In this document: positions 1-64,000 of the stretch, in pieces
Numbering within the stretch: position 1 is the first letter of the stretch
Layout of the letters: every line of letters starts with the position of its first letter
NCBI GenBank assembly: GCA_026168455.1
Contig: CM047429.1
Coordinates: 6,971,125-7,035,124 of the forward strand
Length of the DNA stretch: 64,000 nt
Direction: 5' to 3'
Source: Theocolax elegans
Lineage: Eukaryota > Arthropoda > Insecta > Hymenoptera > Cerocephalidae
Translations under genes and position numbers: made by a program
The notes under the pieces: generated by a model
Database searches by the model: none
What the model saw: the letters and a program-made list of their open reading frames with translations, nothing else
Told to the model about the DNA's origin: nothing

Positions 1-192
1 TTTACAAGATAAGGCCCCAAGATGGGTAGAGCCATAGCTGTCATACTTTACGAGATTCCATCCGCACCCCTGGCTTTTGAAGAGAAGTGGGCAACAGCCA
101 GTACCACGTCGCAAAAGGCGATTGGCTTAATATAGAACCCATTTGAAGGTGAATCCACAATTTCATCAAGAATAGCATCCACAGAAGTAGAG
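1..192 (-). pseudogene. Reverse transcriptase N-terminus, partial
   Basis: The minus-strand translation contains PIAFCDVVLAVAHFSSKARG followed by ADGIS and a stop, then an ALPILGPYLV-like stretch. This matches the conserved start of LINE RT, where a hydrophobic helix precedes an xxARGxDGIP motif and a following helix. The stop falls right after the DGI motif. The catalytic palm is outside the window. Confidence 0.7.
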
Positions 193-306
193 GAGGAGAA
201 AGAAACCCGTGCAAAGTGAAGATTGCTCGTCTACAGTAAAGCCATTCAGATCATCATCCGTAACTGGTAGCAATCCCGGGTTACACAACTCAAGCCAAAA
301 GTTACG

Positions 307-489
307 TTAACTTCGCATACTGTCACTGAGTTTTAAAGAAATGAACTTAGTACATTCCTGCTCCATTGGAAGCTCGATTTCCTTACGAAGTTCAATGAAC
401 TGCTCATGATAGGCCAAGACTGATGTATTTTTATAGCGCCTTAGGGCAGCATCACGCTTTCTACATAGACGGATAGTATTTGGACTCAT
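307..489 (-). pseudogene. EN-RT linker of the non-LTR element
   Basis: A 60-residue basic reading frame (MSPNTIRLCRKRDAALRRYK at its start) lies between the endonuclease and RT pieces. The pattern of an R-KRD-A-R-Y-K helix after a conserved PWM/S start is typical of the spacer between the endonuclease and RT domains in jockey-like LINEs. It carries no catalytic residues. Confidence 0.6.
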
Positions 490-575
490 CCATGGAGGCC
501 GACGTTTTCTCGGGCGAATAATACGCTCCGGCGCCAGAACTATTGGTAATCATACAGTAAATTATATTAGAGAGA

Positions 576-1073
576 TTAGAGGACGCCTCTACAACAGACA
601 ATCACAACTTGCCAATAGAGAGCACAGTTCATCAGAGAAAATGCTTTTAAAAGTCGGAATGAAAAGAGCTCACATAATGTCGAAGGCGTAGTTAGATCAA
701 GAGTGACCTCAATTAGATTGTGATGGTTGTGAAAGGGCGACGTCTGATTGTCAGCATGAAGTATTACGTCATTTTGGTCAACAAAGACCGCGTCAATACA
801 AGTAGCAGACTGCACAGTAAAGTGCGTTGGTCCATGGTCAACCAATTTTAAAGTAGATTCGGCTGCCAGATTAAGTGGAGTACGAGAATCATAGGAGGAA
901 GAAAGAAAGTTGGAGTTAAAATCACCCATGACAATCTTGCTTACGTAGTCATCACTAAATGATTTAAGGTCAGTCAAAAAATAGCTACCATTAAAGGGAA
1001 CACATACAGGATCATCCACTATTCCAACAATGTGTCCCATGATATACGCAGGCATAAGCGGTTTGCCTGCCAT
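576..1073 (-). pseudogene. Endonuclease (EEP fold), C-terminal half, of the non-LTR element
   Basis: The minus-strand ORF shows a GDFN motif (VMGDFNSNF), then an ID-AVF segment and a terminal H-N-LIEV segment where an active enzyme has an SDH motif. These are the metal-binding and catalytic blocks of the exonuclease-endonuclease-phosphatase fold that nicks target DNA for target-primed reverse transcription. The SDH triad looks degraded (HHN), so the product would be dead. The last ~30 residues run into non-homologous sequence. Confidence 0.75.
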
Positions 1074-1165
1074 TATAGTATTAGATAGCGAGAAACTACA
1101 GAATTTGTAACAATTTTTAATTTAAAGAGCTACTCCGCCACCCTGCAGATTTCTGTCCTGTCTAA

Positions 1166-1366
1166 TTATTGAATAATCGCTGAATTAACCAAAAAATCCT
1201 GAACAACAGGATCTAAGCGCGTTTCAGCGACGGCCAATACATCATAGGAAGAATTATCGTAAAGATATTGTCGAACTGCTTCAATGTGCGCTTTAAGAGA
1301 ACAGACGTTGAGGAATTCCGCTCTCTGACTCATGTTCGCTTTAGATAAGTTCAAAGTGCCACTCAT
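1166..1366 (-). pseudogene. Endonuclease (EEP fold), N-terminal part
   Basis: The ORF reads LNVCSLKAHIEAVRQYL and then YDVLAVAETRLDP, the standard first two motifs (N-x-x-SL and AETRL, with the catalytic Glu) of LINE endonucleases. It sits directly upstream, in element order, of the C-terminal half at 1073-576; about 90 bp of frameshifted sequence lies between them. Confidence 0.75.
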
Positions 1367-1546
1367 TAGTTAATCGCTATCACCCACCGGCTTTGCGACA
1401 GTTGTATAGGTCGAGGCGATTGCAGCAAGATTAGACGCAGTTAAAAACGAGCGCGACCTTTTACCATCTGACCATTTGACAAAGAAGGAACCATTGCGGT
1501 GTCAAACGTATTTAAATCCAAGATTCTTCGCTGTAACTTAGAGATT

Positions 1547-2063
1547 CTAGAGTTTTTTAAACTGTGTTAATTGTAAAGCTTCATTGATGTAAATGTTAGT
1601 ATCAAAAATATTATCTATCTCCTCCCAATCAAACGCCGATAGGTCCAAGTCGCGCATACAAAGCAAGTTAAAACGTTTTTTAGCTTCGACAATTTGCCTG
1701 ACTAGTGTATCGCTTTTAAGGGTTATAAACAATGATGAAGGTTTACATCTATGCACGGACGTAGAGGAATTTATCCCAGGCTTAACATTAGTTATGCGGC
1801 AGGATACAATGTCATCTGCTTTTATAGCAGGTAGTACATTAGAAAATACAACCATTGCGCTCTTTTTAGAATTGCTTTTCGGATCTTTAGAAATATTGGT
1901 AACAATAATATCACAGTTATTACAGTTATTATTTGTATGACTAGATGCAGAATCACTAAGAGTATTCATTGTCAATATTTCAGTGGTTCTGTGGCGCTCA
2001 ACTGTCATTGATTGAACCAACGCATCGTTAACAGAGGAGGATGTCGTCCATGCATTAATCTTA
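1547..2063 (-). pseudogene. ORF1 C-terminal region of the non-LTR element
   Basis: The minus-strand ORF contains a segment resembling an RRM-like nucleic-acid-binding module of LINE ORF1 proteins: hydrophobic strands around FSNVLPAIKADDI and LFITLKSDTLVRQIVEAKKR, where the latter is the typical K-x-x-R-V-I-EAKRR helix. It is preceded by an Asn/Ser-rich linker. It is separated from the coiled-coil part by the templated insertion and a one-base frame change near 2064. Confidence 0.6.
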
Positions 2064-2127
2064 TGTACATTTTGCCTGCGTCAATTTATTGTTGTTCTCA
2101 GTGCGTGCAGTGGCGAGAGATAAAAAT
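2064..2127. repeat. 64-bp direct repeat, left copy
   Basis: These 64 bases recur exactly at 2385-2448. Both copies belong to the ORF1 sequence of the non-LTR element, so one was duplicated when the 257-bp block between them was inserted. The length is far above a normal transposon target duplication. Confidence 0.95.
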
Positions 2128-2384
2128 GCATTTTGCTTCGGCGGCTCGTTTCAACTTGTTGGCGTGCACTGTTTTTGGTTGTCTTCTTATATCTACATTG
2201 TGGTTTTTCTGTTTGACGCGTATTATCTCGTAAGGTCCGTCGTATTCTAGGTAGAATTTTTCAATTTGAGGTTCGTTTAGCAGATACACTGTTTCGCCTT
2301 CTCGGAAATACTGAGTGTTTAGTCGTTAGTCACAGTAATATTTAGATTTGTATTTGGATTGTACGACATTCATAACTGCCATAG
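2128..2384 (-). other. Templated insertion: copy of Gypsy-1 integrase tail (4707-4963)
   Basis: This block matches 4707-4963 collinearly with no indel and only two substitutions that I can see. It encodes part of the integrase C-terminus of Gypsy-1 and has no transposon ends of its own. It sits between two copies of a 64-bp sequence, with one-base microhomologies at both junctions. It is best read as a patch copied during break repair. Confidence 0.9.
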
Positions 2385-2448
2385 TGTACATTTTGCCTGC
2401 GTCAATTTATTGTTGTTCTCAGTGCGTGCAGTGGCGAGAGATAAAAAT
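2385..2448. repeat. 64-bp direct repeat, right copy
   Basis: Exact copy of 2064-2127, flanking the templated insertion on its right side. Confidence 0.95.
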
Positions 2449-2849
2449 CTGTCATTCAACTCATTCACGCTCATCCGCAGTGTAGAGATATCGGACTCAA
2501 GCGTGACAATATGCCTATCTTCCTCAGCCAATAGTTTTGTTAAAGTATCCACCTGAGAATTAAGTGAATTAATATGACGATTCATATGAGATAATAGTTT
2601 CAGTGAAGCAGAAATACTATCAAGTCTAGCTTTGATGTTGGCACCGTTGGACGAAATTGCACTTTGGACCCTATCAATCCTGTTATAAGCGTAATTCGTT
2701 AAGGAAGATGTTATAGTCGCATTAGGAGAAAGGTGGAAATCAATCGATTTTCTATGATGATGACCAGCGGATAAACTAGCATGAGTCGGAGAATTGTTGT
2801 TAGTGGAAGCATCGGGTGATGAACGAAGAATAGTAAATTTAAGCAGCAA
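2449..2849 (-). pseudogene. ORF1 N-terminal coiled-coil region of the non-LTR element
   Basis: The minus-strand ORF has a Ser/Thr/His-rich start, then about 90 residues of heptad-patterned leucines and valines (from SSLTNYAYNRIDRVQ to LESDISTLRMSVNELNDRF). That is the trimerising coiled coil expected in LINE ORF1 RNA-binding proteins. The frame runs on into the downstream 64-bp repeat copy (2385-2448). Confidence 0.6.
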
Positions 2850-2878
2850 ACTATCACTAAGAGGCCCATCCAGGCGTG

Positions 2879-4470
2879 TATGAGCCGTAAACGAGACTGA
2901 AATTATAATGTATTGATGAATGTATTGTGAAAATATATTGTATTGATTGAATTTTTATGGTCATTTAAAATTTTATTAAAATTTATTTAATTCCATTTCT
3001 TTATATTTTTTTAATTTAATTTATTTAAATTATTTAAATTAGTATTGAATACTTTAGTGTTGTATTTTCTTGAATTCGCGAATTTTCTTTTTGATTGGTT
3101 TAGAGGGATTTATTTATTAATTGAAAATTCGTGAAGGAATGAGTTTTACTTGTAATTTTGTATATATACTATATATGATATTTAATAATAACTTATGGTT
3201 TGTCCTTTTTAGGTGAATGCAAGATGTGTCGTCGCTGTTTAATGGTGTTGGCTGTTGTATGACCTGGTTGTATCGTTTGGGTCGTTGTCTATTTTCTTCA
3301 CTTGCGTGAGATGCGAGAGCTTCCGATGTGATGCTGCGTTGCTGATGCTGGAGTTCGCTTGTTTGGGAACAGGATTGATCCGGTTGTTGCTTAGAGATTT
3401 TATTTTGCTTAGGTTTTTAGTTGTTCCTGTGTTTTTAGCATTGTCCAAATCAAATCTACGTGGAGAATTGTGGCTGTGACTGTATATGCTGGTGCGGTTA
3501 AGGCATGTGATTTGCGAGGTGAGTGCTTTTATTTCGAATTAGGATAATTTATGTTGCGTTGTGTTTTTTTGCCTTTCCTACTATCTGTTCTTTTCTTGAC
3601 TAATAATTTTTCTAGTTTGGTCTTATGAACGAGATTACAATTTAGCATGGTGTAGAGTTCTCTTGGCCTCTTCTGTCGTCAGATGCAACGTGCTTGCTGG
3701 ATCGCCACGCGAAGTGAGATGCTGTTCCCCGGGCACCGTGAAGATGTGTTCTGCTTTTTAACTATTGCGACGAGACGTCGTTGCAATGAAATAAATAATA
3801 CTTAATGTATTATATTATTTCGTAATATGTATTAAATATTATATCTTAAAATCTCGCACGTTGTTATTTTTTCGTACGTTGCCTCTTCAAGGCCACGAAA
3901 CACGCGTGTTTATGTCGATGACCGGGGATGTGTGCGAGCATCCGTATATACAATTGTTATTGTGTGTGTGTGTGTGTTAGGTACTTTTCGGGAATGCGAC
4001 AATTCGCGAAAAGCTCAGTACGCTGCCGGTCTTGACCGCGGCAGCACCCTTTGACACATCGTCACGTTTAGCTTCGCGCGCCACGGGAAGTACCGGACCG
4101 GTTCGTCCGTGCTCCGGGAAACCGTACGCGAGTGCTCGTGAATTCGTGTAAGTGCAGTTCAAACGACCATATACCTGGGGACGAGTATTCCCCGAGGTAG
4201 GCGAATCGCCGTGGCATCAGGCCGCACCTGCAGACTACCGTCGAGGACGACGGGAAACCGGGCCGATTCCATCGGCCAGCAGACGTCGGGGCGCCGACTC
4301 ACTCCAGGGCCAATGGACAAGCCAGCCCGGTAACTACCCGACGTCAGTGCCCCGACGGGTTAACTTATTAACCCACGGCAACGACAAAGACGCGTTCTTC
4401 GGGGCCGTCGTCCCTGTATAATAAATAAATATTGTAACTGGTATTAGGACGAAATACCACGTTACACTAT
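2879..4470. other. Intergenic: AT-rich half, then GC-rich block; no gene seen
   Basis: Bases 2880-3600 are AT-rich with no coding signal. A short GT microsatellite lies near 3962-3978. Bases 3990-4420 are markedly GC-rich and end at a TATAATAAATAAATA stretch and then ACGTTACA near 4465, which resembles the R-U5 and right end of an LTR. I could not find a matching left end, so I leave it as an LTR-like island. Confidence 0.4.
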
Positions 4471-4699
4471 GCGATGTATGGTTAGGTGACAATTGCTTGT
4501 TGTGTGGGTATGTGTTATTTGTTTTATGGTACGTGTGAATATTTAGGGTTGACTGCAGTATTCTTTCGTGTAAGTATGATTGTGGCGCATTTTGTGACCA
4601 CGCGTCCGATAGCCGCAGTTATTCGAATGTTGCTAGGGTGTATCGTTCGTCTGTTGAGGTTTGTTTTATTTGTGATTGGTTAAGTCATTGTGGTACGTT

Positions 4700-5508
4700 G
4701 CTCATTGCATTTTGCTTCGGCGGCTCGTTTCAACTTGTTGGCGTGCACTGTTTTTGGTTGTCTTCTTATATCTACATTGTGGTTTTTCTGTTTGACGCGT
4801 ATTATCTCGTAAGGTCCGTCGTACTCTAGGTAGAATTTTTCAATTTGAGGTTCTTTTAGCAGATACACTGTTTCGCCTTCTCGGAAATACTGAGTGTTTA
4901 GTCGTTAGTCACAGTAATATTTAGATTTGTATTTGGATTGTACGACATTCATAACTGCCATAGTTTGTAGTTGTGTTAAATTGGTTGTAAGATCAGCTGC
5001 ATATTGACTGTACATTGGGAAGTTTTCCCTGGAAGGGAAGCTTGATGGTGTGCGAGCCTTTTGTCCAAACAAAAATTCATGCGGAGGTATCCGGTGCATT
5101 CGTGTTCGGTACAGTTGTAGGTATACTGACAAATGGGTGTCCATTTTTGCCAGCCGGTTAGCTTTTCTATGTACTTCCTTAAGTATTCGGTTAGGGTGTG
5201 GTGCGTGCGCTCGATTCCGCCGTTAGCCTGAAAGTGGTATACTGTAGAGCGGTACTTGCTTATTTTACATATATTGGCGAAATATTCTAACAGTCGATTA
5301 TGGAAATGGGTTCCTCGGTCTGTTATGATTGCTGCGGGTGGTCCAAAGTAGCATATAATTTTTTCTGTTAATGCTCGGGCTACCTCTTCGGCAGTTGTCG
5401 TTTTGAGAGAGCTTAAAATCGTATATTTAGTTAGCCAGCCTTCTGCTGAGAGTATGTACCTGTACCCATCGTCTGTCGTTTTAAGTGGCCCGTAGAAGTC
5501 TAACGAAA
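4700..5508 (-). pseudogene. Integrase core and C-terminal domain, Gypsy-1
   Basis: In broken frames the minus strand shows the core motifs in order: SLDFYGPLK (first Asp), ITDRGTHF (second Asp) and NGGIERTHHTL (catalytic Glu). Then comes a PHEFLFG-x-KART segment and the C-terminal YLEYDGPYEIIRV and KTVHANKLKRA motif of gypsy integrases. The DDE residues are all recognisable despite stops. The zinc-binding domain is across the solo LTR at 6640-6870. The C-terminus is the template of the patch at 2128-2384. Confidence 0.8.
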
Positions 5509-5513
5509 TCTGT

Positions 5514-6632
5514 TGTGAAAATGCAAATAATGCATGTCATAAAGAGCGACAATAAAACTATACCCTACTTTCCTGTACGAGCACACACACAGGTACATGC
5601 CTAACCAAACCTATCCTTGCCCAATTACCCTAAGAGCCTATAAATAATAAACAATAATACCCTCCCAGTAACCGAGCTCCTTAACATATGATATAAAACC
5701 ACCGAGCCCACAAACAAAGGTGCACAGGGGAGCAGCCGAGCAGGACACAGGAGTTCACTGAAGCATAGATTACTCTTGAAGTAATCTAATAATGAGCCTG
5801 ATAATGAGATTTAGTAGCAGCGTACCCAGCAAAGACAAGGAAGACCGAGCCAGAAGGAGCCAATGTAGCCAGGAAGTCCGTCAGCCAGCAATAATCCAAA
5901 AAACCTGGAGGCACCAGCTAATGTAGCAATGTTCATTATAAGGGAGCAGACAGGAGCACACACTTACTTAAACAAGTGTGTATAGAAGAGAACTTGGGAA
6001 GAGGTTAAGTGAGCATTATAAGTACTCGCATGCACAATATTAATAATAATACACATCAAGCCGTCTTCCAAGTTGGTATTTACCTGAATTATCGCCGTGT
6101 GTCCGTCCAAGCAGCTCGAGCCCGCCGTTGCACCTGTCACGCCGTGCGCATCAAGAAGAGCGAGAGAGAAGGAGATATCGGCCGCGGCAACACCCAAGAG
6201 CCCGCGTCGACGTGCCGCGTACACACACCTCCCGCGGCCCTGTAAACACCGACATTATTAGCCGACGGGTTAGCGATAAGGAACGAGAGAAATATTTACC
6301 TGGCAGGCAGCTTACGTCGTCGTCAACGGCATCGTTGTTGTTGTTAGAGCCGACGAGGTGTACACCACTAGACGGTGCGGCGGCCATGTTACTTAAGCCG
6401 CACTCAAGTAAGGCCGCGTACGCACCGCAAGTGGGCCGTCACGACGCATGCGCGGACACAGGCAATGCGTAAACCACGCCGAGGAAAGCAGAGCTCTTCC
6501 GATCGCCGTAGTCACCACGCCCGATCTTTGAGTGAGATACGTCGCCGAGCAGATAATAAATTTAATTATTTTATACATATATTATCTTTATTATCGACAT
6601 CACCTGCACCCTAATTCCCAATGCAGCGTGAC
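5514..6632. mobile_element. Solo LTR-like insertion splitting Gypsy-1 integrase
   Basis: A 1,119-bp block interrupts the integrase reading frame. It is bounded by the 5-bp repeat TCTGT (5509-5513 and 6633-6637), begins TGTGAAAATG and ends CAGCGTGAC. It carries no ORF with protein similarity, is GC-rich in its right half, and resembles the blocks at 22501-23855 and 37505-38534 in its first ~60 bp and general layout. A 5-bp target duplication would suit BEL/Pao or gypsy solo LTRs. Confidence 0.65.
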
Positions 6633-6639
6633 TCTGTTC

Positions 6640-6870
6640 GAATGGAAATGTTGTGAATGTGAATGGAGTGTGACTAAAGGTAGTTTTGTTTTTTGTCTGA
6701 TTAGTTTATTTGTTTGGCATTGAGAGCATTTTAGAATGAATTGGCGTATATCTTGACACATGTTCTTCCAATAATAATCGCTAGCTATTTTAGCGTAAGT
6801 TTTGTTAAGCCCGCGGTGTCCACCTATATTTGCTTCATGGTATTCTTTTTTTATAGTGTATCGGTCAGGA
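6640..6870 (-). pseudogene. Integrase HHCC zinc-binding domain, Gypsy-1
   Basis: The minus-strand translation reads EYHEANIGGHRGLNKTYAKI then ASDYYWKNMCQDIRQFI and C-x2-C (CSQCQ). That is the complete H-x(3-5)-H-x(~29)-C-x2-C zinc module of retroviral-type integrases, ending just before the solo LTR. Confidence 0.8.
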
Positions 6871-7579
6871 ATCGCTGGGACAGTTAAATTGATGGTGTAA
6901 AGTACTGCAACTATTGGTTGCCCGGAGAATACTTAATTGATCTGTTCTATAAAATAGGACCATTCGCCAATGGAGAGCATAGCCAAATCCCTTATAATGG
7001 CTATACTTTTGATTTCCTTTGCAATTAATAAGGCCTTTAGATTGTTTATGCATTTTCTTATATTTAATCTTAGCGGTCTTTCGTGCAGATGATTCTTCAG
7101 GAAAATTGCGAAAACGTGGATGTTTTTTATATTTTGTATGTGTATGTTGTTTATAGCGGGTTGGTCGTTGATTAGCTGTACTGAATTTATGTATGCTCGT
7201 TCTGTTGGTGCTTCTTGTATTTCGGTGTTTAGTGAAACATCGGTCGTGGTTATGTATGCTTAATTTTCCTGGTATCTGAAGGGGTATTGATTTATTTGGG
7301 TTAAACTTTTGAATGAGTCCGGCCTTTCAGCGTTTACTGGGTCCCAAGGTGGTTTTATTCTTGGTGGCCTGGCGTTTAGGGTGAGCTATTTATCTAGTCG
7401 TTTGTTGCAAGGTTGATTTTGCTGACTTGAAATGTTGGTGTTGTTGCATGAGTTCTAAATGGTTCAAATTTGAATTTTCCGTTGAATTATCTGTATTGTT
7501 ATTTTTTGAGTCGGTTGATTCAGAGTCTGAGTCATCTCTTGCGTCTTCATGGGAGTAGACTAAGGGTTTTGCGAGGGTC

Positions 7580-8163
7580 TCCTCTGCTATTTGCGTTTCG
7601 TATGGTGTGAAGTGGATGTTTCGTAAGTTAAGATGGATTATTGATGGGAACTGATTGGTGGCAATGCAGTAATAGTTTGTTTTTTGTGGCAGCTCAAAGT
7701 GTACGCAAACGCTGTATTTGAATGTGTACGCGAATATAGAGATGCAGTTGAGGTCACCATATTCGGTTCATGAGTTTAGAATTCGCGTTGTTTCTGTTCT
7801 GTCTCCACAGAGATTAAGTATTGGTGAATTGAGTAGTTTCTGTCTCAATTCTAATGGACCTATTTCTAATTTCGCTGCTCTGATTAGTGAGTGGAATAGA
7901 CAATTTCCTGGCGGTTCGCTTTCGGTGTATACGCTTAGTCTCAGATGATTAAGCAGTTGCGGTTGTAAGTTGATATCAGACCTGTCAATGTTTTGCTTAC
8001 CTGTATGAGTATTTTTATCGAGATCTGCATTGTTCAAGTCACTCTCCAATGAGTCGTAGTTGAGATCGTCTGTGTTCTCCGAGACGGGCTGAGTTTCTTT
8101 GCGACTTATGGGTAGTGCTGTGTGTGGACTTGATGGAGAAATTTGCTTTGGCGATTTTGGCAT
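7580..8163 (-). pseudogene. OTU-type cysteine protease-like domain in Gypsy-1 pol
   Basis: The ORF at 8163-7768 starts with a Ser/Asp/Asn-rich linker, then has SEPPGNCLFHSLIRAAKLEI and ELRQKLLNSPI. This matches the OTU catalytic block (D)GNCLFxxL followed by an LR helix; the Cys codon is at 7902-7900. After a frameshift, the next frame gives EYGDLNCISIFAYTFKYSVC and then NIHFTPYE, matching the second OTU block and the catalytic His (codon about 7614-7612). OTU enzymes cleave ubiquitin chains. The usual DG before N-C reads PG here. It lies between the deleted RT/RNase H and integrase. Family assignment is by motif only. Confidence 0.6.
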
Positions 8164-8164
8164 G

Positions 8165-8582
8165 TCCCTATGGTTGCTTCATTAAGCTGTCGGAAGTCAG
8201 TGACCAGTCTCCATTTTTTGTTTCCTTGTGCATCAGGTTTTTTTGGGACTATCTACATGGGTGGCGAATAATTGGAGGTGGATACCTCCACAATGTTTTG
8301 ATTCAGAAGTTTCCCAATTTCCTTTTCCATTTCTTCTCTTACCGCTAGTGGGTATCTATACCTCTAGGATTTGACGGGCTCGTGTGTAGATATTTATATA
8401 GAGTGTTGAAGGAGGTGCGTTGCTGGCAGAGGTTCCCCTTCTAGGCCGAATGCGCCTGGATATTCGTTGATAATTTGCCTAACATGCTCGATCTTTTCTT
8501 GATTAAGGCCTAGGAGGTTCGCTATTTGCAGAATTTCCTGCCCTTTCATTTCTTTTGTAGTCGTTATGTAGTAGCATTTCAT
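8165..8582 (-). pseudogene. Reverse transcriptase N-terminal part, Gypsy-1
   Basis: The minus strand gives a pre-RT helix (LNQEKIEHVRQIINEYPGAF then LEGEPLPATHLLQHSI), then in another frame RYPLAVREEMEKEIGKLL, a SPP-x-IVPKK motif and KWRLVTDFRQLNEATIG. These are RT fingers motifs 1 and 2. The sequence then leaves RT abruptly near 8170; the YxDD palm and RNase H are absent, pointing to an internal deletion. Confidence 0.75.
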
Positions 8583-8824
8583 TTAAATCAAATATCTCTG
8601 TGTTAGTATTTCGTTTGTTGTTTCACTGAGCAGGTAAATAATGCATGCTACTTGAGAGCATTCCTTTGTTAAATTGCTATCCTCTTCGGCTTCTGGTGTG
8701 GACCAAGGTTTGGATGTTTTGTTTTTTCCGTTGTACTAATGCATTCGGCGAATATGCAACCTTCGTGATTTTCGGTGACAAAGTTGCCGAACAGAATACC
8801 ATCCTTCACGTGCGTTAGTGGAAC

Positions 8825-9295
8825 CTAACCGACTTTTGTTTCGTTGTTCGTTGTGCGAGCTTGGATTACTCTTCTTATACGAGCAGATGTTTGATTCCGT
8901 AATCTTACATCCTTGGAGACGGCGTCAATTACGCCTGAATGCTTGATTAATAAGTCCCAACCGAGCAGCCCGTTCGTGCCGATGGGAAAGCTATTTGGTA
9001 CGATATGTATCTGATATGTGATACCTGCTAATTTAATTTTCGCTTTCCCGATAGTATACGAGACTCCTTTGGTAACTCCCTTGATTTCAAGACTTTCTGT
9101 TTTATCTATATGCACGCTGGACCTTAGTGCTTGTTGTTTTATTATTGATATGGCGGCTCTTGTGACTGTGAAGAACTTTGCTTCGCCTTCGATAAGCTCT
9201 TCATTCTTTAACTTGATTATAAGGGGTTGTCGGCCTGTATGTAAACATCTTATAATTGCCGATTTTGTTGATGATAAATATTGGAGTTCCCTCAT
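8825..9295 (-). pseudogene. Retropepsin-like protease, Gypsy-1
   Basis: The 156-residue ORF has the retropepsin outline: a strand before the active-site loop, ISIIK after it, a central KLAGITYQIHIVPNSFPIGT and a GLLGWDLL motif near the C-terminus. The D-T/S-G triad has decayed to T-R-A (VTRAAISII), so it could not cleave Gag-Pol. It lies directly upstream of the RT start, as expected in gypsy elements. Confidence 0.7.
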
Positions 9296-9646
9296 CTTGA
9301 CGATCGACGCTAGAGAACGTCGACGAGCGGGTTTCTAGTTTAAATGCTTGGTATCATAACAATTGTAGTAATTTTGGGTGGTTGAAGTGCGACTGTAGGT
9401 GTTGCTCTTGTTGTATTCGAAATCTCTTTCATTCGGCCAATCATATCGGTTGTGGTTTCTGTTAAAAGCCGTTCATAACTTTCCTGTATATCGTGGTAGT
9501 TGGTGCATATTGGTATTGCGTTCGAAACGCACATCGCTCGTTCGTTTGGATTATATACGATTTTATTGGTGCATATGTTCCATTTTAATGTATTGCACTT
9601 GCTGAGCACATGACCTACTCTTTTACAATAGTCACATAGTAAGGTT

Positions 9647-10456
9647 TTAATCTTTTTTTTGTGACAGTCCTATTCTGTGTGTGTGCTTGCCTTGGCAATA
9701 CGTGCATTTTTTATCTCCTAATGCCTCGCACAGCATTTTCATTATTGTGGCGGTGTTTGTTTGATATTGACTAGTGGTAATTTGCGATGTGTCTGACTGC
9801 TCCTGTAAGGAATAGTTCTTTCGTGCTCTTTCTTTGCACTCGAAGTCTACTGCTATGCGTATTGCTTCAGTTAAGGATTCCGGTCGTTCGCTGCGAGCTT
9901 GGTGCTCTAATGGGTGAGTTAATCCAAACATAAATTGCTGTAAGGTTTCGCTGTTGGCATTTCTCCGACGAGTATCTCGATCATTGGAGTCCAGTGTAGA
10001 TGCTGATTCGTATATAGTCAGAAGTCGGTTGTTTAGTTTCTGTAGTCGCAGACCGTAATCTCCTGCTGTTTCTCCGGGTCGCTGATTGACAATTCTAATT
10101 TGCGCAATTACATCATCGACGATACCTACGTTGCTATATTGTAGTGTGAGGTCAGCTAGTAGTCCTTCTAAATACTCGTAACTGGCGAGGCGGGATATAT
10201 AACCTTCAGCAGCCCTTCCGGTGAGCTTGCTAGCCAATGTTAGTAAGATGTACCTTTCGCACTCCCCTGCACTTAGTGCTTGTCTTGTCGCGGTACAGAA
10301 TAGGCTCAAAAAATCTGTGTCGCCATTAAAGGTTGGGATTAAGGCTGTTGCTTGAGATATTGTCAGTTGAGCTATGTTTGTTGGGAGTGGATTCGTGGTA
10401 GGTATTGGTGGATTATATTGGAGAGATTGCGCTTGTGTTGGGTCGAATAAGTACAA
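9647..10456 (-). pseudogene. Gag (capsid plus zinc-knuckle remnant), Gypsy-1
   Basis: The 269-residue ORF has gypsy Gag features: IPTFNGDTDFLSLFCTATRQ (FxGd...lxxFi start), an R-x-A-xGYIS segment, LQQFMFGL-x-HP-EHQ and a basic tail. It ends with CTYCQGKHTHR, the first half of a CCHC knuckle that loses frame. More N-terminal Gag-like frames lie at 10613-10413 and 11114-10743. A degraded Cys-rich stretch (9609-9340) follows downstream. Confidence 0.75.
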
Positions 10457-10742
10457 TGTGCATATGTGTGGGTTCCGTGGTGTGATTATGTCGTCGATGT
10501 AAATGTGTGTTAAATTGTGGTGATTGGTTGTGCGTTTTAGCCTCCAGTAATTGTTTTTGAGCAGTCTGTGTGACGCGTAGCGTGCGTTCTGGCAGCACGA
10601 GGTTTTTGTCCACGACGTTTGTACAGTTAAGGGTGCATGGGAACCTTCGGTGTCCAGATCGGACTGTGGATCTTTTAGTAGTTATTTTATTTTTTACGCT
10701 GTTTGTGGGGCCTATGGCTGGGAAATTTGGATTGTAAAGTGG

Positions 10743-11114
10743 TTACAATAATCGTTCGTTTGATTGGTCCGACTTGAATGTATTTGGGGGTTGCATGTTT
10801 GTAATATTTTGTCTGAATTCGGTCTGTAAGTTTTCGACAACGTGTGCGGTTGAAGGTTCTATTTTTGGCGGTACGGATGTGGTACTATTGCTTAGGTGTT
10901 TAGCTAAAAGAAAATGTTTTTGGTGAATGCTTAATCGTTCGAAAATTTTATTTATTTTCTTAATGTTGCCAAAATTTATGACTAATTCGAGGTCCTCAAG
11001 GCTATCCATCGACCGAACCGGAGGAAGGGAAGTTCTTCGTGTTTTGGGTATGGCTCCGGTAGATGCTAGGTTTTTTTCACTACAACTCCTACCGAAAAAT
11101 CCGGATGACGGCAT
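10743..11114 (-). pseudogene. Gag N-terminal region, Gypsy-1 (probable)
   Basis: A 123-residue minus-strand ORF with a basic, Ser/Pro-rich start and a helical segment (LEDLELVINFGNIKKINKIF) sits just before the Gag capsid frame. I recognise no domain. Position and codon quality suggest it is the N-terminal matrix-like part of the same gag. Confidence 0.4.
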
Positions 11115-11424
11115 ATTTATTGTTGATGACTTCTTATATTTTTATTGTTTATATTTGTTGTTTCTATTGCGACCTATAGGCGATGCACTAACTGACAATT
11201 CATATTGTAATGATAAATATAAGGATGCTATAATCGCAAGTAGGTATACATATATTATTATTAGTAATTGTTTATTAGTAATCGAAGGTTGTTCAGAATA
11301 TTTTCACGAATAATTAATTTTGTACGTTCGAGATTCGCGAATAGCAAGGAATTCTCACAATTTGTAAGGTTGTCAGTTCAATCGACTTTAACGACTGATG
11401 TTGCGCTGTTCTGGTTGCGTTGAA

Positions 11425-11546
11425 GATGTCCCTCCAGCGATGGAGCAGGCGCTCGTGTTGGGTAGATGACCTTTCAGCGGTGCAGCAGGCGCTCGTGTTT
11501 GGGCAGATGGCCTTCCAGCGGTGAAGCAAGCGTTCGTGTTGGGGCA
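11425..11546. repeat. 41-bp minisatellite, three units
   Basis: Units of 40, 41 and 41 bp start at 11425, 11465 and 11506, each opening GATG and holding a CAGCGxTGxAGCAxGCG core. A degenerate fourth start follows at 11547. It lies upstream (in element sense) of Gypsy-1 gag, so it may be part of the leader or LTR. Confidence 0.75.
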
Positions 11547-11729
11547 GATGCCCTTTAAATGCTGAACGATGTCTATGATAAGCAATCTATAACAGCAAAG
11601 TGATAACAGGCAGATGCCTTTGCGTTGTAGCAGACATCAGCGACAAGCACGAATTCCTTTAGATGCGTATATGCAGCATGTAATGTGTCCCTTTGTTCTT
11701 CAGAACAATAGTTTTTCGGCGATTCTTCT

Positions 11730-11900
11730 GATAGTTCCCACCAGGGATGCCAATTTTTCTTTTACGTACGTAGGGTGGGTGGTATTACCGTTGGTTCGTC
11801 TAATCGACGAACTGCAATGAAGAATTGAATTGTGTTACTTATAGGTTCTTTATTAACAACACAGAACACATAGTTTATGCATGGCGGGATCGACCATCGT
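11730..11900 (-). promoter_or_regulatory. Candidate 5' LTR edge and primer-binding site of Gypsy-1
   Basis: On the minus strand a TTAATAAAG poly(A)-like signal (near 11855) precedes an A-rich end and TGGCATCCCTGGTGGGA (near 11735-11751). A TGG start just after an LTR end is the usual form of a tRNA primer site. The LTR's outer boundary is unclear and no partner LTR was found. Confidence 0.35.
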
Positions 11901-12480
11901 AAATGTATCAAAAAATTAACAAATTGTAAATTTTCATACATTTCAGGCGTTATTTGCAGATTATAAGGTTGATAAAAAATGTTTTTCACTAAAAAAATTA
12001 CTGGTTTAAAGTGCAACTATTCTCTTCGCTTTTCTTCACATTTTGAGTGTACAGTCTATTTTTTGAGTATACATTATATTAGCCATAAAATTCTGAAAAA
12101 AATCGAGAACAAATTTGTTTCTCAAAGTTTGGTGTTTTTTGTTTATATTGGTCTTATCATTTTTTCTTTAAATCTGGCCAAAATTTTGACAAGGGATTCT
12201 GACAGCAGAAAATCTTACGTCAGAATGTCTAGAAGCAAATTTTTTTTGTAACACGCATGAATTTTGCGTTTTGGCGCCCTCAAAATAGGGTCTAAAGTAT
12301 CCCTTTAGCAACCGGCGGGTGCAAAAGTACTTTAGCGCTGCCGAGATTCAACAAACAACAAAACTCATAATCTTATTTGCTCCCTAGATTTAGCGCAATG
12401 GTGCGTGCGTGCTTCCGCGTATGCGTGTACATATATACATATATACTGGTGTGTGTATAATATTAAGCTCTATAAAAAGT
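11900..12480. other. AT-rich intergenic DNA; nothing recognised
   Basis: Short chance ORFs only. Around 12250-12400 the GC content rises slightly, but no protein or RNA signal is visible. Confidence 0.5.
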
Positions 12481-14350
12481 TTCTACAATTGAAATTATTG
12501 AAATCAAACTAGCAGCGGCAAGTATTTTATAGATATCAACAGAAATTTTTTATTTATTTATTACAGTTTCACTTTCAATAATTTCATTATTAAATATTCC
12601 ACGTTGAATTTGTGCCTCTAGACAGTACTTTATATAAAAAACCTTCTACGAAGGTGTCAACATTCGCAAGTATGGTTTCCAATCACACTTTCAAAAATGT
12701 TATCTATTACTCCCATCCTATTTCTACTTATATTTTGCTTAAACTCCTTAAAAAGTTTTTGCAATAGAAAGTACTGTAATCAAAGCGGAATAATCGTCAA
12801 GTATTTTTTACGATACCATACATTGTATTTTTTTGAATTAAACTTTTATATATTTTGCTTAAACTTTATAATAGGTCTTATTAATTTCCACAAAACTGAT
12901 AAAGAGGAAACTTCTTTTTTTTATCCTCTTTAAATAAACAATGTCTATCCTTCCCGTGCTTTACATCAATAGATAAACAATTTTATAGAATAATAATAAT
13001 TCATTTGTGCCAAAATTTAGAATAATAATAATTCATTTGTGCCAAATTAATTTCTTGATAACTAATAAAAACTAATTTCTCCCTTTTTTATGCTCTTTAA
13101 ATAGAATAATACTTGCACCACCATTGGTTAAGTATTTCAGTTGAGTTATTTTTGATCTACTAATATCCTCTTATATCGATGATAGTTACCCCAATAGACA
13201 GAGTTGCACAGACAAAACTTCGTTAAAACTTGCTACACAATTTTTGAAAACAACTTGTGTTAAACTTGCTAACAAGATATTACATAATAGTGACGTGTAC
13301 CTAAATTTTATGTAAAATTGTTAAAAAAAGTTGCAACAAATAATTGCTATAAATTTGCTAACGAATAAGGACGCAGATTTAGATTAATTTGTTATTTAAC
13401 TCTGCTGCACGAGTTGATATAATTTTGGTATGTATGTGCTAAGAAATATATCATAATCTAAGAAATTCTTTTTCAGCAAATTGGTAGCAAAATTAAATCA
13501 GTAAATGCTTACATAGTGCAGTATACTGCAACAAGATTTGATGATAATTTGTTGCTATTTTGCAATCATGAAAATAATAATTTCAATGTATTTTTTATTC
13601 AAGAAAATCTGTGTTTTTGTGAATTATTTCAAGTTTTGTTACTTTTTTGCAATTTTAAGAGTCTAACACATTTACTAGTTGTGGCGATGCGACGTGCGAT
13701 CTAGTTGCACAAAAATAATATAAGTATTCTATTATATTTACTTAAAATATTATTTCAACAAAATAAAAGCACATTTATAGCAATACTTGCTATTTAAAAA
13801 GTAATAATTTTATGCAACAATTGACTTTAATTTTATATAAATTTGCTGTCACTATTTTCATGTAAATGATTTGAAGCAAATTTATAATAAATAAGGACTT
13901 ATATTGACGCAAATTTTGGATAAACAGGTACAAATTTTTTTTGCAAATTTGCTGTCAATTTGCAATCACATGTCTATTGGGGATAGTAGGTTATTGTGTA
14001 AAATAATATGGTCAAATAAAGCATTCTAATGTTTTACATCTAAACTAAAATGTATTTCAGATATATTAATAATTAAACTTTGTAAAAACATTCTACAATT
14101 GAAAATCAAAGTAAAAGCGACAAGTATTTCTCTTCATCTGCAATTGAAAGGACTGAAATCAAACTGGAATCGACAAGTATTTTGAACCATGCCATAGATA
14201 TATTTTAAATATATTTTAAATAAACATTTTTATACATATATTTATTAGTTTAACTTCGTAAAAAATTTCTGCAATTGGAAGCACTGAAATCAAAATAGAA
14301 ATGACAAATATTTCTCTTCATGGTGTTTTTCTAATCACACATTCAAAATT
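12480..14350 (+). repeat. Dispersed AT-rich repeat block (copy A)
   Basis: This block shares long stretches with 42950-44132 (same strand) and with 59745-60690 (opposite strand), for example the CTTTAAATAxACAATGTCTA region and the CACCAxxGGTTAAGTATTTC region. It carries several copies of a ~50-bp motif (ACAATTGAAAxTACTGAAATC then CGACAAGTATTT), near 12485, 12761, 14140 and 14270. It contains the 794-bp TIR element. No protein is encoded. Confidence 0.7.
13189..13982. mobile_element. Non-autonomous TIR DNA transposon, 794 bp
   Basis: It starts CCCCAATAGACA and ends with the exact complement TGTCTATTGGGG. Flanking ATAGT(T)A sequences look like a target duplication. The related repeat near 59750 lacks the insertion at the matching point, giving an empty site. 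The inside is AT-rich with many TTGC and GCAA words and no transposase. Confidence 0.75.
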
Positions 14351-14359
14351 GTTATCTGT

Positions 14360-15640
14360 CTGATAAATTTTAAAGTATAATTAACTATTTTTAAGTAAGC
14401 ACTATGTAGTAAATTATGATAATTTCGTAACTATACAGCCTTTTAATACTGGTTTTTTATTTTTACAATAGCAACTTATCAGCAACCCAGGAAGGTTGCA
14501 GTTCGGTTGCTATTTATTCGCCAGGGATGATGTTTTCTTTAGAAAGCATTATTTTATATAACGTAGATTTCTTTAGAATGAAAAATGTTTTACAGAAAAT
14601 ATTTTATGACATGAAATGCACATTTTATCTGTTTATAAGTATCTTAATTATATAATTTTTTCCAATATTATTTTCAAAGTAATATTTTTTGTGGTTTACT
14701 TATTACATTATTTGCTGAGGTACTGCCATCTAAATAATATTACCCTCTTATTACCATACATCAATTGTATAATTTTCTACATTATCGGTAATTTATTTAT
14801 TTCTCGCGTTTCCCTAGCAACGTCTCTGATTGGTGGGCCATGATACATCATAGTAAGCGCTCATTGGTGGGCCTTCTGTCGTTTGGGCTTTTTGTCATGG
14901 ACTCAGTCGTTGTTAAATTTGCCAATGAAATGGGTAATTATACCATCGCAAAGTGGCATTGTCCGCGATACTTACTTACCGCAATGTTTTGTGCCATTTA
15001 ATAGTAAATAGCCAATATAAATAATAAAAGAATGTAATAAATTTTTATTTATTTTTTAACAATCCACTTATTTATCAAGTCTAAACTATTAGGCTACTCA
15101 TTTATTAGTTTAAAAATTCTTAGTTTAAAAATCTCAAACTTTACTTCATATAGCAAGCGCTTATTGGCCTTGTTAACTTTTTTCATATACTGTATTCTGT
15201 CTCATTTGTTTAGTCATTATTAAAGAAAAAAAAAATTATTATTACTGGATAAATCATGAAAATATACTTGCACGATTAGTGCCGTCGGCTTCGCCTCAGA
15301 CATTTGTTTGGCAGTGCACGAATTTGAAACTTTATACTATTCCTGAATATTACTATAAAAAATACCGGGAGCTAATATGCCTGGTGAGAGGTTCAACTTG
15401 TATCAAAAGTACTATTCTAGCTAAAATTCAATCCAATATCCTATTTATTATTTCAACTGGTTATTTTCAACCGAGGTAAAAAAAAGTATGTATCAATAGA
15501 CAGAGTGTTACCAATGCAACTGTTTATTTGAATTTTATTCAACGGTATCCTATAAGTAATTAAAATGATAACATTTTGTGTACGTGTATCAAATATTTAA
15601 CTCAAAAAATATTATTAATGCAATAAAATACCTGGCAGAA
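14360..15640. other. AT-rich intergenic DNA; nothing firm
   Basis: It holds two short related segments, near 14850 and 15150, with the phrase AAGCGCTxATTGG. The one ORF-like stretch at 15279-15479 has no recognisable domain. I see no RNA gene. Confidence 0.45.
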
Positions 15641-16341
15641 GTGGAAATAGCAGCCACGAATAATAATTTCATTAAAACTTTCTCGTGCTGACTTTATCTA
15701 CGCCTTCTCGAAATCGCAATGTAATCGTAAGGGTTGAAATGATGGAAATTTTTCTTTTCTAAATTCCCAAATGGATTTATAAGATGCGCTAGTACGTCTA
15801 GACATAATAATCCAAATGCATGGTACAACCTGTAATTCAATCTTTAAATTATTCAAGTAATTAAAATTAAAATACAAAGTGATAACTCACCGTATGATAT
15901 TTTTTAGCCATTATTGTTAATACGCTTGCACCACACCCTTAATTTTGGGAATAATTTTAAAAGTACCATCTACAAATATATCATTATGTGATTAGAACTC
16001 TTTTAAGAGATTCTTATTATATATAAGTAGATGGTCACTTTTCGACGAAGATTGAAGAAGTTCGAAACCACAGTTTGCTGCCATAAGTGACGGAGTACAT
16101 TTCAAATGGATTCCAAACTCTTCAATGGATCCATATTCATATTTGACTTCTGGGTTTCCTGAACCCTGTTTTGCCCGCAATATCGTTTGCTTTACTGATG
16201 CGTATGAAACAGTAGTACAAATATTGGGATTCCTAATTGAAAAAGTACAACAATTGATACTTGTATTATACATATAGAAAAACCGCTGCCAATTAATTGC
16301 CACATAGCTTCCTAAAATTAACAAGTCGATCATATATATAT
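15640..16341 (-). pseudogene. MULE-type transposase remnant with introns
   Basis: On the minus strand, FVDGTFKIIP (first catalytic Asp) is followed after an apparent intron by VVPCIWIIMSRRTSASYKSI, PLRLHCDFEKA (second Asp) and IRGCYFHFCQ. These are the signature blocks of MULE transposases of insects. The intron candidate runs from GTGAGT (about 15891) to TTACAG (about 15830); frame LTIMAKKYHT joins VVPCIW across it. A second GTATTT...TTATAG candidate follows. Upstream coding (16300-15990) is diverged, a stop precedes the DGTF motif, and the solo LTR abuts the 5' side. Confidence 0.7.
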
Positions 16342-17633
16342 TGTAACGGGGTCTGCCTCTAATTAAGACCGAAATTAGAAGCATGGCCATAGGGGCCACG
16401 GCATGGGGTCTCTACCTCTCTCGATGCGGTCAATGCGGCCCGCGCGTACCGATGTGCTTACCTCGGCCGCACTGTGCAATACCGGTACCTCCGTTAAATC
16501 GGGCGGTTTTTCCTTGCCGTCCGGGTATGATGACACGGGGAGCACCGCGCTCTCCGTCTTTGTTTCTCGGTCTTACCTTTACCTTAGCCTCCGAGTACGT
16601 GAACTCGAGAGGTTCATTACTCGGCGTGAGTCTCGCCTCTACAAAGTGGTTTTATAATATTCCGAATTCTACAGACAACAAGATACATACACGCAAAAGT
16701 AAATAAACTCAAGTTGAAGATTTAATCACGTTCGATTTATTAAATGAAATCAAAGGATAAACGGGTAACAACTAAAGAAGTTTATAAATAAATACAATAA
16801 GGTGTGCGGTTGTGTCATATATACGTTAGGCGAAGTTCCAAATAATGGTATCTCGTAATAGTGTCTCGTATGAAGTCGCGTCGATCCCGCGGCGGGATCG
16901 TCCTAAGCTAAACCACGAGGAAAGCTTATAACAAGGTTCACTTCTAAGTATTAGAGTGAGAGAGACGGGAGTCGCCGGCCGAGTCGTCCCTTCTCTCTCG
17001 CTCTCGATTTTGAACGCGTTGCCCGCTTGCAACGATGATCCGCTCGCGATCACGCGGTATTAAAGTAAGGGATTTTATCCCAACTTACGCTTGATGTGGC
17101 GTCCTTACAATGTCCCGGACGCCAACTACGCCTTAGGCCTCCTAGCCGTCTATCGGGCAGGTAGCCTTCTCGTAGAGGCAAAGGACCAAGGAAAAACACA
17201 GAAGGGGAGACGGCGGAGCACGTCGCGCACCGTCTCCTTCGTAGCACGATTCCCACACGAACCACTACGTCGAGCCCCGCTTCCTTGGACTCGCTGCGTT
17301 CCTTTCGTCTACGGCGATAACACGCGTACCCCGGGAAACGTACCGATCCTCGATGGCTCGTCTGCGTCGCGGTAGAGTTTCCTCGCACGTATCGTTTACT
17401 CGCTCGAAGCACGGCCCAGCTGAACCGTAGCGTAGACCGTCCTTCGCAGTACCCTGTCGTACTCTTACTGAATTTTCCGTGGGCCATCTAGAGGTCCTCT
17501 CTCCCTCCCTTACGCACGGATCGTTGTTTGTTCGCCGCGCCGTTTCCGAGAAAAGCAATTATATGGAATGCTCGCGTTTACTAAACGATATTAATTTAAT
17601 TCAAAACGTCTTTTAATAATTAATATCGTTACA
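16342..17633. mobile_element. Solo LTR (TGTAACG...CGTTACA family), 1.29 kb
   Basis: It begins TGTAACGGGGTC and ends TAATATCGTTACA, with ATAT duplicated on both sides (16338-16341, 17634-17637), though TA-rich flanks make that weak. The ends match the LTRs at 31157-32184 and 32522-33610. It is GC-rich, and internal ORFs are chance. No internal element sequence remains. Confidence 0.7.
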
Positions 17634-17677
17634 ATATATATATATTGTAACGATATTAATTATTAAAAGACGTTTTG
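17602..17677. repeat. 32-bp inverted repeat at solo LTR end
   Basis: The last 32 bases of the solo LTR (17602-17633) recur in inverse orientation at 17646-17677, separated by 12 bases of AT repeat. It looks like the start of a second, head-to-head LTR copy or a fold-back replication product. Confidence 0.85.
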
Positions 17678-17684
17678 TATTTTA

Positions 17685-17715
<31 letters not shown>

Positions 17716-17717
<2 letters not shown>

Positions 17718-17895
17718 CCCCACCGGGTGTTATGCAGCCCGACGTGTTACTGTCCAATAACCCTATCTCCCTTACACCCACTGGGAGTATGGCAGGTTTA
17801 TGCAGCCCGGGCTGCATAACCCCGAAGGTCTCTGTCGCACGTGCTAAAGTAAGCATCTTCCCTCTCTTTCTTGGGCTGCATAAACCCCTATTGGG

Positions 17896-17898
<3 letters not shown>
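17716..17898. mobile_element. Short MITE-like element inside a TA microsatellite
   Basis: A ~180-bp GC-rich island lies between two long TA runs. Its ends are imperfect inverted repeats sharing TATGCAGCCC. The centre has a near-perfect palindrome around GCAGCCCGGGCTGC. The sequence TGTATTTTACTTA before the TA run recurs inverted after it, so the microsatellite itself is palindromic. No coding capacity. Confidence 0.55.
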
Positions 17899-17949
<51 letters not shown>

Positions 17950-17962
<13 letters not shown>

Positions 17963-18940
17963 TAAAATACAATATTATTTTATTAATTGTAATTTTATTC
18001 TCTTCCAGCTAGAAATTGGTTTTATTATATTAAAAAATTTTCATTTAATTCTTCATTTAAAATAATTCTTTATTTTTGTTCAGAAATAATTATTAACGGG
18101 ATGTCGAACCCAAATTACAGGGATCTGCACCTTCGAACATAATTATATTTAAAATAGTAAATTAAAAATCTGAAACAATTCATAAGAGTAGCTTAAAGCA
18201 TTAGCGAGGGCATGACGTTATCATTTTTTAAGAAAAGAATAATTTTTTTAATAATTGAATAAACAATTTTTCGTCAGTACTTACCATAGTCAAGAAAAGT
18301 ACAAACTTTCAACGTAAACATCATTATTAAATTATTGATTTAAAAATCTGGAAAAATTTTGGTAGATTGTTTAAAACACGCCTAAGGTACGGCGTTCAGT
18401 TTTTTTTTAACATTCATTCTTTTGTTTATAAAAGATTATTAAAAATGACCATTTTCCGAGTTTGACAACCCTTTAAACTATACGGTAAAGTACTCATTTG
18501 CGGGACGAAATAGCATAGAACGTAGCTTTCAACAGTGTGTTTTAAGCCTGGAAATTACAGAAAAATATTTTTTTGAAATAATTTTTCGGTATTATATTTA
18601 CTTAAATATGCAGATAAAATGGTATATATTTGCTTCTTTATTTAAAATAGATAATTTCAAAAAATAGAGCATGGGTATCCGTAGTTAGACACTCAAAAGC
18701 GAGGGTAGCTCTTATTGCGGGACAGAAAATCTACGTAAAGTTCGACATAAAAAACTTGTGTGTTCAACATTAGAGACATGAAAATTGGAGGTGCAGATAA
18801 AAATGACCTGACTCTAGCTTAACCTCCAAAATTTTAAACATTCTTTTTTAAATATTTATTGCTATTTTAGCGGAAAAATTTAACAATAAGAAAACATAAA
18901 AAGCAATAATATAATATATAAAGTAAACGTAGAAGAAGGT
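17950..18940. other. AT-rich intergenic DNA; nothing recognised
   Basis: No coding signal, tRNA or repeat structure stands out. Confidence 0.5.
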
Positions 18941-18943
18941 AAC

Positions 18944-19379
18944 ATTCCATTTGTTTTTGGACAAGTTTACGCTTTCTTACGTTTTTTTTACGTTTTTTTA
19001 CGTTTCTCATTTACTGTTTCTTACAGTTACTTACGTTTTATTAACTTTTAATACTATTTTTTACATTTTCATATTTTCGCTATATAAAAACTTTGTTTTA
19101 TTAGTTTTTCCAGACTTTATTAATTCGTAATGAAAGATAATAAAAAGTAATTGAAAATAGCTACTAGCAAGTAACCGCAAAAATAACGTAGTGGTTTACT
19201 TTTTCTTAATTTTCTTTACATTTTCGTACGTTTTCTTACAGTTCTGTTTTTAAATATAACTTTTTGATTACGATGAATATTGCTAAAAAAAGTAAGAAGA
19301 AGTAATAAAATGTAAATAAATGTCACATGACGTAAAAAAGGTAGAAAAACGTAAAGGGTGTCCAAAAACCGATGGAATC
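18944..19379. mobile_element. MITE-like element with imperfect TIRs
   Basis: The left end ATTCCATTTGTTTTTGGACA is matched by the inverted right end ATTCCATCGGTTTTTGGACA. The interior is built of TTACGTTTT-type words on the left and their complements on the right, so the whole can fold back. No transposase. Confidence 0.6.
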
Positions 19380-21100
19380 TTGCGGTTTCTAATCTTTTAT
19401 TACTATCTCTTACGTTTTCTTACTTTTTTATAATTTTCGCTGGAGTGTGAACTGCGCACTTTGTGCTGTGATAAATTTATTCAAATCTAAGTTATTAGCA
19501 TGAACGATTATTTTTATAGCATTTATTCATTTATATAGTAATAGTATAGTAAATATAACCCAACATCGCCTACGACTTTCTGATTTGTCCCACGATTGGG
19601 AATTTTACTTTATTACTTAAATAAATCACTTTAATACCCCCACAAGTTTTTCTCTATGTTTTTTGAAAACTATAAATGTTTATTCTTCTTTCTAGTAATA
19701 CCTACAGTACCTTCTAAAAGTTCATAAATATATTGAATTTATTATTTAATACGTATTTTATTTTACGTTTAACAATACATATCTTTATAAAAAATGTAAT
19801 AAAACAATTATTGAAATAGAATAATGAAGGTAATTTCGTCAAATTCCTATTAATATTACTTAAAATCTGATGTTTCAAATATTCAAAGAATTTTTCCATC
19901 ATAATAAGAAAATTCTGTTCAATCAGATTCAATTTTTCATCAACTGGCATAGAATATTTTTGATAGTATCAATTAAATCTATAAAAAAGTATCTTCTTTT
20001 GTATTTCTTTTAATTTTCTTCAGGAAATTTGTTTAGTTAAACATTATTTCACTTAGTAAGTAAATAAAATTTTAATAATTTTAACATTTTGGATTATAAT
20101 CTTTTTCTCGAAAATTAGTTCATAAAATATTTTGAAATTTTTACAGCATAATGCTATTATTATGTTCTATAACCATGATTTTTCAGTGCATTTTATAAAT
20201 TATTTTCATATGATTGATATGAGCAATTAAATATTTTTTACAAAAATATATAATCCTTAATAATTTAGCTAATAGTAAATATGTTGAGCTGAAAAAAAAT
20301 AGGGAACAAAACTATAAAAACTATTGACTTATTATGAAAGAAAATTCTTGGGATATTTTAAAAAGAAAATTCTGAGTAATATTAATCGAAAATTGACGAA
20401 ATTACCTTTATTTACCTTTTTTTACCTTTTTTTAAGTATTACACAATAAATTGTCCGAAATGTTTCTGCCCATTAATAGAAATACATAAAACACAGAATT
20501 TACCGACCCCTTATATATGCAAAGCTCACTCATATTTTAAACTTTTATATTTTCGAAACTATTTATAATAATAATAATAATAGTTTTTTTATCTATTTTT
20601 TTATTTATTTATTAGTTAGAAACTATCATCTTCAAATAAATTTTAACTATATCTTCTTATAAAAAAAATCTAGAAAATATTGTTAGAAAAATCAAGTCAC
20701 TTTTATTTTATTTTTTTTTCTTATTTGAGAATTATATCACTACCACAATGCTAGCAAATTGCAGGCAAAACCTTAGCATATGCCCTGCATAATGCTGGCA
20801 CGCGTAGTGCAAAAGCGCGTCGTTTGGGCTGGGCTCGACAAACATTAAGCAAATTGATGTTACAAAGCCGGGGTACAGAACCGCCAGGCACGCGTCATGA
20901 ATGCTGTCATTTCGTCGACATTTTGCCGAGTCAATGTTATCTGTTGTTAGTCAAAGTGTTAGTGGGTCCACCGAGTTGTTGGTGGCGTAAAGATTAAAAA
21001 AAATTGCCAAAAGCCGCCAGGAATGTTTCTGGTAGCCGCATTGAAATTTATATACTAGAATATTCGTAAATGTAAGTTAAATTATTCGACATTAGGTTTT
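19380..21100. other. AT-rich DNA, then possible BEL/Pao leader
   Basis: Bases 19380-20700 are AT-rich without coding signal; 20024-20284 is the template copied into 24625-24885. From 20740 the base composition rises, and a TGGTGGCGTAAAG stretch near 20979 could be the leader/primer site of the BEL/Pao element that starts coding at ~21112. Confidence 0.4.
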
Positions 21101-21111
21101 TACTTATTAAT

Positions 21112-21560
21112 TTGGAGGATGCTATGTCAGGTTTATTTACGAGTTTATTGATCAACAAGCTAGATCTGCCCAAATTCTCCGGTCGATTTTATAATTGGGG
21201 GAGTTTTTGTGACTTGTACACATTATTAGTATGCAACGAGTTAGTGAAGGATGTAGTGACTAACAACGCAAATTTCACCTCTACCTTGGAAACGCTCAAT
21301 AACCGATTTTATAACCAGTGCATAATGGTAAATAATCACCTTCATGCGGTCATGAACTTACGGCGGACGAAGCGCAGCGCATGGTACACGCTTTGAGTAA
21401 CTTAAATATGCTTGCACAATCTTGTGATTTTATGCTCGTCTGTTTAATCTCGAATAGCCTTATGATACAGAATTGCATATAGTTGGGAATCCGAATTAAG
21501 CGCGTCTGATCAGATTATCGTTGATCACGCCGTCGCGGATAATACGATGTCGCTCCGTTT
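21112..21560 (+). pseudogene. BEL/Pao gag (DUF1759-like)
   Basis: The ORF reads INKLDLPKFSGRFYNWGSF and continues CDLYTLLV, the classic LPKxxLPxFSGxxxxWxxFxDxF signature of BEL/Pao Gag. After an internal deletion comes LETLNNRFYNQCIMVNNHLH AVMNL-like sequence, the second conserved block (RF-N-R-x-I-V-N-H). Beyond 21396 the frame is lost, though the similarity continues. Confidence 0.8.
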
Positions 21561-21929
21561 TTGGCGAAACGCGCTGGAGCTCTGAACGCTATAATTACTG
21601 ATTCTCATAATAAATCGAGAACTTTAACAAAAGATAATTAAATTATTTTACTCTAGTCACAGGCAATCGCATAGAAAATCAATCATCAAAATTTGCTCCT
21701 ATCGAGCCGAATCGGATTTACTGCGTAATTGTCATCCATATGCCGTGAACAATATCATTCCTTACTAGACCGCTCAGAAGTACCGTCGCTCGATCGATGT
21801 CATGATTTCTAATGAGCTCACATCGCGGATCCACTTTTTTATTTATATCACTCTATCGCGGTCATCTTAGAAGTATATGTATATAGCTAATTATTTAAGT
21901 CTGGCTAAAAGTGGTGGCCCTCACGTAAA

Positions 21930-22480
21930 TTGACCGCACAAAATCCCGTATTTGGATGGGTAATTTGTGGAACAATTGAGCGAGTCGCGAAACAGCTGAC
22001 GAACGATGAATATGGTCACTGCAAACTTGGGAATTTAAAGAAGCGCCGTTGCACATCAAGGAATTACAGCCCGATGAAGAGGCAAGTGAAAATTTACTCC
22101 GTGAAATGCGCAGCTGCTACAAAGATGGAAGGTACACCGTACCTTTGCAATCGGAACCACGGAACGTAAAATAACTCTGGATTCGTAAAATATTCTTAAA
22201 ATTTTAAAATTTACCGCGGGCCCCGAAGCTAGCATCCACAGAAACTTTATAGAATTTATGAAAACTTACGAATAGCTTTGGCATATTTGTCCCTCTTTCA
22301 GAAATGATTAATCCCAAAACGTGATATCTGCCTCATTATGGAGATATGTAAAGCTCTTCAACCCAATGGAAGTTACGTATAGTTTTCAATGTATCGCGCC
22401 ACACGTACAATCAACATTCGTTAAATACATTTATATTGCCTGATCCGGTACTACAGCATAACTTGTGTGACATTGTTACA
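21930..22480 (+). pseudogene. BEL/Pao protease end and RT start
   Basis: AQNPVFGWVICG matches the AQxTxFGWxLSG motif that ends the BEL protease. In other frames follow LLREMRSCYKDGRYTVPL and a YLPHYG segment, then KLRIVFNVSRHT, SLNTFILPDPVLQ and CDIV. These are the RT fingers motifs (YLPHHxV, LRVVFDAS, SLND-L-GP-LQ). Several stops and frame changes are present. Confidence 0.75.
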
Positions 22481-22500
22481 TGTCACTTAGAAATAAAATA

Positions 22501-23855
22501 GCGAGACAAGGTATAGTATATCACCTGTCAAGCTTACTATGCGAAGTAAGCGTGCTATACATACCAATTAAGTCCTAATAGACACGCATATGCAAATGTG
22601 TGAAACCGATATAGGCTTACAGTGTGTAGTAAGCAGGAGAACCCGAAGCAAAGGAGATGCGACTCCTGACTGCGCACAATTGCACACACACACACACTGC
22701 TCCGTTGATCCAGCATCCTAATGCCTTCTCCAGCACCAGGAATGACCCGTACCATATTCCCAGGTCCCATCTAGCCTTGAATGCCCTCTCCAGCACCCAA
22801 GAGAAGCCTCCGATGTTGAGCAGCCCAGGTGAAGATTCCAGGCCTTGGAATGAGTGTAGCGCCCTTGCTCTCAAGCAACGGCGTACTGCCAACCAGAGTA
22901 CCTGAAACGGTAATTAATTACCAAGTTGGTCGACTACTAAGGAACGAGGATGGAGAAGCTATAACCAGGCATAGCTTCTCCCAGGTATGTCAGCAGGACC
23001 AAAAGGAAAGGAGTTGACAGGTCTAAATTGAGGTTATGGCAGGCACAACTAAACATCTATATAGTGCCCAAGGAAAGCAGATAAATTACCTCGGCGGCAC
23101 TTCGAAGGACGACGACGATTCACCGCCGCCTGGCTCCGCTCACTGAGGGCTGTTATGAGGCGCCGATGTGCTCCAGCTGTCCGGACACTCCGAGCCGAAG
23201 ATTCTGTATTGACAATATACGGCACCTGCAATAAAGAAACTCGAGGGGCTCGATTTAGCTTAAAATCAAGGTAACACGGAACGATTTTAAAGCTTACCTC
23301 GCAGATGGTCTTCTCAGCAGGGCCGCAATTACTCGATCGCTATCCAGCACCAAAAGAAGTCAACGTCGTAGACGACATCTCCGTCGAGGCAGCGAAACCA
23401 TGGCCCGAGCGGCCAGTACGAACCGAGCCGAGCGCGCACGACTGGAGACGCGAGGGTAGGCGCGCCTGCGCAATACGCAGAGGAGAAACTCTCGCTTCGT
23501 GCGTGCCGATAATCGACAGACTGCGACCGACCACCAACCTTGTAAGACGCAAATACCGCAATTTTAAAGGCTACGTGTGAGTCCGAGGGATCCAGGAGAC
23601 GAGCGTTCAGGTGAGCCGTGCTCCTTCCTCCCAAATCCAGCTTCCTCAAGGTGTGTGTGCGCGACGCGTAGTTAGGTGCGGGACGGCCCGCAATCACGCG
23701 AACGCGTCCAACGTGACTGGCATTTTTGAACGGCAAAGCTGCTGCTTTGCCGTGTAATACACGAGAGCATATTAAGTGCAATATACCTGCAATCGTTTAA
23801 TTAGTTCTTTTGTTTTATTCGTGACTCCACCCTAATCCCCAGTGGACACGTCACA
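22501..23855 (+). mobile_element. LTR-like insertion in BEL/Pao RT
   Basis: About 1.36 kb of GC-richer, non-coding sequence splits the RT frame. Its start (GACAAGG, then CCTGTCAxG and TGCGAAGxxAGC) lines up with the start of the minus-strand block 38534-37505, and its end GGACACGTCACA resembles the other members. No clear target duplication. ORFs inside it look like chance frames. Confidence 0.5.
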
Positions 23856-23929
23856 CTTGTTTAATTGGCACAAGTATCAGTACGTTTTAAAAGCCAACCA
23901 AGTAAAAGTATTTAGACAAATTAGAATGC

Positions 23930-24450
23930 GCTCATCTGATAAGGATAATCAATGCATTTTATGATTACCTCGACCCGAGGATCCATCCGCGGAATAGCGT
24001 CTCGTGATGGTCATTAATGGCATCGCAAGCGTCATGTATCTCACAACTCGGGCATTAACCCAATTAGTTAACAATGAGAGAGATTGCTATCCTCTAGGCA
24101 CTCAATGTTTTTAGAATAATAAATACGTGGACAATTGCTTCTGGGGCGCCGATGAATTAGAAACCGTAATCAAATAGCGCGATGAACTCGTAAAATTACT
24201 TGCCTCCACCGGAATTGAACTCGACAAGTGGGATGCAAACCACCGCGAGCTTTTACCTAAGTGGTCAGAGTTTACCGACCAACCGAAAGAAATTATAGTA
24301 AGAAGTAGCTGGTTAAAACATTAGGAATTTATTGGAATTCGTACACTAATGAATTCGATTACGTATCAGCTGAGCGAGCATCAACAAGTCTCACCATTTT
24401 ATCTTTTATCTAGCAACTTATCGACCCACTCGGGAGACTTGCCCCCATAA
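23930..24450 (+). pseudogene. BEL/Pao RT palm and connection
   Basis: FRQIRMRSSDKDNQCIL matches the BEL MYRQI-HP-DRD-QR motif. Further on comes YVDNCFWGADELETVIK (YVDD box decayed to YVDN) and ELVKLLASTGIELDKWDANH, the standard helix after the active site. Stops interrupt it throughout. Confidence 0.75.
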
Positions 24451-24624
24451 GAGTAACCGATAAAGTGATTATGCAAGATTATTGATACTAATTAGAGTAC
24501 TTTCCCCGTCTTGCGATCAATCGGTTATTGGAATTCACAAAATTGATGGGTTGGCGGATTGGCCATGTAACTGCGATATGTAGACGAGAATAGACGTGTT
24601 CAAGTATCATTATTAAGCGCGAAG
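24451..24624. repeat. 174-bp direct repeat, left copy
   Basis: Identical, as far as I can read, to 24902-25075. Both copies belong to the BEL/Pao RT/RNase H connection, so one copy is a duplication made with the insertion between them. Confidence 0.95.
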
Positions 24625-24901
24625 GAAATTTGTTTAGTTAAACATTATTTCACTTAGTAAGTAAATAAAATTTTAATAATTTTAACATTTTGGATTATAA
24701 TCTTTTTCTCGAAAATTAGTTCATAAAATATTTTGAAATTTTTACAGCATAATGCTATTATTATGTTCTATAACCATGATTTTTCAGTGCATTTTATAAA
24801 TTATTTTCATATGATTGATATGAGCAATTAAATATTTTTTACAAAAATATATAATCCTTAATAATTTAGCTAATAGTAAATATGTATAACCGATGATATA
24901 T
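24625..24901. other. Templated insertion: copy of 20024-20284 plus 16-bp filler
   Basis: Bases 24625-24885 repeat 20024-20284 without a difference that I can see. Bases 24886-24901 are filler that echoes the adjacent GTAACCGAT words. The left junction has AGG microhomology. The copied source is anonymous AT-rich DNA 4.4 kb upstream with no transposon ends. Confidence 0.9.
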
Positions 24902-25075
24902 GAGTAACCGATAAAGTGATTATGCAAGATTATTGATACTAATTAGAGTACTTTCCCCGTCTTGCGATCAATCGGTTATTGGAATTCACAAAATTGATGG
25001 GTTGGCGGATTGGCCATGTAACTGCGATATGTAGACGAGAATAGACGTGTTCAAGTATCATTATTAAGCGCGAAG
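24902..25075. repeat. 174-bp direct repeat, right copy
   Basis: Second copy of 24451-24624, flanking the captured fragment on its right. Confidence 0.95.
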
Positions 25076-25312
25076 ATGAAAGTCGAACCAGTGAAAACTT
25101 TAAGCCTTCCTAATTGGGAATCTGCGGAAATGTGTTGTTGGTCAAACTTATTTTTCATATCCAGAGTCGTTAAGAAACCTTCGTTGCGATTATGTGCCAT
25201 ATATTCAGACCGAATTACCTTCCTCACCTGTCACCTTCCTCGTTCCGATCAACAAATCAAAAATTTTAAATCTTTCTCGACGCGGGAAACATGGATTTTA
25301 ACAGATAGATAG
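25076..25312 (+). pseudogene. BEL/Pao RNase H region fragment
   Basis: The ORF begins KVEPVKTLSLPNWES, matching the xVxPxKxLSLPRLEL motif at the RNase H start in BEL/Pao. The remainder is diverged (ISRVVKKPSLRL). It ends before any catalytic residue can be assigned. Confidence 0.6.
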
Positions 25313-25815
25313 ATATATAGATAGCTGTGACCTCAGGTAGCTGTGGCTTCAAACTATTGTGTGTACACACAAAATTGCATGCTCGAGTCGATCCAAATGA
25401 ATTTGAATTATTAACTCGATTTTGAACTTCACATAGTTTTATCACTGTTGTACTATAAAGGCCGTTAAGAATTCACGCTGATTAAGATAAAATTCCCTAC
25501 GTGTACATCCTATTTAACGTAGTCGAAATTGTCTGACTTGTAAAACCGTGAGCCGGGTAGTGCAGGCCTTCACGTTCAGCACCGAGTTGAAATTATTGCA
25601 ATGTAGACCATATGAATTGAATTGTTTAAACATATGCTCGGTTGATTTACGTGTGTTTTTTGATTAATTCGTTAGTTACTTTGATTAATGTATTAATTAT
25701 TGTCGACAACTAAATTAATTGAATTGCAATTAATTTCAATTAATAAATTATTGTGTTTGACAACAATTTAGATAATTTTTTCGGATTTTCTTCGTTTTTT
25801 TTGTTTTTATCTGGA
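25313..25815. other. AT-rich spacer between BEL/Pao and Gypsy-2
   Basis: No LTR of either element is recognisable here and no coding signal is seen. Gypsy-2 appears 5'-truncated against this segment. Confidence 0.5.
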
Positions 25816-26395
25816 AGAAATCCAACGTTTATTTAAGAGAGTTGAAGCTCGGTCGATCGAGAGTTTCTTGCAATTGGCGTTGGACGCCGAGCAAACACTC
25901 GAGCGAGAAAAGTTATATCGGCCGCCTCCCGCAGAAGAAGACTTGATGCTACCTGAATTAGCATATAAGTCGCGGAATAAGAAGCGGCCGAACGCTAAAC
26001 CAAAAGTAGCAAGCGTGGCCAAGGAAATGAGTGAACCGACTCAACCAGATCTTTTGGAACGGTTCACGAAGATTCTTGAGGAGACGCTAGTATCCGTTAA
26101 GACGAGTTGCCATACAGCTGGGGTGAGAGGCAAGATTGATGTCTCTCAAAGCAAGAAGACCCACAGATCACCTCCTCGGTTCAAATGGAGACAGAGGAAG
26201 GGTAGTCGTAAGAGTCCTGATCGACAGTCATCGAATGGCCATACGTCAAGAAACGACGAGAAGTTAAATGCCGGTGATAAGGAGAAGCGTAAAGATGTTG
26301 TCCCCAAGCCTATAGCCTGCAATACATGTGGCAAATTGGGCTATACAATTAGGACGTGTCCTGATTGTGCAAAAAACGCACGGGGAAGCGGCTAG
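25816..26395 (+). pseudogene. Gag C-terminal part with zinc knuckle, Gypsy-2
   Basis: The frame opens with EARSIESFLQLALDAEQTLE, a capsid C-terminal helix typical of gypsy Gag, then a basic linker. It ends in CNTCGKLGYTIRTCPDC, a CCHC-like knuckle in which the expected His reads Tyr. The N-terminal capsid is absent. It overlaps the pol frame by 31 bp. Confidence 0.7.
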
Positions 26396-27466
26396 AGGGG
26401 ACAGCCGCTGGTCCCGAGGTTGAGGGAGTCCCCGGAGAAGCGGTCGTAATCCTGAAATCTCGAGGCAGTCAAGCTGCAGAGATGAGTCAAGAAGATCTGA
26501 CGATAAATGACCCCAAAGAAGTTAGGACGGATCCGGTTACGAGTAAAATTTTAAAAATTACTCCGAAACCGAACCAGCGAGTTTATAGTCCAGAAGATGA
26601 GACGTGCTGGTGGTGTCAAATCGATATCGGTGGATACCGGATCCGAGCGTTGTTTGATCCAGGTGCATCAACAACGGTCATGGGTTTGAACGGTTTGCAG
26701 TTGGCGACCGCTCTTGGCAGATACATTCTCGATAAGCAAGCGGGTAGTGCTAAGCTTGCAGATGGTAGCACACACCAGTTGTGTGGACATGTCATGCTAC
26801 CTTTTACCATTGGTAAAGACACGCGAGATATACGGGTCGCAATTATGCCAAATTTAGATGCGGAATGCTATTTAGGAGTGAATTTCATTCGAGCATTCCG
26901 AGCAGTTCTTGACCCAGACTCCGACTGTTTATACTTCAAAGGGTCATCACAATTATTACAGCTGGAAGTGGCAAGTATTGAGAGTGGACACGCTTCGCTG
27001 TCGTCAGCGGGTGTGGCCGACGCGACAGAAGATGAGCGCCGACAACTGCGTGAACTTCTGGATCAAGTGCTGTCCAGTACTTTGCCAAATATCGGCCGAT
27101 CATACGATGTTGAACATGTTATCGACGTCGGTTCGGCGCGGCCGATCAAACAAAGGTATTATCCCGTCTCGGACAAGATTCGAGAGGAGATGCATCGACA
27201 AGTTCGAGAGATGCTTGAGACAGGCGTTATAGAACCGTCTAGTAGCGGTTGGTCCAGTTTAGTGGTGATGGCTAAGAAGGGCGAAAATGAAAGACGTTTT
27301 TGCATTGATTTCAGGAAGGTTAACGCTTTGACCAAACCTGATGCGTATCCTTTGCCGTTTATGCAGGATATTTTGCGCAAACTCAAGAGAGCCCGATATA
27401 TATCTACGATAGATATGAACTGCGCCTATCACCAAATACCTCTGCAAATGGAATCGCGCTGGCGCG
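26365..27466 (+). pseudogene. Protease and RT N-terminal half, Gypsy-2
   Basis: The frame has a retropepsin loop LFDPGASTTVMG (D-P-G in place of D-T/S-G) and a YLGVNFIRAF motif, then pre-RT DVEHVIDVGSARPIKQRYYP, RT motif RFCIDFRKVNALT and DMNCAYHQIPLQMESR. At about 27465 it jumps to another frame, missing the ~30 residues (xFxxPFGL block) normally before the TFQR helix. Confidence 0.8.
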
Positions 27467-28280
27467 ACGTTTCAACGTATGATAGACCAGGTGATTGGAC
27501 CTGCTCTCGAACCGAATGCTTACTCTTATCTTGACGATATCATTGTCGTGACGGAGACCTTCGAAGAGCACAAACTGTTGCTAAAGGAGGTGTTGACTCG
27601 TTTGACTGAAGCCGGTTTATCGGTAAACCGAGAGAAATGTGTTTTCTGTCAACCCGAAGTGAGATACTTGGGTGTGCGGGTCAATCGCGATGGGATAAGA
27701 CCCGATCCAGCTAAGACGGAGCCGATTCAAGAATATCCGGCTCCCCGAAATCTCAAGCAGCTGAGACGATTCCTCGGGATAGCATATTGGTACAGACAAT
27801 TTATACCCGACTTTGCTACGATAGCGGAGCCTTTAACACGTCTTACAAAGAAAGACCAAAAGTATGAATGGCTCCAAGAACAAGAAAGTGCATTTCAGCG
27901 ACTCAAAGCGCTGTTGATGACTGCACCCGTTCTACAGACTCCTGACGAGAATGGCGATTATACCATTCAAACAGATGCTAGTGACACCGGTATCGGTGCA
28001 GTACTAACACAGGTCGTTGATACTCTCGCCAGCAGAACGCAACTATAGCGTCTCAGAACGGGAATGCTTGGCCGTAGTATGGGCAATCTGAAAATTTCGA
28101 CAATATATTGAGGGTTACCAGTTTAAGGTTATAATTGATCATAGTAGTCTTCGTTGGCTGTGCAATATACACAATCCAACGCGTCGGCTCGCCAGATGGG
28201 CATTAGAACTCCAGTCTCATAATTTTACAATTGAGTACAGGAAAGGATCTCTAAACTATATCCCCGATGCACTTTCTCGC
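27467..28280 (+). pseudogene. RT active site, thumb and RNase H, Gypsy-2
   Basis: FQRMIDQVIGPALEPNAYSY leads to YLDDIIVVTET, the RT catalytic box. Next are the EKCVF, YLG and FLGIAYWYRQFI segments and the RNase H start QTDASDTGIGAVL. Frame then changes; ECLAVVWAI, IDHSSLRWL and YIPDALSRMYE (further RNase H blocks) follow with a TGA inside. All four acidic RNase H positions remain recognisable. Confidence 0.8.
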
Positions 28281-28955
28281 ATGTATGAAAAAGACGAGCC
28301 GGCCATCGCTTCAGTTTCTTGGAGCCAAACTACAAAAGATCCTTGGTACCTCTCATGGCTGAAAGACGCAACAGAGCGACCGAGAGATTTTCCGGAATGG
28401 AAGATAATAGGTGACAATTTGTATTCGTATCGCGTCGATAACGAGTTAGACGAGGTGATGGAGGATCAAGACGCTTGGAAGCTGGTTGTACGAGAGGAGC
28501 ATAGGCAAGCCTTACTCCGTGAGTGCCATGACGATCCGACTGCTGGACACTTAGGTAGGGAAAAGACATTTGCTAGAGAGGCTAACATGTATTATTGGCC
28601 GCGGTACTACGCCGAAGTCGGAGAATATGTACGCAAATGTCAGGTCTGCCAACAGTGTAAGGTGGAGCAACGTCCTCCTATGGGTTTGATGGGTAGACGC
28701 GTGATAGAGAAACCATGGCAAGTTGTAGCAGGTGACGTCACTGGCCCACTTCCGCGGTCACATGGTTACGAATACATATTGGTCTTTCAGAATTTGTTTA
28801 CGCGCTGGATCGAGGCGGTCCCGATTCGGAAAGCTAATACTAGGACCATCGTAAAAGAGTTGCATGAGCGAGTCATCACACGTTATGGTACCCCAGAGGT
28901 GTTTCTGTCCGACAACGAACTGAGTTTAAAAATAAACTCGTGGATTACTACTTAG
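28281..28955 (+). pseudogene. Integrase zinc domain and core start, Gypsy-2
   Basis: Contains LLRECHDDPTAGHLGREKT with CQVCQQC (HHCC zinc site), then VAGDVTGPLP (first Asp), YILVFQNLFTRWIEAVPI and VFLSDNE (second Asp; DNG has become DNE). The frame is lost immediately after the second Asp. Confidence 0.85.
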
Positions 28956-29824
28956 TGGAACGAGGGATTTTCCGTACGACGATTCCTCCTTACCATGCTC
29001 AGGCTAATCCTGTTGAACGTGCTAATAGGACGTTGAAGACAATGATCGCGTCCTATATCACAGAAAAGCACAACACATGGGATGAGAAACTCCCCGACTT
29101 GGTATTCGCTCTAAATACAGCAATACAAAGCTCGACAGGATGGAGCCCAGCCATGTTAAACTATGGCCGGCAACCCGAGCCACCCGGTACAGCTCGTAGA
29201 GCGCAAGACGAGCTGGTTCAACAACGTGTGGAATATCAACGTTTACTTGAGTGGAGTGATCGGCTGTCAAGATTACCTGAGCTTTACAAGAAAGCATCGG
29301 TCAATGCGAGTAAAGCTCATGAAAGGCAAGTCGGTTACTACAGTGCCGGGCGAAGAGCTGCATCTTTTGAAGTTGGAAACCTAGTGTGGAAGAAGAATCG
29401 GGTCCTTTCATCTAGTGCTCAAGGTATTTCGGCCAAGTTATCCCCGAAATACGTTGGCCCATACCTGGTAGTTTATAGCTACGGCCCAAATACCGTCAAG
29501 ACACAGGATGCCCGAGGTAACGAAGAGAAATGTCACGTACAGTATCTCAAACCGTACTTATCCGAAGATCACGGAGATGAGTACGGAGAAGTAGACGACA
29601 TCGAGATCGGTCAACCTACGCTGGAAGAGGAACCTGATAATACAGTTCCTGTGAGCGAAGACGTCTCGAACGGCGAGACACAAGCGAGCGAAGTTCCATG
29701 CGAGGAACATGGCGGCAATCCGACCGAGAACGCGCCCCTATTAAACGAAGTAGAGGTAGGCCGCGCAAACATGCTAGAGTCGTTGCTATACCGCGAAACC
29801 GAGCGAATGTTGTCTCTAATATAA
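28940..29824 (+). pseudogene. Integrase core end and C-terminal domain, Gypsy-2
   Basis: The frame resumes with VERGIFRTTIPPYHAQANPV and ERANRTLKTMI, giving the catalytic Glu. It then has a helical stalk, the LSPKYVGPYLVV motif of the GPY/F module and a long acidic tail (EVDDIEIGQPTLEEEP). Together with the previous frame it covers a full-length gypsy integrase. Confidence 0.85.
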
Positions 29825-29955
29825 GTCACCGTGGACAAGTTAAACGTGGTAGAGGTCGACCACGAGGTATGACAAAGCGTTAGTTAGTTAAGTTAGGCTA
29901 ATCGAATTTACTATGAGATTGGAATGACCCTGACAATTGGTATCTGTTTGTTTAG

Positions 29956-30965
29956 ATGCTGATCCAGTTCGACAGCGAACAGCTGGAGCTGTTGGTGTCC
30001 CGCCTCATCCAGAGTGGCATCAACGAGCCACAGACGCTTGAGCTCCTCAATGGAATCACCACGGCCGTGGACCAGGCCGTGAGAGACGAGGAGGAGGAGC
30101 GACGGCGGAGGCAGGAGGACCGAGACGCGGTGGTGATAGTGGAGGATGGGCCGGATGGAGTACCCGTCCATCCATCGAGCGGCCTGGTAGTCGAGCCGGA
30201 GTTACCCCAGGCTACAGGCCCGATCCCCGTAAGTCCACCGCCGCCCAGAGTCAGGGCTGAACAAGGGCCCAGGGACCCGGAGGTCCGGCTCCTCAACCAA
30301 CTCCAGGAGGATCCAGAGGAGTATGTTCCCCTTCGACGTCCAGGAATGAGTACTCCGGATCCGAGCGAGGCTTCGACGTCTCAATCTGGTCCAACCCCGC
30401 AGGAATTATCGGAGGACGGGGAAGAGGCGTGGCGTATCGTGTTGGAGGCGTTGACAAAGGACCGTGAGTCCTTCAAGGCCACGTCGATCGCCGAAAAGCA
30501 CGCCTTCGCCTTGTTCGATCAGTTCAAGGCGAAATTCCCCGAAGCCTCCGATAAAAGCGATCCTTGGGAGGCCATGATTGAACACCGTAAGGCGGAACGC
30601 CAAACGGTATCGACCATGAGGGCGGATCGGAGAGAGAGAGAGCGGCAGTAGCCGCTCGTGCCGAGGAACGGCAGAGGCGAGAAGAAGCCGCTCGGAGGGC
30701 CCACGAGGATCGGATTAGACTCGAGGAAGAGGCCAAGGAGGCACAACGCCGATTAGCCAGAGCTTGTGAGGAGGAAGAATGTGCTCAGGCTAATCTGGAA
30801 GGGAAAACTCTATGGCCGAAGAGAGGGTCTGACCCGAGATGCTCCATATGTAGGGATTGGGGGGTCCTCGATCCGGAGGACTGTCCAAAGAGATCCAAAC
30901 ACAAGGAGATCCGGCGTCAGAAGAAGGAGAGGTACCGCGAGAACCAGCAAAAACGGCAGGGGTAG
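29956..30965 (+). pseudogene. Extra 3' ORF of Gypsy-2: coiled coil plus Cys/His cluster
   Basis: Two frames (29956-30651 and 30642-30965) meet at a GA repeat (about 30630-30642), so slippage there probably caused the shift. The first part has a helical start (LIQFDSEQLELLVSRLIQSG), a Pro-rich middle and an acidic/charged stretch. The second is a long Arg/Glu coiled coil ending in a CSICRDWGVLDPEDCPKR cluster (C-x2-C-x11-C). It sits where env lies in other elements but has no signal peptide or membrane segment. I do not recognise the family; an RNA-binding or Gag-like accessory role is only a guess. Confidence 0.6.
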
Positions 30966-31140
30966 ATTTAGAGCGGTACCCGTTGTAAATATTGTACATA
31001 GTTGTACTTAATAGATTGAAATATATTTTCCTACTCCTAATGTAGTTCTTTTGAGTGAGTTCATTCTTTGTCATACCCGAGTCGTTATATCCTATCCTTC
31101 ATTCGTATTTCTGGTACAGATACCACATATCCAGTATGCG

Positions 31141-31156
31141 GAATCTGGCAGGGGGA
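31141..31156 (+). promoter_or_regulatory. Polypurine tract of Gypsy-2
   Basis: GGCAGGGGGA lies directly before the LTR start TGTAACGG, the expected position of the plus-strand primer. Confidence 0.75.
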
Positions 31157-32184
31157 TGTAACGGTAAGTGATATTCACTCACCATTATACGAGTTAGGTA
31201 GGTAGATAGTAAACACGAGCGCTATATATAGATATAGGTATAGCCAACGACTCGAACGGCTGATACCCGCGCAATGATAGAGAAAATTCGGGAGAGAGTC
31301 GCGCGCACAGGACTACCGAGTTAGAACAGAGATCGCGACAACACGTGTGTCAAGACGCACCGTACTTACTTGACCGTTATATCCGTGAAGTGTTTTTCCG
31401 GTGTATTTTTGTGCAGTTATTTGTACAGACGCACGAGACGGATTGATCGGAGGTCGAGGGATTCTCCCACCGACATTTCCAATCTAGCGGAAAAGAGATA
31501 GCGAGAGAGAGGAAGCACTTCGTTATTTTGTACTCGTGAACCGAAGAAAAGAGATAAAGTAAGTGGTACCACTTTTCGCGCGAATAATTATTATCGTGTA
31601 TTAAATATTTTATTTAACGCGGTCGTACGATTATTATTAAGATAGTTAATTCGCGTACCCCTTTCCCCTCTCATGTTGAGTCGACGTTTACGACTCAACC
31701 TTCGTGTGTATAAAGGCCTCAACCATAATAAATGTTATTATATCTAATTATTTATTTTTATCTCAATAAATCTGATAATCGTTAATCTATTTCAAATCAC
31801 GTTGATTTGTAGTTTTAGAACCGGCGTATATATTAGTTCCTCCGGCTTCCTTCGAGTCGTATTTTAATATACGAATTCTCGCGAACTCACATTCGATTTT
31901 CTGTCCGCGGTCCATTTCAGGAAAGATTAACATTGTTTTTTCTGTTGTTGTTGAAAATCGAAATTCGATTTCCATACAACTTTAACGGCAAGTGTGCGGA
32001 CAGGAAATCGCAGCCGCTGCGTGGGAAATATTTTGTAAACATCATATATATAGCCGTATATTTGGTGCAATCATCGACTACGTGATATCTAGTTGGCGAG
32101 ACTATACAGGTTTGTTCGCCACGGACTACATATATGTAGGACGGACGACTCGATAATTTTACCCTGGGCAAGCACACCGTTACA
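31157..32184 (+). repeat. 3' LTR of Gypsy-2 (1,028 bp)
   Basis: Begins TGTAACGGTAAGTG and ends CACACCGTTACA, an 8-bp inverted terminal pair (TGTAACGG/CCGTTACA). A CAATAAAT-type poly(A) signal lies near 31765. The ends match the solo LTRs at 16342 and 32522, although the interiors differ. Confidence 0.8.
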
Positions 32185-32521
32185 ATGTATCTAACACTTT
32201 TATTACAATAATTCCATAAATAATAACTATTTTAATAATTAATTATGTAAAAAATTTTACACTATTAATTATTAAAATAATTATTATTTATTGAATTTTT
32301 GTATATATATATTTTATGTATTATGTTTATATTTATGTTTATATTTACAGAAGTGTTAAATATTTTTATATTAAACATTTTTTTAATTTATAATAAAAAA
32401 TATATATTAAAATTTATAAATTACTTAAATATATATAAATAATTAATTGAATAAAAAAGTATATTTCACACGACCTTTCTAATGTGTATTAAAATATTTA
32501 AATATGTTTTTATTTATACTT

Positions 32522-33610
32522 TATAACGGTACGCGAGTTACCGATCAGGTGAGTAACCGAAAAGAATATCGAGATTGATGCGCGCGCAGGGAACGCGCGC
32601 GAGTATCGTACGCGGGGAGAGTAACGAGAGAGAGTTCGCGCGCGATCGGCAACAACATCGTGTTGACAACTGCCGAGAGATTTCTAACGGAAAATCAGAG
32701 CAAAAAGACTGGTGCATTTAGTGTGTGGGTGTGAGGTTTTCTCCCCACCAACCTCCACGTCGGCGTGCAGAGCAGTACGTCTCATGGGCAGTGAGAAAAG
32801 GAAGCCAAGAGTCGATAAGCACGAGGACAAGCTATCTCTCCTTTGCCCAGTCGTTTCCCGCCGAGGCGCGATATTTAGACAAGCGGTAAGTGGTGCACCA
32901 CGTTTAGACCCGCGTGTCTACTTAATATTTCGCGTCCCGATTTACCTGGTACGCTCCAGGTGAGGAAGCGTTCCTCCTTTTCCCCCACTCGTGACAATAC
33001 CCGCACGGATAGACAGGTCGGTGGTTCGCGGGAGCCACTTCACGAGAGAAGGCGCGCTTGACGTAGGAAGCTTCTACGTCAAAGCTCTCTACGTCAGAGA
33101 TACATACGTCACGCGGTGTGACGTATGCCATCAGGTTAAGCAGCCGATCATATCCGGATCGGTTGCTCGTAATCGACAGTTAAATAGATTTTAACTGATT
33201 CTTTTCGCGCTGACTTTGGGGGTAGTCATCGGTACGACTCCCCGTCAATTGTTTAAGTTAAATTATAGTTAATTTGTTAATATTTAATTGTTTAGTTAAT
33301 AAATTTTCTCGGCGAGACAATCTTGCTCGCCGATTAACGTAAAATATCGATTGTTGATAGTGTTTACCGGTTACTGTCCTATCCTACGAATACCGCCCTC
33401 TCCGGTGTTTATTCTAGTTGGCAATTTTGGGCATAGGGCCCAACACACGGTATCTAAGTCAAACGAGGTGTTTGACGTTGTTAACTGCATTGCACGGGGA
33501 TCAAAGGGATTCCCGGCCGCATCGTGGGACTGCACACTTAAGGTTGGTAAGTTGGGACAAATTGGGCCTAACCGTGGGCCTTACATATCCCCAGTACCCA
33601 CCCCGTTACA
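32522..33610 (+). mobile_element. Solo LTR of the TGTAACGG family (1,089 bp)
   Basis: Starts TATAACGGTACGCG (TG mutated to TA) and ends CACCCCGTTACA, with ACTT duplicated at 32518-32521 and 33611-33614. GC-rich core and AT-rich 33250-33310 region. No internal element sequence, so it is a recombined solo LTR. ORFs inside are chance. Confidence 0.75.
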
Positions 33611-33939
33611 ACTTGTTATTTATAAACTTATTTATTTTTATGATTAGAAAAATAAATATTACAGTAGGTATTTACAATTTATTTATTATTTAATAATAAA
33701 TTCACAATTCAACAATTATTTGTAAATTAACAAATTTCAATTAAGAAATTGACATTATGAGTTTATTTATGTATTTATAATATTTATTTATAAATTCATC
33801 GTTGACTTGTTAATAAATTTTTCGGTCAGATGCACAGATTTAAAATTGCAGTACATAGTTGACTGTATTATATTATGTTATAACGTTTTTTTTAGCAGGT
33901 CGTTTTGGGTAGAATCTAATTAATTTTTTTTCTTGTATA

Positions 33940-34620
33940 ATATTTTTTTCAGGTCAACGTTTAAATATTTTTTGCAGTAACTTATGTTTATTTTTTTTTA
34001 TATTTTCTTTTTGAGGGTATCGTGTACGTATATATGGAGCAATTAATTAATTATTTTTTTTGTAATATTTTTTCAGGTCAGCGAGTTAAAATTATTAGTT
34101 TATTTTCAGCAAATAGTGCGAAGTTTTCGGCAGAATGTAATTAATTTTTTTATAATATTTTCTTTTGTAGGTCATCGGAGGAATTAATTTTTTTGTTATT
34201 TTTATTTTTTTTTTTGCAGGTCAACGTTTGTTGTCTTCGATAGTAACTAATTTTTTTTTTATAATATTTTCTTTTTTAGGTTATCGGAGGAATTAATTTA
34301 TTCTTTTTTATTTTTATTTTTAATATTTTTTTGCAGGTCAACGTTTGTCGTCTTCGACAGTAACTAATTTTTTTTTTTATAATATTTTCTTTTTTAGGTC
34401 ATCGGAGGAATTAATTTATTCTTTTTTATTTTTATTTTTAATATTTTTTGCAGGTTAACGTCTGTATATCCTCGGCAGTAATTAATTTTTTTTTTATATT
34501 TTCTTTTTTAGGTCATCGGAGCAATTAATTTATTTTTTTTTATTTTTATTTTTTTTCAGGTCGGCGATTCATCTTTATTTTCTGAAAATACTATCTTTAT
34601 TTGTTTTACAGGTTGGCTGT
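33940..34620. repeat. Polypyrimidine tandem array with repeated AG|GT ends
   Basis: Degenerate units of ~110-120 bp alternate long T-runs ending in CAGGTCAACG or TTTAGGTCATCGGAGGAATT. At least five cycles are visible (near 34060, 34172, 34281, 34397, 34512). Each T-run plus AG looks like a 3' splice site. No coding within. Confidence 0.7.
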
Positions 34621-34742
34621 ATTGGCAGTTAATAATTTATTATATTTTATTAATTTTTAAGTTTATTAGTCTGTTTAGCATTTTCTATATCAGATCCTTT
34701 TTTATAATTGTTTTTTGGTAACTAATACATAATTATTTTATA

Positions 34743-34885
34743 ATGGTATATGATAAGCCTTCGTTTAAAAGAAAAAGAGAAGGAGATACAGAAAATGGTA
34801 AACAGACAATGAAATTAAAATGCGTATCTTGGCAACCAGATTGGTTACGAGATGACGCATTAAAAGATTGGTTACAAAAGGACCC
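34743..34885 (+). pseudogene. Short exon-like ORF cut by a Copia LTR
   Basis: From an ATG at 34743 the frame encodes a lysine-rich start and SWQPDWLRDDALKDWLQKDP. The xxWLxxxxxxDWLxKDP pattern resembles the N-terminus found before BED-type or hAT-related zinc-finger regions in insects. The frame runs into the Copia LTR at 34886, whose first codons supply the stop (34902-34904). It could be a host exon or part of a DNA transposon. Confidence 0.4.
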
Positions 34886-35402
34886 TGTTGGAGTGGTGGA
34901 GTAAAAAATACAGTGTGAGTTCTTAGTAATAATATAATATAATGTAATAATAGAGTGGCAAAAGCCTGTCGGCACGTCCGACTACATCGGAGTCTTGGCG
35001 TAGAGTAGTGTACATAATAGGCGCTTAGAGTATAGACGCAAGACATGCCCGGTACGCTTGCTCTCGCGTGAGCTCGTATGATTGCACAAAATCGTTGTAA
35101 ACCAATAGATGGCGTGACGTGTACCATTTCGGAGTAATATAACGATCATAAATATTTACATATTACAGCACGCCTCCTAAATTTTATGATCGTTATTTCA
35201 TACAAACATTATCTACTTTTCGCAATTTATAACAATCTTAACGCTTGTCTGTTTTTCAAAAACATGATTTTATCTAGACTTTTAGTCAGCATATCTGCTA
35301 AGTTTGAATTTGAATCTATTTTTACAATGTTGATAATTCCGTTTTCATAATTTTCATTTATGAAATGTATGACGTAGCGTTTTCTATCGAAATGATAGAA
35401 TT
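34886..35402 (-). mobile_element. Ty1/Copia 3' fragment: RNase H tail and 3' LTR
   Basis: On the minus strand 35402-35190 encodes EFYHFDRKRYVIHFINENYE and then NSNLADMLTKSLDK, the Copia RNase H end (HIDIxYHFIRE..., NLADxLTKxL). A GGAGGCG purine stretch then leads into a 282-bp LTR (35167-34886) with TGTAATATG and CCAACA ends. The 5' portion is missing beyond 35402. Confidence 0.75.
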
Positions 35403-36430
35403 CTCGGAACGCTAGTCACGGATAATATTAGTTATATTTGTTATTAATAATTTGTTTATCCTCAACACCGATTATTCATAAAATAATACAAACCTTGTTC
35501 AGCTTCAATTTATTCTAATCCAGGTCTAGGAAACTAATTACGTAATTAAATTTTCAAATACCGGCAATCGGTAGAGCTAATACTCCTACCTACACGTGGT
35601 TCGGCTCCGCCAACGAGAAAATGGCGGGCTGCTGATTTTATCGTGGACGGGGAAGTATCAATAGATATATGTACAGGTATTAGGAAAAAATATAATGTTT
35701 ATTAGATTTCACACTTCGCTATATATACATAGGTATTCTCGCCGACTTACATAATTACAAAAAAATTATAATCTTTATATCCGTCACATCAACCTTTCCA
35801 TCAGTTATAATTCGTATTCCCCTTTAATATTACTAACGACTTAACCCGAGATTCACGTAGCCTATCTAATTATGATGTGTATTGCGATACACAGAGAAAC
35901 TCAATAAATATTATATTGTTTATCACGATTAATCACGAGATTTCCATCATCGATTTATCAGAGTAATCCAAAATAAAGAACCGAAAACCGCGCGAAAAGA
36001 TCCGGGTGTCGACGCTTCACGCACTCCCGATTTAATAATTTTAATAAAATAATATAGAAAAAATATGGCCGGCGCACAGTACACTTACCGCACGCGAGCT
36101 TCAACTCTTTCGTCTCGTCTCAATAATCCCTTTCCAATACTTCTCCAATAATTTTCCAAAATCTCCTCAAAATCTCAACAATAATATTTCCTCAAAATAC
36201 GGATAATTGTTCCTCCAAATTATAGGTAATATTAGCAATCGTAATTAATCCTTCTCAATAATTAACTCGGCAATATTATATTCAAATACTAGATTTTTAC
36301 AATATATATGCTTCTCTTTTCACAGTTCGGCAGATACTAATTATTTCCGGCTTCTTGCCGGTTTCATCCCTTTAATTGCCGATTCGCGGCGCTAGTTTCC
36401 CTCATTTCCGTCATTTTAAACCATTTATCT
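35403..36430. other. Unassigned segment, possibly another solo LTR
   Basis: It has a mixed composition, short GC-rich words (CGGCTCCGCCAACGAG) and no coding signal. Abrupt change from Copia coding at its left and LINE coding at its right suggests an inserted block, but I cannot define ends. Confidence 0.35.
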
Positions 36431-36431
36431 G

Positions 36432-37473
36432 TTGACTACGTCATTAGGATACTATATAGCCGTCGACGCTACTGCCACCTATTACGGAGTTCGCAGTGTT
36501 AAATTAATACAACGATTGTGCAATACTATTGTAAGATTTATTTATCATCTGAAGCGGGATACATTTCTTCGACCATATTATGAAAAATTGGGATGGTTGT
36601 CTTTGGCAGATCGTCGTAGATATTTTTTGGGGATTAGCATGTACAAGCTCCTTGCTACTCACAAACCTCATTACCTGTTTGATCTGCTTACTATTAATAA
36701 CGATGACTGTAGAAGGTCCGGTCGCATAAACTCATTATTCATTATCCCGACTGCAACAAGGGATAGTTATAAAATGTCATTCTCTATTCAAAGTATGTTG
36801 TTATGGGAAAGTATCCCTGCCAGCACAAAACGTCTTAAATACGTTATCAGACGTTTTTAAAACGTTTAAAACGCTTAAAAACGTTTTAAAAACGTCTTCG
36901 AGGCGGACAGTGCTATTAGGGATACCAGCCAGTATTAGAGATAGTAGTTTGGCTATTTTTAAAAAAACCTTTCGCAACCATTTGATACACAATTCAATTT
37001 AATTGATATTACTGTTGATTTCGAACCTTACGCATGTGATATTAAAAGGCCTCAAATTAGTGCAAATATTGAAGCTTAAATTATAATTGTTACGTTATTA
37101 ATTTAATTAATGCTAATTTTATTATTTTATTAATTTTATTTTATCTTGATTCTTCTTTATTATTCTTTTCGTTTCATATTGCCAACAGTAATTATTCACT
37201 ATGTAATTTATTTCTGTCTATACAATTATACCGTTTTATGCTATAAACTGATAATGATAAACTTATAATGATAATGATAATGACAATGTTAATTTGAAAC
37301 ATTCCAGATATACGTCAAATTGTATAGCGAATCATAGATGTAAAATTAGATTTATATTACGTTGATCCAAGTATCTGTATGTTTATATGTTTAATATATT
37401 TTTTGTATTACTAATGAAATTGCCATTCGGTCTTTATGACCTTGGCAAAAATAAATTCCAGTTATCAATCAAT

Positions 37474-37475
<2 letters not shown>
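36432..37475 (+). pseudogene. Non-LTR retrotransposon RT C-terminus and 3' tail
   Basis: The ORF (36432-36860) reads LIQRLCNTIVRFIYHLKRDT, YEKLGWLSLADRRRYFLGIS and later a FSIQSMLLWESIPAS motif. This is the conserved C-terminal region after the RT thumb in jockey/CR1-like LINEs (xxWxSLPxxIR). Coding resumes after an ACGTTTTAAA-rich insert (about 36821-36921) with SSLAIFKKTFRNHL, the last motif. An AT-rich 3' UTR follows, ending near AATAAATTCC and a CAAT/TC simple repeat. Confidence 0.7.
36821..36921. repeat. ACGTTTTAAA-rich short insertion in the LINE tail
   Basis: About 100 bp of self-complementary words (ACGTTTTTAAAACGTTT and variants) separates SIPAS from SSLAIF. The sequences on either side, TATCCCTGCCAGCA and GATACCAGCCAGTA, are similar and may be a decayed target duplication. 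Confidence 0.5.
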
Positions 37476-37504
<29 letters not shown>

Positions 37505-37510
<6 letters not shown>

Positions 37511-38534
37511 AAAAACGGTCAAAACGATGACTTGTTGTGTCCGCTCACGGCCGTGTTCCCGAGCTCTCTGCTTCATCCTGCGAGAGCGCTGCGCGCATGC
37601 GTCGCGACAGTTTCCGTGCCGTGCGAGCGCGGCCTTATAGCGAGAGCGGCTTGATGTTGTTGTCGGCGTTCTGCTTAGCTGTTCGGTCGAGACAACGACA
37701 ACGAGGACGAGTTGGCGACGACGAGGGCTGCTGTTGTGTGGTAATTATTACCTCGTTCCTTTTTTGTTTATCGACTAATAGGTCGCTGAGTTGGTTTCAG
37801 GTGGACGGCGAACATTACTGCCGTGGTTTACGGGTCGTGGCTGCTCGGCGTATGCGAGTACGTGTCGCTTTCTCTGTCTCTCTCTATCTCGTGGCTTTTT
37901 TGGCTGCTGAGACGCATCTTCACGACGTCGGCTTCGGATATTGTTCCTCAGGTCTACAGCGCGGCTACTATTACACGGTAAGGAGTAACTTGGCAGGCGC
38001 CTTAATATTTAGTTAGTATATGTGAGCAATGTTTATGCTCACGTAACCTCTAACCTTGGCTCCTATTCCCCTCTACTCCTGTACTCAGCCTTGTGTACTC
38101 CTATCTGCTCCTTAGTATTGAAAAACATACTCATTAGCATGCTTCACAGGTTGATCTTCATGTACGAGTTTGTTGCTGCTGTGTGGCTCCTTCAGTATTG
38201 AGGCTACTCCGGATATGCTGTTGTGACTGCTACAAGAGCAGTCTTCCTTGGCTTTGGACATCGGTGCCCTGTCTGTACTCCTGCGCTGCCTTCACACTCA
38301 GCTGATATCTCCAGGCTCTCCGAATGCTGTTCGCCCTGTACGTGGCCTCTTGGTGGCTAAGTGGTCTTCTCGACTCGTGGGTGGCTGCTGGCTCCGCTTC
38401 AATTCCAGCGTACACCTTGTGCTCGGTGTTAGGCGTGTTTTTTATAGGGTTTAGGGGATTATATATAGTGTAATGGGTAGGTAGGAATGTGTGTGCTCGC
38501 TTCGCAACATGACAGGCACACTTGCCTTGTCACA
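37505..38534 (-). mobile_element. LTR-like block beside a TC microsatellite
   Basis: Read on the minus strand it starts TGTGACAAGGCAAG and ends TTTTTTGTCAC, next to the TC run at 37478-37504. The first part aligns with the LTR-like block at 22501 and the third resembles 5514-6632 in layout. ORFs such as 37537-38016 show no domain. No target duplication is seen. Confidence 0.5.
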
Positions 38535-38736
38535 ATATACATATATATATATGTTTTAGGCTGTGATATTACTTTTAGTTTTACTATTACGTTTAGTTTA
38601 CGTTGCTTGTGATATCATTTACGTTATTTATTAATATTGAAATTTATAAACCTTATATATTATTTTTTTGTAATTTATAATTAAACATATATCTATCTAT
38701 CAATCTATCTATCTATCTCTCTATACCTTCGTGAAG

Positions 38737-38919
38737 GTTGGGGATGCATTGCGCAGAATGGAGGCGAGGTTGCGCAATCAAAACTCGATACTGGCGGAAT
38801 ACAAATCTGTACAGTCTGAATTGTTATCTGAAAATGAACTCTTGAAGCAGCAACTTGAAAATTTGCAGAAAAATTTAATTATCAAACAAAAACTTTTTGA
38901 AAATAATATTTTAACATAA
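38737..38919 (+). CDS. Coiled-coil exon candidate (terminal exon?)
   Basis: After a CTATCT simple repeat and a weak acceptor (AG at 38735-38736), the frame encodes about 60 residues starting VGDALRRMEARLRNQNSILA with regular leucine heptads, then a stop. Codon quality looks better than surrounding DNA. No neighbouring exon was found. It may be a stranded terminal exon of a host gene or a chance frame. Confidence 0.3.
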   Translation, partial: VGDALRRMEARLRNQNSILAEYKSVQSELLSENELLKQQLENLQKNLIIKQKLFENNILT

Positions 38920-39874
38920 ATGAGTAATAAATATAAAGCATCTGAGTATTTAAACGTTAATTATAATTTCTGTTGAACTTTTATTATTCTACTATGCCAA
39001 CGCATTTAAGTGCTACTGGCATGAGAGAGAAGTATATTGTTGCTTATAAATTGTGGTTTAAATTGATAAGCACTCACTAAATATAATGTTAAATGGTTCT
39101 ATTGCATAAATTAACAAATCTACTCTTGAATGTACTATTACTTTTATTAATCTATTGTTATTTTTTTCTACTTTTATGTTATGGTTTTTACGATTGAGAA
39201 ATTTACGCTGTCAACTATATAGAAATCGCTAAATAGCGTTAAAATATTTAAATGTATAAGAATAATTGGCAACTGGAGCGTCCGACATTAGGGCTCATTG
39301 TTTGGAGCGTGCGTGAACCTCGATCCAGGGTTTACTTGAAGCGGTTAAGAATGGCTATGAGATGTTGCTTCTTGGTCTGTCGGAGGATTTGTGTTTATCG
39401 AACACACTGAAAAGTTTGACTGCATTTTCCCCCCATGGTTTGTATATTTTCAAGTGATAAACGATTTTTGAGGGATATTCTAGGTAGGTATGAAAAAAAG
39501 GTAAGTAAGTGAAAAAAAGCGCAAATTTTTTTTTCACTTGACACAACTCTAATGTAAGAGTAACGTATAATTCGGTATTTTTTTGAAAAGCTAGTACCTG
39601 AAGAGGTCTGTAAATCATGGCATACGAAACGTCTTATAATTGTTTACAAAATTAGATGTGTGTAATTTATTACCTACCTAGAATATCCCTCAAAAATCGT
39701 TTATCACTTAAAAACACTGAAAAAAAATAAAGCAGATTTTGCTTGAGAGCCAAGTATTATCTACCGCGGTGACTCCGTTAAATTAGACAAAGGTTTTACT
39801 CCTTTAAAAGCCAAACATTTTCTGCTTGGGCCTATCAAGCAATACATACTTGGCATTTAAGAAGAAATAGACCT

Positions 39875-39910
<36 letters not shown>
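38920..39910. other. AT-rich DNA with a ~45-bp inverted repeat
   Basis: Bases 39451-39490 (AAGTGATAAACGATTTTTGA onward) recur inverted at 39672-39712. The ~180 bp between them could form a hairpin loop. No coding signal. Confidence 0.5.
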
Positions 39911-39917
<7 letters not shown>

Positions 39918-39964
39918 GGTGATCCAGAAACATAGGTAACATATATTTATATATATATATATAT

Positions 39965-40958
39965 GGGGTATTCCACGTGAAGTGGTCCGATCAAAATTTT
40001 AAAATGCACCAAATTTTGGGTACACATTGCCAATGTTTTTCAGAATACAGAAAAAAATTTTTAGGTACTGGAATCTATTTGCTCAAAAGTTATTCTAACC
40101 TCAAAAAGTGAATTTTTTCTAGTTTTTTTCAACACCAGCTGGGTTTACCGCTATTTAACTCAAAATCTATCAACTTTTACTATAAAACATTATATATAAC
40201 ATTCGTTGCTAACTATGTCTAGAATTTATCCTTCTGGGTTAGAATTTCTAATCTCAAGGTTAATGACAAATAAACTACATGTCAACATTCAACTTAAAAA
40301 TAGTGTAAGTGCGCCACAATTGACTTTTTTATCCAAAAGTCTAAAAAAAAGCTTGAAGCAATTCCTTTCAAATGGTCTGTAGCATTTTTGAGGCCTTCAA
40401 TTCTGTAAAAAGTTATGATAATTTAAAGAAATTCGATATTTTTTTAAAAATTTTAATGGGAATTACCATGTAAATTTTTGTGAATTTTATGTCTCTCTTT
40501 AAATTATCATAACTTTTTACAGAATTGAAGGCCTCAAAAATGCTACAGACCATTTGAAAGGAATTGCTTCAAGCTTTTTTTTAGACTTTTGGATAAAAAA
40601 GTCAATTGTGGCACACTTACACTATTTTTAAGTTGAATGTTGACATGTAGTTTATTTGTCATTAACCTTGAGATTAGAAATTCTAACCCAGAAGGATAAA
40701 TTCTAGACATAGTTAGCAACGAATGTTATATATAATGTTTTATAGTAAAAGTTGATAGATTTTGAGTTAAATAGCGGTAAACCCAGCTGGTGTTGAAAAA
40801 AACTAGAAAAAATTCACTTTTTGAGGTTAGAATAACTTTTGAGCAAATAGATTCCAGTACCTAAAAATTTTTTTCTGTATTCTGAAAAACATTGGCAATG
40901 TGTACCCAAAATTTGGTGCATTTTAAAATTTTGATCGGACCACTTCACGTGGAATACC

Positions 40959-40960
<2 letters not shown>
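39965..40960. mobile_element. Nested 996-bp near-perfect palindrome (465-bp arms)
   Basis: Left arm 39965-40429 and right arm 40496-40960 are complementary with about one mismatch seen; the loop is 66 bp. The ends are GGGGTATTCCACGTGAAGTG and its complement, in a TA repeat, so a TA or ATAT target is likely. A transcript would make a long double-stranded hairpin. No coding. Confidence 0.9.
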
Positions 40961-40994
<34 letters not shown>

Positions 40995-41660
40995 CGGTTC
41001 AGGAAATTAATTCGAGAATATTCCCGTCGGAATTTTTAAAAAATATTCGTTAGGCGAGGCGTAATTAATTTTTGAAATGGGCCAATCAGAGGTCGGATTA
41101 GAGAAGATAGGTGCGCGGCGTTGCCGCGCAAGACTCATGCAACAGGTGAACGAGCGAAGCGGCCGAGACGCCTGAACATAGCTAATGCGTATAGCAGAAG
41201 CGAAGATCGCGAAAGCGAATGAATCGCAAAATATATTTTACGAGATTAAATGTATAAATCAAATGTACAATCAAGAAAATGATTTTTATTTAAGTTTAAA
41301 TTAGACCGCAGACTAATAAATTCATTACTACTATTATTAATTTACTTACTAAATCTATAATACGCGTGCGTTATAAATATGAGATTATTACAGTTTTTAA
41401 TCTCATCGTATTTACATTAATTTATTGAAACCTTTATGACGAATTTTAAGACAATAAAATTTTGAATTGAATTAAGTTTTGTGTACAATATAGCCAATAA
41501 ATACGTTTACCATGGAGATATATCGCTACATATTGGAAATATATTAGTTAATTTTGCAAGTATATTGGCAATAATATTGCTAGTGAAATAATTCCTAGTC
41601 CGTTTAAATAAAATTTAGCTCAAGCCTCAATTCACCACTGAAAAAACAATACCACCGTGA

Positions 41661-41798
41661 GCGCTCTCCGATGTTTGCGCACATCAAATTTTATGTTAGC
41701 GGTGTAAGCCCGCCGCGGGCGCTCGCCGACGTTCGCGCTTATTAAATTTTGTGCTCGCGGAGTAAGTCCGCCGCGGACGCTCTCTGACGTCCGCACTG
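41661..41798. repeat. 58-bp tandem repeat, 2.4 copies, GC-rich
   Basis: Units at 41661, 41719 and 41777 (partial) share CGCTCxCxGACGTxxGC and GTAAGxCCGCCGCGG. It lies in the centre of the fold-back element and differs sharply from its AT-rich surroundings. Confidence 0.8.
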
Positions 41799-42949
41799 CA
41801 AGAGCAAACGTGCTCGAAAAAAGTTACTTCGTTAAAATTACAATTCATTGTGTTTCAGACTTAATAAATATTTTGGAAAACTCGTTCCAAATGTTTAGGA
41901 TAATAATTCCAATAGTCTGGCTGTTGAATTTAATTGAGTGTTCAATATACAAAATGCCAATAAATAACTACCATAAATTCGCAATATATACGTAACATAT
42001 GAGCAATAATATTGCTAATAAGTTAATTCCGAGTCCGTGTAAAATAAAATCTAGCTGAACCCTCGATGAAGTTTTATAATAGTCTGGGAATCATCTAGCT
42101 ATAATATATCTATAATATGTTTACCTTTACCAAATACTTTTAAACTGATTTTTTATAATATATTAGTATATGCTGAACAAATCGATATGATTAAAATTAA
42201 TTGGATCATATCTTTACTAAAAATCGGTATTATGAGAAATCGTGGATTTATGTCACGCATCTTAGTAATTATTCGGATGACCAAAGAAAGACGTTCATTC
42301 ACGTTTTCATCCACTTGAGGTAATAAAAGATCATTGATTCTTTAGTAGTATTGACAATTTGGTAAATGTTATAAGTTCTGGAAGACACGAAACATATTGG
42401 CGATATATTGATAATACTTTGGCAATATGTTGGCAACATATTGGCAACATATTGGCAATTTTATTGTCTTAAAATTCGTCATAAAGGTTTCAATAAATTA
42501 ATGTAAAAACGATGAGCTTAAAAACTGTAATAATCTCATATTTATAACGCACGCATATCATAGATTTAGTGAATAAATTAATAATAGTAGTAATGAATTT
42601 ATTAGTCTGCGGTCTAATTTAAACTTAAATAAAAATCATTTTCTTGATTGTACATTTGATTTATACATTTAATCTCGTAAAATATATTTTGCGATTCATT
42701 CGCTTTCGCGATCTTCGCTTCTGCTATACGCATTAGCTATGTTCAGGCGCCTCGGCCGCTTCGCTCGTTCACCTGTTGCACACCTATCTTCTCTAATCCG
42801 GCCTCTGATTGGCCCATTTCACAAATTAATTACGCCTTGCCTAATTAATATTTTTTTAAAATTCCGACTGGATTATACTCGAATTAATTTCCTGAACCGG
42901 TATATATATATGTTACCTATGTTTCTGAATCACCCTGTATATTAAAATT

Positions 42950-43228
42950 TTTAGAAAAGGAATAGCACGTAAAGATTTTAAGAAAGTTGAAAGTAAAGAC
43001 TGTTATTATATGTTTAATTATTGAAGTTAATATTTTTCAAGTGTATAGTCAATAATATAACTCCCATATTTTCTCTACTTATTTATATTATTTTATTACA
43101 CCTTTTTTATATATTCCATAATAGTTTTCTGCAATTGAAAATATTGAAATCAAAAACACCTTCCAAGAAGGTGTCAAAACCCGCAAGTATTTTGTGTTGA
43201 CACCTTTTTTATATGTAACTTATACTTA

Positions 43229-43295
<67 letters not shown>

Positions 43296-43611
43296 TTTCT
43301 ACAATTGAAAGTACTGAAATCAAAGCGGCGTAATCGACAAGTATTTTGTATATCTTACCGTAAATTTGTGATTAATTAAACATTTACATATATTTCTTAA
43401 ACTCCAGAAAAAGTTCTGCAATAGAAAGTACTGAAATCAAAGCGGAATCAACAAGTATTTGAATCTAACTCCCATATTTTCTCTACTTATTTATATTATT
43501 TTATTACACCTTTTTTATATATTCCATAATAGTTTTCTGCAATTGAAAATATTGAAATCAAAAACACCTTCCAAGAAGGTGTCAAAACCCGCAAGTATTT
43601 TGTGTTGACAC

Positions 43612-43658
<47 letters not shown>

Positions 43659-44132
43659 TTTCTACAATTGAAAGTACTGAAATCAAAGCGGCGTAATCGA
43701 CAAGTATTTTGTATATCTTACCGTAAATTTGTGATTAATTAAACATTTACATATATTTCTTAAACTCCAGAAAAAGTTCTGCAATAGAAAGTACTGAAAT
43801 CAAAGCGGAATCAACAAGTATTTATTTTTTAAAAATACAAATATCTATTAAATTGAAAACAAACATTTTTTCAGAAAAGCATCCTACAAATTTACATTTC
43901 AATTCTAGTCCTGTCATGTCCTACAAGCAATAAATAAATAATTTTTTAATAATTTTATTAATTTCTGCAAAACTGATAAAAAATAAATTTCTGACTTTTT
44001 TATTCTCTTTAAATACACAATGTCTATCCTTACCGTGTTTTACAGCAATAGATAAACAATTTTATATAATAGTAATAATATTCATTTGTGCAAAATTAAT
44101 TTCTGCAAAACTAATAAAAAAGTAATTTCTCT
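42950..44132 (+). repeat. Dispersed AT-rich repeat block (copy B), split by Gypsy-3
   Basis: It includes a ~400-bp tandem duplication (43061 and 43469 start the same CTCCCATATTTTCTCTAC run), each half with a TA microsatellite and ~50-bp ACAATTGAAAGTACTGAAAT / CGACAAGTATTT motifs. The block continues after Gypsy-3 at 59397-59441. An inverted copy lies at 59745-60690. A CACCTTCCAAGAAGGTG hairpin recurs in both halves. Confidence 0.75.
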
Positions 44133-45948
44133 TGTGACTGTTGTTTGAGCGTTCTGAAGGAACGAGAAAGTGACAATTCGGCAAAGAGTTGACCGTTATA
44201 TAGAGTCATAAAAAAAAATGTCTCTTTTCCTTCGGTTCGCTACATACAACGCGGCGCGCTTCGTTTTAGCCTATACTTTCGTATAATAGCAGGGTTGAAG
44301 CATCTAGAAAACGTACAACTCAAAAATATAGAGAGCTACCGTGCTTAAACTTTAAAAATTGATTTATCTACCAAAATTAATTAATTTGATTTTTATTCCT
44401 TTCTTAAATCCGATTTTTATTGATTTTATCCTTATTTTGAAATGCTGTCTATCTTATATGTAAACAAAAAAACTAATAATAAAATTCGTCGAATGAACCA
44501 CAAAGTTCTCCTTGTTTCCAAGTGAACCCAAAGTTCTCTTCGACAACTTACTCTGTTTGATACAAGAAAAACTTGCTAAATGAACCACAAAGTTCTCCTT
44601 GTTTCCAAGTGAACCCAAAGTTCTCTTTAACAGTTTACTCTATTTACTATGAGAAAAATTGCCCAAATGAACCACAAAGTTCTCCTTGTTTCCAAGTGAA
44701 CCCAAAGTTCTCTTCGTCAACTTACTCTCTTTGATTATTATTTAATTCTAAATAGGTTGAAATAATAAAATTTGAATTACTTTTTTTTTATTATGTTTTT
44801 CTTCTTTAATACTTGGATTTTAATTTTAATATAATATTTTACAATATAGATTGAATTTGAATATAAATGAAAAATTAAGAATTGAAAATAGAAAAATTGA
44901 GTGTGAAACACCAAGTTGCCTCTAGTCCGCCTGTGGACTAGATCAACCATAAATTTCTCCACTCGAGGGGTGATCGTATGAATGATGCTGTGGTCCTTGG
45001 TGCTGGCCTTTTTATACGGTGACGAGCTCATTTGAACCAATCTGTAAGACAAAGAGCTTCAATTTCGACGAATGAGGATGATCCTTGAATTTTCCTTGCT
45101 CGAATTTTCTTAAACGGGAGAAAAGCTGCACCAATTGTAGACCAAGTTAACGCCCACACACGCCTTCCTACATATATGCTCGTTACGTAAGAGAAAGATA
45201 AAAAACAGAGTAGGAGAAAATTTTCGGAGCCCTTAAAGTAAAGTAGAGAGGGACAATATTTCCTTCTCTCTCGCACGCTCGCTTTTTCTTAATTTTATAA
45301 TATTTCTTAATTAAACAATAAATGGTAGATATTTTCAAAATTAGATATAATAATTAAATTCTGTATAAAAAGTTATACATTTACAAATTTGAATGAAAGC
45401 TGTATGTTAATTTAATAAAAAGTTATATTATAAAATATACAGATATTCGTTTAACTATTATTTATTGTTGAATTATGGTTGAATCTAATAATCATTTTAA
45501 AGTATTAAAAAAAAAATTATATTTATAGAATTTTAATTATTAATTAAAATAGTAAAATTATTATTATTATAAAAGAGAATAAAAGAAAATTTAGGGTATT
45601 ATATAAAAATATATAATTAACACTATTTTCTATAATAACAAAATATTATAATATAAAAAAAATGGAAATAATATTTAAAATAATATTTTTTTTGGTAAGA
45701 CTTCTTAACATAGCTTAAAAACGCATAGAAGATGCATCGATGTTCATTCGCATCGAACGCAGGTCAAGCGCCACATCTGGTTACAATTCACTTGACTAGG
45801 GTCGAGTTGTAAAGCGAGAGAAGTCTCTCACTCGGTACGCATCGAAGCCGCTCATAAAATTCTTTAATTTTTCCTATATATATATATTCTACATATATTC
45901 TAAGTTTTCTTCTTATTATTTTCTATAAAACTTGACGGAGACGTTACA
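44133..45948 (-). repeat. 3' LTR of Gypsy-3 (1,816 bp)
   Basis: Plus-strand ends are TGTGACTG and GACGTTACA. It holds three 87-bp tandem units from 44492, 44579 and 44666, each with AATGAACCACAAAGTTCTCC and a second AAAGTTCTCTT. It differs from the other LTR by a 25-bp GC-rich segment near 44255 and a few substitutions. Confidence 0.95.
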
Positions 45949-45957
45949 CCCCCATAC
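45949..45957 (-). promoter_or_regulatory. Polypurine tract of Gypsy-3
   Basis: Minus-strand GTATGGGGG abuts the 3' LTR start TGTAACGTC, the normal place of the plus-strand primer. Confidence 0.65.
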
Positions 45958-46103
45958 TAAAACGGTTAGTAGTTATCTAAAAAGATAACTATTAATCGAT
46001 CTCTGAGTTTACAATTATAATAATAAATTTTAAGAGAAAAAAAAAATTACAAAAAATAAAATAATGAAATAAAGATTATTAATCACAACTCAAACAGATT
46101 CGT

Positions 46104-46742
46104 TTACAATTGAAAGAAAGGTTTTTGCTTTGCAACTTCAGTAGGTTTATTTTCTTCATTAACTGCATTAGACGACTGTGGTACATTAATATTCGTTGGT
46201 TGAGTTAAAAGTTCTCTACCCAGTTCGACATTGGTTTCTTCTTGTGGTGGTCTTCTCCCTAAGTATATTAATAGATGTGTAACTGAGCTCCAAATTGCTC
46301 CTAACAGATAAAGTGACCATCCATACACTGCATGTAAGGCATAGCCCTGAATTAATATGTCTATTATTGTTTTAATAACTTGAAAGATCATAAATATAGC
46401 AATGATCCCTGCACTAGCAGTTCCAAATGTTAAGAATTTACTCCACATCCGATCCCAGGTGTTATCAATAATTTTTTCTACGGCTCCATCATTCAACAAT
46501 TTTACAATTACACCATTTTCATCCATGATGGGATGTCCACGTAATTCTCTTGCTATGTCGTTTAATAATGCTGCTCTTTCTATTGGGAACATTATTCTTT
46601 CATTAATATGGCTTAACTCAACATCAGTATAAACTCCTGATTTGGCTAAGTTAACTGGATTTGTATAATTCCAAGTTGTTCTTGTAGTTGGTTTAATAAT
46701 TGCAGGTTCCTTAGCTTCTGTTGGTCTAGGTAAAATTTTATA
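46104..46742 (-). pseudogene. Env-type glycoprotein, C-terminal part with membrane segments
   Basis: Same frame as the middle part but separated from it by a single TAG (46743-46745). It has an ectodomain end, a long hydrophobic segment beginning FGTASAGIIAIFMIFQVIKT, a second hydrophobic stretch, and a polar cytoplasmic tail of ~55 residues. This is the layout of a membrane-anchored fusion glycoprotein. Confidence 0.65.
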
Positions 46743-47465
46743 CTATTCATTATCTACATAATAGAGTGATGGTAAGACTGGATTACAAGGCATTTGAGTA
46801 CCCGTTGTTTTTAATATTCTCGTTCTTGGAGTAAGAAAATAAGTTTTGTTATTCCTTGATACCTCAAGTTCAGCGTAGCATTGTTTCCCATGAAACATTT
46901 TAACTTCTACAGGTACACATTTAACAATATGTACAACTTCTCCGCCTAGGACAGCTAAATATCCGGGTCCTTTCATTAAATTATATGCAAATTCATCTGG
47001 TGCTTGAGTTGCGATGGCAAGTGAATTTTTAATAGTTTGTCTTTCTAAATCACACTTCTGTGTAAGAACATCAATGTATAATTGCTTCATTTGAGTTCGT
47101 ATATGTCGTTCAACATATACAAACTTAGAATTAACATAAGTGAAAATGTCTAAATTAGAAACTGATATTTTTTTATGTTCTGCAAAACTGTTATCTTTAT
47201 CTGTCTCAAAAATTACTAATTTGGGGTGCTCTGTCTTTACAATAGTATAACCGCAAACGAATTCCTTTCCTTTTGCTGTAAGCGCAAACGTTATATCTTC
47301 AGATGCTAATGAATATATAATTTGACTATCACTATTTACATTTATCATTTTACTAGCAAAACCCTCATACAAAATACCATATTTATGAAAATTACATATG
47401 TCAGAAGGAACAGAATTCCAATAAGTATTACCCCCTTCGAAATCAATGCAACTTCCATCAGACAT
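46743..47465 (-). pseudogene. Env-type glycoprotein, middle part
   Basis: A 240-residue ectodomain segment with several Cys (in GSCIDFEGG, VCGYTIV, KQCYAEL, QMPCNPV) and predicted helices around QMKQLYIDVLTQKCDLERQT. A frame change near 47460 separates it from the N-terminal part. It could only be made as one protein if the breaks are assembly errors. Confidence 0.6.
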
Positions 47466-48040
47466 ACACTTCCAGATCGTAAATGAATAGTATTTGAATC
47501 TAATTTAACATTAGCACTTTGTTCAGTTAAAGATATTTTAATCGTACCTTTTACAATAACATTTTCCCATTCGCCATAGGGATCCATATAACCGACTCCA
47601 TCACATTTACCGTTTTCACCGCTATAACCGGCAAATGTCATAGGTCTAGTGAAAGTAGCATTTGATTTTAACCCTTGTATTATATTTCCATTACCAACAT
47701 TATACATTCCAAACATATGCATGTCTCGACAAGCTTCGCGACTAACATCTTTTACATATTCTCCGATATCTACAATTTTTACCCATGAATTAAAACCACA
47801 ATAATATACATTACGTTTTATTTCTACTTTACATTGTATTGCCATAGTTTCGGAATATTCATTTATTTGTAATAATTGAATATATCGCTGAGTAACATTT
47901 ATAGAATTATTTGGTATATTACACTCGCCTACTTCCCTTAAAGAAAGTGTGGTTATGTTAAGATTTCTCGAACCGCAATCATATCCAATTAACCCATAGG
48001 TAGAATGTATAAAAACAAGAAAGGTAAATATAAAATGCAT
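47466..48040 (-). pseudogene. Env-type glycoprotein, N-terminal part with signal peptide
   Basis: Starts 50 bp after the pol stop with a clear signal peptide (MHFIFTFLVFIHSTYG) and then a YDCG and NITTLSL pattern with a GECNIP Cys. This start resembles the glycoproteins of chuvirus-type arthropod negative-strand viruses that some insect LTR elements have captured. That family call rests on pattern memory and is tentative. The 3' end of the frame runs past the break near 47460. Confidence 0.5.
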
Positions 48041-48090
48041 CTGTAAACAAAAAAAATAAAATAACCTATATTAGAATATAATTAACTAAC

Positions 48091-49614
48091 TTATTCGTTA
48101 TCCGAGTCTTTTTTTCTTCTTTTTTTCTTTTTCATTTTTACTTCGTGATTAATATGTGAAATATGTAGTCGATTTGCGTGTACAATTTTAGGTGTTTTAT
48201 AAAATAAAATTTTAACATTATTTTTATCAATTATTTCTAAGATTTTATGAGGTCCAGTATAATGATCTCCTATAGGTGAGCTATGAAGCTCGTAAAATAT
48301 TTCATTCCTTTTTTCTTCAGGTACATATTTCAATATTCCTTTACAAATTATAACCTTAATATTAGTATTTTTAAACACTGATTCTATTAATTCTAAAACT
48401 TCTAACCAACTAACATTTTCTATATATTTACTTTTGGCTATACTAAATTCATTAATTTTTTTTACCTGTATTATTTGCTTTAACGTTAATAGTGTATTAT
48501 AAATTTGTTTTTTAATATAAATTTGAGATTCAGGAGTAGGTCCACGAATGCATAACGCAATTAGATATTTATTATTTATACGCTTATAAGTATTAATAGT
48601 ACCTACTTCTAAATTTCGTTTCTCTGGTATTTTATTAGCTAAAAGTAACCCTTGAGCTCCTTCGTCACATGGCTTACCACTACTATCTATAAAATAGACT
48701 ATATTATCACTTCGGAATTGTAATAATTCTTTGGTCTCAACTATGTTATTTGTAATTTGATTTTTATTATTAAAAATTTTATCTATTATATCCTCATCAG
48801 ATGAAGTTTCATTAAAAGATGATAAATTATTTTCTTTTGAAGCTATTAGCTTATTTTGATTAAAATCTTCATCTGGCGAGGATAATGAACTACTAGAACT
48901 ATGAATTGATTTACGTATATTATTTTTAACATTTTTTTTAACTCTATTATGACTATCCCGCTTACTAATTTCTGCTTCTACATCACTATTACTATCACTA
49001 CTCTCTGCATAATTGACTTCTTCTATTTTATTTTTAATTTGATTTTTCTCTTGGTCATTTTTGGTATTTTCAGCCTTTTGTAATAATTTTTGTCTACGAG
49101 TTATAACATTAATCTGTTCTGTCATTGGTATATTTCTTGACAATGCGTCAGCGTGAAGATTTTGTTTACCCGGTTTATAAATTATGTTATAATCATACTC
49201 TGAAAGTTTGAACCTCGATTTTTGAACACGAGTATTTAAATTAGCAGTCTTAAACCATACTAAAGGTTGATGGTCAGTTACAATTGTTACTTTTCTTCCA
49301 AAAACATAAGGTCTGAATTCCTTAACTGCATGAATAACTGCAAGTGCTTCCTTTTCATAAGTATCATATTTTAACTCGGGTCCTCTTAAAACGCGGGAAG
49401 TATAGGCTATTGGCCTATCCTTTCCAAGCTTTCCTTGAGAAAGTATGCCACCTATAGCATATCCTGATGCATCTGTTGTAATTATAAATGGTTGAGTCAT
49501 ATCAGGAAATGCTAATAATGGAACAGAACATAAAATATCTTTTAAGGTTATAAAAGCTGTTTCTGTATTTTCATTCCATTCGAATTTATTATCTTTCTGT
49601 AAAAGTTTGGTCAA
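48091..49614 (-). pseudogene. RNase H, macrodomain-like region and truncated integrase, Gypsy-3
   Basis: A 507-residue frame. Residues 1-160: RT connection end and RNase H (TTDASGYAIGG with D48, YEKEALAV E88, TDHQPL D114, HADALSR D156). Residues 165-290: charged Ser/Asn-rich linker. Residues 302-425: macrodomain-like region (48711-48340). Residues 432-451: start of an integrase zinc domain (two His). At 452-453 this joins directly to GPHKILEI and KIVHANRLHISH, the integrase C-terminal module. The zinc Cys pair and whole DDE core are therefore missing, in frame. A Lys-rich tail ends the protein. Confidence 0.85.
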
Positions 49615-49763
49615 TGGTTTTGCGATTTTAGCAAAATCTTTAATAAATCGACGATAATAACCAGCTAAACCTAAAAATTGTCGTATATTTTTCTCAGTTT
49701 TTGGTCGAGGAAATTCTCTTACTGCTCTAACCTTATTAGGATCGGGTCTGATTCCATCCTTAC

Positions 49764-50646
49764 TTAGAATATGCGAAAATATGTCACCTCCTTTTTCAAA
49801 ATATTACATTTTTCAGGTTCCAATTTCCAATTAGCTTTGCGTAGTCTATCCATTACTTCATTAAACAATTCTTCATGTTCTTCTAATGTTTTTAAATAAC
49901 AATCATAAATAACAATATCGTCCATATAAACAAAAACACCTTTTCCGATCAATCCTTGTAGGGTAAAATTCATCGCTCGCTGGTATTCTACACCAGCGTT
50001 TCGTAATCCAAAGGGCATTCGAACAAATTCATAATGCCCAGAGGTTGTGGAGAAAGCAGTTTTCTCTGCATCCTTCTCATTTAATAAAATTTGGTGGAAC
50101 CCCGCCACGCAGTCCATCACTGAGTACCAGCACGCATTCCCTACTTGGTCTAAAATATCCGTAATATTTGGTATTGGGTGAGACATTGGAATCGTTTTTT
50201 CATTAAGAGGTCTAAAATCTAATACTACACGCCATCTTGGTTTACCATCCGATCCTGCCTTTTTTGGTACGACCCAGAGACTAGTATTATAAGGCGATCT
50301 TGAATGTCTTATAATTCCTTTTTTTAACAATTCTTGTACTTGCCTTTCTACTTCATCCCTTAGGGTATGAGGTAACCTATATTGTTTTGTATTCACCGGT
50401 ATATCGTCAACCGTAGGTATCCTATGAGTTACTACATTGGTTACTGTTAACTTATCACCTTCTAAATAAAACATATCTAAATTATTTTTTATTAACCTAT
50501 ATGCTTGATCTAATTCCTTATCCTTAAGATAATTTAGTTTCATTAAACCCTTTAACCTATCTAAACGAGATAATTTAGTTTCTACTGTACTTATTTCTTT
50601 TAAATTAGACCTTAATTGACTACTACAAATATTAAGATAATCAGTA
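49764..50646 (-). pseudogene. Reverse transcriptase, Gypsy-3
   Basis: Fingers and palm of a gypsy RT: YRLPHTLRDEVERQVQELLK, RWRVVLDFRPLNEKTI, SVMDCVAGFHQIL (first Asp), FSTTSGHYEFVRMPFGLRNA and FVYMDDIVIY (catalytic pair). The frame enters directly from the 13-bp duplication left of the hammerhead array. A one-base loss near 49775 shifts it out of frame with the connection and RNase H. Otherwise all RT motifs are intact. Confidence 0.88.
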
Positions 50647-50887
50647 TCATCTTTAAATAATAAATGAATTTATTGATCTCCACAAGCCAAAGAAATATTC
50701 CTCACAACTCAAGTAAGGCGGACTGTATTAATACCAGCCACTATAGAAACCTCACAGGATGAGTGTTTGAAAAAAGACTAAGACAAGCTAAGTCAAAAAA
50801 ATATATAAAATTTAATTGATTGTAATATAAAATTAATAAAAACTTAAAAAGATGGAAAAAAAATTAAAAAAAGAAAAGAAAATTTAT

Positions 50888-50954
50888 TGTATTTCGCCCT
50901 GAGTATGCCTGGTGGGCTCATCAGTAGAGTCCAGGCATCTCGTCTCTAGATACA
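50888..50954 (-). ncRNA. Hammerhead ribozyme, minus-strand copy
   Basis: Exact reverse complement of the plus-strand hammerhead cores, with the same stems and the CTGATGAG / CGAAA core. Cleavage would fall between the complements of 50949 and 50948. Confidence 0.85.
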
Positions 50955-51377
50955 GATGAAAGATATACAAATTTTTGAAAATCAGCTCTATCCCGACGAG
51001 GAAGACATGGGGTATATATGCCCTACCTATAGCAAACTTTATTAAGTGCCACATATTAACAGGTAGCCCCCTAACGCACTTACATAGAATTAATGTCTTA
51101 ATCGTCAGAATATTGTCACATAAAGCAATTTTGTGATCTAATGCCGTATAATTTGAAAATTCGTGAATTTATTGCTTGTTTATATTATAAGTTATATGAT
51201 AAATGAATTTATTGATCTCCACAAGCCAAAGAAATATTCCTCACAACTCAAGTAAGGCGGACTGTATTAATACCAGCCACTATAGAAACCTCAAGTTTGC
51301 TATAGGTAGGGCATATATACCCCATGTCTTCCTCGTCGGGATAGAGCTGATTTTCAAAAATTTGTATATCTTTCATC

Positions 51378-51444
51378 TGTATCTAGAGACGAGATGCCTG
51401 GACTCTACTGATGAGCCCACCAGGCATAGTCAGGGCGAAATACA
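51378..51444 (+). ncRNA. Hammerhead ribozyme 1 (type III layout)
   Basis: Stem III is UGUAU with AUACA; the cleavage triplet is AUC (cut after 51383). Stem I is UAGAG with CUCUA around a 14-nt loop. Core CUGAUGAG follows, then stem II GCCC with GGGC around a 14-nt loop, then GAAA. Loop I AUGCCUGG and loop II CCAGGCAU are fully complementary (8 bp), so the loops could kiss. All invariant core bases are present. Confidence 0.88.
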
Positions 51445-51916
51445 ATAAATTTTCTTTTCTTTTTTTAATTTTTTTTCCATCTTTTTAAGTTTTTATTAAT
51501 TTTATATTACAATCAATTAAATTTTATATATTTTTTTGACTTAGCTTGTCTTAGTCTTTTTTCAAACACTCATCCTGTGAGGTTTCTATAGTGGCTGGTA
51601 TTAATACAGTCCGCCTTACTTGAGTTGTGAGGAATATTTCTTTGGCTTGTGGAGATCAATAAATTCATTTATCATATAACTTATAATATAAACAAGCAAT
51701 AAATTCACGAATTTTCAAATTATACGGCATTAGATCACAAAATTGCTTTATGTGACAATATTCTGACGATTAAGACATTAATTCTATGTAAGTGCGTTAG
51801 GGGGCTACCTGTTAATATGTGGCACTTAATAAAGTTTGCTATAGGTAGGGCATATATACCCCATGTCTTCCTCGTCGGGATAGAGCTGATTTTCAAAAAT
51901 TTGTATATCTTTCATC

Positions 51917-51983
51917 TGTATCTAGAGACGAGATGCCTGGACTCTACTGATGAGCCCACCAGGCATACTCAGGGCGAAATACA
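51917..51983 (+). ncRNA. Hammerhead ribozyme 2
   Basis: Same core, stems and complementary loops as copy 1 (loop II reads CATACTCA rather than CATAGTCA at its end). Predicted cut after 51922. Confidence 0.88.
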
Positions 51984-52455
51984 ATAAATTTTCTTTTCTT
52001 TTTTTAATTTTTTTTCCATCTTTTTAAGTTTTTATTAATTTTATATTACAATCAATTAAATTTTATATATTTTTTTGACTTAGCTTGTCTTAGTCTTTTT
52101 TCAAACACTCATCCTGTGAGGTTTCTATAGTGGCTGGTATTAATACAGTCCGCCTTACTTGAGTTGTGAGGAATATTTTCTTTGGCTTGTGGAGATCAAT
52201 AAATTCATTTATCATATAACTTATAATATAAACAAGCAATAAATTCACGAATTTGCAAATTATACGGCATTAGATCACAAAATTGCTTTATGTGACAATA
52301 TTCTGACGATTAAGACATTAGTTCTATGTAAGTGCGTTAGGGGGCTACCTGTTAATATGTGGCACTTAATAAAGTTTGCTATAGGTAGGGCATATATACC
52401 CCATGTCTTCCTCGTCGGGATGAGCTGATTTTCAAAAATTTGTATATCTTTCATC

Positions 52456-52522
52456 TGTATCTAGAGACGAGATGCCTGGACTCTACTGATGAGCCCACCA
52501 GGCATACTCAGGGCGAAATACA
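52456..52522 (+). ncRNA. Hammerhead ribozyme 3
   Basis: Core and stems identical to copy 2. Predicted cut after 52461. Its unit has shortened T-runs downstream, but the ribozyme is untouched. Confidence 0.88.
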
Positions 52523-52987
52523 ATAAATTTTCTTTTCTTTTTTAATTTTTTTCCATCTTTTAAGTTTATTAATTTATATTACAATCAATTAAATTTATAT
52601 ATTTTTTTGACTTAGCTTGTCTTAGTCTTTTTTCAAACACTCATCCTGTGAGGTTTCTATAGTGGCTGGTATTAATACAGTCCGCCTTACTTGAGTTGTG
52701 AGGAATATTTCTTTGGCTTGTGGAGATCAATAAATTCATTTATCATATAACTTATAATATAAACAAGCAATAAATTCACGAATTTGCAAATTATACGGCA
52801 TTAGATCACAAAATTGCTTTATGTGACAATATTCTGACGATTAAGACATTAGTTCTATGTAAGTGCGTTAGGGGGCTACCTGTTAATATGTGGCACTTAA
52901 TAAAGTTTGCTATAGGTAGGGCATATATACCCCATGTCTTCCTCGTCGGGATAGAGCTGATTTTCAAAAATTTGTATATCTTTCATC

Positions 52988-53054
52988 TGTATCTAGAGAC
53001 GAGATGCCTGGACTCTACTGATGAGCCCACCAGGCATACTCAGGGCGAAATACA
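52988..53054 (+). ncRNA. Hammerhead ribozyme 4
   Basis: Core and stems identical to copies 2 and 3. Predicted cut after 52993. It is the last before the partial unit that ends the array. Confidence 0.88.
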
Positions 53055-53325
53055 ATAAATTTTCTTTTCTTTTTTTAATTTTTTTTCCATCTTTTTAAGT
53101 TTTTATTAATTTTATATTACAATCAATTAAATTTTATATATTTTTTTGACTTAGCTTGTCTTAGTCTTTTTTCAAACACTCATCCTGTGAGGTTTCTATA
53201 GTGGCTGGTATTAATACAGTCCGCCTTACTTGAGTTGTGAGGAATATTTCTTTGGCTTGTGGAGATCAATAAATTCATTTATCATTTATAATATAAACAA
53301 GCAATAAATTCACGAATTTTCAAAT

Positions 53326-54347
53326 TCATCTTTAAATAGTTTCGATTCTATATTTAAATCTTTAAAAACTTGTTCCGTTGAAAAATATGAACTATAACTT
53401 TCACTTAAATTAATTTTTTTATCAGTAAAATTAAACTCGGGATTTTCGTATTTAGTCTGTATTGAATTATCACTATCATATTCATCATAATAATTTCCAT
53501 TTTGCATTTCGTTTATTTTTGGTACTGTAAATTCTACACGAGGTTTTAATATTTGAATTTTATCTTGAACCTTAAATATTCCAGCTCCAAAATCTATTAT
53601 TGCTTTTGATTTTTCCAAATATTCTACTCCGATTATACCTTCACAAGGAATACTTAATTCATCCGGTACAACTTGGAAATCTATTGTATAATCTAACAAC
53701 AAAATTTCGGTTGATCCTAAAGTAGGTATAAAATCACCATTTACTCCCTTTAAATATATAGCCCTAGACTTATTTATGTTGCAAAATTGAGGTATTAAGC
53801 TCTTCTTTATGAGGCTGCCTTCAGCACCAGTATCTATTAAAAATTGACCTTTATTACCATCATTTTTATTCAAAATATCAATAAAAGGTAAAGCAGTATT
53901 ATTTTTAATATTAATATTAATTACTCTATTAATTTCTAACTCTTGTTCTACATTAAAATCTTGTCTGAAAGGTACTATCATATTATTACAAATGAGAGTT
54001 TTATTATCAAAATTAATAATGGTCTCTGTTTCATTAAAAAATTGAGCACCTAAAATTCCATCATATATAATTCCAAAAGAATCGCTAACGACATGAAATT
54101 TAGTAGGAAAATTTAAAATTTTTATTCTAACTGTACCAATAGATTTATTAATATCATCTGAAATACCTTTTATTAATATTATTTCATCAGTACAAATATT
54201 CATATCCAATGGTAAGGCGCTAAATTTAATAATATTTCCTTGAGAGCCTGAATCTATCATTAAATTAAATTTTTTTGTAATACATCTACATGAAATATAC
54301 GGGATAAGTTTACCGAAACTTTTTAATCTAAGGGTATTAATTCGCAT
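53326..54347 (-). pseudogene. Double retropepsin-like protease, Gypsy-3
   Basis: One frame carries two aspartic-protease-like domains. Domain 1 (residues ~25-120): LMIDSGSQGNIIK with D32-S-G and GILGAQFF near its end. Domain 2 (~165-260): FLIDTGAEGSLIKKSLI with D172-T-G and GIIGVEYL. The two align along their length, so they are a tandem duplication. Retroviral proteases are normally homodimers; here one chain could form the two-Asp site. The frame overlaps the zinc-knuckle frame by 25 bp, shifted -1, and is then cut by the hammerhead array. Confidence 0.85.
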
Positions 54348-54787
54348 AAAGCTTCGTCCACTTGAGTCATATTTACTTGACGCGCCTGAGTTTTCGGTGG
54401 TTCCGAACTCGCGCCTACTTTCAGAACACCCTGGCCGTTTCCCGCCTTAAGATTTTCATTATACATACGTTTTCTACATTCACTAATTTCGTGCCCATTA
54501 TTTTTGCAATATCTACAAAATTTATTAGATTTATTCTCATTTTTATTTCTACATTGATTAGCAGAATGTCCAATACGACTACATAATTGACAAATTAAAT
54601 TAACATTACTTTGTTGTTTTAAACGTAAAAAACAATCTTTGATTTTATGACCGGGACGTTGGCAATGGTGGCAGATTACTGAATTTTTCTTATTACAATT
54701 TGACGTTTCATGGCCTTCTGTATTACATATCGTACACAAATTAATTTTTTTAGTTTTATTTTTAATTGAATAATCAATATTTTGGTC
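54323..54787 (-). pseudogene. Nucleocapsid with four CCHC zinc knuckles, Gypsy-3
   Basis: Four complete knuckles: CTICNTEGHETSNC, CHHCQRPGHKIKDC, CQLCSRIGHSANQC and CRYCKNNGHEISEC. All fit C-x2-C-x4-H-x4-C. The frame is the same as the gag frame, from which it is separated by one TAA (54790-54788). The terminal stretch (GASSEPPKTQARQVNMTQ) precedes the overlap with protease. Confidence 0.85.
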
Positions 54788-55627
54788 TTAATTTCTTAAA
54801 GACTTTTGAGCTAATACAATTTTTTCGGCCTTTACTGCGTTTTTTACTATGTTTTGTATATCATCTGCATTTTCAAGTTTTTGTTCAATTTCCGGTTTTA
54901 ATCCATTTTTAAAACATTCAACAGTAAATTTTTCAATTCTATCCTTGAACCCTACTTCATTACTATCATTTTCCGATTCAAAAATTTTTCTACTCAACTC
55001 ACGAATTCTATTTGCAAATGTTATGACCGACTCATCATCTCTTTGAAATTCATTACCCATTTCGGCTTGCAATTGATGAACAGTTTTGGCCGGCGCATAT
55101 ATGGCTTTTATATATTTTTTTAACGCATCTAAATTATTAAATTTTTGCCCATGAATAGCCTTCCTTGCCTCACCTATTATTTTTGATCTTAATAATTTAG
55201 TAAGATTTAACTCGTTACTATCACCTACAATTTCTCTAGCTTCATCACAAGCTTCAAAGAAAACAGTTAGGGGCATATTTTCCCCGTCAAATTCGGGTAC
55301 AATGGCCAAAGTATCTTTTAAGGATATAACTTGGGCTGGGGGGCCTTCAGTAGCCATTATTGCTTTTACTTCTACCTCTGGTTCTTTAAAATTAAAAATT
55401 TCACTACTATCTATTTTTGTTAAGTCAGTAGTACTAAATGATTTTGATTTAAAAACTTTTTCAAAATTATCAGAATTATTTTGAGGACCTTCAGGGTTAC
55501 TTGACTCGGAATCAGAACTAGATACTTTCTGTGTAGAATCAATTTTCGAACGAACTGTTACCAAAGGATCTAATTCAATATTAAGGAATTTTCTTTGACT
55601 GCGTGTTAAACGAGCATCCGGATTCAT
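54788..55627 (-). CDS. Gag capsid, Gypsy-3
   Basis: A 279-residue frame. It has a charged Ser-rich N-terminus, then LAIVPEFDGENMPLTVFFEA, KLLRSKIIGEARKAIHGQKF and LQAEMGNEFQRDDESVITFA NRIRELSR-type helices, ending in a helix rich in Lys. This is the gypsy-type capsid (retrotrans_gag) outline. The ATG at 55627 is the first in frame and is preceded by a stop-containing stretch. Confidence 0.8.
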   Translation of the reverse strand: MNPDARLTRSQRKFLNIELDPLVTVRSKIDSTQKVSSSDSESSNPEGPQNNSDNFEKVFKSKSFSTTDLTKIDSSEIFNFKEPEVEVKAIMATEGPPAQVISLKDTLAIVPEFDGENMPLTVFFEACDEAREIVGDSNELNLTKLLRSKIIGEARKAIHGQKFNNLDALKKYIKAIYAPAKTVHQLQAEMGNEFQRDDESVITFANRIRELSRKIFESENDSNEVGFKDRIEKFTVECFKNGLKPEIEQKLENADDIQNIVKNAVKAEKIVLAQKSLRN

Positions 55628-55773
55628 TAAGAATAAATAATAATCACTGATTTAAATTTTTCATCAATTTTTCGAGGTTAGTTATAGCTATTTGTTGTTG
55701 TAAAAATAAAAATTCATAAGTTTTAATTGACTCTTTTATTTCGTTATTGGAATCAGTTAAAGCCCGCATCCAA

Positions 55774-55938
55774 TTAAACAAAAAATTCTAATCTTTTTTC
55801 TGCTTTTTCTATTCTACACAATAATATCTTATAATTAAAAAATAACTCTTCACTATTTTCTTCAATAAATTCTAATCTTTCGTCTATTTCTGCAAATTGA
55901 TCATTAGAAAACCGGCTTATAATTCGCCAACGAGACAT
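55774..55938 (-). CDS. Small coiled-coil ORF upstream of gag (ORF-C)
   Basis: A 54-residue frame starting MSRWRIISRF with an acidic/leucine helix (EIDERLEFIEENSEELFFNY). The next frame (about 55771-55635) keeps similar coiled-coil character to just before gag, so a one-base shift may have split a ~100-residue protein. No known family. Confidence 0.4.
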   Translation of the reverse strand: MSRWRIISRFSNDQFAEIDERLEFIEENSEELFFNYKILLCRIEKAEKRLEFFV

Positions 55939-56021
55939 TTATTCTAATGTTAATCTACTTATGGAATTTATTAAATTATCGATATCGGATGACCGACTAA
56001 CTAATATACAATCTAATCCTT

Positions 56022-56213
56022 TTAAACTTTCTTTTTATTATTATTTACTATACTATATGTACGTATGTTCATATACCAAATTGAAATTAAATTTTCTAAA
56101 TCTTTAATTTTTCTTTCAAGTTTATTAAAATATTTATATAAATAATTATAATAATAATCATTAAAAAAAATTTTTTCATGAATATCATCAATTACATTTT
56201 CCGTTCCATCCAA
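56022..56213 (-). CDS. Small ORF upstream of gag (ORF-B)
   Basis: A 63-residue frame (MDGTENVIDDIHEKIFFNDY at its start) with an aromatic/Lys-rich helix. It overlaps no other frame and lies between ORF-A and ORF-C. I recognise no domain; the function is unknown. Confidence 0.35.
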   Translation of the reverse strand: MDGTENVIDDIHEKIFFNDYYYNYLYKYFNKLERKIKDLENLISIWYMNIRTYSIVNNNKKKV

Positions 56214-56497
56214 AAATTATTTTATTTAAATCCGGAGTCATTAAAAAAATATCAAAAAATGGATTAAACCGCCCAATTATTGGTTCAAAAATTCTAAAAA
56301 AAAAATTTTCAGGACACAAAATAAACTTCCACTAATTATAAAATAATAAAATATTATATTTGGATAAATCTCAGGTTAGCATCATAGAAATATCCAAATA
56401 TCATGTTTTTATTTATTAACATACGTTACAAAAATATAATATAATCGGTAATTACAAGTATAAAAAAAAATATACATATATATCTGTAAAAAAAATT

Positions 56498-57358
56498 TCA
56501 ATCGGAGTCTAAATCAGACAAAGTATCTCCAAAGATATTTTTACAAATTTTTTTCTCTTCTAATTTAAAATCATCAATTAATTTTCTCTTACTAGAAAAC
56601 GGTTTTAAAGGCTGTGTCGATTTTCTAATACAAGGTCCTTTAATTTTACTTTTTATACAATTATCAATTTTATTAGTAATTATTGGAGTTTTCTTTATTT
56701 CCGATTCTTTTAATTCTTTATTTTTATTTTCAACTGATAAATTTAACATTGACTTTTTTTTAGAATCTGTTTCTGGTAAATCAATAAATTTTATTCGATT
56801 TTCATTATTAATATTTAAGTTTCTTAAAGTTCGCGGTGTACATAATTGTTTTTCCTTTACAATTTTTTCTATATAATTTCTTACTTTGCTATTATTTTTG
56901 TTACATTTATTAATCTTATTTTTATTCTCTTTTATTTCAACTTTCTTAATTTTATTTTTCACTCTATCTTTAATGGTTTTCAATTGTTCATCACTTAATT
57001 TTTTTTTTACTACTTTCTTAATTTTTAACTCCTTTACTATTTCTTGATCAACATTATTCACTTTATTAACCTTAAAATTTCTCACTGGTAAATCTACCAC
57101 AATTCTGGTCGCTTTTAATTTTTTTGATTTATTTAGATATAAATCGTATCTATTTTTCGCCCATTCATTGTCTTTGACTTCAAAAGGGATAATTTTTATA
57201 TCCGATAAAAACTGAGTGTCAATTTTCTTCGCTAAAGCCTCTGGAACTTTCCCAGCAGATTGGACAATTTGCTCATTCCGACGCTTTATTCTACGCCAAT
57301 AATTTCTTTTCGCCGCACGCGACCATTTAAAATCAACTGTAAAATATCTTTGATTCAC
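56498..57358 (-). CDS. Lys-rich ORF between 5' LTR and gag (ORF-A)
   Basis: An intact 286-residue frame, the first after the primer site. The N-terminal 60 residues (FKWSRAAKRNYWRRIKRRNE then VPEALAKKIDTQFL) look structured. The rest is very Lys/Asn-rich, with many KKxKK runs, and ends in an acidic DTLSDLDSD tail. The net charge is strongly basic, so it may bind nucleic acid. I do not recognise the family. Its survival intact, when pol and env are broken, is notable. Confidence 0.6.
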   Translation of the reverse strand: MNQRYFTVDFKWSRAAKRNYWRRIKRRNEQIVQSAGKVPEALAKKIDTQFLSDIKIIPFEVKDNEWAKNRYDLYLNKSKKLKATRIVVDLPVRNFKVNKVNNVDQEIVKELKIKKVVKKKLSDEQLKTIKDRVKNKIKKVEIKENKNKINKCNKNNSKVRNYIEKIVKEKQLCTPRTLRNLNINNENRIKFIDLPETDSKKKSMLNLSVENKNKELKESEIKKTPIITNKIDNCIKSKIKGPCIRKSTQPLKPFSSKRKLIDDFKLEEKKICKNIFGDTLSDLDSD

Positions 57359-57583
57359 TTAAAAAGACAAAAATAAAAACTCGGTTAACGATTTTGAAAT
57401 ATATATTATAATAAAAAAAAACTATGATCTATACTTTACTTTTATTTAAAACTCTTTTTTGCACTTGGAAATCACGATTTTTATATTTTTACTATAAATA
57501 CTACTATTTTAAAAAAAAAAAACTAGAAAGAGCGAAATAATAATTTTTCACTATGCGTTTTGACGTTTTCTAATAGGATAGAT

Positions 57584-57601
57584 CCTCACCCGGGGCCTCC
57601 A
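57584..57601 (-). promoter_or_regulatory. Candidate tRNA primer-binding site, Gypsy-3
   Basis: Minus-strand TGGAGGCCCCGGGTGAGG lies four bases inside the 5' LTR and begins with the TGG expected from a tRNA CCA end. I could not assign the tRNA. Confidence 0.6.
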
Positions 57602-57605
57602 AATA

Positions 57606-59396
57606 TGTGACTGTTGTTTGAGCGTTCTGAAGGAACGAGAAAGTGAAAATTCGGCAAAGAGTTGACCGTTATATAGAGTCATAAAAAAAAAATGTCTCTT
57701 TTCCTTCGGTTCGCTACATACAACTTTCGTATAATAGCAGGGTTGAAGCATCTAGAAAACGTACAACTCAAAAATATAGAGAGCTACCGTGCTTAAACTT
57801 TAAACATTGATTTATCTACCAAAATTAATTAATTTGATTTTTATTCCTTTCTTAAATCCGATTTTTATTGATTTTATCCTTATTTTAAAATGCTGTCTAT
57901 CTTATATGTAAACAAAAAAACTAATAATAAAATTCGTCGAATGAACCACAAAGTTCTCCTTGTTTCCAAGTGAACCCAAAGTTCTCTTCGACAACTTACT
58001 CTGTTTGATACAAGAAAAACTTGCTAAATGAACCACAAAGTTCTCCTTGTTTCCAAGTGAACCCAAAGTTCTCTTTAACAGTTTACTCTATTTACTATGA
58101 GAAAAATTGCCCAAATGAACCACAAAGTTCTCCTTGTTTCCGAGTGAACCCAAAGTTCTCTTCGTCAACTTACTCTCTTTGATTATTATTTAATTCTAAA
58201 TAGGTTGAAATAATAAAATTTGAATTACTTTTTTTTTATTATGTTTTTCTTCTTTAATACTTGGATTTTAATTTTAATATAATATTTTACAATATAGATT
58301 GAATTTGAATATAAATGAAAAATTAAGAATTGAAAATAGAAAAATTGAGTGTGAAACACCAAGTTGCCTCTAGTCCGCCTGTGGACTAGATCAACCATAA
58401 ATTTCTCCACTCGAGGAGTGATCGTATGAATGATGCTGTGGTCCTTGGTGCTGGCCTTTTTATACGGTGACGAGCTCATTTGAACCAATCTGTAAGACAA
58501 AGAGCTTCAATTTCGACGAATGAGGATGATCCTTGAATTTTCCTTGCTCGAATTTTCTTAAACGGGAGAAAAGCTGCACCAATTGTAGACCAAGTTAACG
58601 CCCACACACGCCTTCCTACATATATGCTCGTTACGTAAGAGAAAGATAAAAAACAGAGTAGGAGAAAATTTTCGGAGCCCTTAAAGTAAAGTAGAGAGGG
58701 ACAATATTTCCTTCTCTCTCGCACGCTCGCTTTTTCTTAATTTTATAATATTTCTTAATTAAACAATAAATGGTAGATATTTTCAAAATTAGATATAATA
58801 ATTAAATTCTGTATAAAAAGTTATACATTTACAAATTTGAATGAAAGCTGTATGTTAATTTAATAAAAAGTTATATTATAAAATATACAGATATTCGTTT
58901 AACTATTATTTATTGTTGAATTATGGTTGAATCTAATAATCATTTTAAAGTATTAAAAAAAAAATTATATTTATAGAATTTTAATTATTAATTAAAATAG
59001 TAAAATTATTATTATTATAAAAGAGAATAAAAGAAAATTTAGGGTATTATATAAAAATATATAATTAACACTATTTTCTATAATAACAAAATATTATAAT
59101 ATAAAAAAAATGGAAATAATATTTAAAATAATATTTTTTTTGGTAAGACTTCTTAACATAGCTTAAAAACGCATAGAAGATGCATCGATGTTCATTCGCA
59201 TCGAACGCAGGTCAAGCGCCACATCTGGTTACAATTCACTTGACTAGGGTCGAGTTGTAAAGCGAGAGAAGTCTCTCACTCGGTACGCATCGAAGCCGCT
59301 CATAAAATTCTTTAATTTTTCCTATATATATATATTCTACATATATTCTAAGTTTTCTTCTTATTATTTTCTATAAAACTTGACGGAGACGTCACA
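57606..59396 (-). repeat. 5' LTR of Gypsy-3 (1,791 bp)
   Basis: Plus-strand ends are TGTGACTG and GACGTCACA. It contains the same 87-bp triple repeat (from about 57941) as the other LTR and lacks the latter's 25-bp GC-rich segment. The ORFs inside both LTRs are identical chance frames. Confidence 0.95.
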
Positions 59397-60690
59397 CTCT
59401 CTTTTTTATTCTCTTTAAATAAAATAATACTTGCATCACTCGTTGAATTGCTTTCTTTCTCTTGTATGTTAAGTCTAATTCTAACTGCATAACACACTGC
59501 ATATGCATGTTTCTATCAAGGGCTTATAAATATTTTAAGGTAAGATTAAGTATATGACTTAATGTTTCTCATGAGACCTGTAATATATATCGTATCAGCG
59601 ATTAATTTTTATTTGACTTCAGCAGTTAAACAAAGCACCCGCACTTGACAACTATTTATGATTAGAAAAAGAATAGACACGTTCAATTCCAAATTAGAAA
59701 TATTAGGTTTTAAACATTCGATTGCTTTATTTCAACTTTTTTTAAACTGTCATCGGTATACAAGAGGATATTAATAAATCATAAAAAAATTTTGAAACAC
59801 TTAACCAACGGTGGTGCAAGTATTATTTTATTTAAAGAGAATAAAAAAGAGAGAAATTATTTTTTTATTAGTTTTGCAGAAATTAATTTTGCACAAATGA
59901 ATATTATTACTATTATATAAAATTGTTTATCTATTGCTGTAAAACACGGTAAGGATAGACATTGTGTATTTAAAGAGAATAAAAAAGTCAGAAATTTATT
60001 TTTTATCAGTTTTGCAGAAATTAATAAAATTATTAAAAAATTATTTATTTATTGCTTGTAGGACATGACAGGACTAGAATTGAAATGTAAATTTGTAGGA
60101 TGCTTTTCTGAAAAAATGTTTGTTTTCAATTTAATAGATATTTGTATTTTTAAAAAATAAATACTTGTTGATTCCGCTTTGATTTCAGTACTTTCTATTG
60201 CAGAACTTTTTCTGGAGTTTAAGAAATATATGTAAATGTTTAATTAATCACAAATTTACGGTAAGATATACAAAATACTTGTCGATTACGCCGCTTTGAT
60301 TTCAGTACTTTCAATTGTAGAAACTGTATATATATATATATATAATGTTAAGTATAAGTTACATATAAAAAAGGTGTCAACACAAAATACTTGCGGGTTT
60401 TGACACCTTCTTGGAAGGTGTTTTTGATTTCAATATTTTCAATTGCAGAAAACTATTTATAAAAAAGGTGTAATAAAATAATATAAATAAGTAGAGAAAA
60501 TATGGAAGTTAGATTCAAAATACTTGTTGATTCCAGTTTGATATAAGTTACATATAAAAAAGGTGTAATAAAATATAAATAAGTAGAGAAAATATGGGAG
60601 TTAGATTCAAAATACTTGTCGTTCCAGTTTGATTTCAGTCCTTCCAATTGCAAAAGCTTCATATATGGAGATTTGTAATATAAAAAAAAA
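59397..60690 (-). repeat. Dispersed AT-rich repeat block (end of copy B, then inverted copy C)
   Basis: 59397-59441 continues copy B from 44132. From about 59745 the sequence is the reverse complement of copies A and B, including the GGTGTTTTTG/GACACCTTC hairpin and the AAATACTTGTCGATTAC motifs (near 60162, 60276, 60395, 60515, 60620). With the Gypsy-3 insertion removed, copies B and C would be a ~1-kb-armed inverted repeat with a ~0.3-kb spacer. Confidence 0.75.
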
Positions 60691-60828
60691 TATTTAATTA
60701 AAATTTAAAGAAACAGACAAAAGATGGGAGTAATGATTAAAGTTATTTATTAGATAATATAAGTAAATATATCTTTAAAGCACATGAATTAATTGGTAAA
60801 ATTACGTAGAATCTTTATAAATACATAG

Positions 60829-61288
60829 TGAAGTAATAATTATTTTACAGAACTACTAATAAAAACTTGTATTTAAAAAATAGCGCAAGGCAGTATACTG
60901 GGTTCTCTATGTTGGGAACTGTATTAGATTAAAATAATAATTTACATTGTATCATTGGTGATATAGCATACTAAAGTTGCCAGAAAGTATTGTTATATTT
61001 ATTTATTATTATTTTATATATAATATATTGAAACTTTCTATAAAATTTAATAGTGTAGAAAACCTTGTATTTATCAGAAACAAACAATTTATACTAATAT
61101 TAGTTATAATTGTTACTAGAATTATATACTTTCTGCCAATTTTAGTACTCTGTATCATCAATTAAAGAACATACATAATTATTTTAATCTAATAAAGTTC
61201 CCAACATAGTGAACTCAGTATATTGCCTTACGCTATTTTTTTAAATACAAGTTTTTATTAGTAGTTTTGTAAAGTAATTATTATTTCA
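60829..61288. mobile_element. MITE-like element with ~115-bp inverted ends
   Basis: The left end (TAATAATTATTTTACAGAAC to TTGGGAACTGTATTAGATTA) matches the inverted right end with several mismatches. About 230 bp of AT-rich spacer holds only a chance ORF. No transposase. Confidence 0.7.
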
Positions 61289-61289
61289 T

Positions 61290-62240
<951 letters not shown>

Positions 62241-62431
62241 AATAGTCTATAATAATATCTAAAAGAAATAATAAATGGTTATCTTTTTATGATAACTAAA
62301 AAAAATTAAATTAAGGGAGGTTAAAATTTGTAAGAGGTTAACAGTTAATTGACAATGTGAAAAGAAAAAGTATAATTACCTTGTGAGAGTGTTTATCATT
62401 AAACAAGACAATCAGGTCCAACTCTGCTTTG

Positions 62432-62620
62432 ACAAAATGCTCGCTCAATTGCCTTTTGTACCAGTGGTCAACATTCTTTCAAATACTTTTCCCTGTACAT
62501 GGAAGTCGCAAAGGAACTCTCTTCTATTGATCGATTTGGAATTAACATTCAGCTGGTTTTCTCCTTGGGAATCAGTCACTTTTCTATAAATCTTTATTCT
62601 CAAATAGTCAATAACAATCT
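62432..62620. repeat. Direct segmental repeat, right copy
   Basis: Second, shorter copy of 61988-62240, about 440 bp downstream, with ~90% identity over the shared parts by eye. Confidence 0.75.
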
Positions 62621-62713
62621 TTATCTTTTTTTATTATTCTTTCTGTCACTATATGAAATATATAATATATTTTATTATTCTTTCTTTTTTTTTTTTTTTT
62701 TCTCCTTTTTTAG

Positions 62714-62744
62714 GTATCCTGGATATTGACGCAAAGTCTTCCAG
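62714..62744 (+). other. Possible 31-nt microexon
   Basis: A 20-plus T/C tract ending TTTTTTAG (to 62713) precedes 31 bases that end CCAG and run into GTAAGT (62745-62750). Both splice sites are strong by consensus. No flanking exon was found, so it stays a candidate. Confidence 0.3.
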
Positions 62745-62759
62745 GTAAGTCCTCACAAC

Positions 62760-64000
62760 CTTTCCTCTTCGGATCCTTGAAATCTATTTCTTTTCTCTTC
62801 CGAATATAACTCTTGATTGCAACGATCATAGGCAATCGAATATTTCTTAAAGATGTTCCGATTTATGGTCTCAAGTCCTCAGGAACATCGGGACATATTC
62901 CCGATAGGTGGCGTAACGTAGTAGGCGGAAAGTTTAAATCGATTAAATCAGATAATTGATTTCTGTGTTTACAATATAAAGCGAAATGAGATCGATACTA
63001 AGAGAGTAAGTGATCATCCACACAGTCAAAAGAAAGCACATTAACATCTAAAGTTAACGCAAGCTTCAATGCATGTACTTCCCTTCAAGACCGGGGAATA
63101 AACACCTCTCAACATAATCAATAATGTCCTTGATCACAAATCCGGTATAACGTCAACTATTCTTAGAATATGACTTTTCCATATTATATTTTAATACACT
63201 GTTCAACTTATTCACAAGTCAATTCACCTTACAGCTATCACCATTCAACTTCTTCATTTTATTATAGTTTTCCTATAACGAGTTTGTCACTATTTGTAAT
63301 AACGCGTCACTCTAAGTCAGAAAAGCTGACCAGTCGTCTTAAATTTAAATTAAACTGTAATAATAGTAACTGTATTATCATTATTGCTCACAAAATGTAA
63401 ACATAAGCTGACCTTGTGTATATACTAGGAACAATACCATACCACACTCAACACCAATGTTTATAATTATTTCTCCGAAAAACCCGAAGGTCGACATAGA
63501 AACATCTCAGGCTATATTAAACGTGAATGTTTATACCTCCTTCATAAGTTAATAAACGAAGAAAAAAAAAAACCATCACAACGTCCTTTTATTAGATGAT
63601 TGTTTGAGCATTATTTCCTTTTCCGCACAAAAACCAATTTGAAAGTTTTCACAAATGCGGCTGACCACTGTCATAACAACTAATGTATATCTTTAGATAT
63701 TGATATGACTATAATCCGCAATTTGCGCTCACAAATACCGTTAAGACAACAACACAATATATCTGATTCCAGTTGATCACTGAGTTTCTTTCCGTATTAT
63801 CTAATACACTGTTCAAATATTCAAAGATCACCTTATAATTCTACAAATACCACTATTGTCATTTTGTAACAGTCTACCGACAATTTGTATTTTCTTCTCG
63901 AATATGAAATTAATTATAAACGATACAAACATAACAAAAAGCGATAATAGTAACTGCAATGTAAGTAATTGCTTCGTCAAAATATAACGGGAACAATAAA
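62760..64000. other. Intergenic DNA; nothing recognised
   Basis: Mixed AT-rich sequence without domain-bearing ORFs, RNA genes or clear repeats. Confidence 0.5.

What the first reader, a model, noticed from the sequence alone, without database searches (positions are those of the whole stretch)
50660..53325. Tandem hammerhead-ribozyme array acting as a mobile element
Five near-identical ~539-bp units, four plus and one minus, each hold a full hammerhead core: CUGAUGAG, GAAA, an AUC cut site and three base-paired stems. The array is bounded by a 13-bp target duplication and sits in a young retroelement. Known hammerhead satellites (schistosome, newt, Dolichopoda cricket) and retrozymes give precedent. 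An insect array caught as a discrete insertion is rare. Self-cleaved ~539-nt RNAs that circularise, then insert by target-primed reverse transcription, would explain it.
Basis: partly seen in the sequence, partly recalled or inferred. Interest (0 to 1): 0.95.

Follow-up and report, generated by a model that had tools for sequence, protein, structure and literature searches.

The report
Retrotransposed array of hammerhead-ribozyme repeats
A short non-coding DNA repeat, each copy carrying a self-cutting RNA of a kind rarely reported in animal genomes, looks as if it was copied from RNA into another mobile element, and the scars it left hint at which copying machinery did it.

Summary
Window 50660-53325 is a 2,666-bp head-to-head insert (1.18 units minus, 3.77 units plus; unit 539 bp) between exact 13-bp target duplications, inside a young LTR retroelement. 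Its five ribozyme copies fit a type III hammerhead (Rfam RF00008, 32.8 bits, E 1.7e-4 in a 2.8-kb search, below the 48.5-bit curated cut-off), with an 8-nt perfect complement between loops I and II. Both array ends copy the same RNA strand from internal points 48 nt apart, far from the cleavage site, and two substitutions are shared by only two neighbouring units. That suits priming from both target strands on a multi-unit, uncut transcript, as published for Penelope-like elements, somewhat better than one 539-nt circle. It works like a metazoan non-LTR retrozyme but misses three tested features of that class, so I call it a new variant; one review already mentions insect elements with type III hammerheads. 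Self-cleavage, expression, circularity, enzyme and genome-wide copies are untested: the genome search did not complete (8 attempts), and the host, probably an insect, is inferred.

The parts
50647..50659 (.). left copy of 13-bp target-site duplication TCATCTTTAAATA
   Evidence: exact match, 2 of 2 occurrences in the window
50660..51293 (-). inverted segment (634 bp, 1.18 units), unit position 195 through 289 of the following unit, head-to-head with the rest; base 51293 is shared by both segments
50886..50956 (-). type III hammerhead, minus-strand copy; predicted cut between 50949 and 50948
   Evidence: RF00008 32.8 bits, E 1.7e-4; descriptor; core position
51293..53325 (+). direct segment (2,033 bp, 3.77 units), starting at unit position 449 and ending at unit position 337
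51376..51446 (+). type III hammerhead copy 1 (cut 51383/51384); G where the other copies have C at unit position 46, in loop II outside the loop-loop complement
51915..51985 (+). type III hammerhead copy 2 (cut 51922/51923)
52454..52524 (+). type III hammerhead copy 3 (cut 52461/52462)
52986..53056 (+). type III hammerhead copy 4 (cut 52993/52994)
53283..53325 (+). 3' 'tail': unit positions 290-337 (48 nt in the unit, 43 here after a 5-nt loss), present at the right end only
   Evidence: comparison of the two array ends
53326..53338 (.). right copy of 13-bp target-site duplication

Best explanation
A non-autonomous, non-coding, retrozyme-like element. A parental tandem array is transcribed; each 539-nt unit carries a type III hammerhead that can cut the transcript (inferred). 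A transcript still holding several units was copied into DNA at a staggered break in the pol region of an LTR retroelement. Both 3' ends of the broken target primed reverse transcription on the same RNA sense strand at internal sites 48 nt apart, giving a long direct segment and a shorter inverted segment joined head-to-head, and repair left a 13-bp duplication. The helper enzyme is most likely a Penelope-like element, next most likely a LINE. Shown: anatomy, target duplication, strand logic, internal ends. Inferred: RNA template, self-cleavage, multi-unit template, enzyme.
For: 13-bp target duplication at exact ends. Both outer ends read as antisense copies of the ribozyme strand, started from opposite target strands. 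Internal start points 289 and 337, giving a one-sided tail. By eye, 0 and 1 nt of terminal homology between target and unit at the two ends (sequences printed). Order of two SNPs along the inferred RNA is A-A-B-B-A (the last copy covers only the first SNP), so the template probably had more than one unit. Published match: the Anolis Penelope-like protein in vitro cuts and extends both strands, starts internally at two sites without target homology, the span between them being the optional 30-40 bp tail, and used unprocessed RNA as dominant substrate (PMC11167929, main text read). Rotifer Penelope inserts have direct pLTRs plus a head-to-head inverted pLTR, a 31-bp tail and 8-10 bp duplications in three cases (PMC3846280, passages).
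Against: One insertion only. The tail (48, or 43 as found) is longer than the published 30-40 bp, and 13 bp is longer than the 8-10 bp duplications in the rotifer passages, where some inserts have none. AT-rich flanks (77.5% of 80 bp) are weak evidence: 149 of 799 80-bp tiles of this 65% AT window are as AT-rich. No Penelope-type gene was matched, but Pfam was run on 27 of the 41 window ORFs of 110 aa or more. The shared substitutions rest on two sites and could come from later unequal duplication. LINE twin priming also gives 5' inversions.
Confidence: 0.5

Rival explanations
1. One reading: ribozyme-cut 539-nt monomers are circularised by a host ligase and copied round and round by target-primed reverse transcription (LINE or Penelope enzyme).
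For: Published model for metazoan retrozymes (PMC7229834, parts 1-4 of 6 read). Internal start points fit a circle. Units are nearly identical.
Against: Two substitutions shared by p2 and p3 only cannot come from one monomer circle without later exchange or a template switch. The circular unit folds no more stably than shuffles (-102.8 against mean -100.6 kcal/mol, z -0.32, 60 shuffles) and pairs 51-55% of its bases (40 Markov controls: mean 59%), whereas above 70% is reported for retrozyme RNAs.
Confidence: 0.25
2. DNA-level event: a piece of satellite or extrachromosomal circular DNA was captured at a staggered break.
For: Tandem near-identical units resemble satellite DNA; the one-base overlap at the head-to-head join fits end joining.
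Against: A clean 13-bp duplication, and inversion exactly so that both ends copy one strand, are not expected from simple capture (inference).
Confidence: 0.13
3. Endogenised viroid-like or deltavirus-like circular RNA.
For: Type III hammerheads with loop-loop pseudoknots occur in termite and toad HDV-like RNAs and in termite and dipteran genomes (PMC7936874, passages).
Against: No hammerhead on the opposite strand; longest ATG ORF in the circle 59 aa antisense, 25 aa sense; fold no more stable than shuffles.
Confidence: 0.05
4. Assembly artefact: the inverted join or unit number is wrong.
For: The 9 single-base indels of p2 and p3 all lie in about 52176-52594; 8 of the 9 are gained or lost T in T runs, as long-read errors often are. 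No reads could be checked.
Against: Exact target duplications bound the whole array and the left end has its own start point.
Confidence: 0.07

Closest known systems
Metazoan non-LTR retrozymes (Cervera and de la Pena 2020, PMC7229834; also reported there in insects)
   Same: Non-coding tandem repeats with a hammerhead per unit, low GC (32% here), target duplications longer than 4 bp when present; Nematostella repeats have 15-bp ones (PMC4918200, passages)
   Different: Those have type I hammerheads and RNAs of about 170-400 nt that are highly self-paired; here type III, 539 nt, folding no better than shuffles
Type III pseudoknotted hammerheads of insects (Drosophila pseudoobscura, termites, Musca, Rhagoletis, Hermetia; PMC7936874, passages)
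   Same: Type III, 5-bp first stem of helix I, Watson-Crick contact between helix I and loop II with a GCC/GGC centre
   Different: The toad and termite ones have an internal loop and capping hairpin on helix I and a 6-bp stem II (4 bp here), and a GCCR/YGGC contact (GCCU/AGGC here); termite genomic copies are isolated motifs; the paper found none in hymenopterans, hemipterans or a cockroach. The passages do not say whether the dipteran copies are in tandem
Insect 'elements with type III HHRs' (one sentence in PMC7761336, citing a 2010 paper not seen and work in preparation)
   Same: States that insects contain elements with type III hammerheads
   Different: No anatomy, size, array or insertion scar is given in the passages seen, so overlap with this element cannot be judged
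Penelope-like elements (PMC11167929, PMC3846280)
   Same: Tandem copies, head-to-head inverted copy, short target duplication, one-sided tail, internal start sites
   Different: They encode RT and GIY-YIG endonuclease, and their hammerheads are minimal type I (PMC7229834, PMC7761336); no such ORF here
Plant LTR retrozymes (PMC4918200, passages)
   Same: Type III hammerhead, unit size near 600-800 nt
   Different: LTRs and 4-bp duplications; here no LTRs and 13 bp
Dolichopoda pDo500 satellite (PMC2837043, passages)
   Same: About 500-bp insect repeat with a hammerhead
   Different: Abundant satellite (about 5% of one genome); no insertion scar mentioned in the passages seen

Membership tests
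Type III hammerhead ribozyme | Core CUGAUGA...GAAA, NUH cut site, stems I and II closed by loops, stem III open | tested here: met
   5 of 5 copies: stems 5/4/5 bp, AUC cut site; RF00008 E 1.7e-4
Type III hammerhead ribozyme | Score above Rfam gathering cut-off | tested here: not met
   32.8 against 48.5 bits; loops here are 14 nt, longer than in the model consensus shown
Type III hammerhead ribozyme | Hammerhead fold preferred by energy | tested here: inconclusive
   -9.1 kcal/mol for the hammerhead against -21.3 for the best nested fold; loop-loop duplex up to -12.8 not counted; pair probabilities at most 0.016 in the whole circle without pseudoknots
Type III hammerhead ribozyme | Self-cleavage | not testable with these tools
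   needs in vitro transcription
Metazoan non-LTR retrozyme | Type I hammerhead | tested here: not met
   type III topology
Metazoan non-LTR retrozyme | Unit about 170-400 nt | tested here: not met
   539 nt
Metazoan non-LTR retrozyme | Tandem non-coding repeat, GC under 45%, no LTRs | tested here: met
   GC 31.9%, longest ATG ORF 59 aa; tandem, outer ends in inverted not direct orientation
Metazoan non-LTR retrozyme | Highly self-paired RNA (above 70% of bases) | tested here: not met
   51% (p2) and 55% (p1) paired, controls 59%; z -0.32
Metazoan non-LTR retrozyme | Expressed as circular RNA | not testable with these tools
   no RNA data
Penelope-like insertion | Head-to-head inverted copy plus tandem copies, short target duplication | tested here: met
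Penelope-like insertion | One-sided tail of 30-40 bp between two start sites | tested here: inconclusive
   48 bp in the unit, 43 as found
Penelope-like element | RT plus GIY-YIG protein | tested here: not met
   no ORF above 59 aa in the unit; no match in 27 of 41 window ORFs of 110 aa or more
Plant LTR retrozyme | LTRs, 4-bp duplication | tested here: not met
   13-bp duplication, no LTR
Plant LTR retrozyme | PBS and PPT | not tested
   no search made
Viroid-like or HDV-like agent | Ribozymes in both polarities | tested here: not met
   one strand of each unit only

The most novel reading that the evidence does not exclude
A new lineage of animal retrozyme: a non-coding type III hammerhead element that hijacks a Penelope-like enzyme, is copied from multi-unit transcripts that have escaped cleavage, and carries paired start signals (the repeat CAATAAATTCA at unit positions 274 and 314, just upstream of the two ends). 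Escape could come from the ribozyme itself: the same 8-nt segments make either the loop-loop contact of the active fold or a long hairpin that destroys it (-9.1 plus -12.8 before any loop penalty, against -21.3 kcal/mol), a built-in choice between cutting and moving.
Probability: 0.25. Interest if true: 0.75.

Novelty: new variant of a known kind. Interest (0 to 1): 0.53.

Why it matters
How animal hammerhead repeats move is open: the published view is a circular RNA copied by an unnamed LINE or Penelope enzyme (PMC7229834). A single young insertion with readable ends lets that be tested, because end points, tail, inversion and unit haplotypes each discriminate between circle, cut monomer and uncut multimer. 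It also places a type III, loop-paired hammerhead in a tandem mobile element of a probable insect, where the papers I saw mostly report type I in such arrays and describe type III in insect genomes only as motifs or in one sentence.

Tried and rejected
Exact ribozyme pattern and a looser stem-II pattern against viral contigs: 0 matches each, so no relatives were obtained. BLAST of the array against the rest of the window: only a 41-bp, 34-bit match to 62674-62712, seen from 4 array places, which I take as chance. Junction palindrome as proof of self-priming: rejected, because 10 or more pairs arise in 4.6% of 20,000 random inverted joins, 0.6% (10 to 13 pairs) if true fold-backs are left aside. 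AT-richness of the target as evidence: dropped, since 149 of 799 tiles are as AT-rich. Paper searches (10 of 10 used) listed no paper whose title or abstract start describes a type III tandem hammerhead element in insects; that speaks only for those searches of open-licence papers. One review sentence says insects have elements with type III hammerheads, and the 2021 paper announces dipteran work in preparation.

Host: 1,057 relatives of the RT piece were found and 120 listed; 5 of the 120 bear an organism name: Lasius niger twice, Cataglyphis niger, Cardiocondyla obscurior (ants, my knowledge) and Euphydryas editha (a butterfly, my knowledge). So insect is likely, ant possible, neither shown.

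Full report
Observation. The window holds a discrete insert at 50660-53325 between exact 13-bp copies of TCATCTTTAAATA. Up to position 51293 the unit runs on the minus strand (634 bp, 1.18 units); from it on the plus strand (2,033 bp, 3.77 units); base 51293 is shared. The direct units measure 539, 539 and 532 bp between cleavage sites.

Ribozyme. Each of five copies reads UGUAUC|UAGAG-loop-CUCUA-CUGAUGA-GCCC-loop-GGGC-GAAAUACA: stem I 5 bp, stem II 4 bp, stem III 5 bp, AUC cut site, both loops 14 nt. Rfam calls the five type III hammerheads (32.8 bits, E 1.7e-4 for a 2,801-base search), below its curated cut-off of 48.5; at that cut-off there are no matches in the window. My descriptor gave 1 hit in 60 simulated windows, so the motif alone is suggestive, and the loop-loop complement AUGCCUGG/CCAGGCAU (chance 0.0004 to 0.0006) makes it strong. 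Against it, a nearest-neighbour fold prefers a long hairpin made from the same segments (-21.3 against -9.1 kcal/mol for the hammerhead); the loop-loop contact is worth up to -12.8 before penalties, so the two states are about equal. Activity is plausible, not shown.

Unit. GC 31.9%, no ATG ORF above 59 aa, no more stable than 60 shuffles (z -0.32); 51-55% of bases paired against 59% in 40 Markov controls. No hammerhead was found on the opposite strand. This argues against a viroid-like agent, and also departs from the highly self-paired retrozyme circles in print.

Context. The target is an LTR retroelement on the minus strand with LTRs at 44133-45949 and 57606-59397 and a 5-bp duplication TCTCT. 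Pfam finds protease (53310-54347), RT (49764-50543) and RNase H (48091-49614), and a Monjiviricetes-type fusion glycoprotein in three pieces (46107-48040). The array lies between protease and RT. LTR divergence is 0.3-0.5% in mismatches; the array has 3 substitution sites in 2.67 kb, so it looks no older than the element.

How it got there. The left end (unit position 289, read backwards) and the right end (337) are both antisense copies of the ribozyme strand begun at opposite target strands. That is what happens when both 3' ends of a staggered break prime on one RNA: LINE twin priming (recalled; only a search listing with abstract starts seen), or the two-strand extension shown for the Anolis Penelope-like protein, which also starts internally at two sites without target homology; the stretch between them is the optional 30-40 bp tail (PMC11167929, main text read). 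Rotifer Penelope inserts show the same layout with 8-10 bp duplications in three cases, and none in others (PMC3846280, passages). Here the tail is 48 nt in the unit and 43 nt as found. The match is good but rests on one insert, and AT-rich flanks say little in this window.

Circle or multimer. Units p2 and p3 alone share T332G and A398G; p1 alone has G instead of C at 46; the remaining copies are alike at these sites where they cover them. Along the inferred RNA the order at 332/398 is A-A-B-B-A (the last copy covers 332 only). A single 539-nt circle cannot give this at birth; a multi-unit transcript can; so can later duplication of one unit. I put multimer ahead of circle about two to one.

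Comparison. It works like a metazoan non-LTR retrozyme (PMC7229834, parts 1-4 of 6 read) but misses three tested features: type I ribozyme, 170-400 nt unit, high self-pairing. Type III loop-paired hammerheads are known from some insect genomes (PMC7936874, passages), as isolated motifs in termites, and a review mentions insect elements with type III hammerheads without detail (PMC7761336, passages). I saw no figures. So: a new variant of a known kind.

Limits. No genome-wide data, no RNA data, host inferred from RT relatives, one locus.

Noticed in passing
46107-48040 (-): The host LTR element carries a Monjiviricetes-type viral fusion glycoprotein spread over three ORFs (Pfam PF24664, E 5.8e-99, 1.5e-61, 1.3e-54). 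No integrase core was matched in the RNase H ORF 48091-49614.
   Followed up: partly
43436-44132 and 59850-60542: Inverted repeats (96.7% over 702 columns) flank the LTR element; a further 49-bp inverted match lies just beyond the right LTR, so the element seems to have landed in one arm of an older palindrome.
   Followed up: partly
39941-40984: A 1-kb sequence that is 97% its own reverse complement.
   Followed up: no
about 52176-52594: The 9 single-base indels among p2 and p3 fall in this stretch, 8 of them in T runs; looks like local consensus error.
   Followed up: partly
51280-51305: The head-to-head join sits in an interrupted palindrome CTATAGAAAC-CTCAA-GTTTGCTATAG.
   Followed up: partly
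unit positions 274-284 and 314-324: Direct repeat CAATAAATTCA ends 5 and 13 nt upstream of the two array ends; noticed after the fact.
   Followed up: partly
25772-30962 (+) and 4979-10681 (-): Pieces of two further LTR-type retroelements (protease, RT, integrase zinc finger, integrase core).
   Followed up: no
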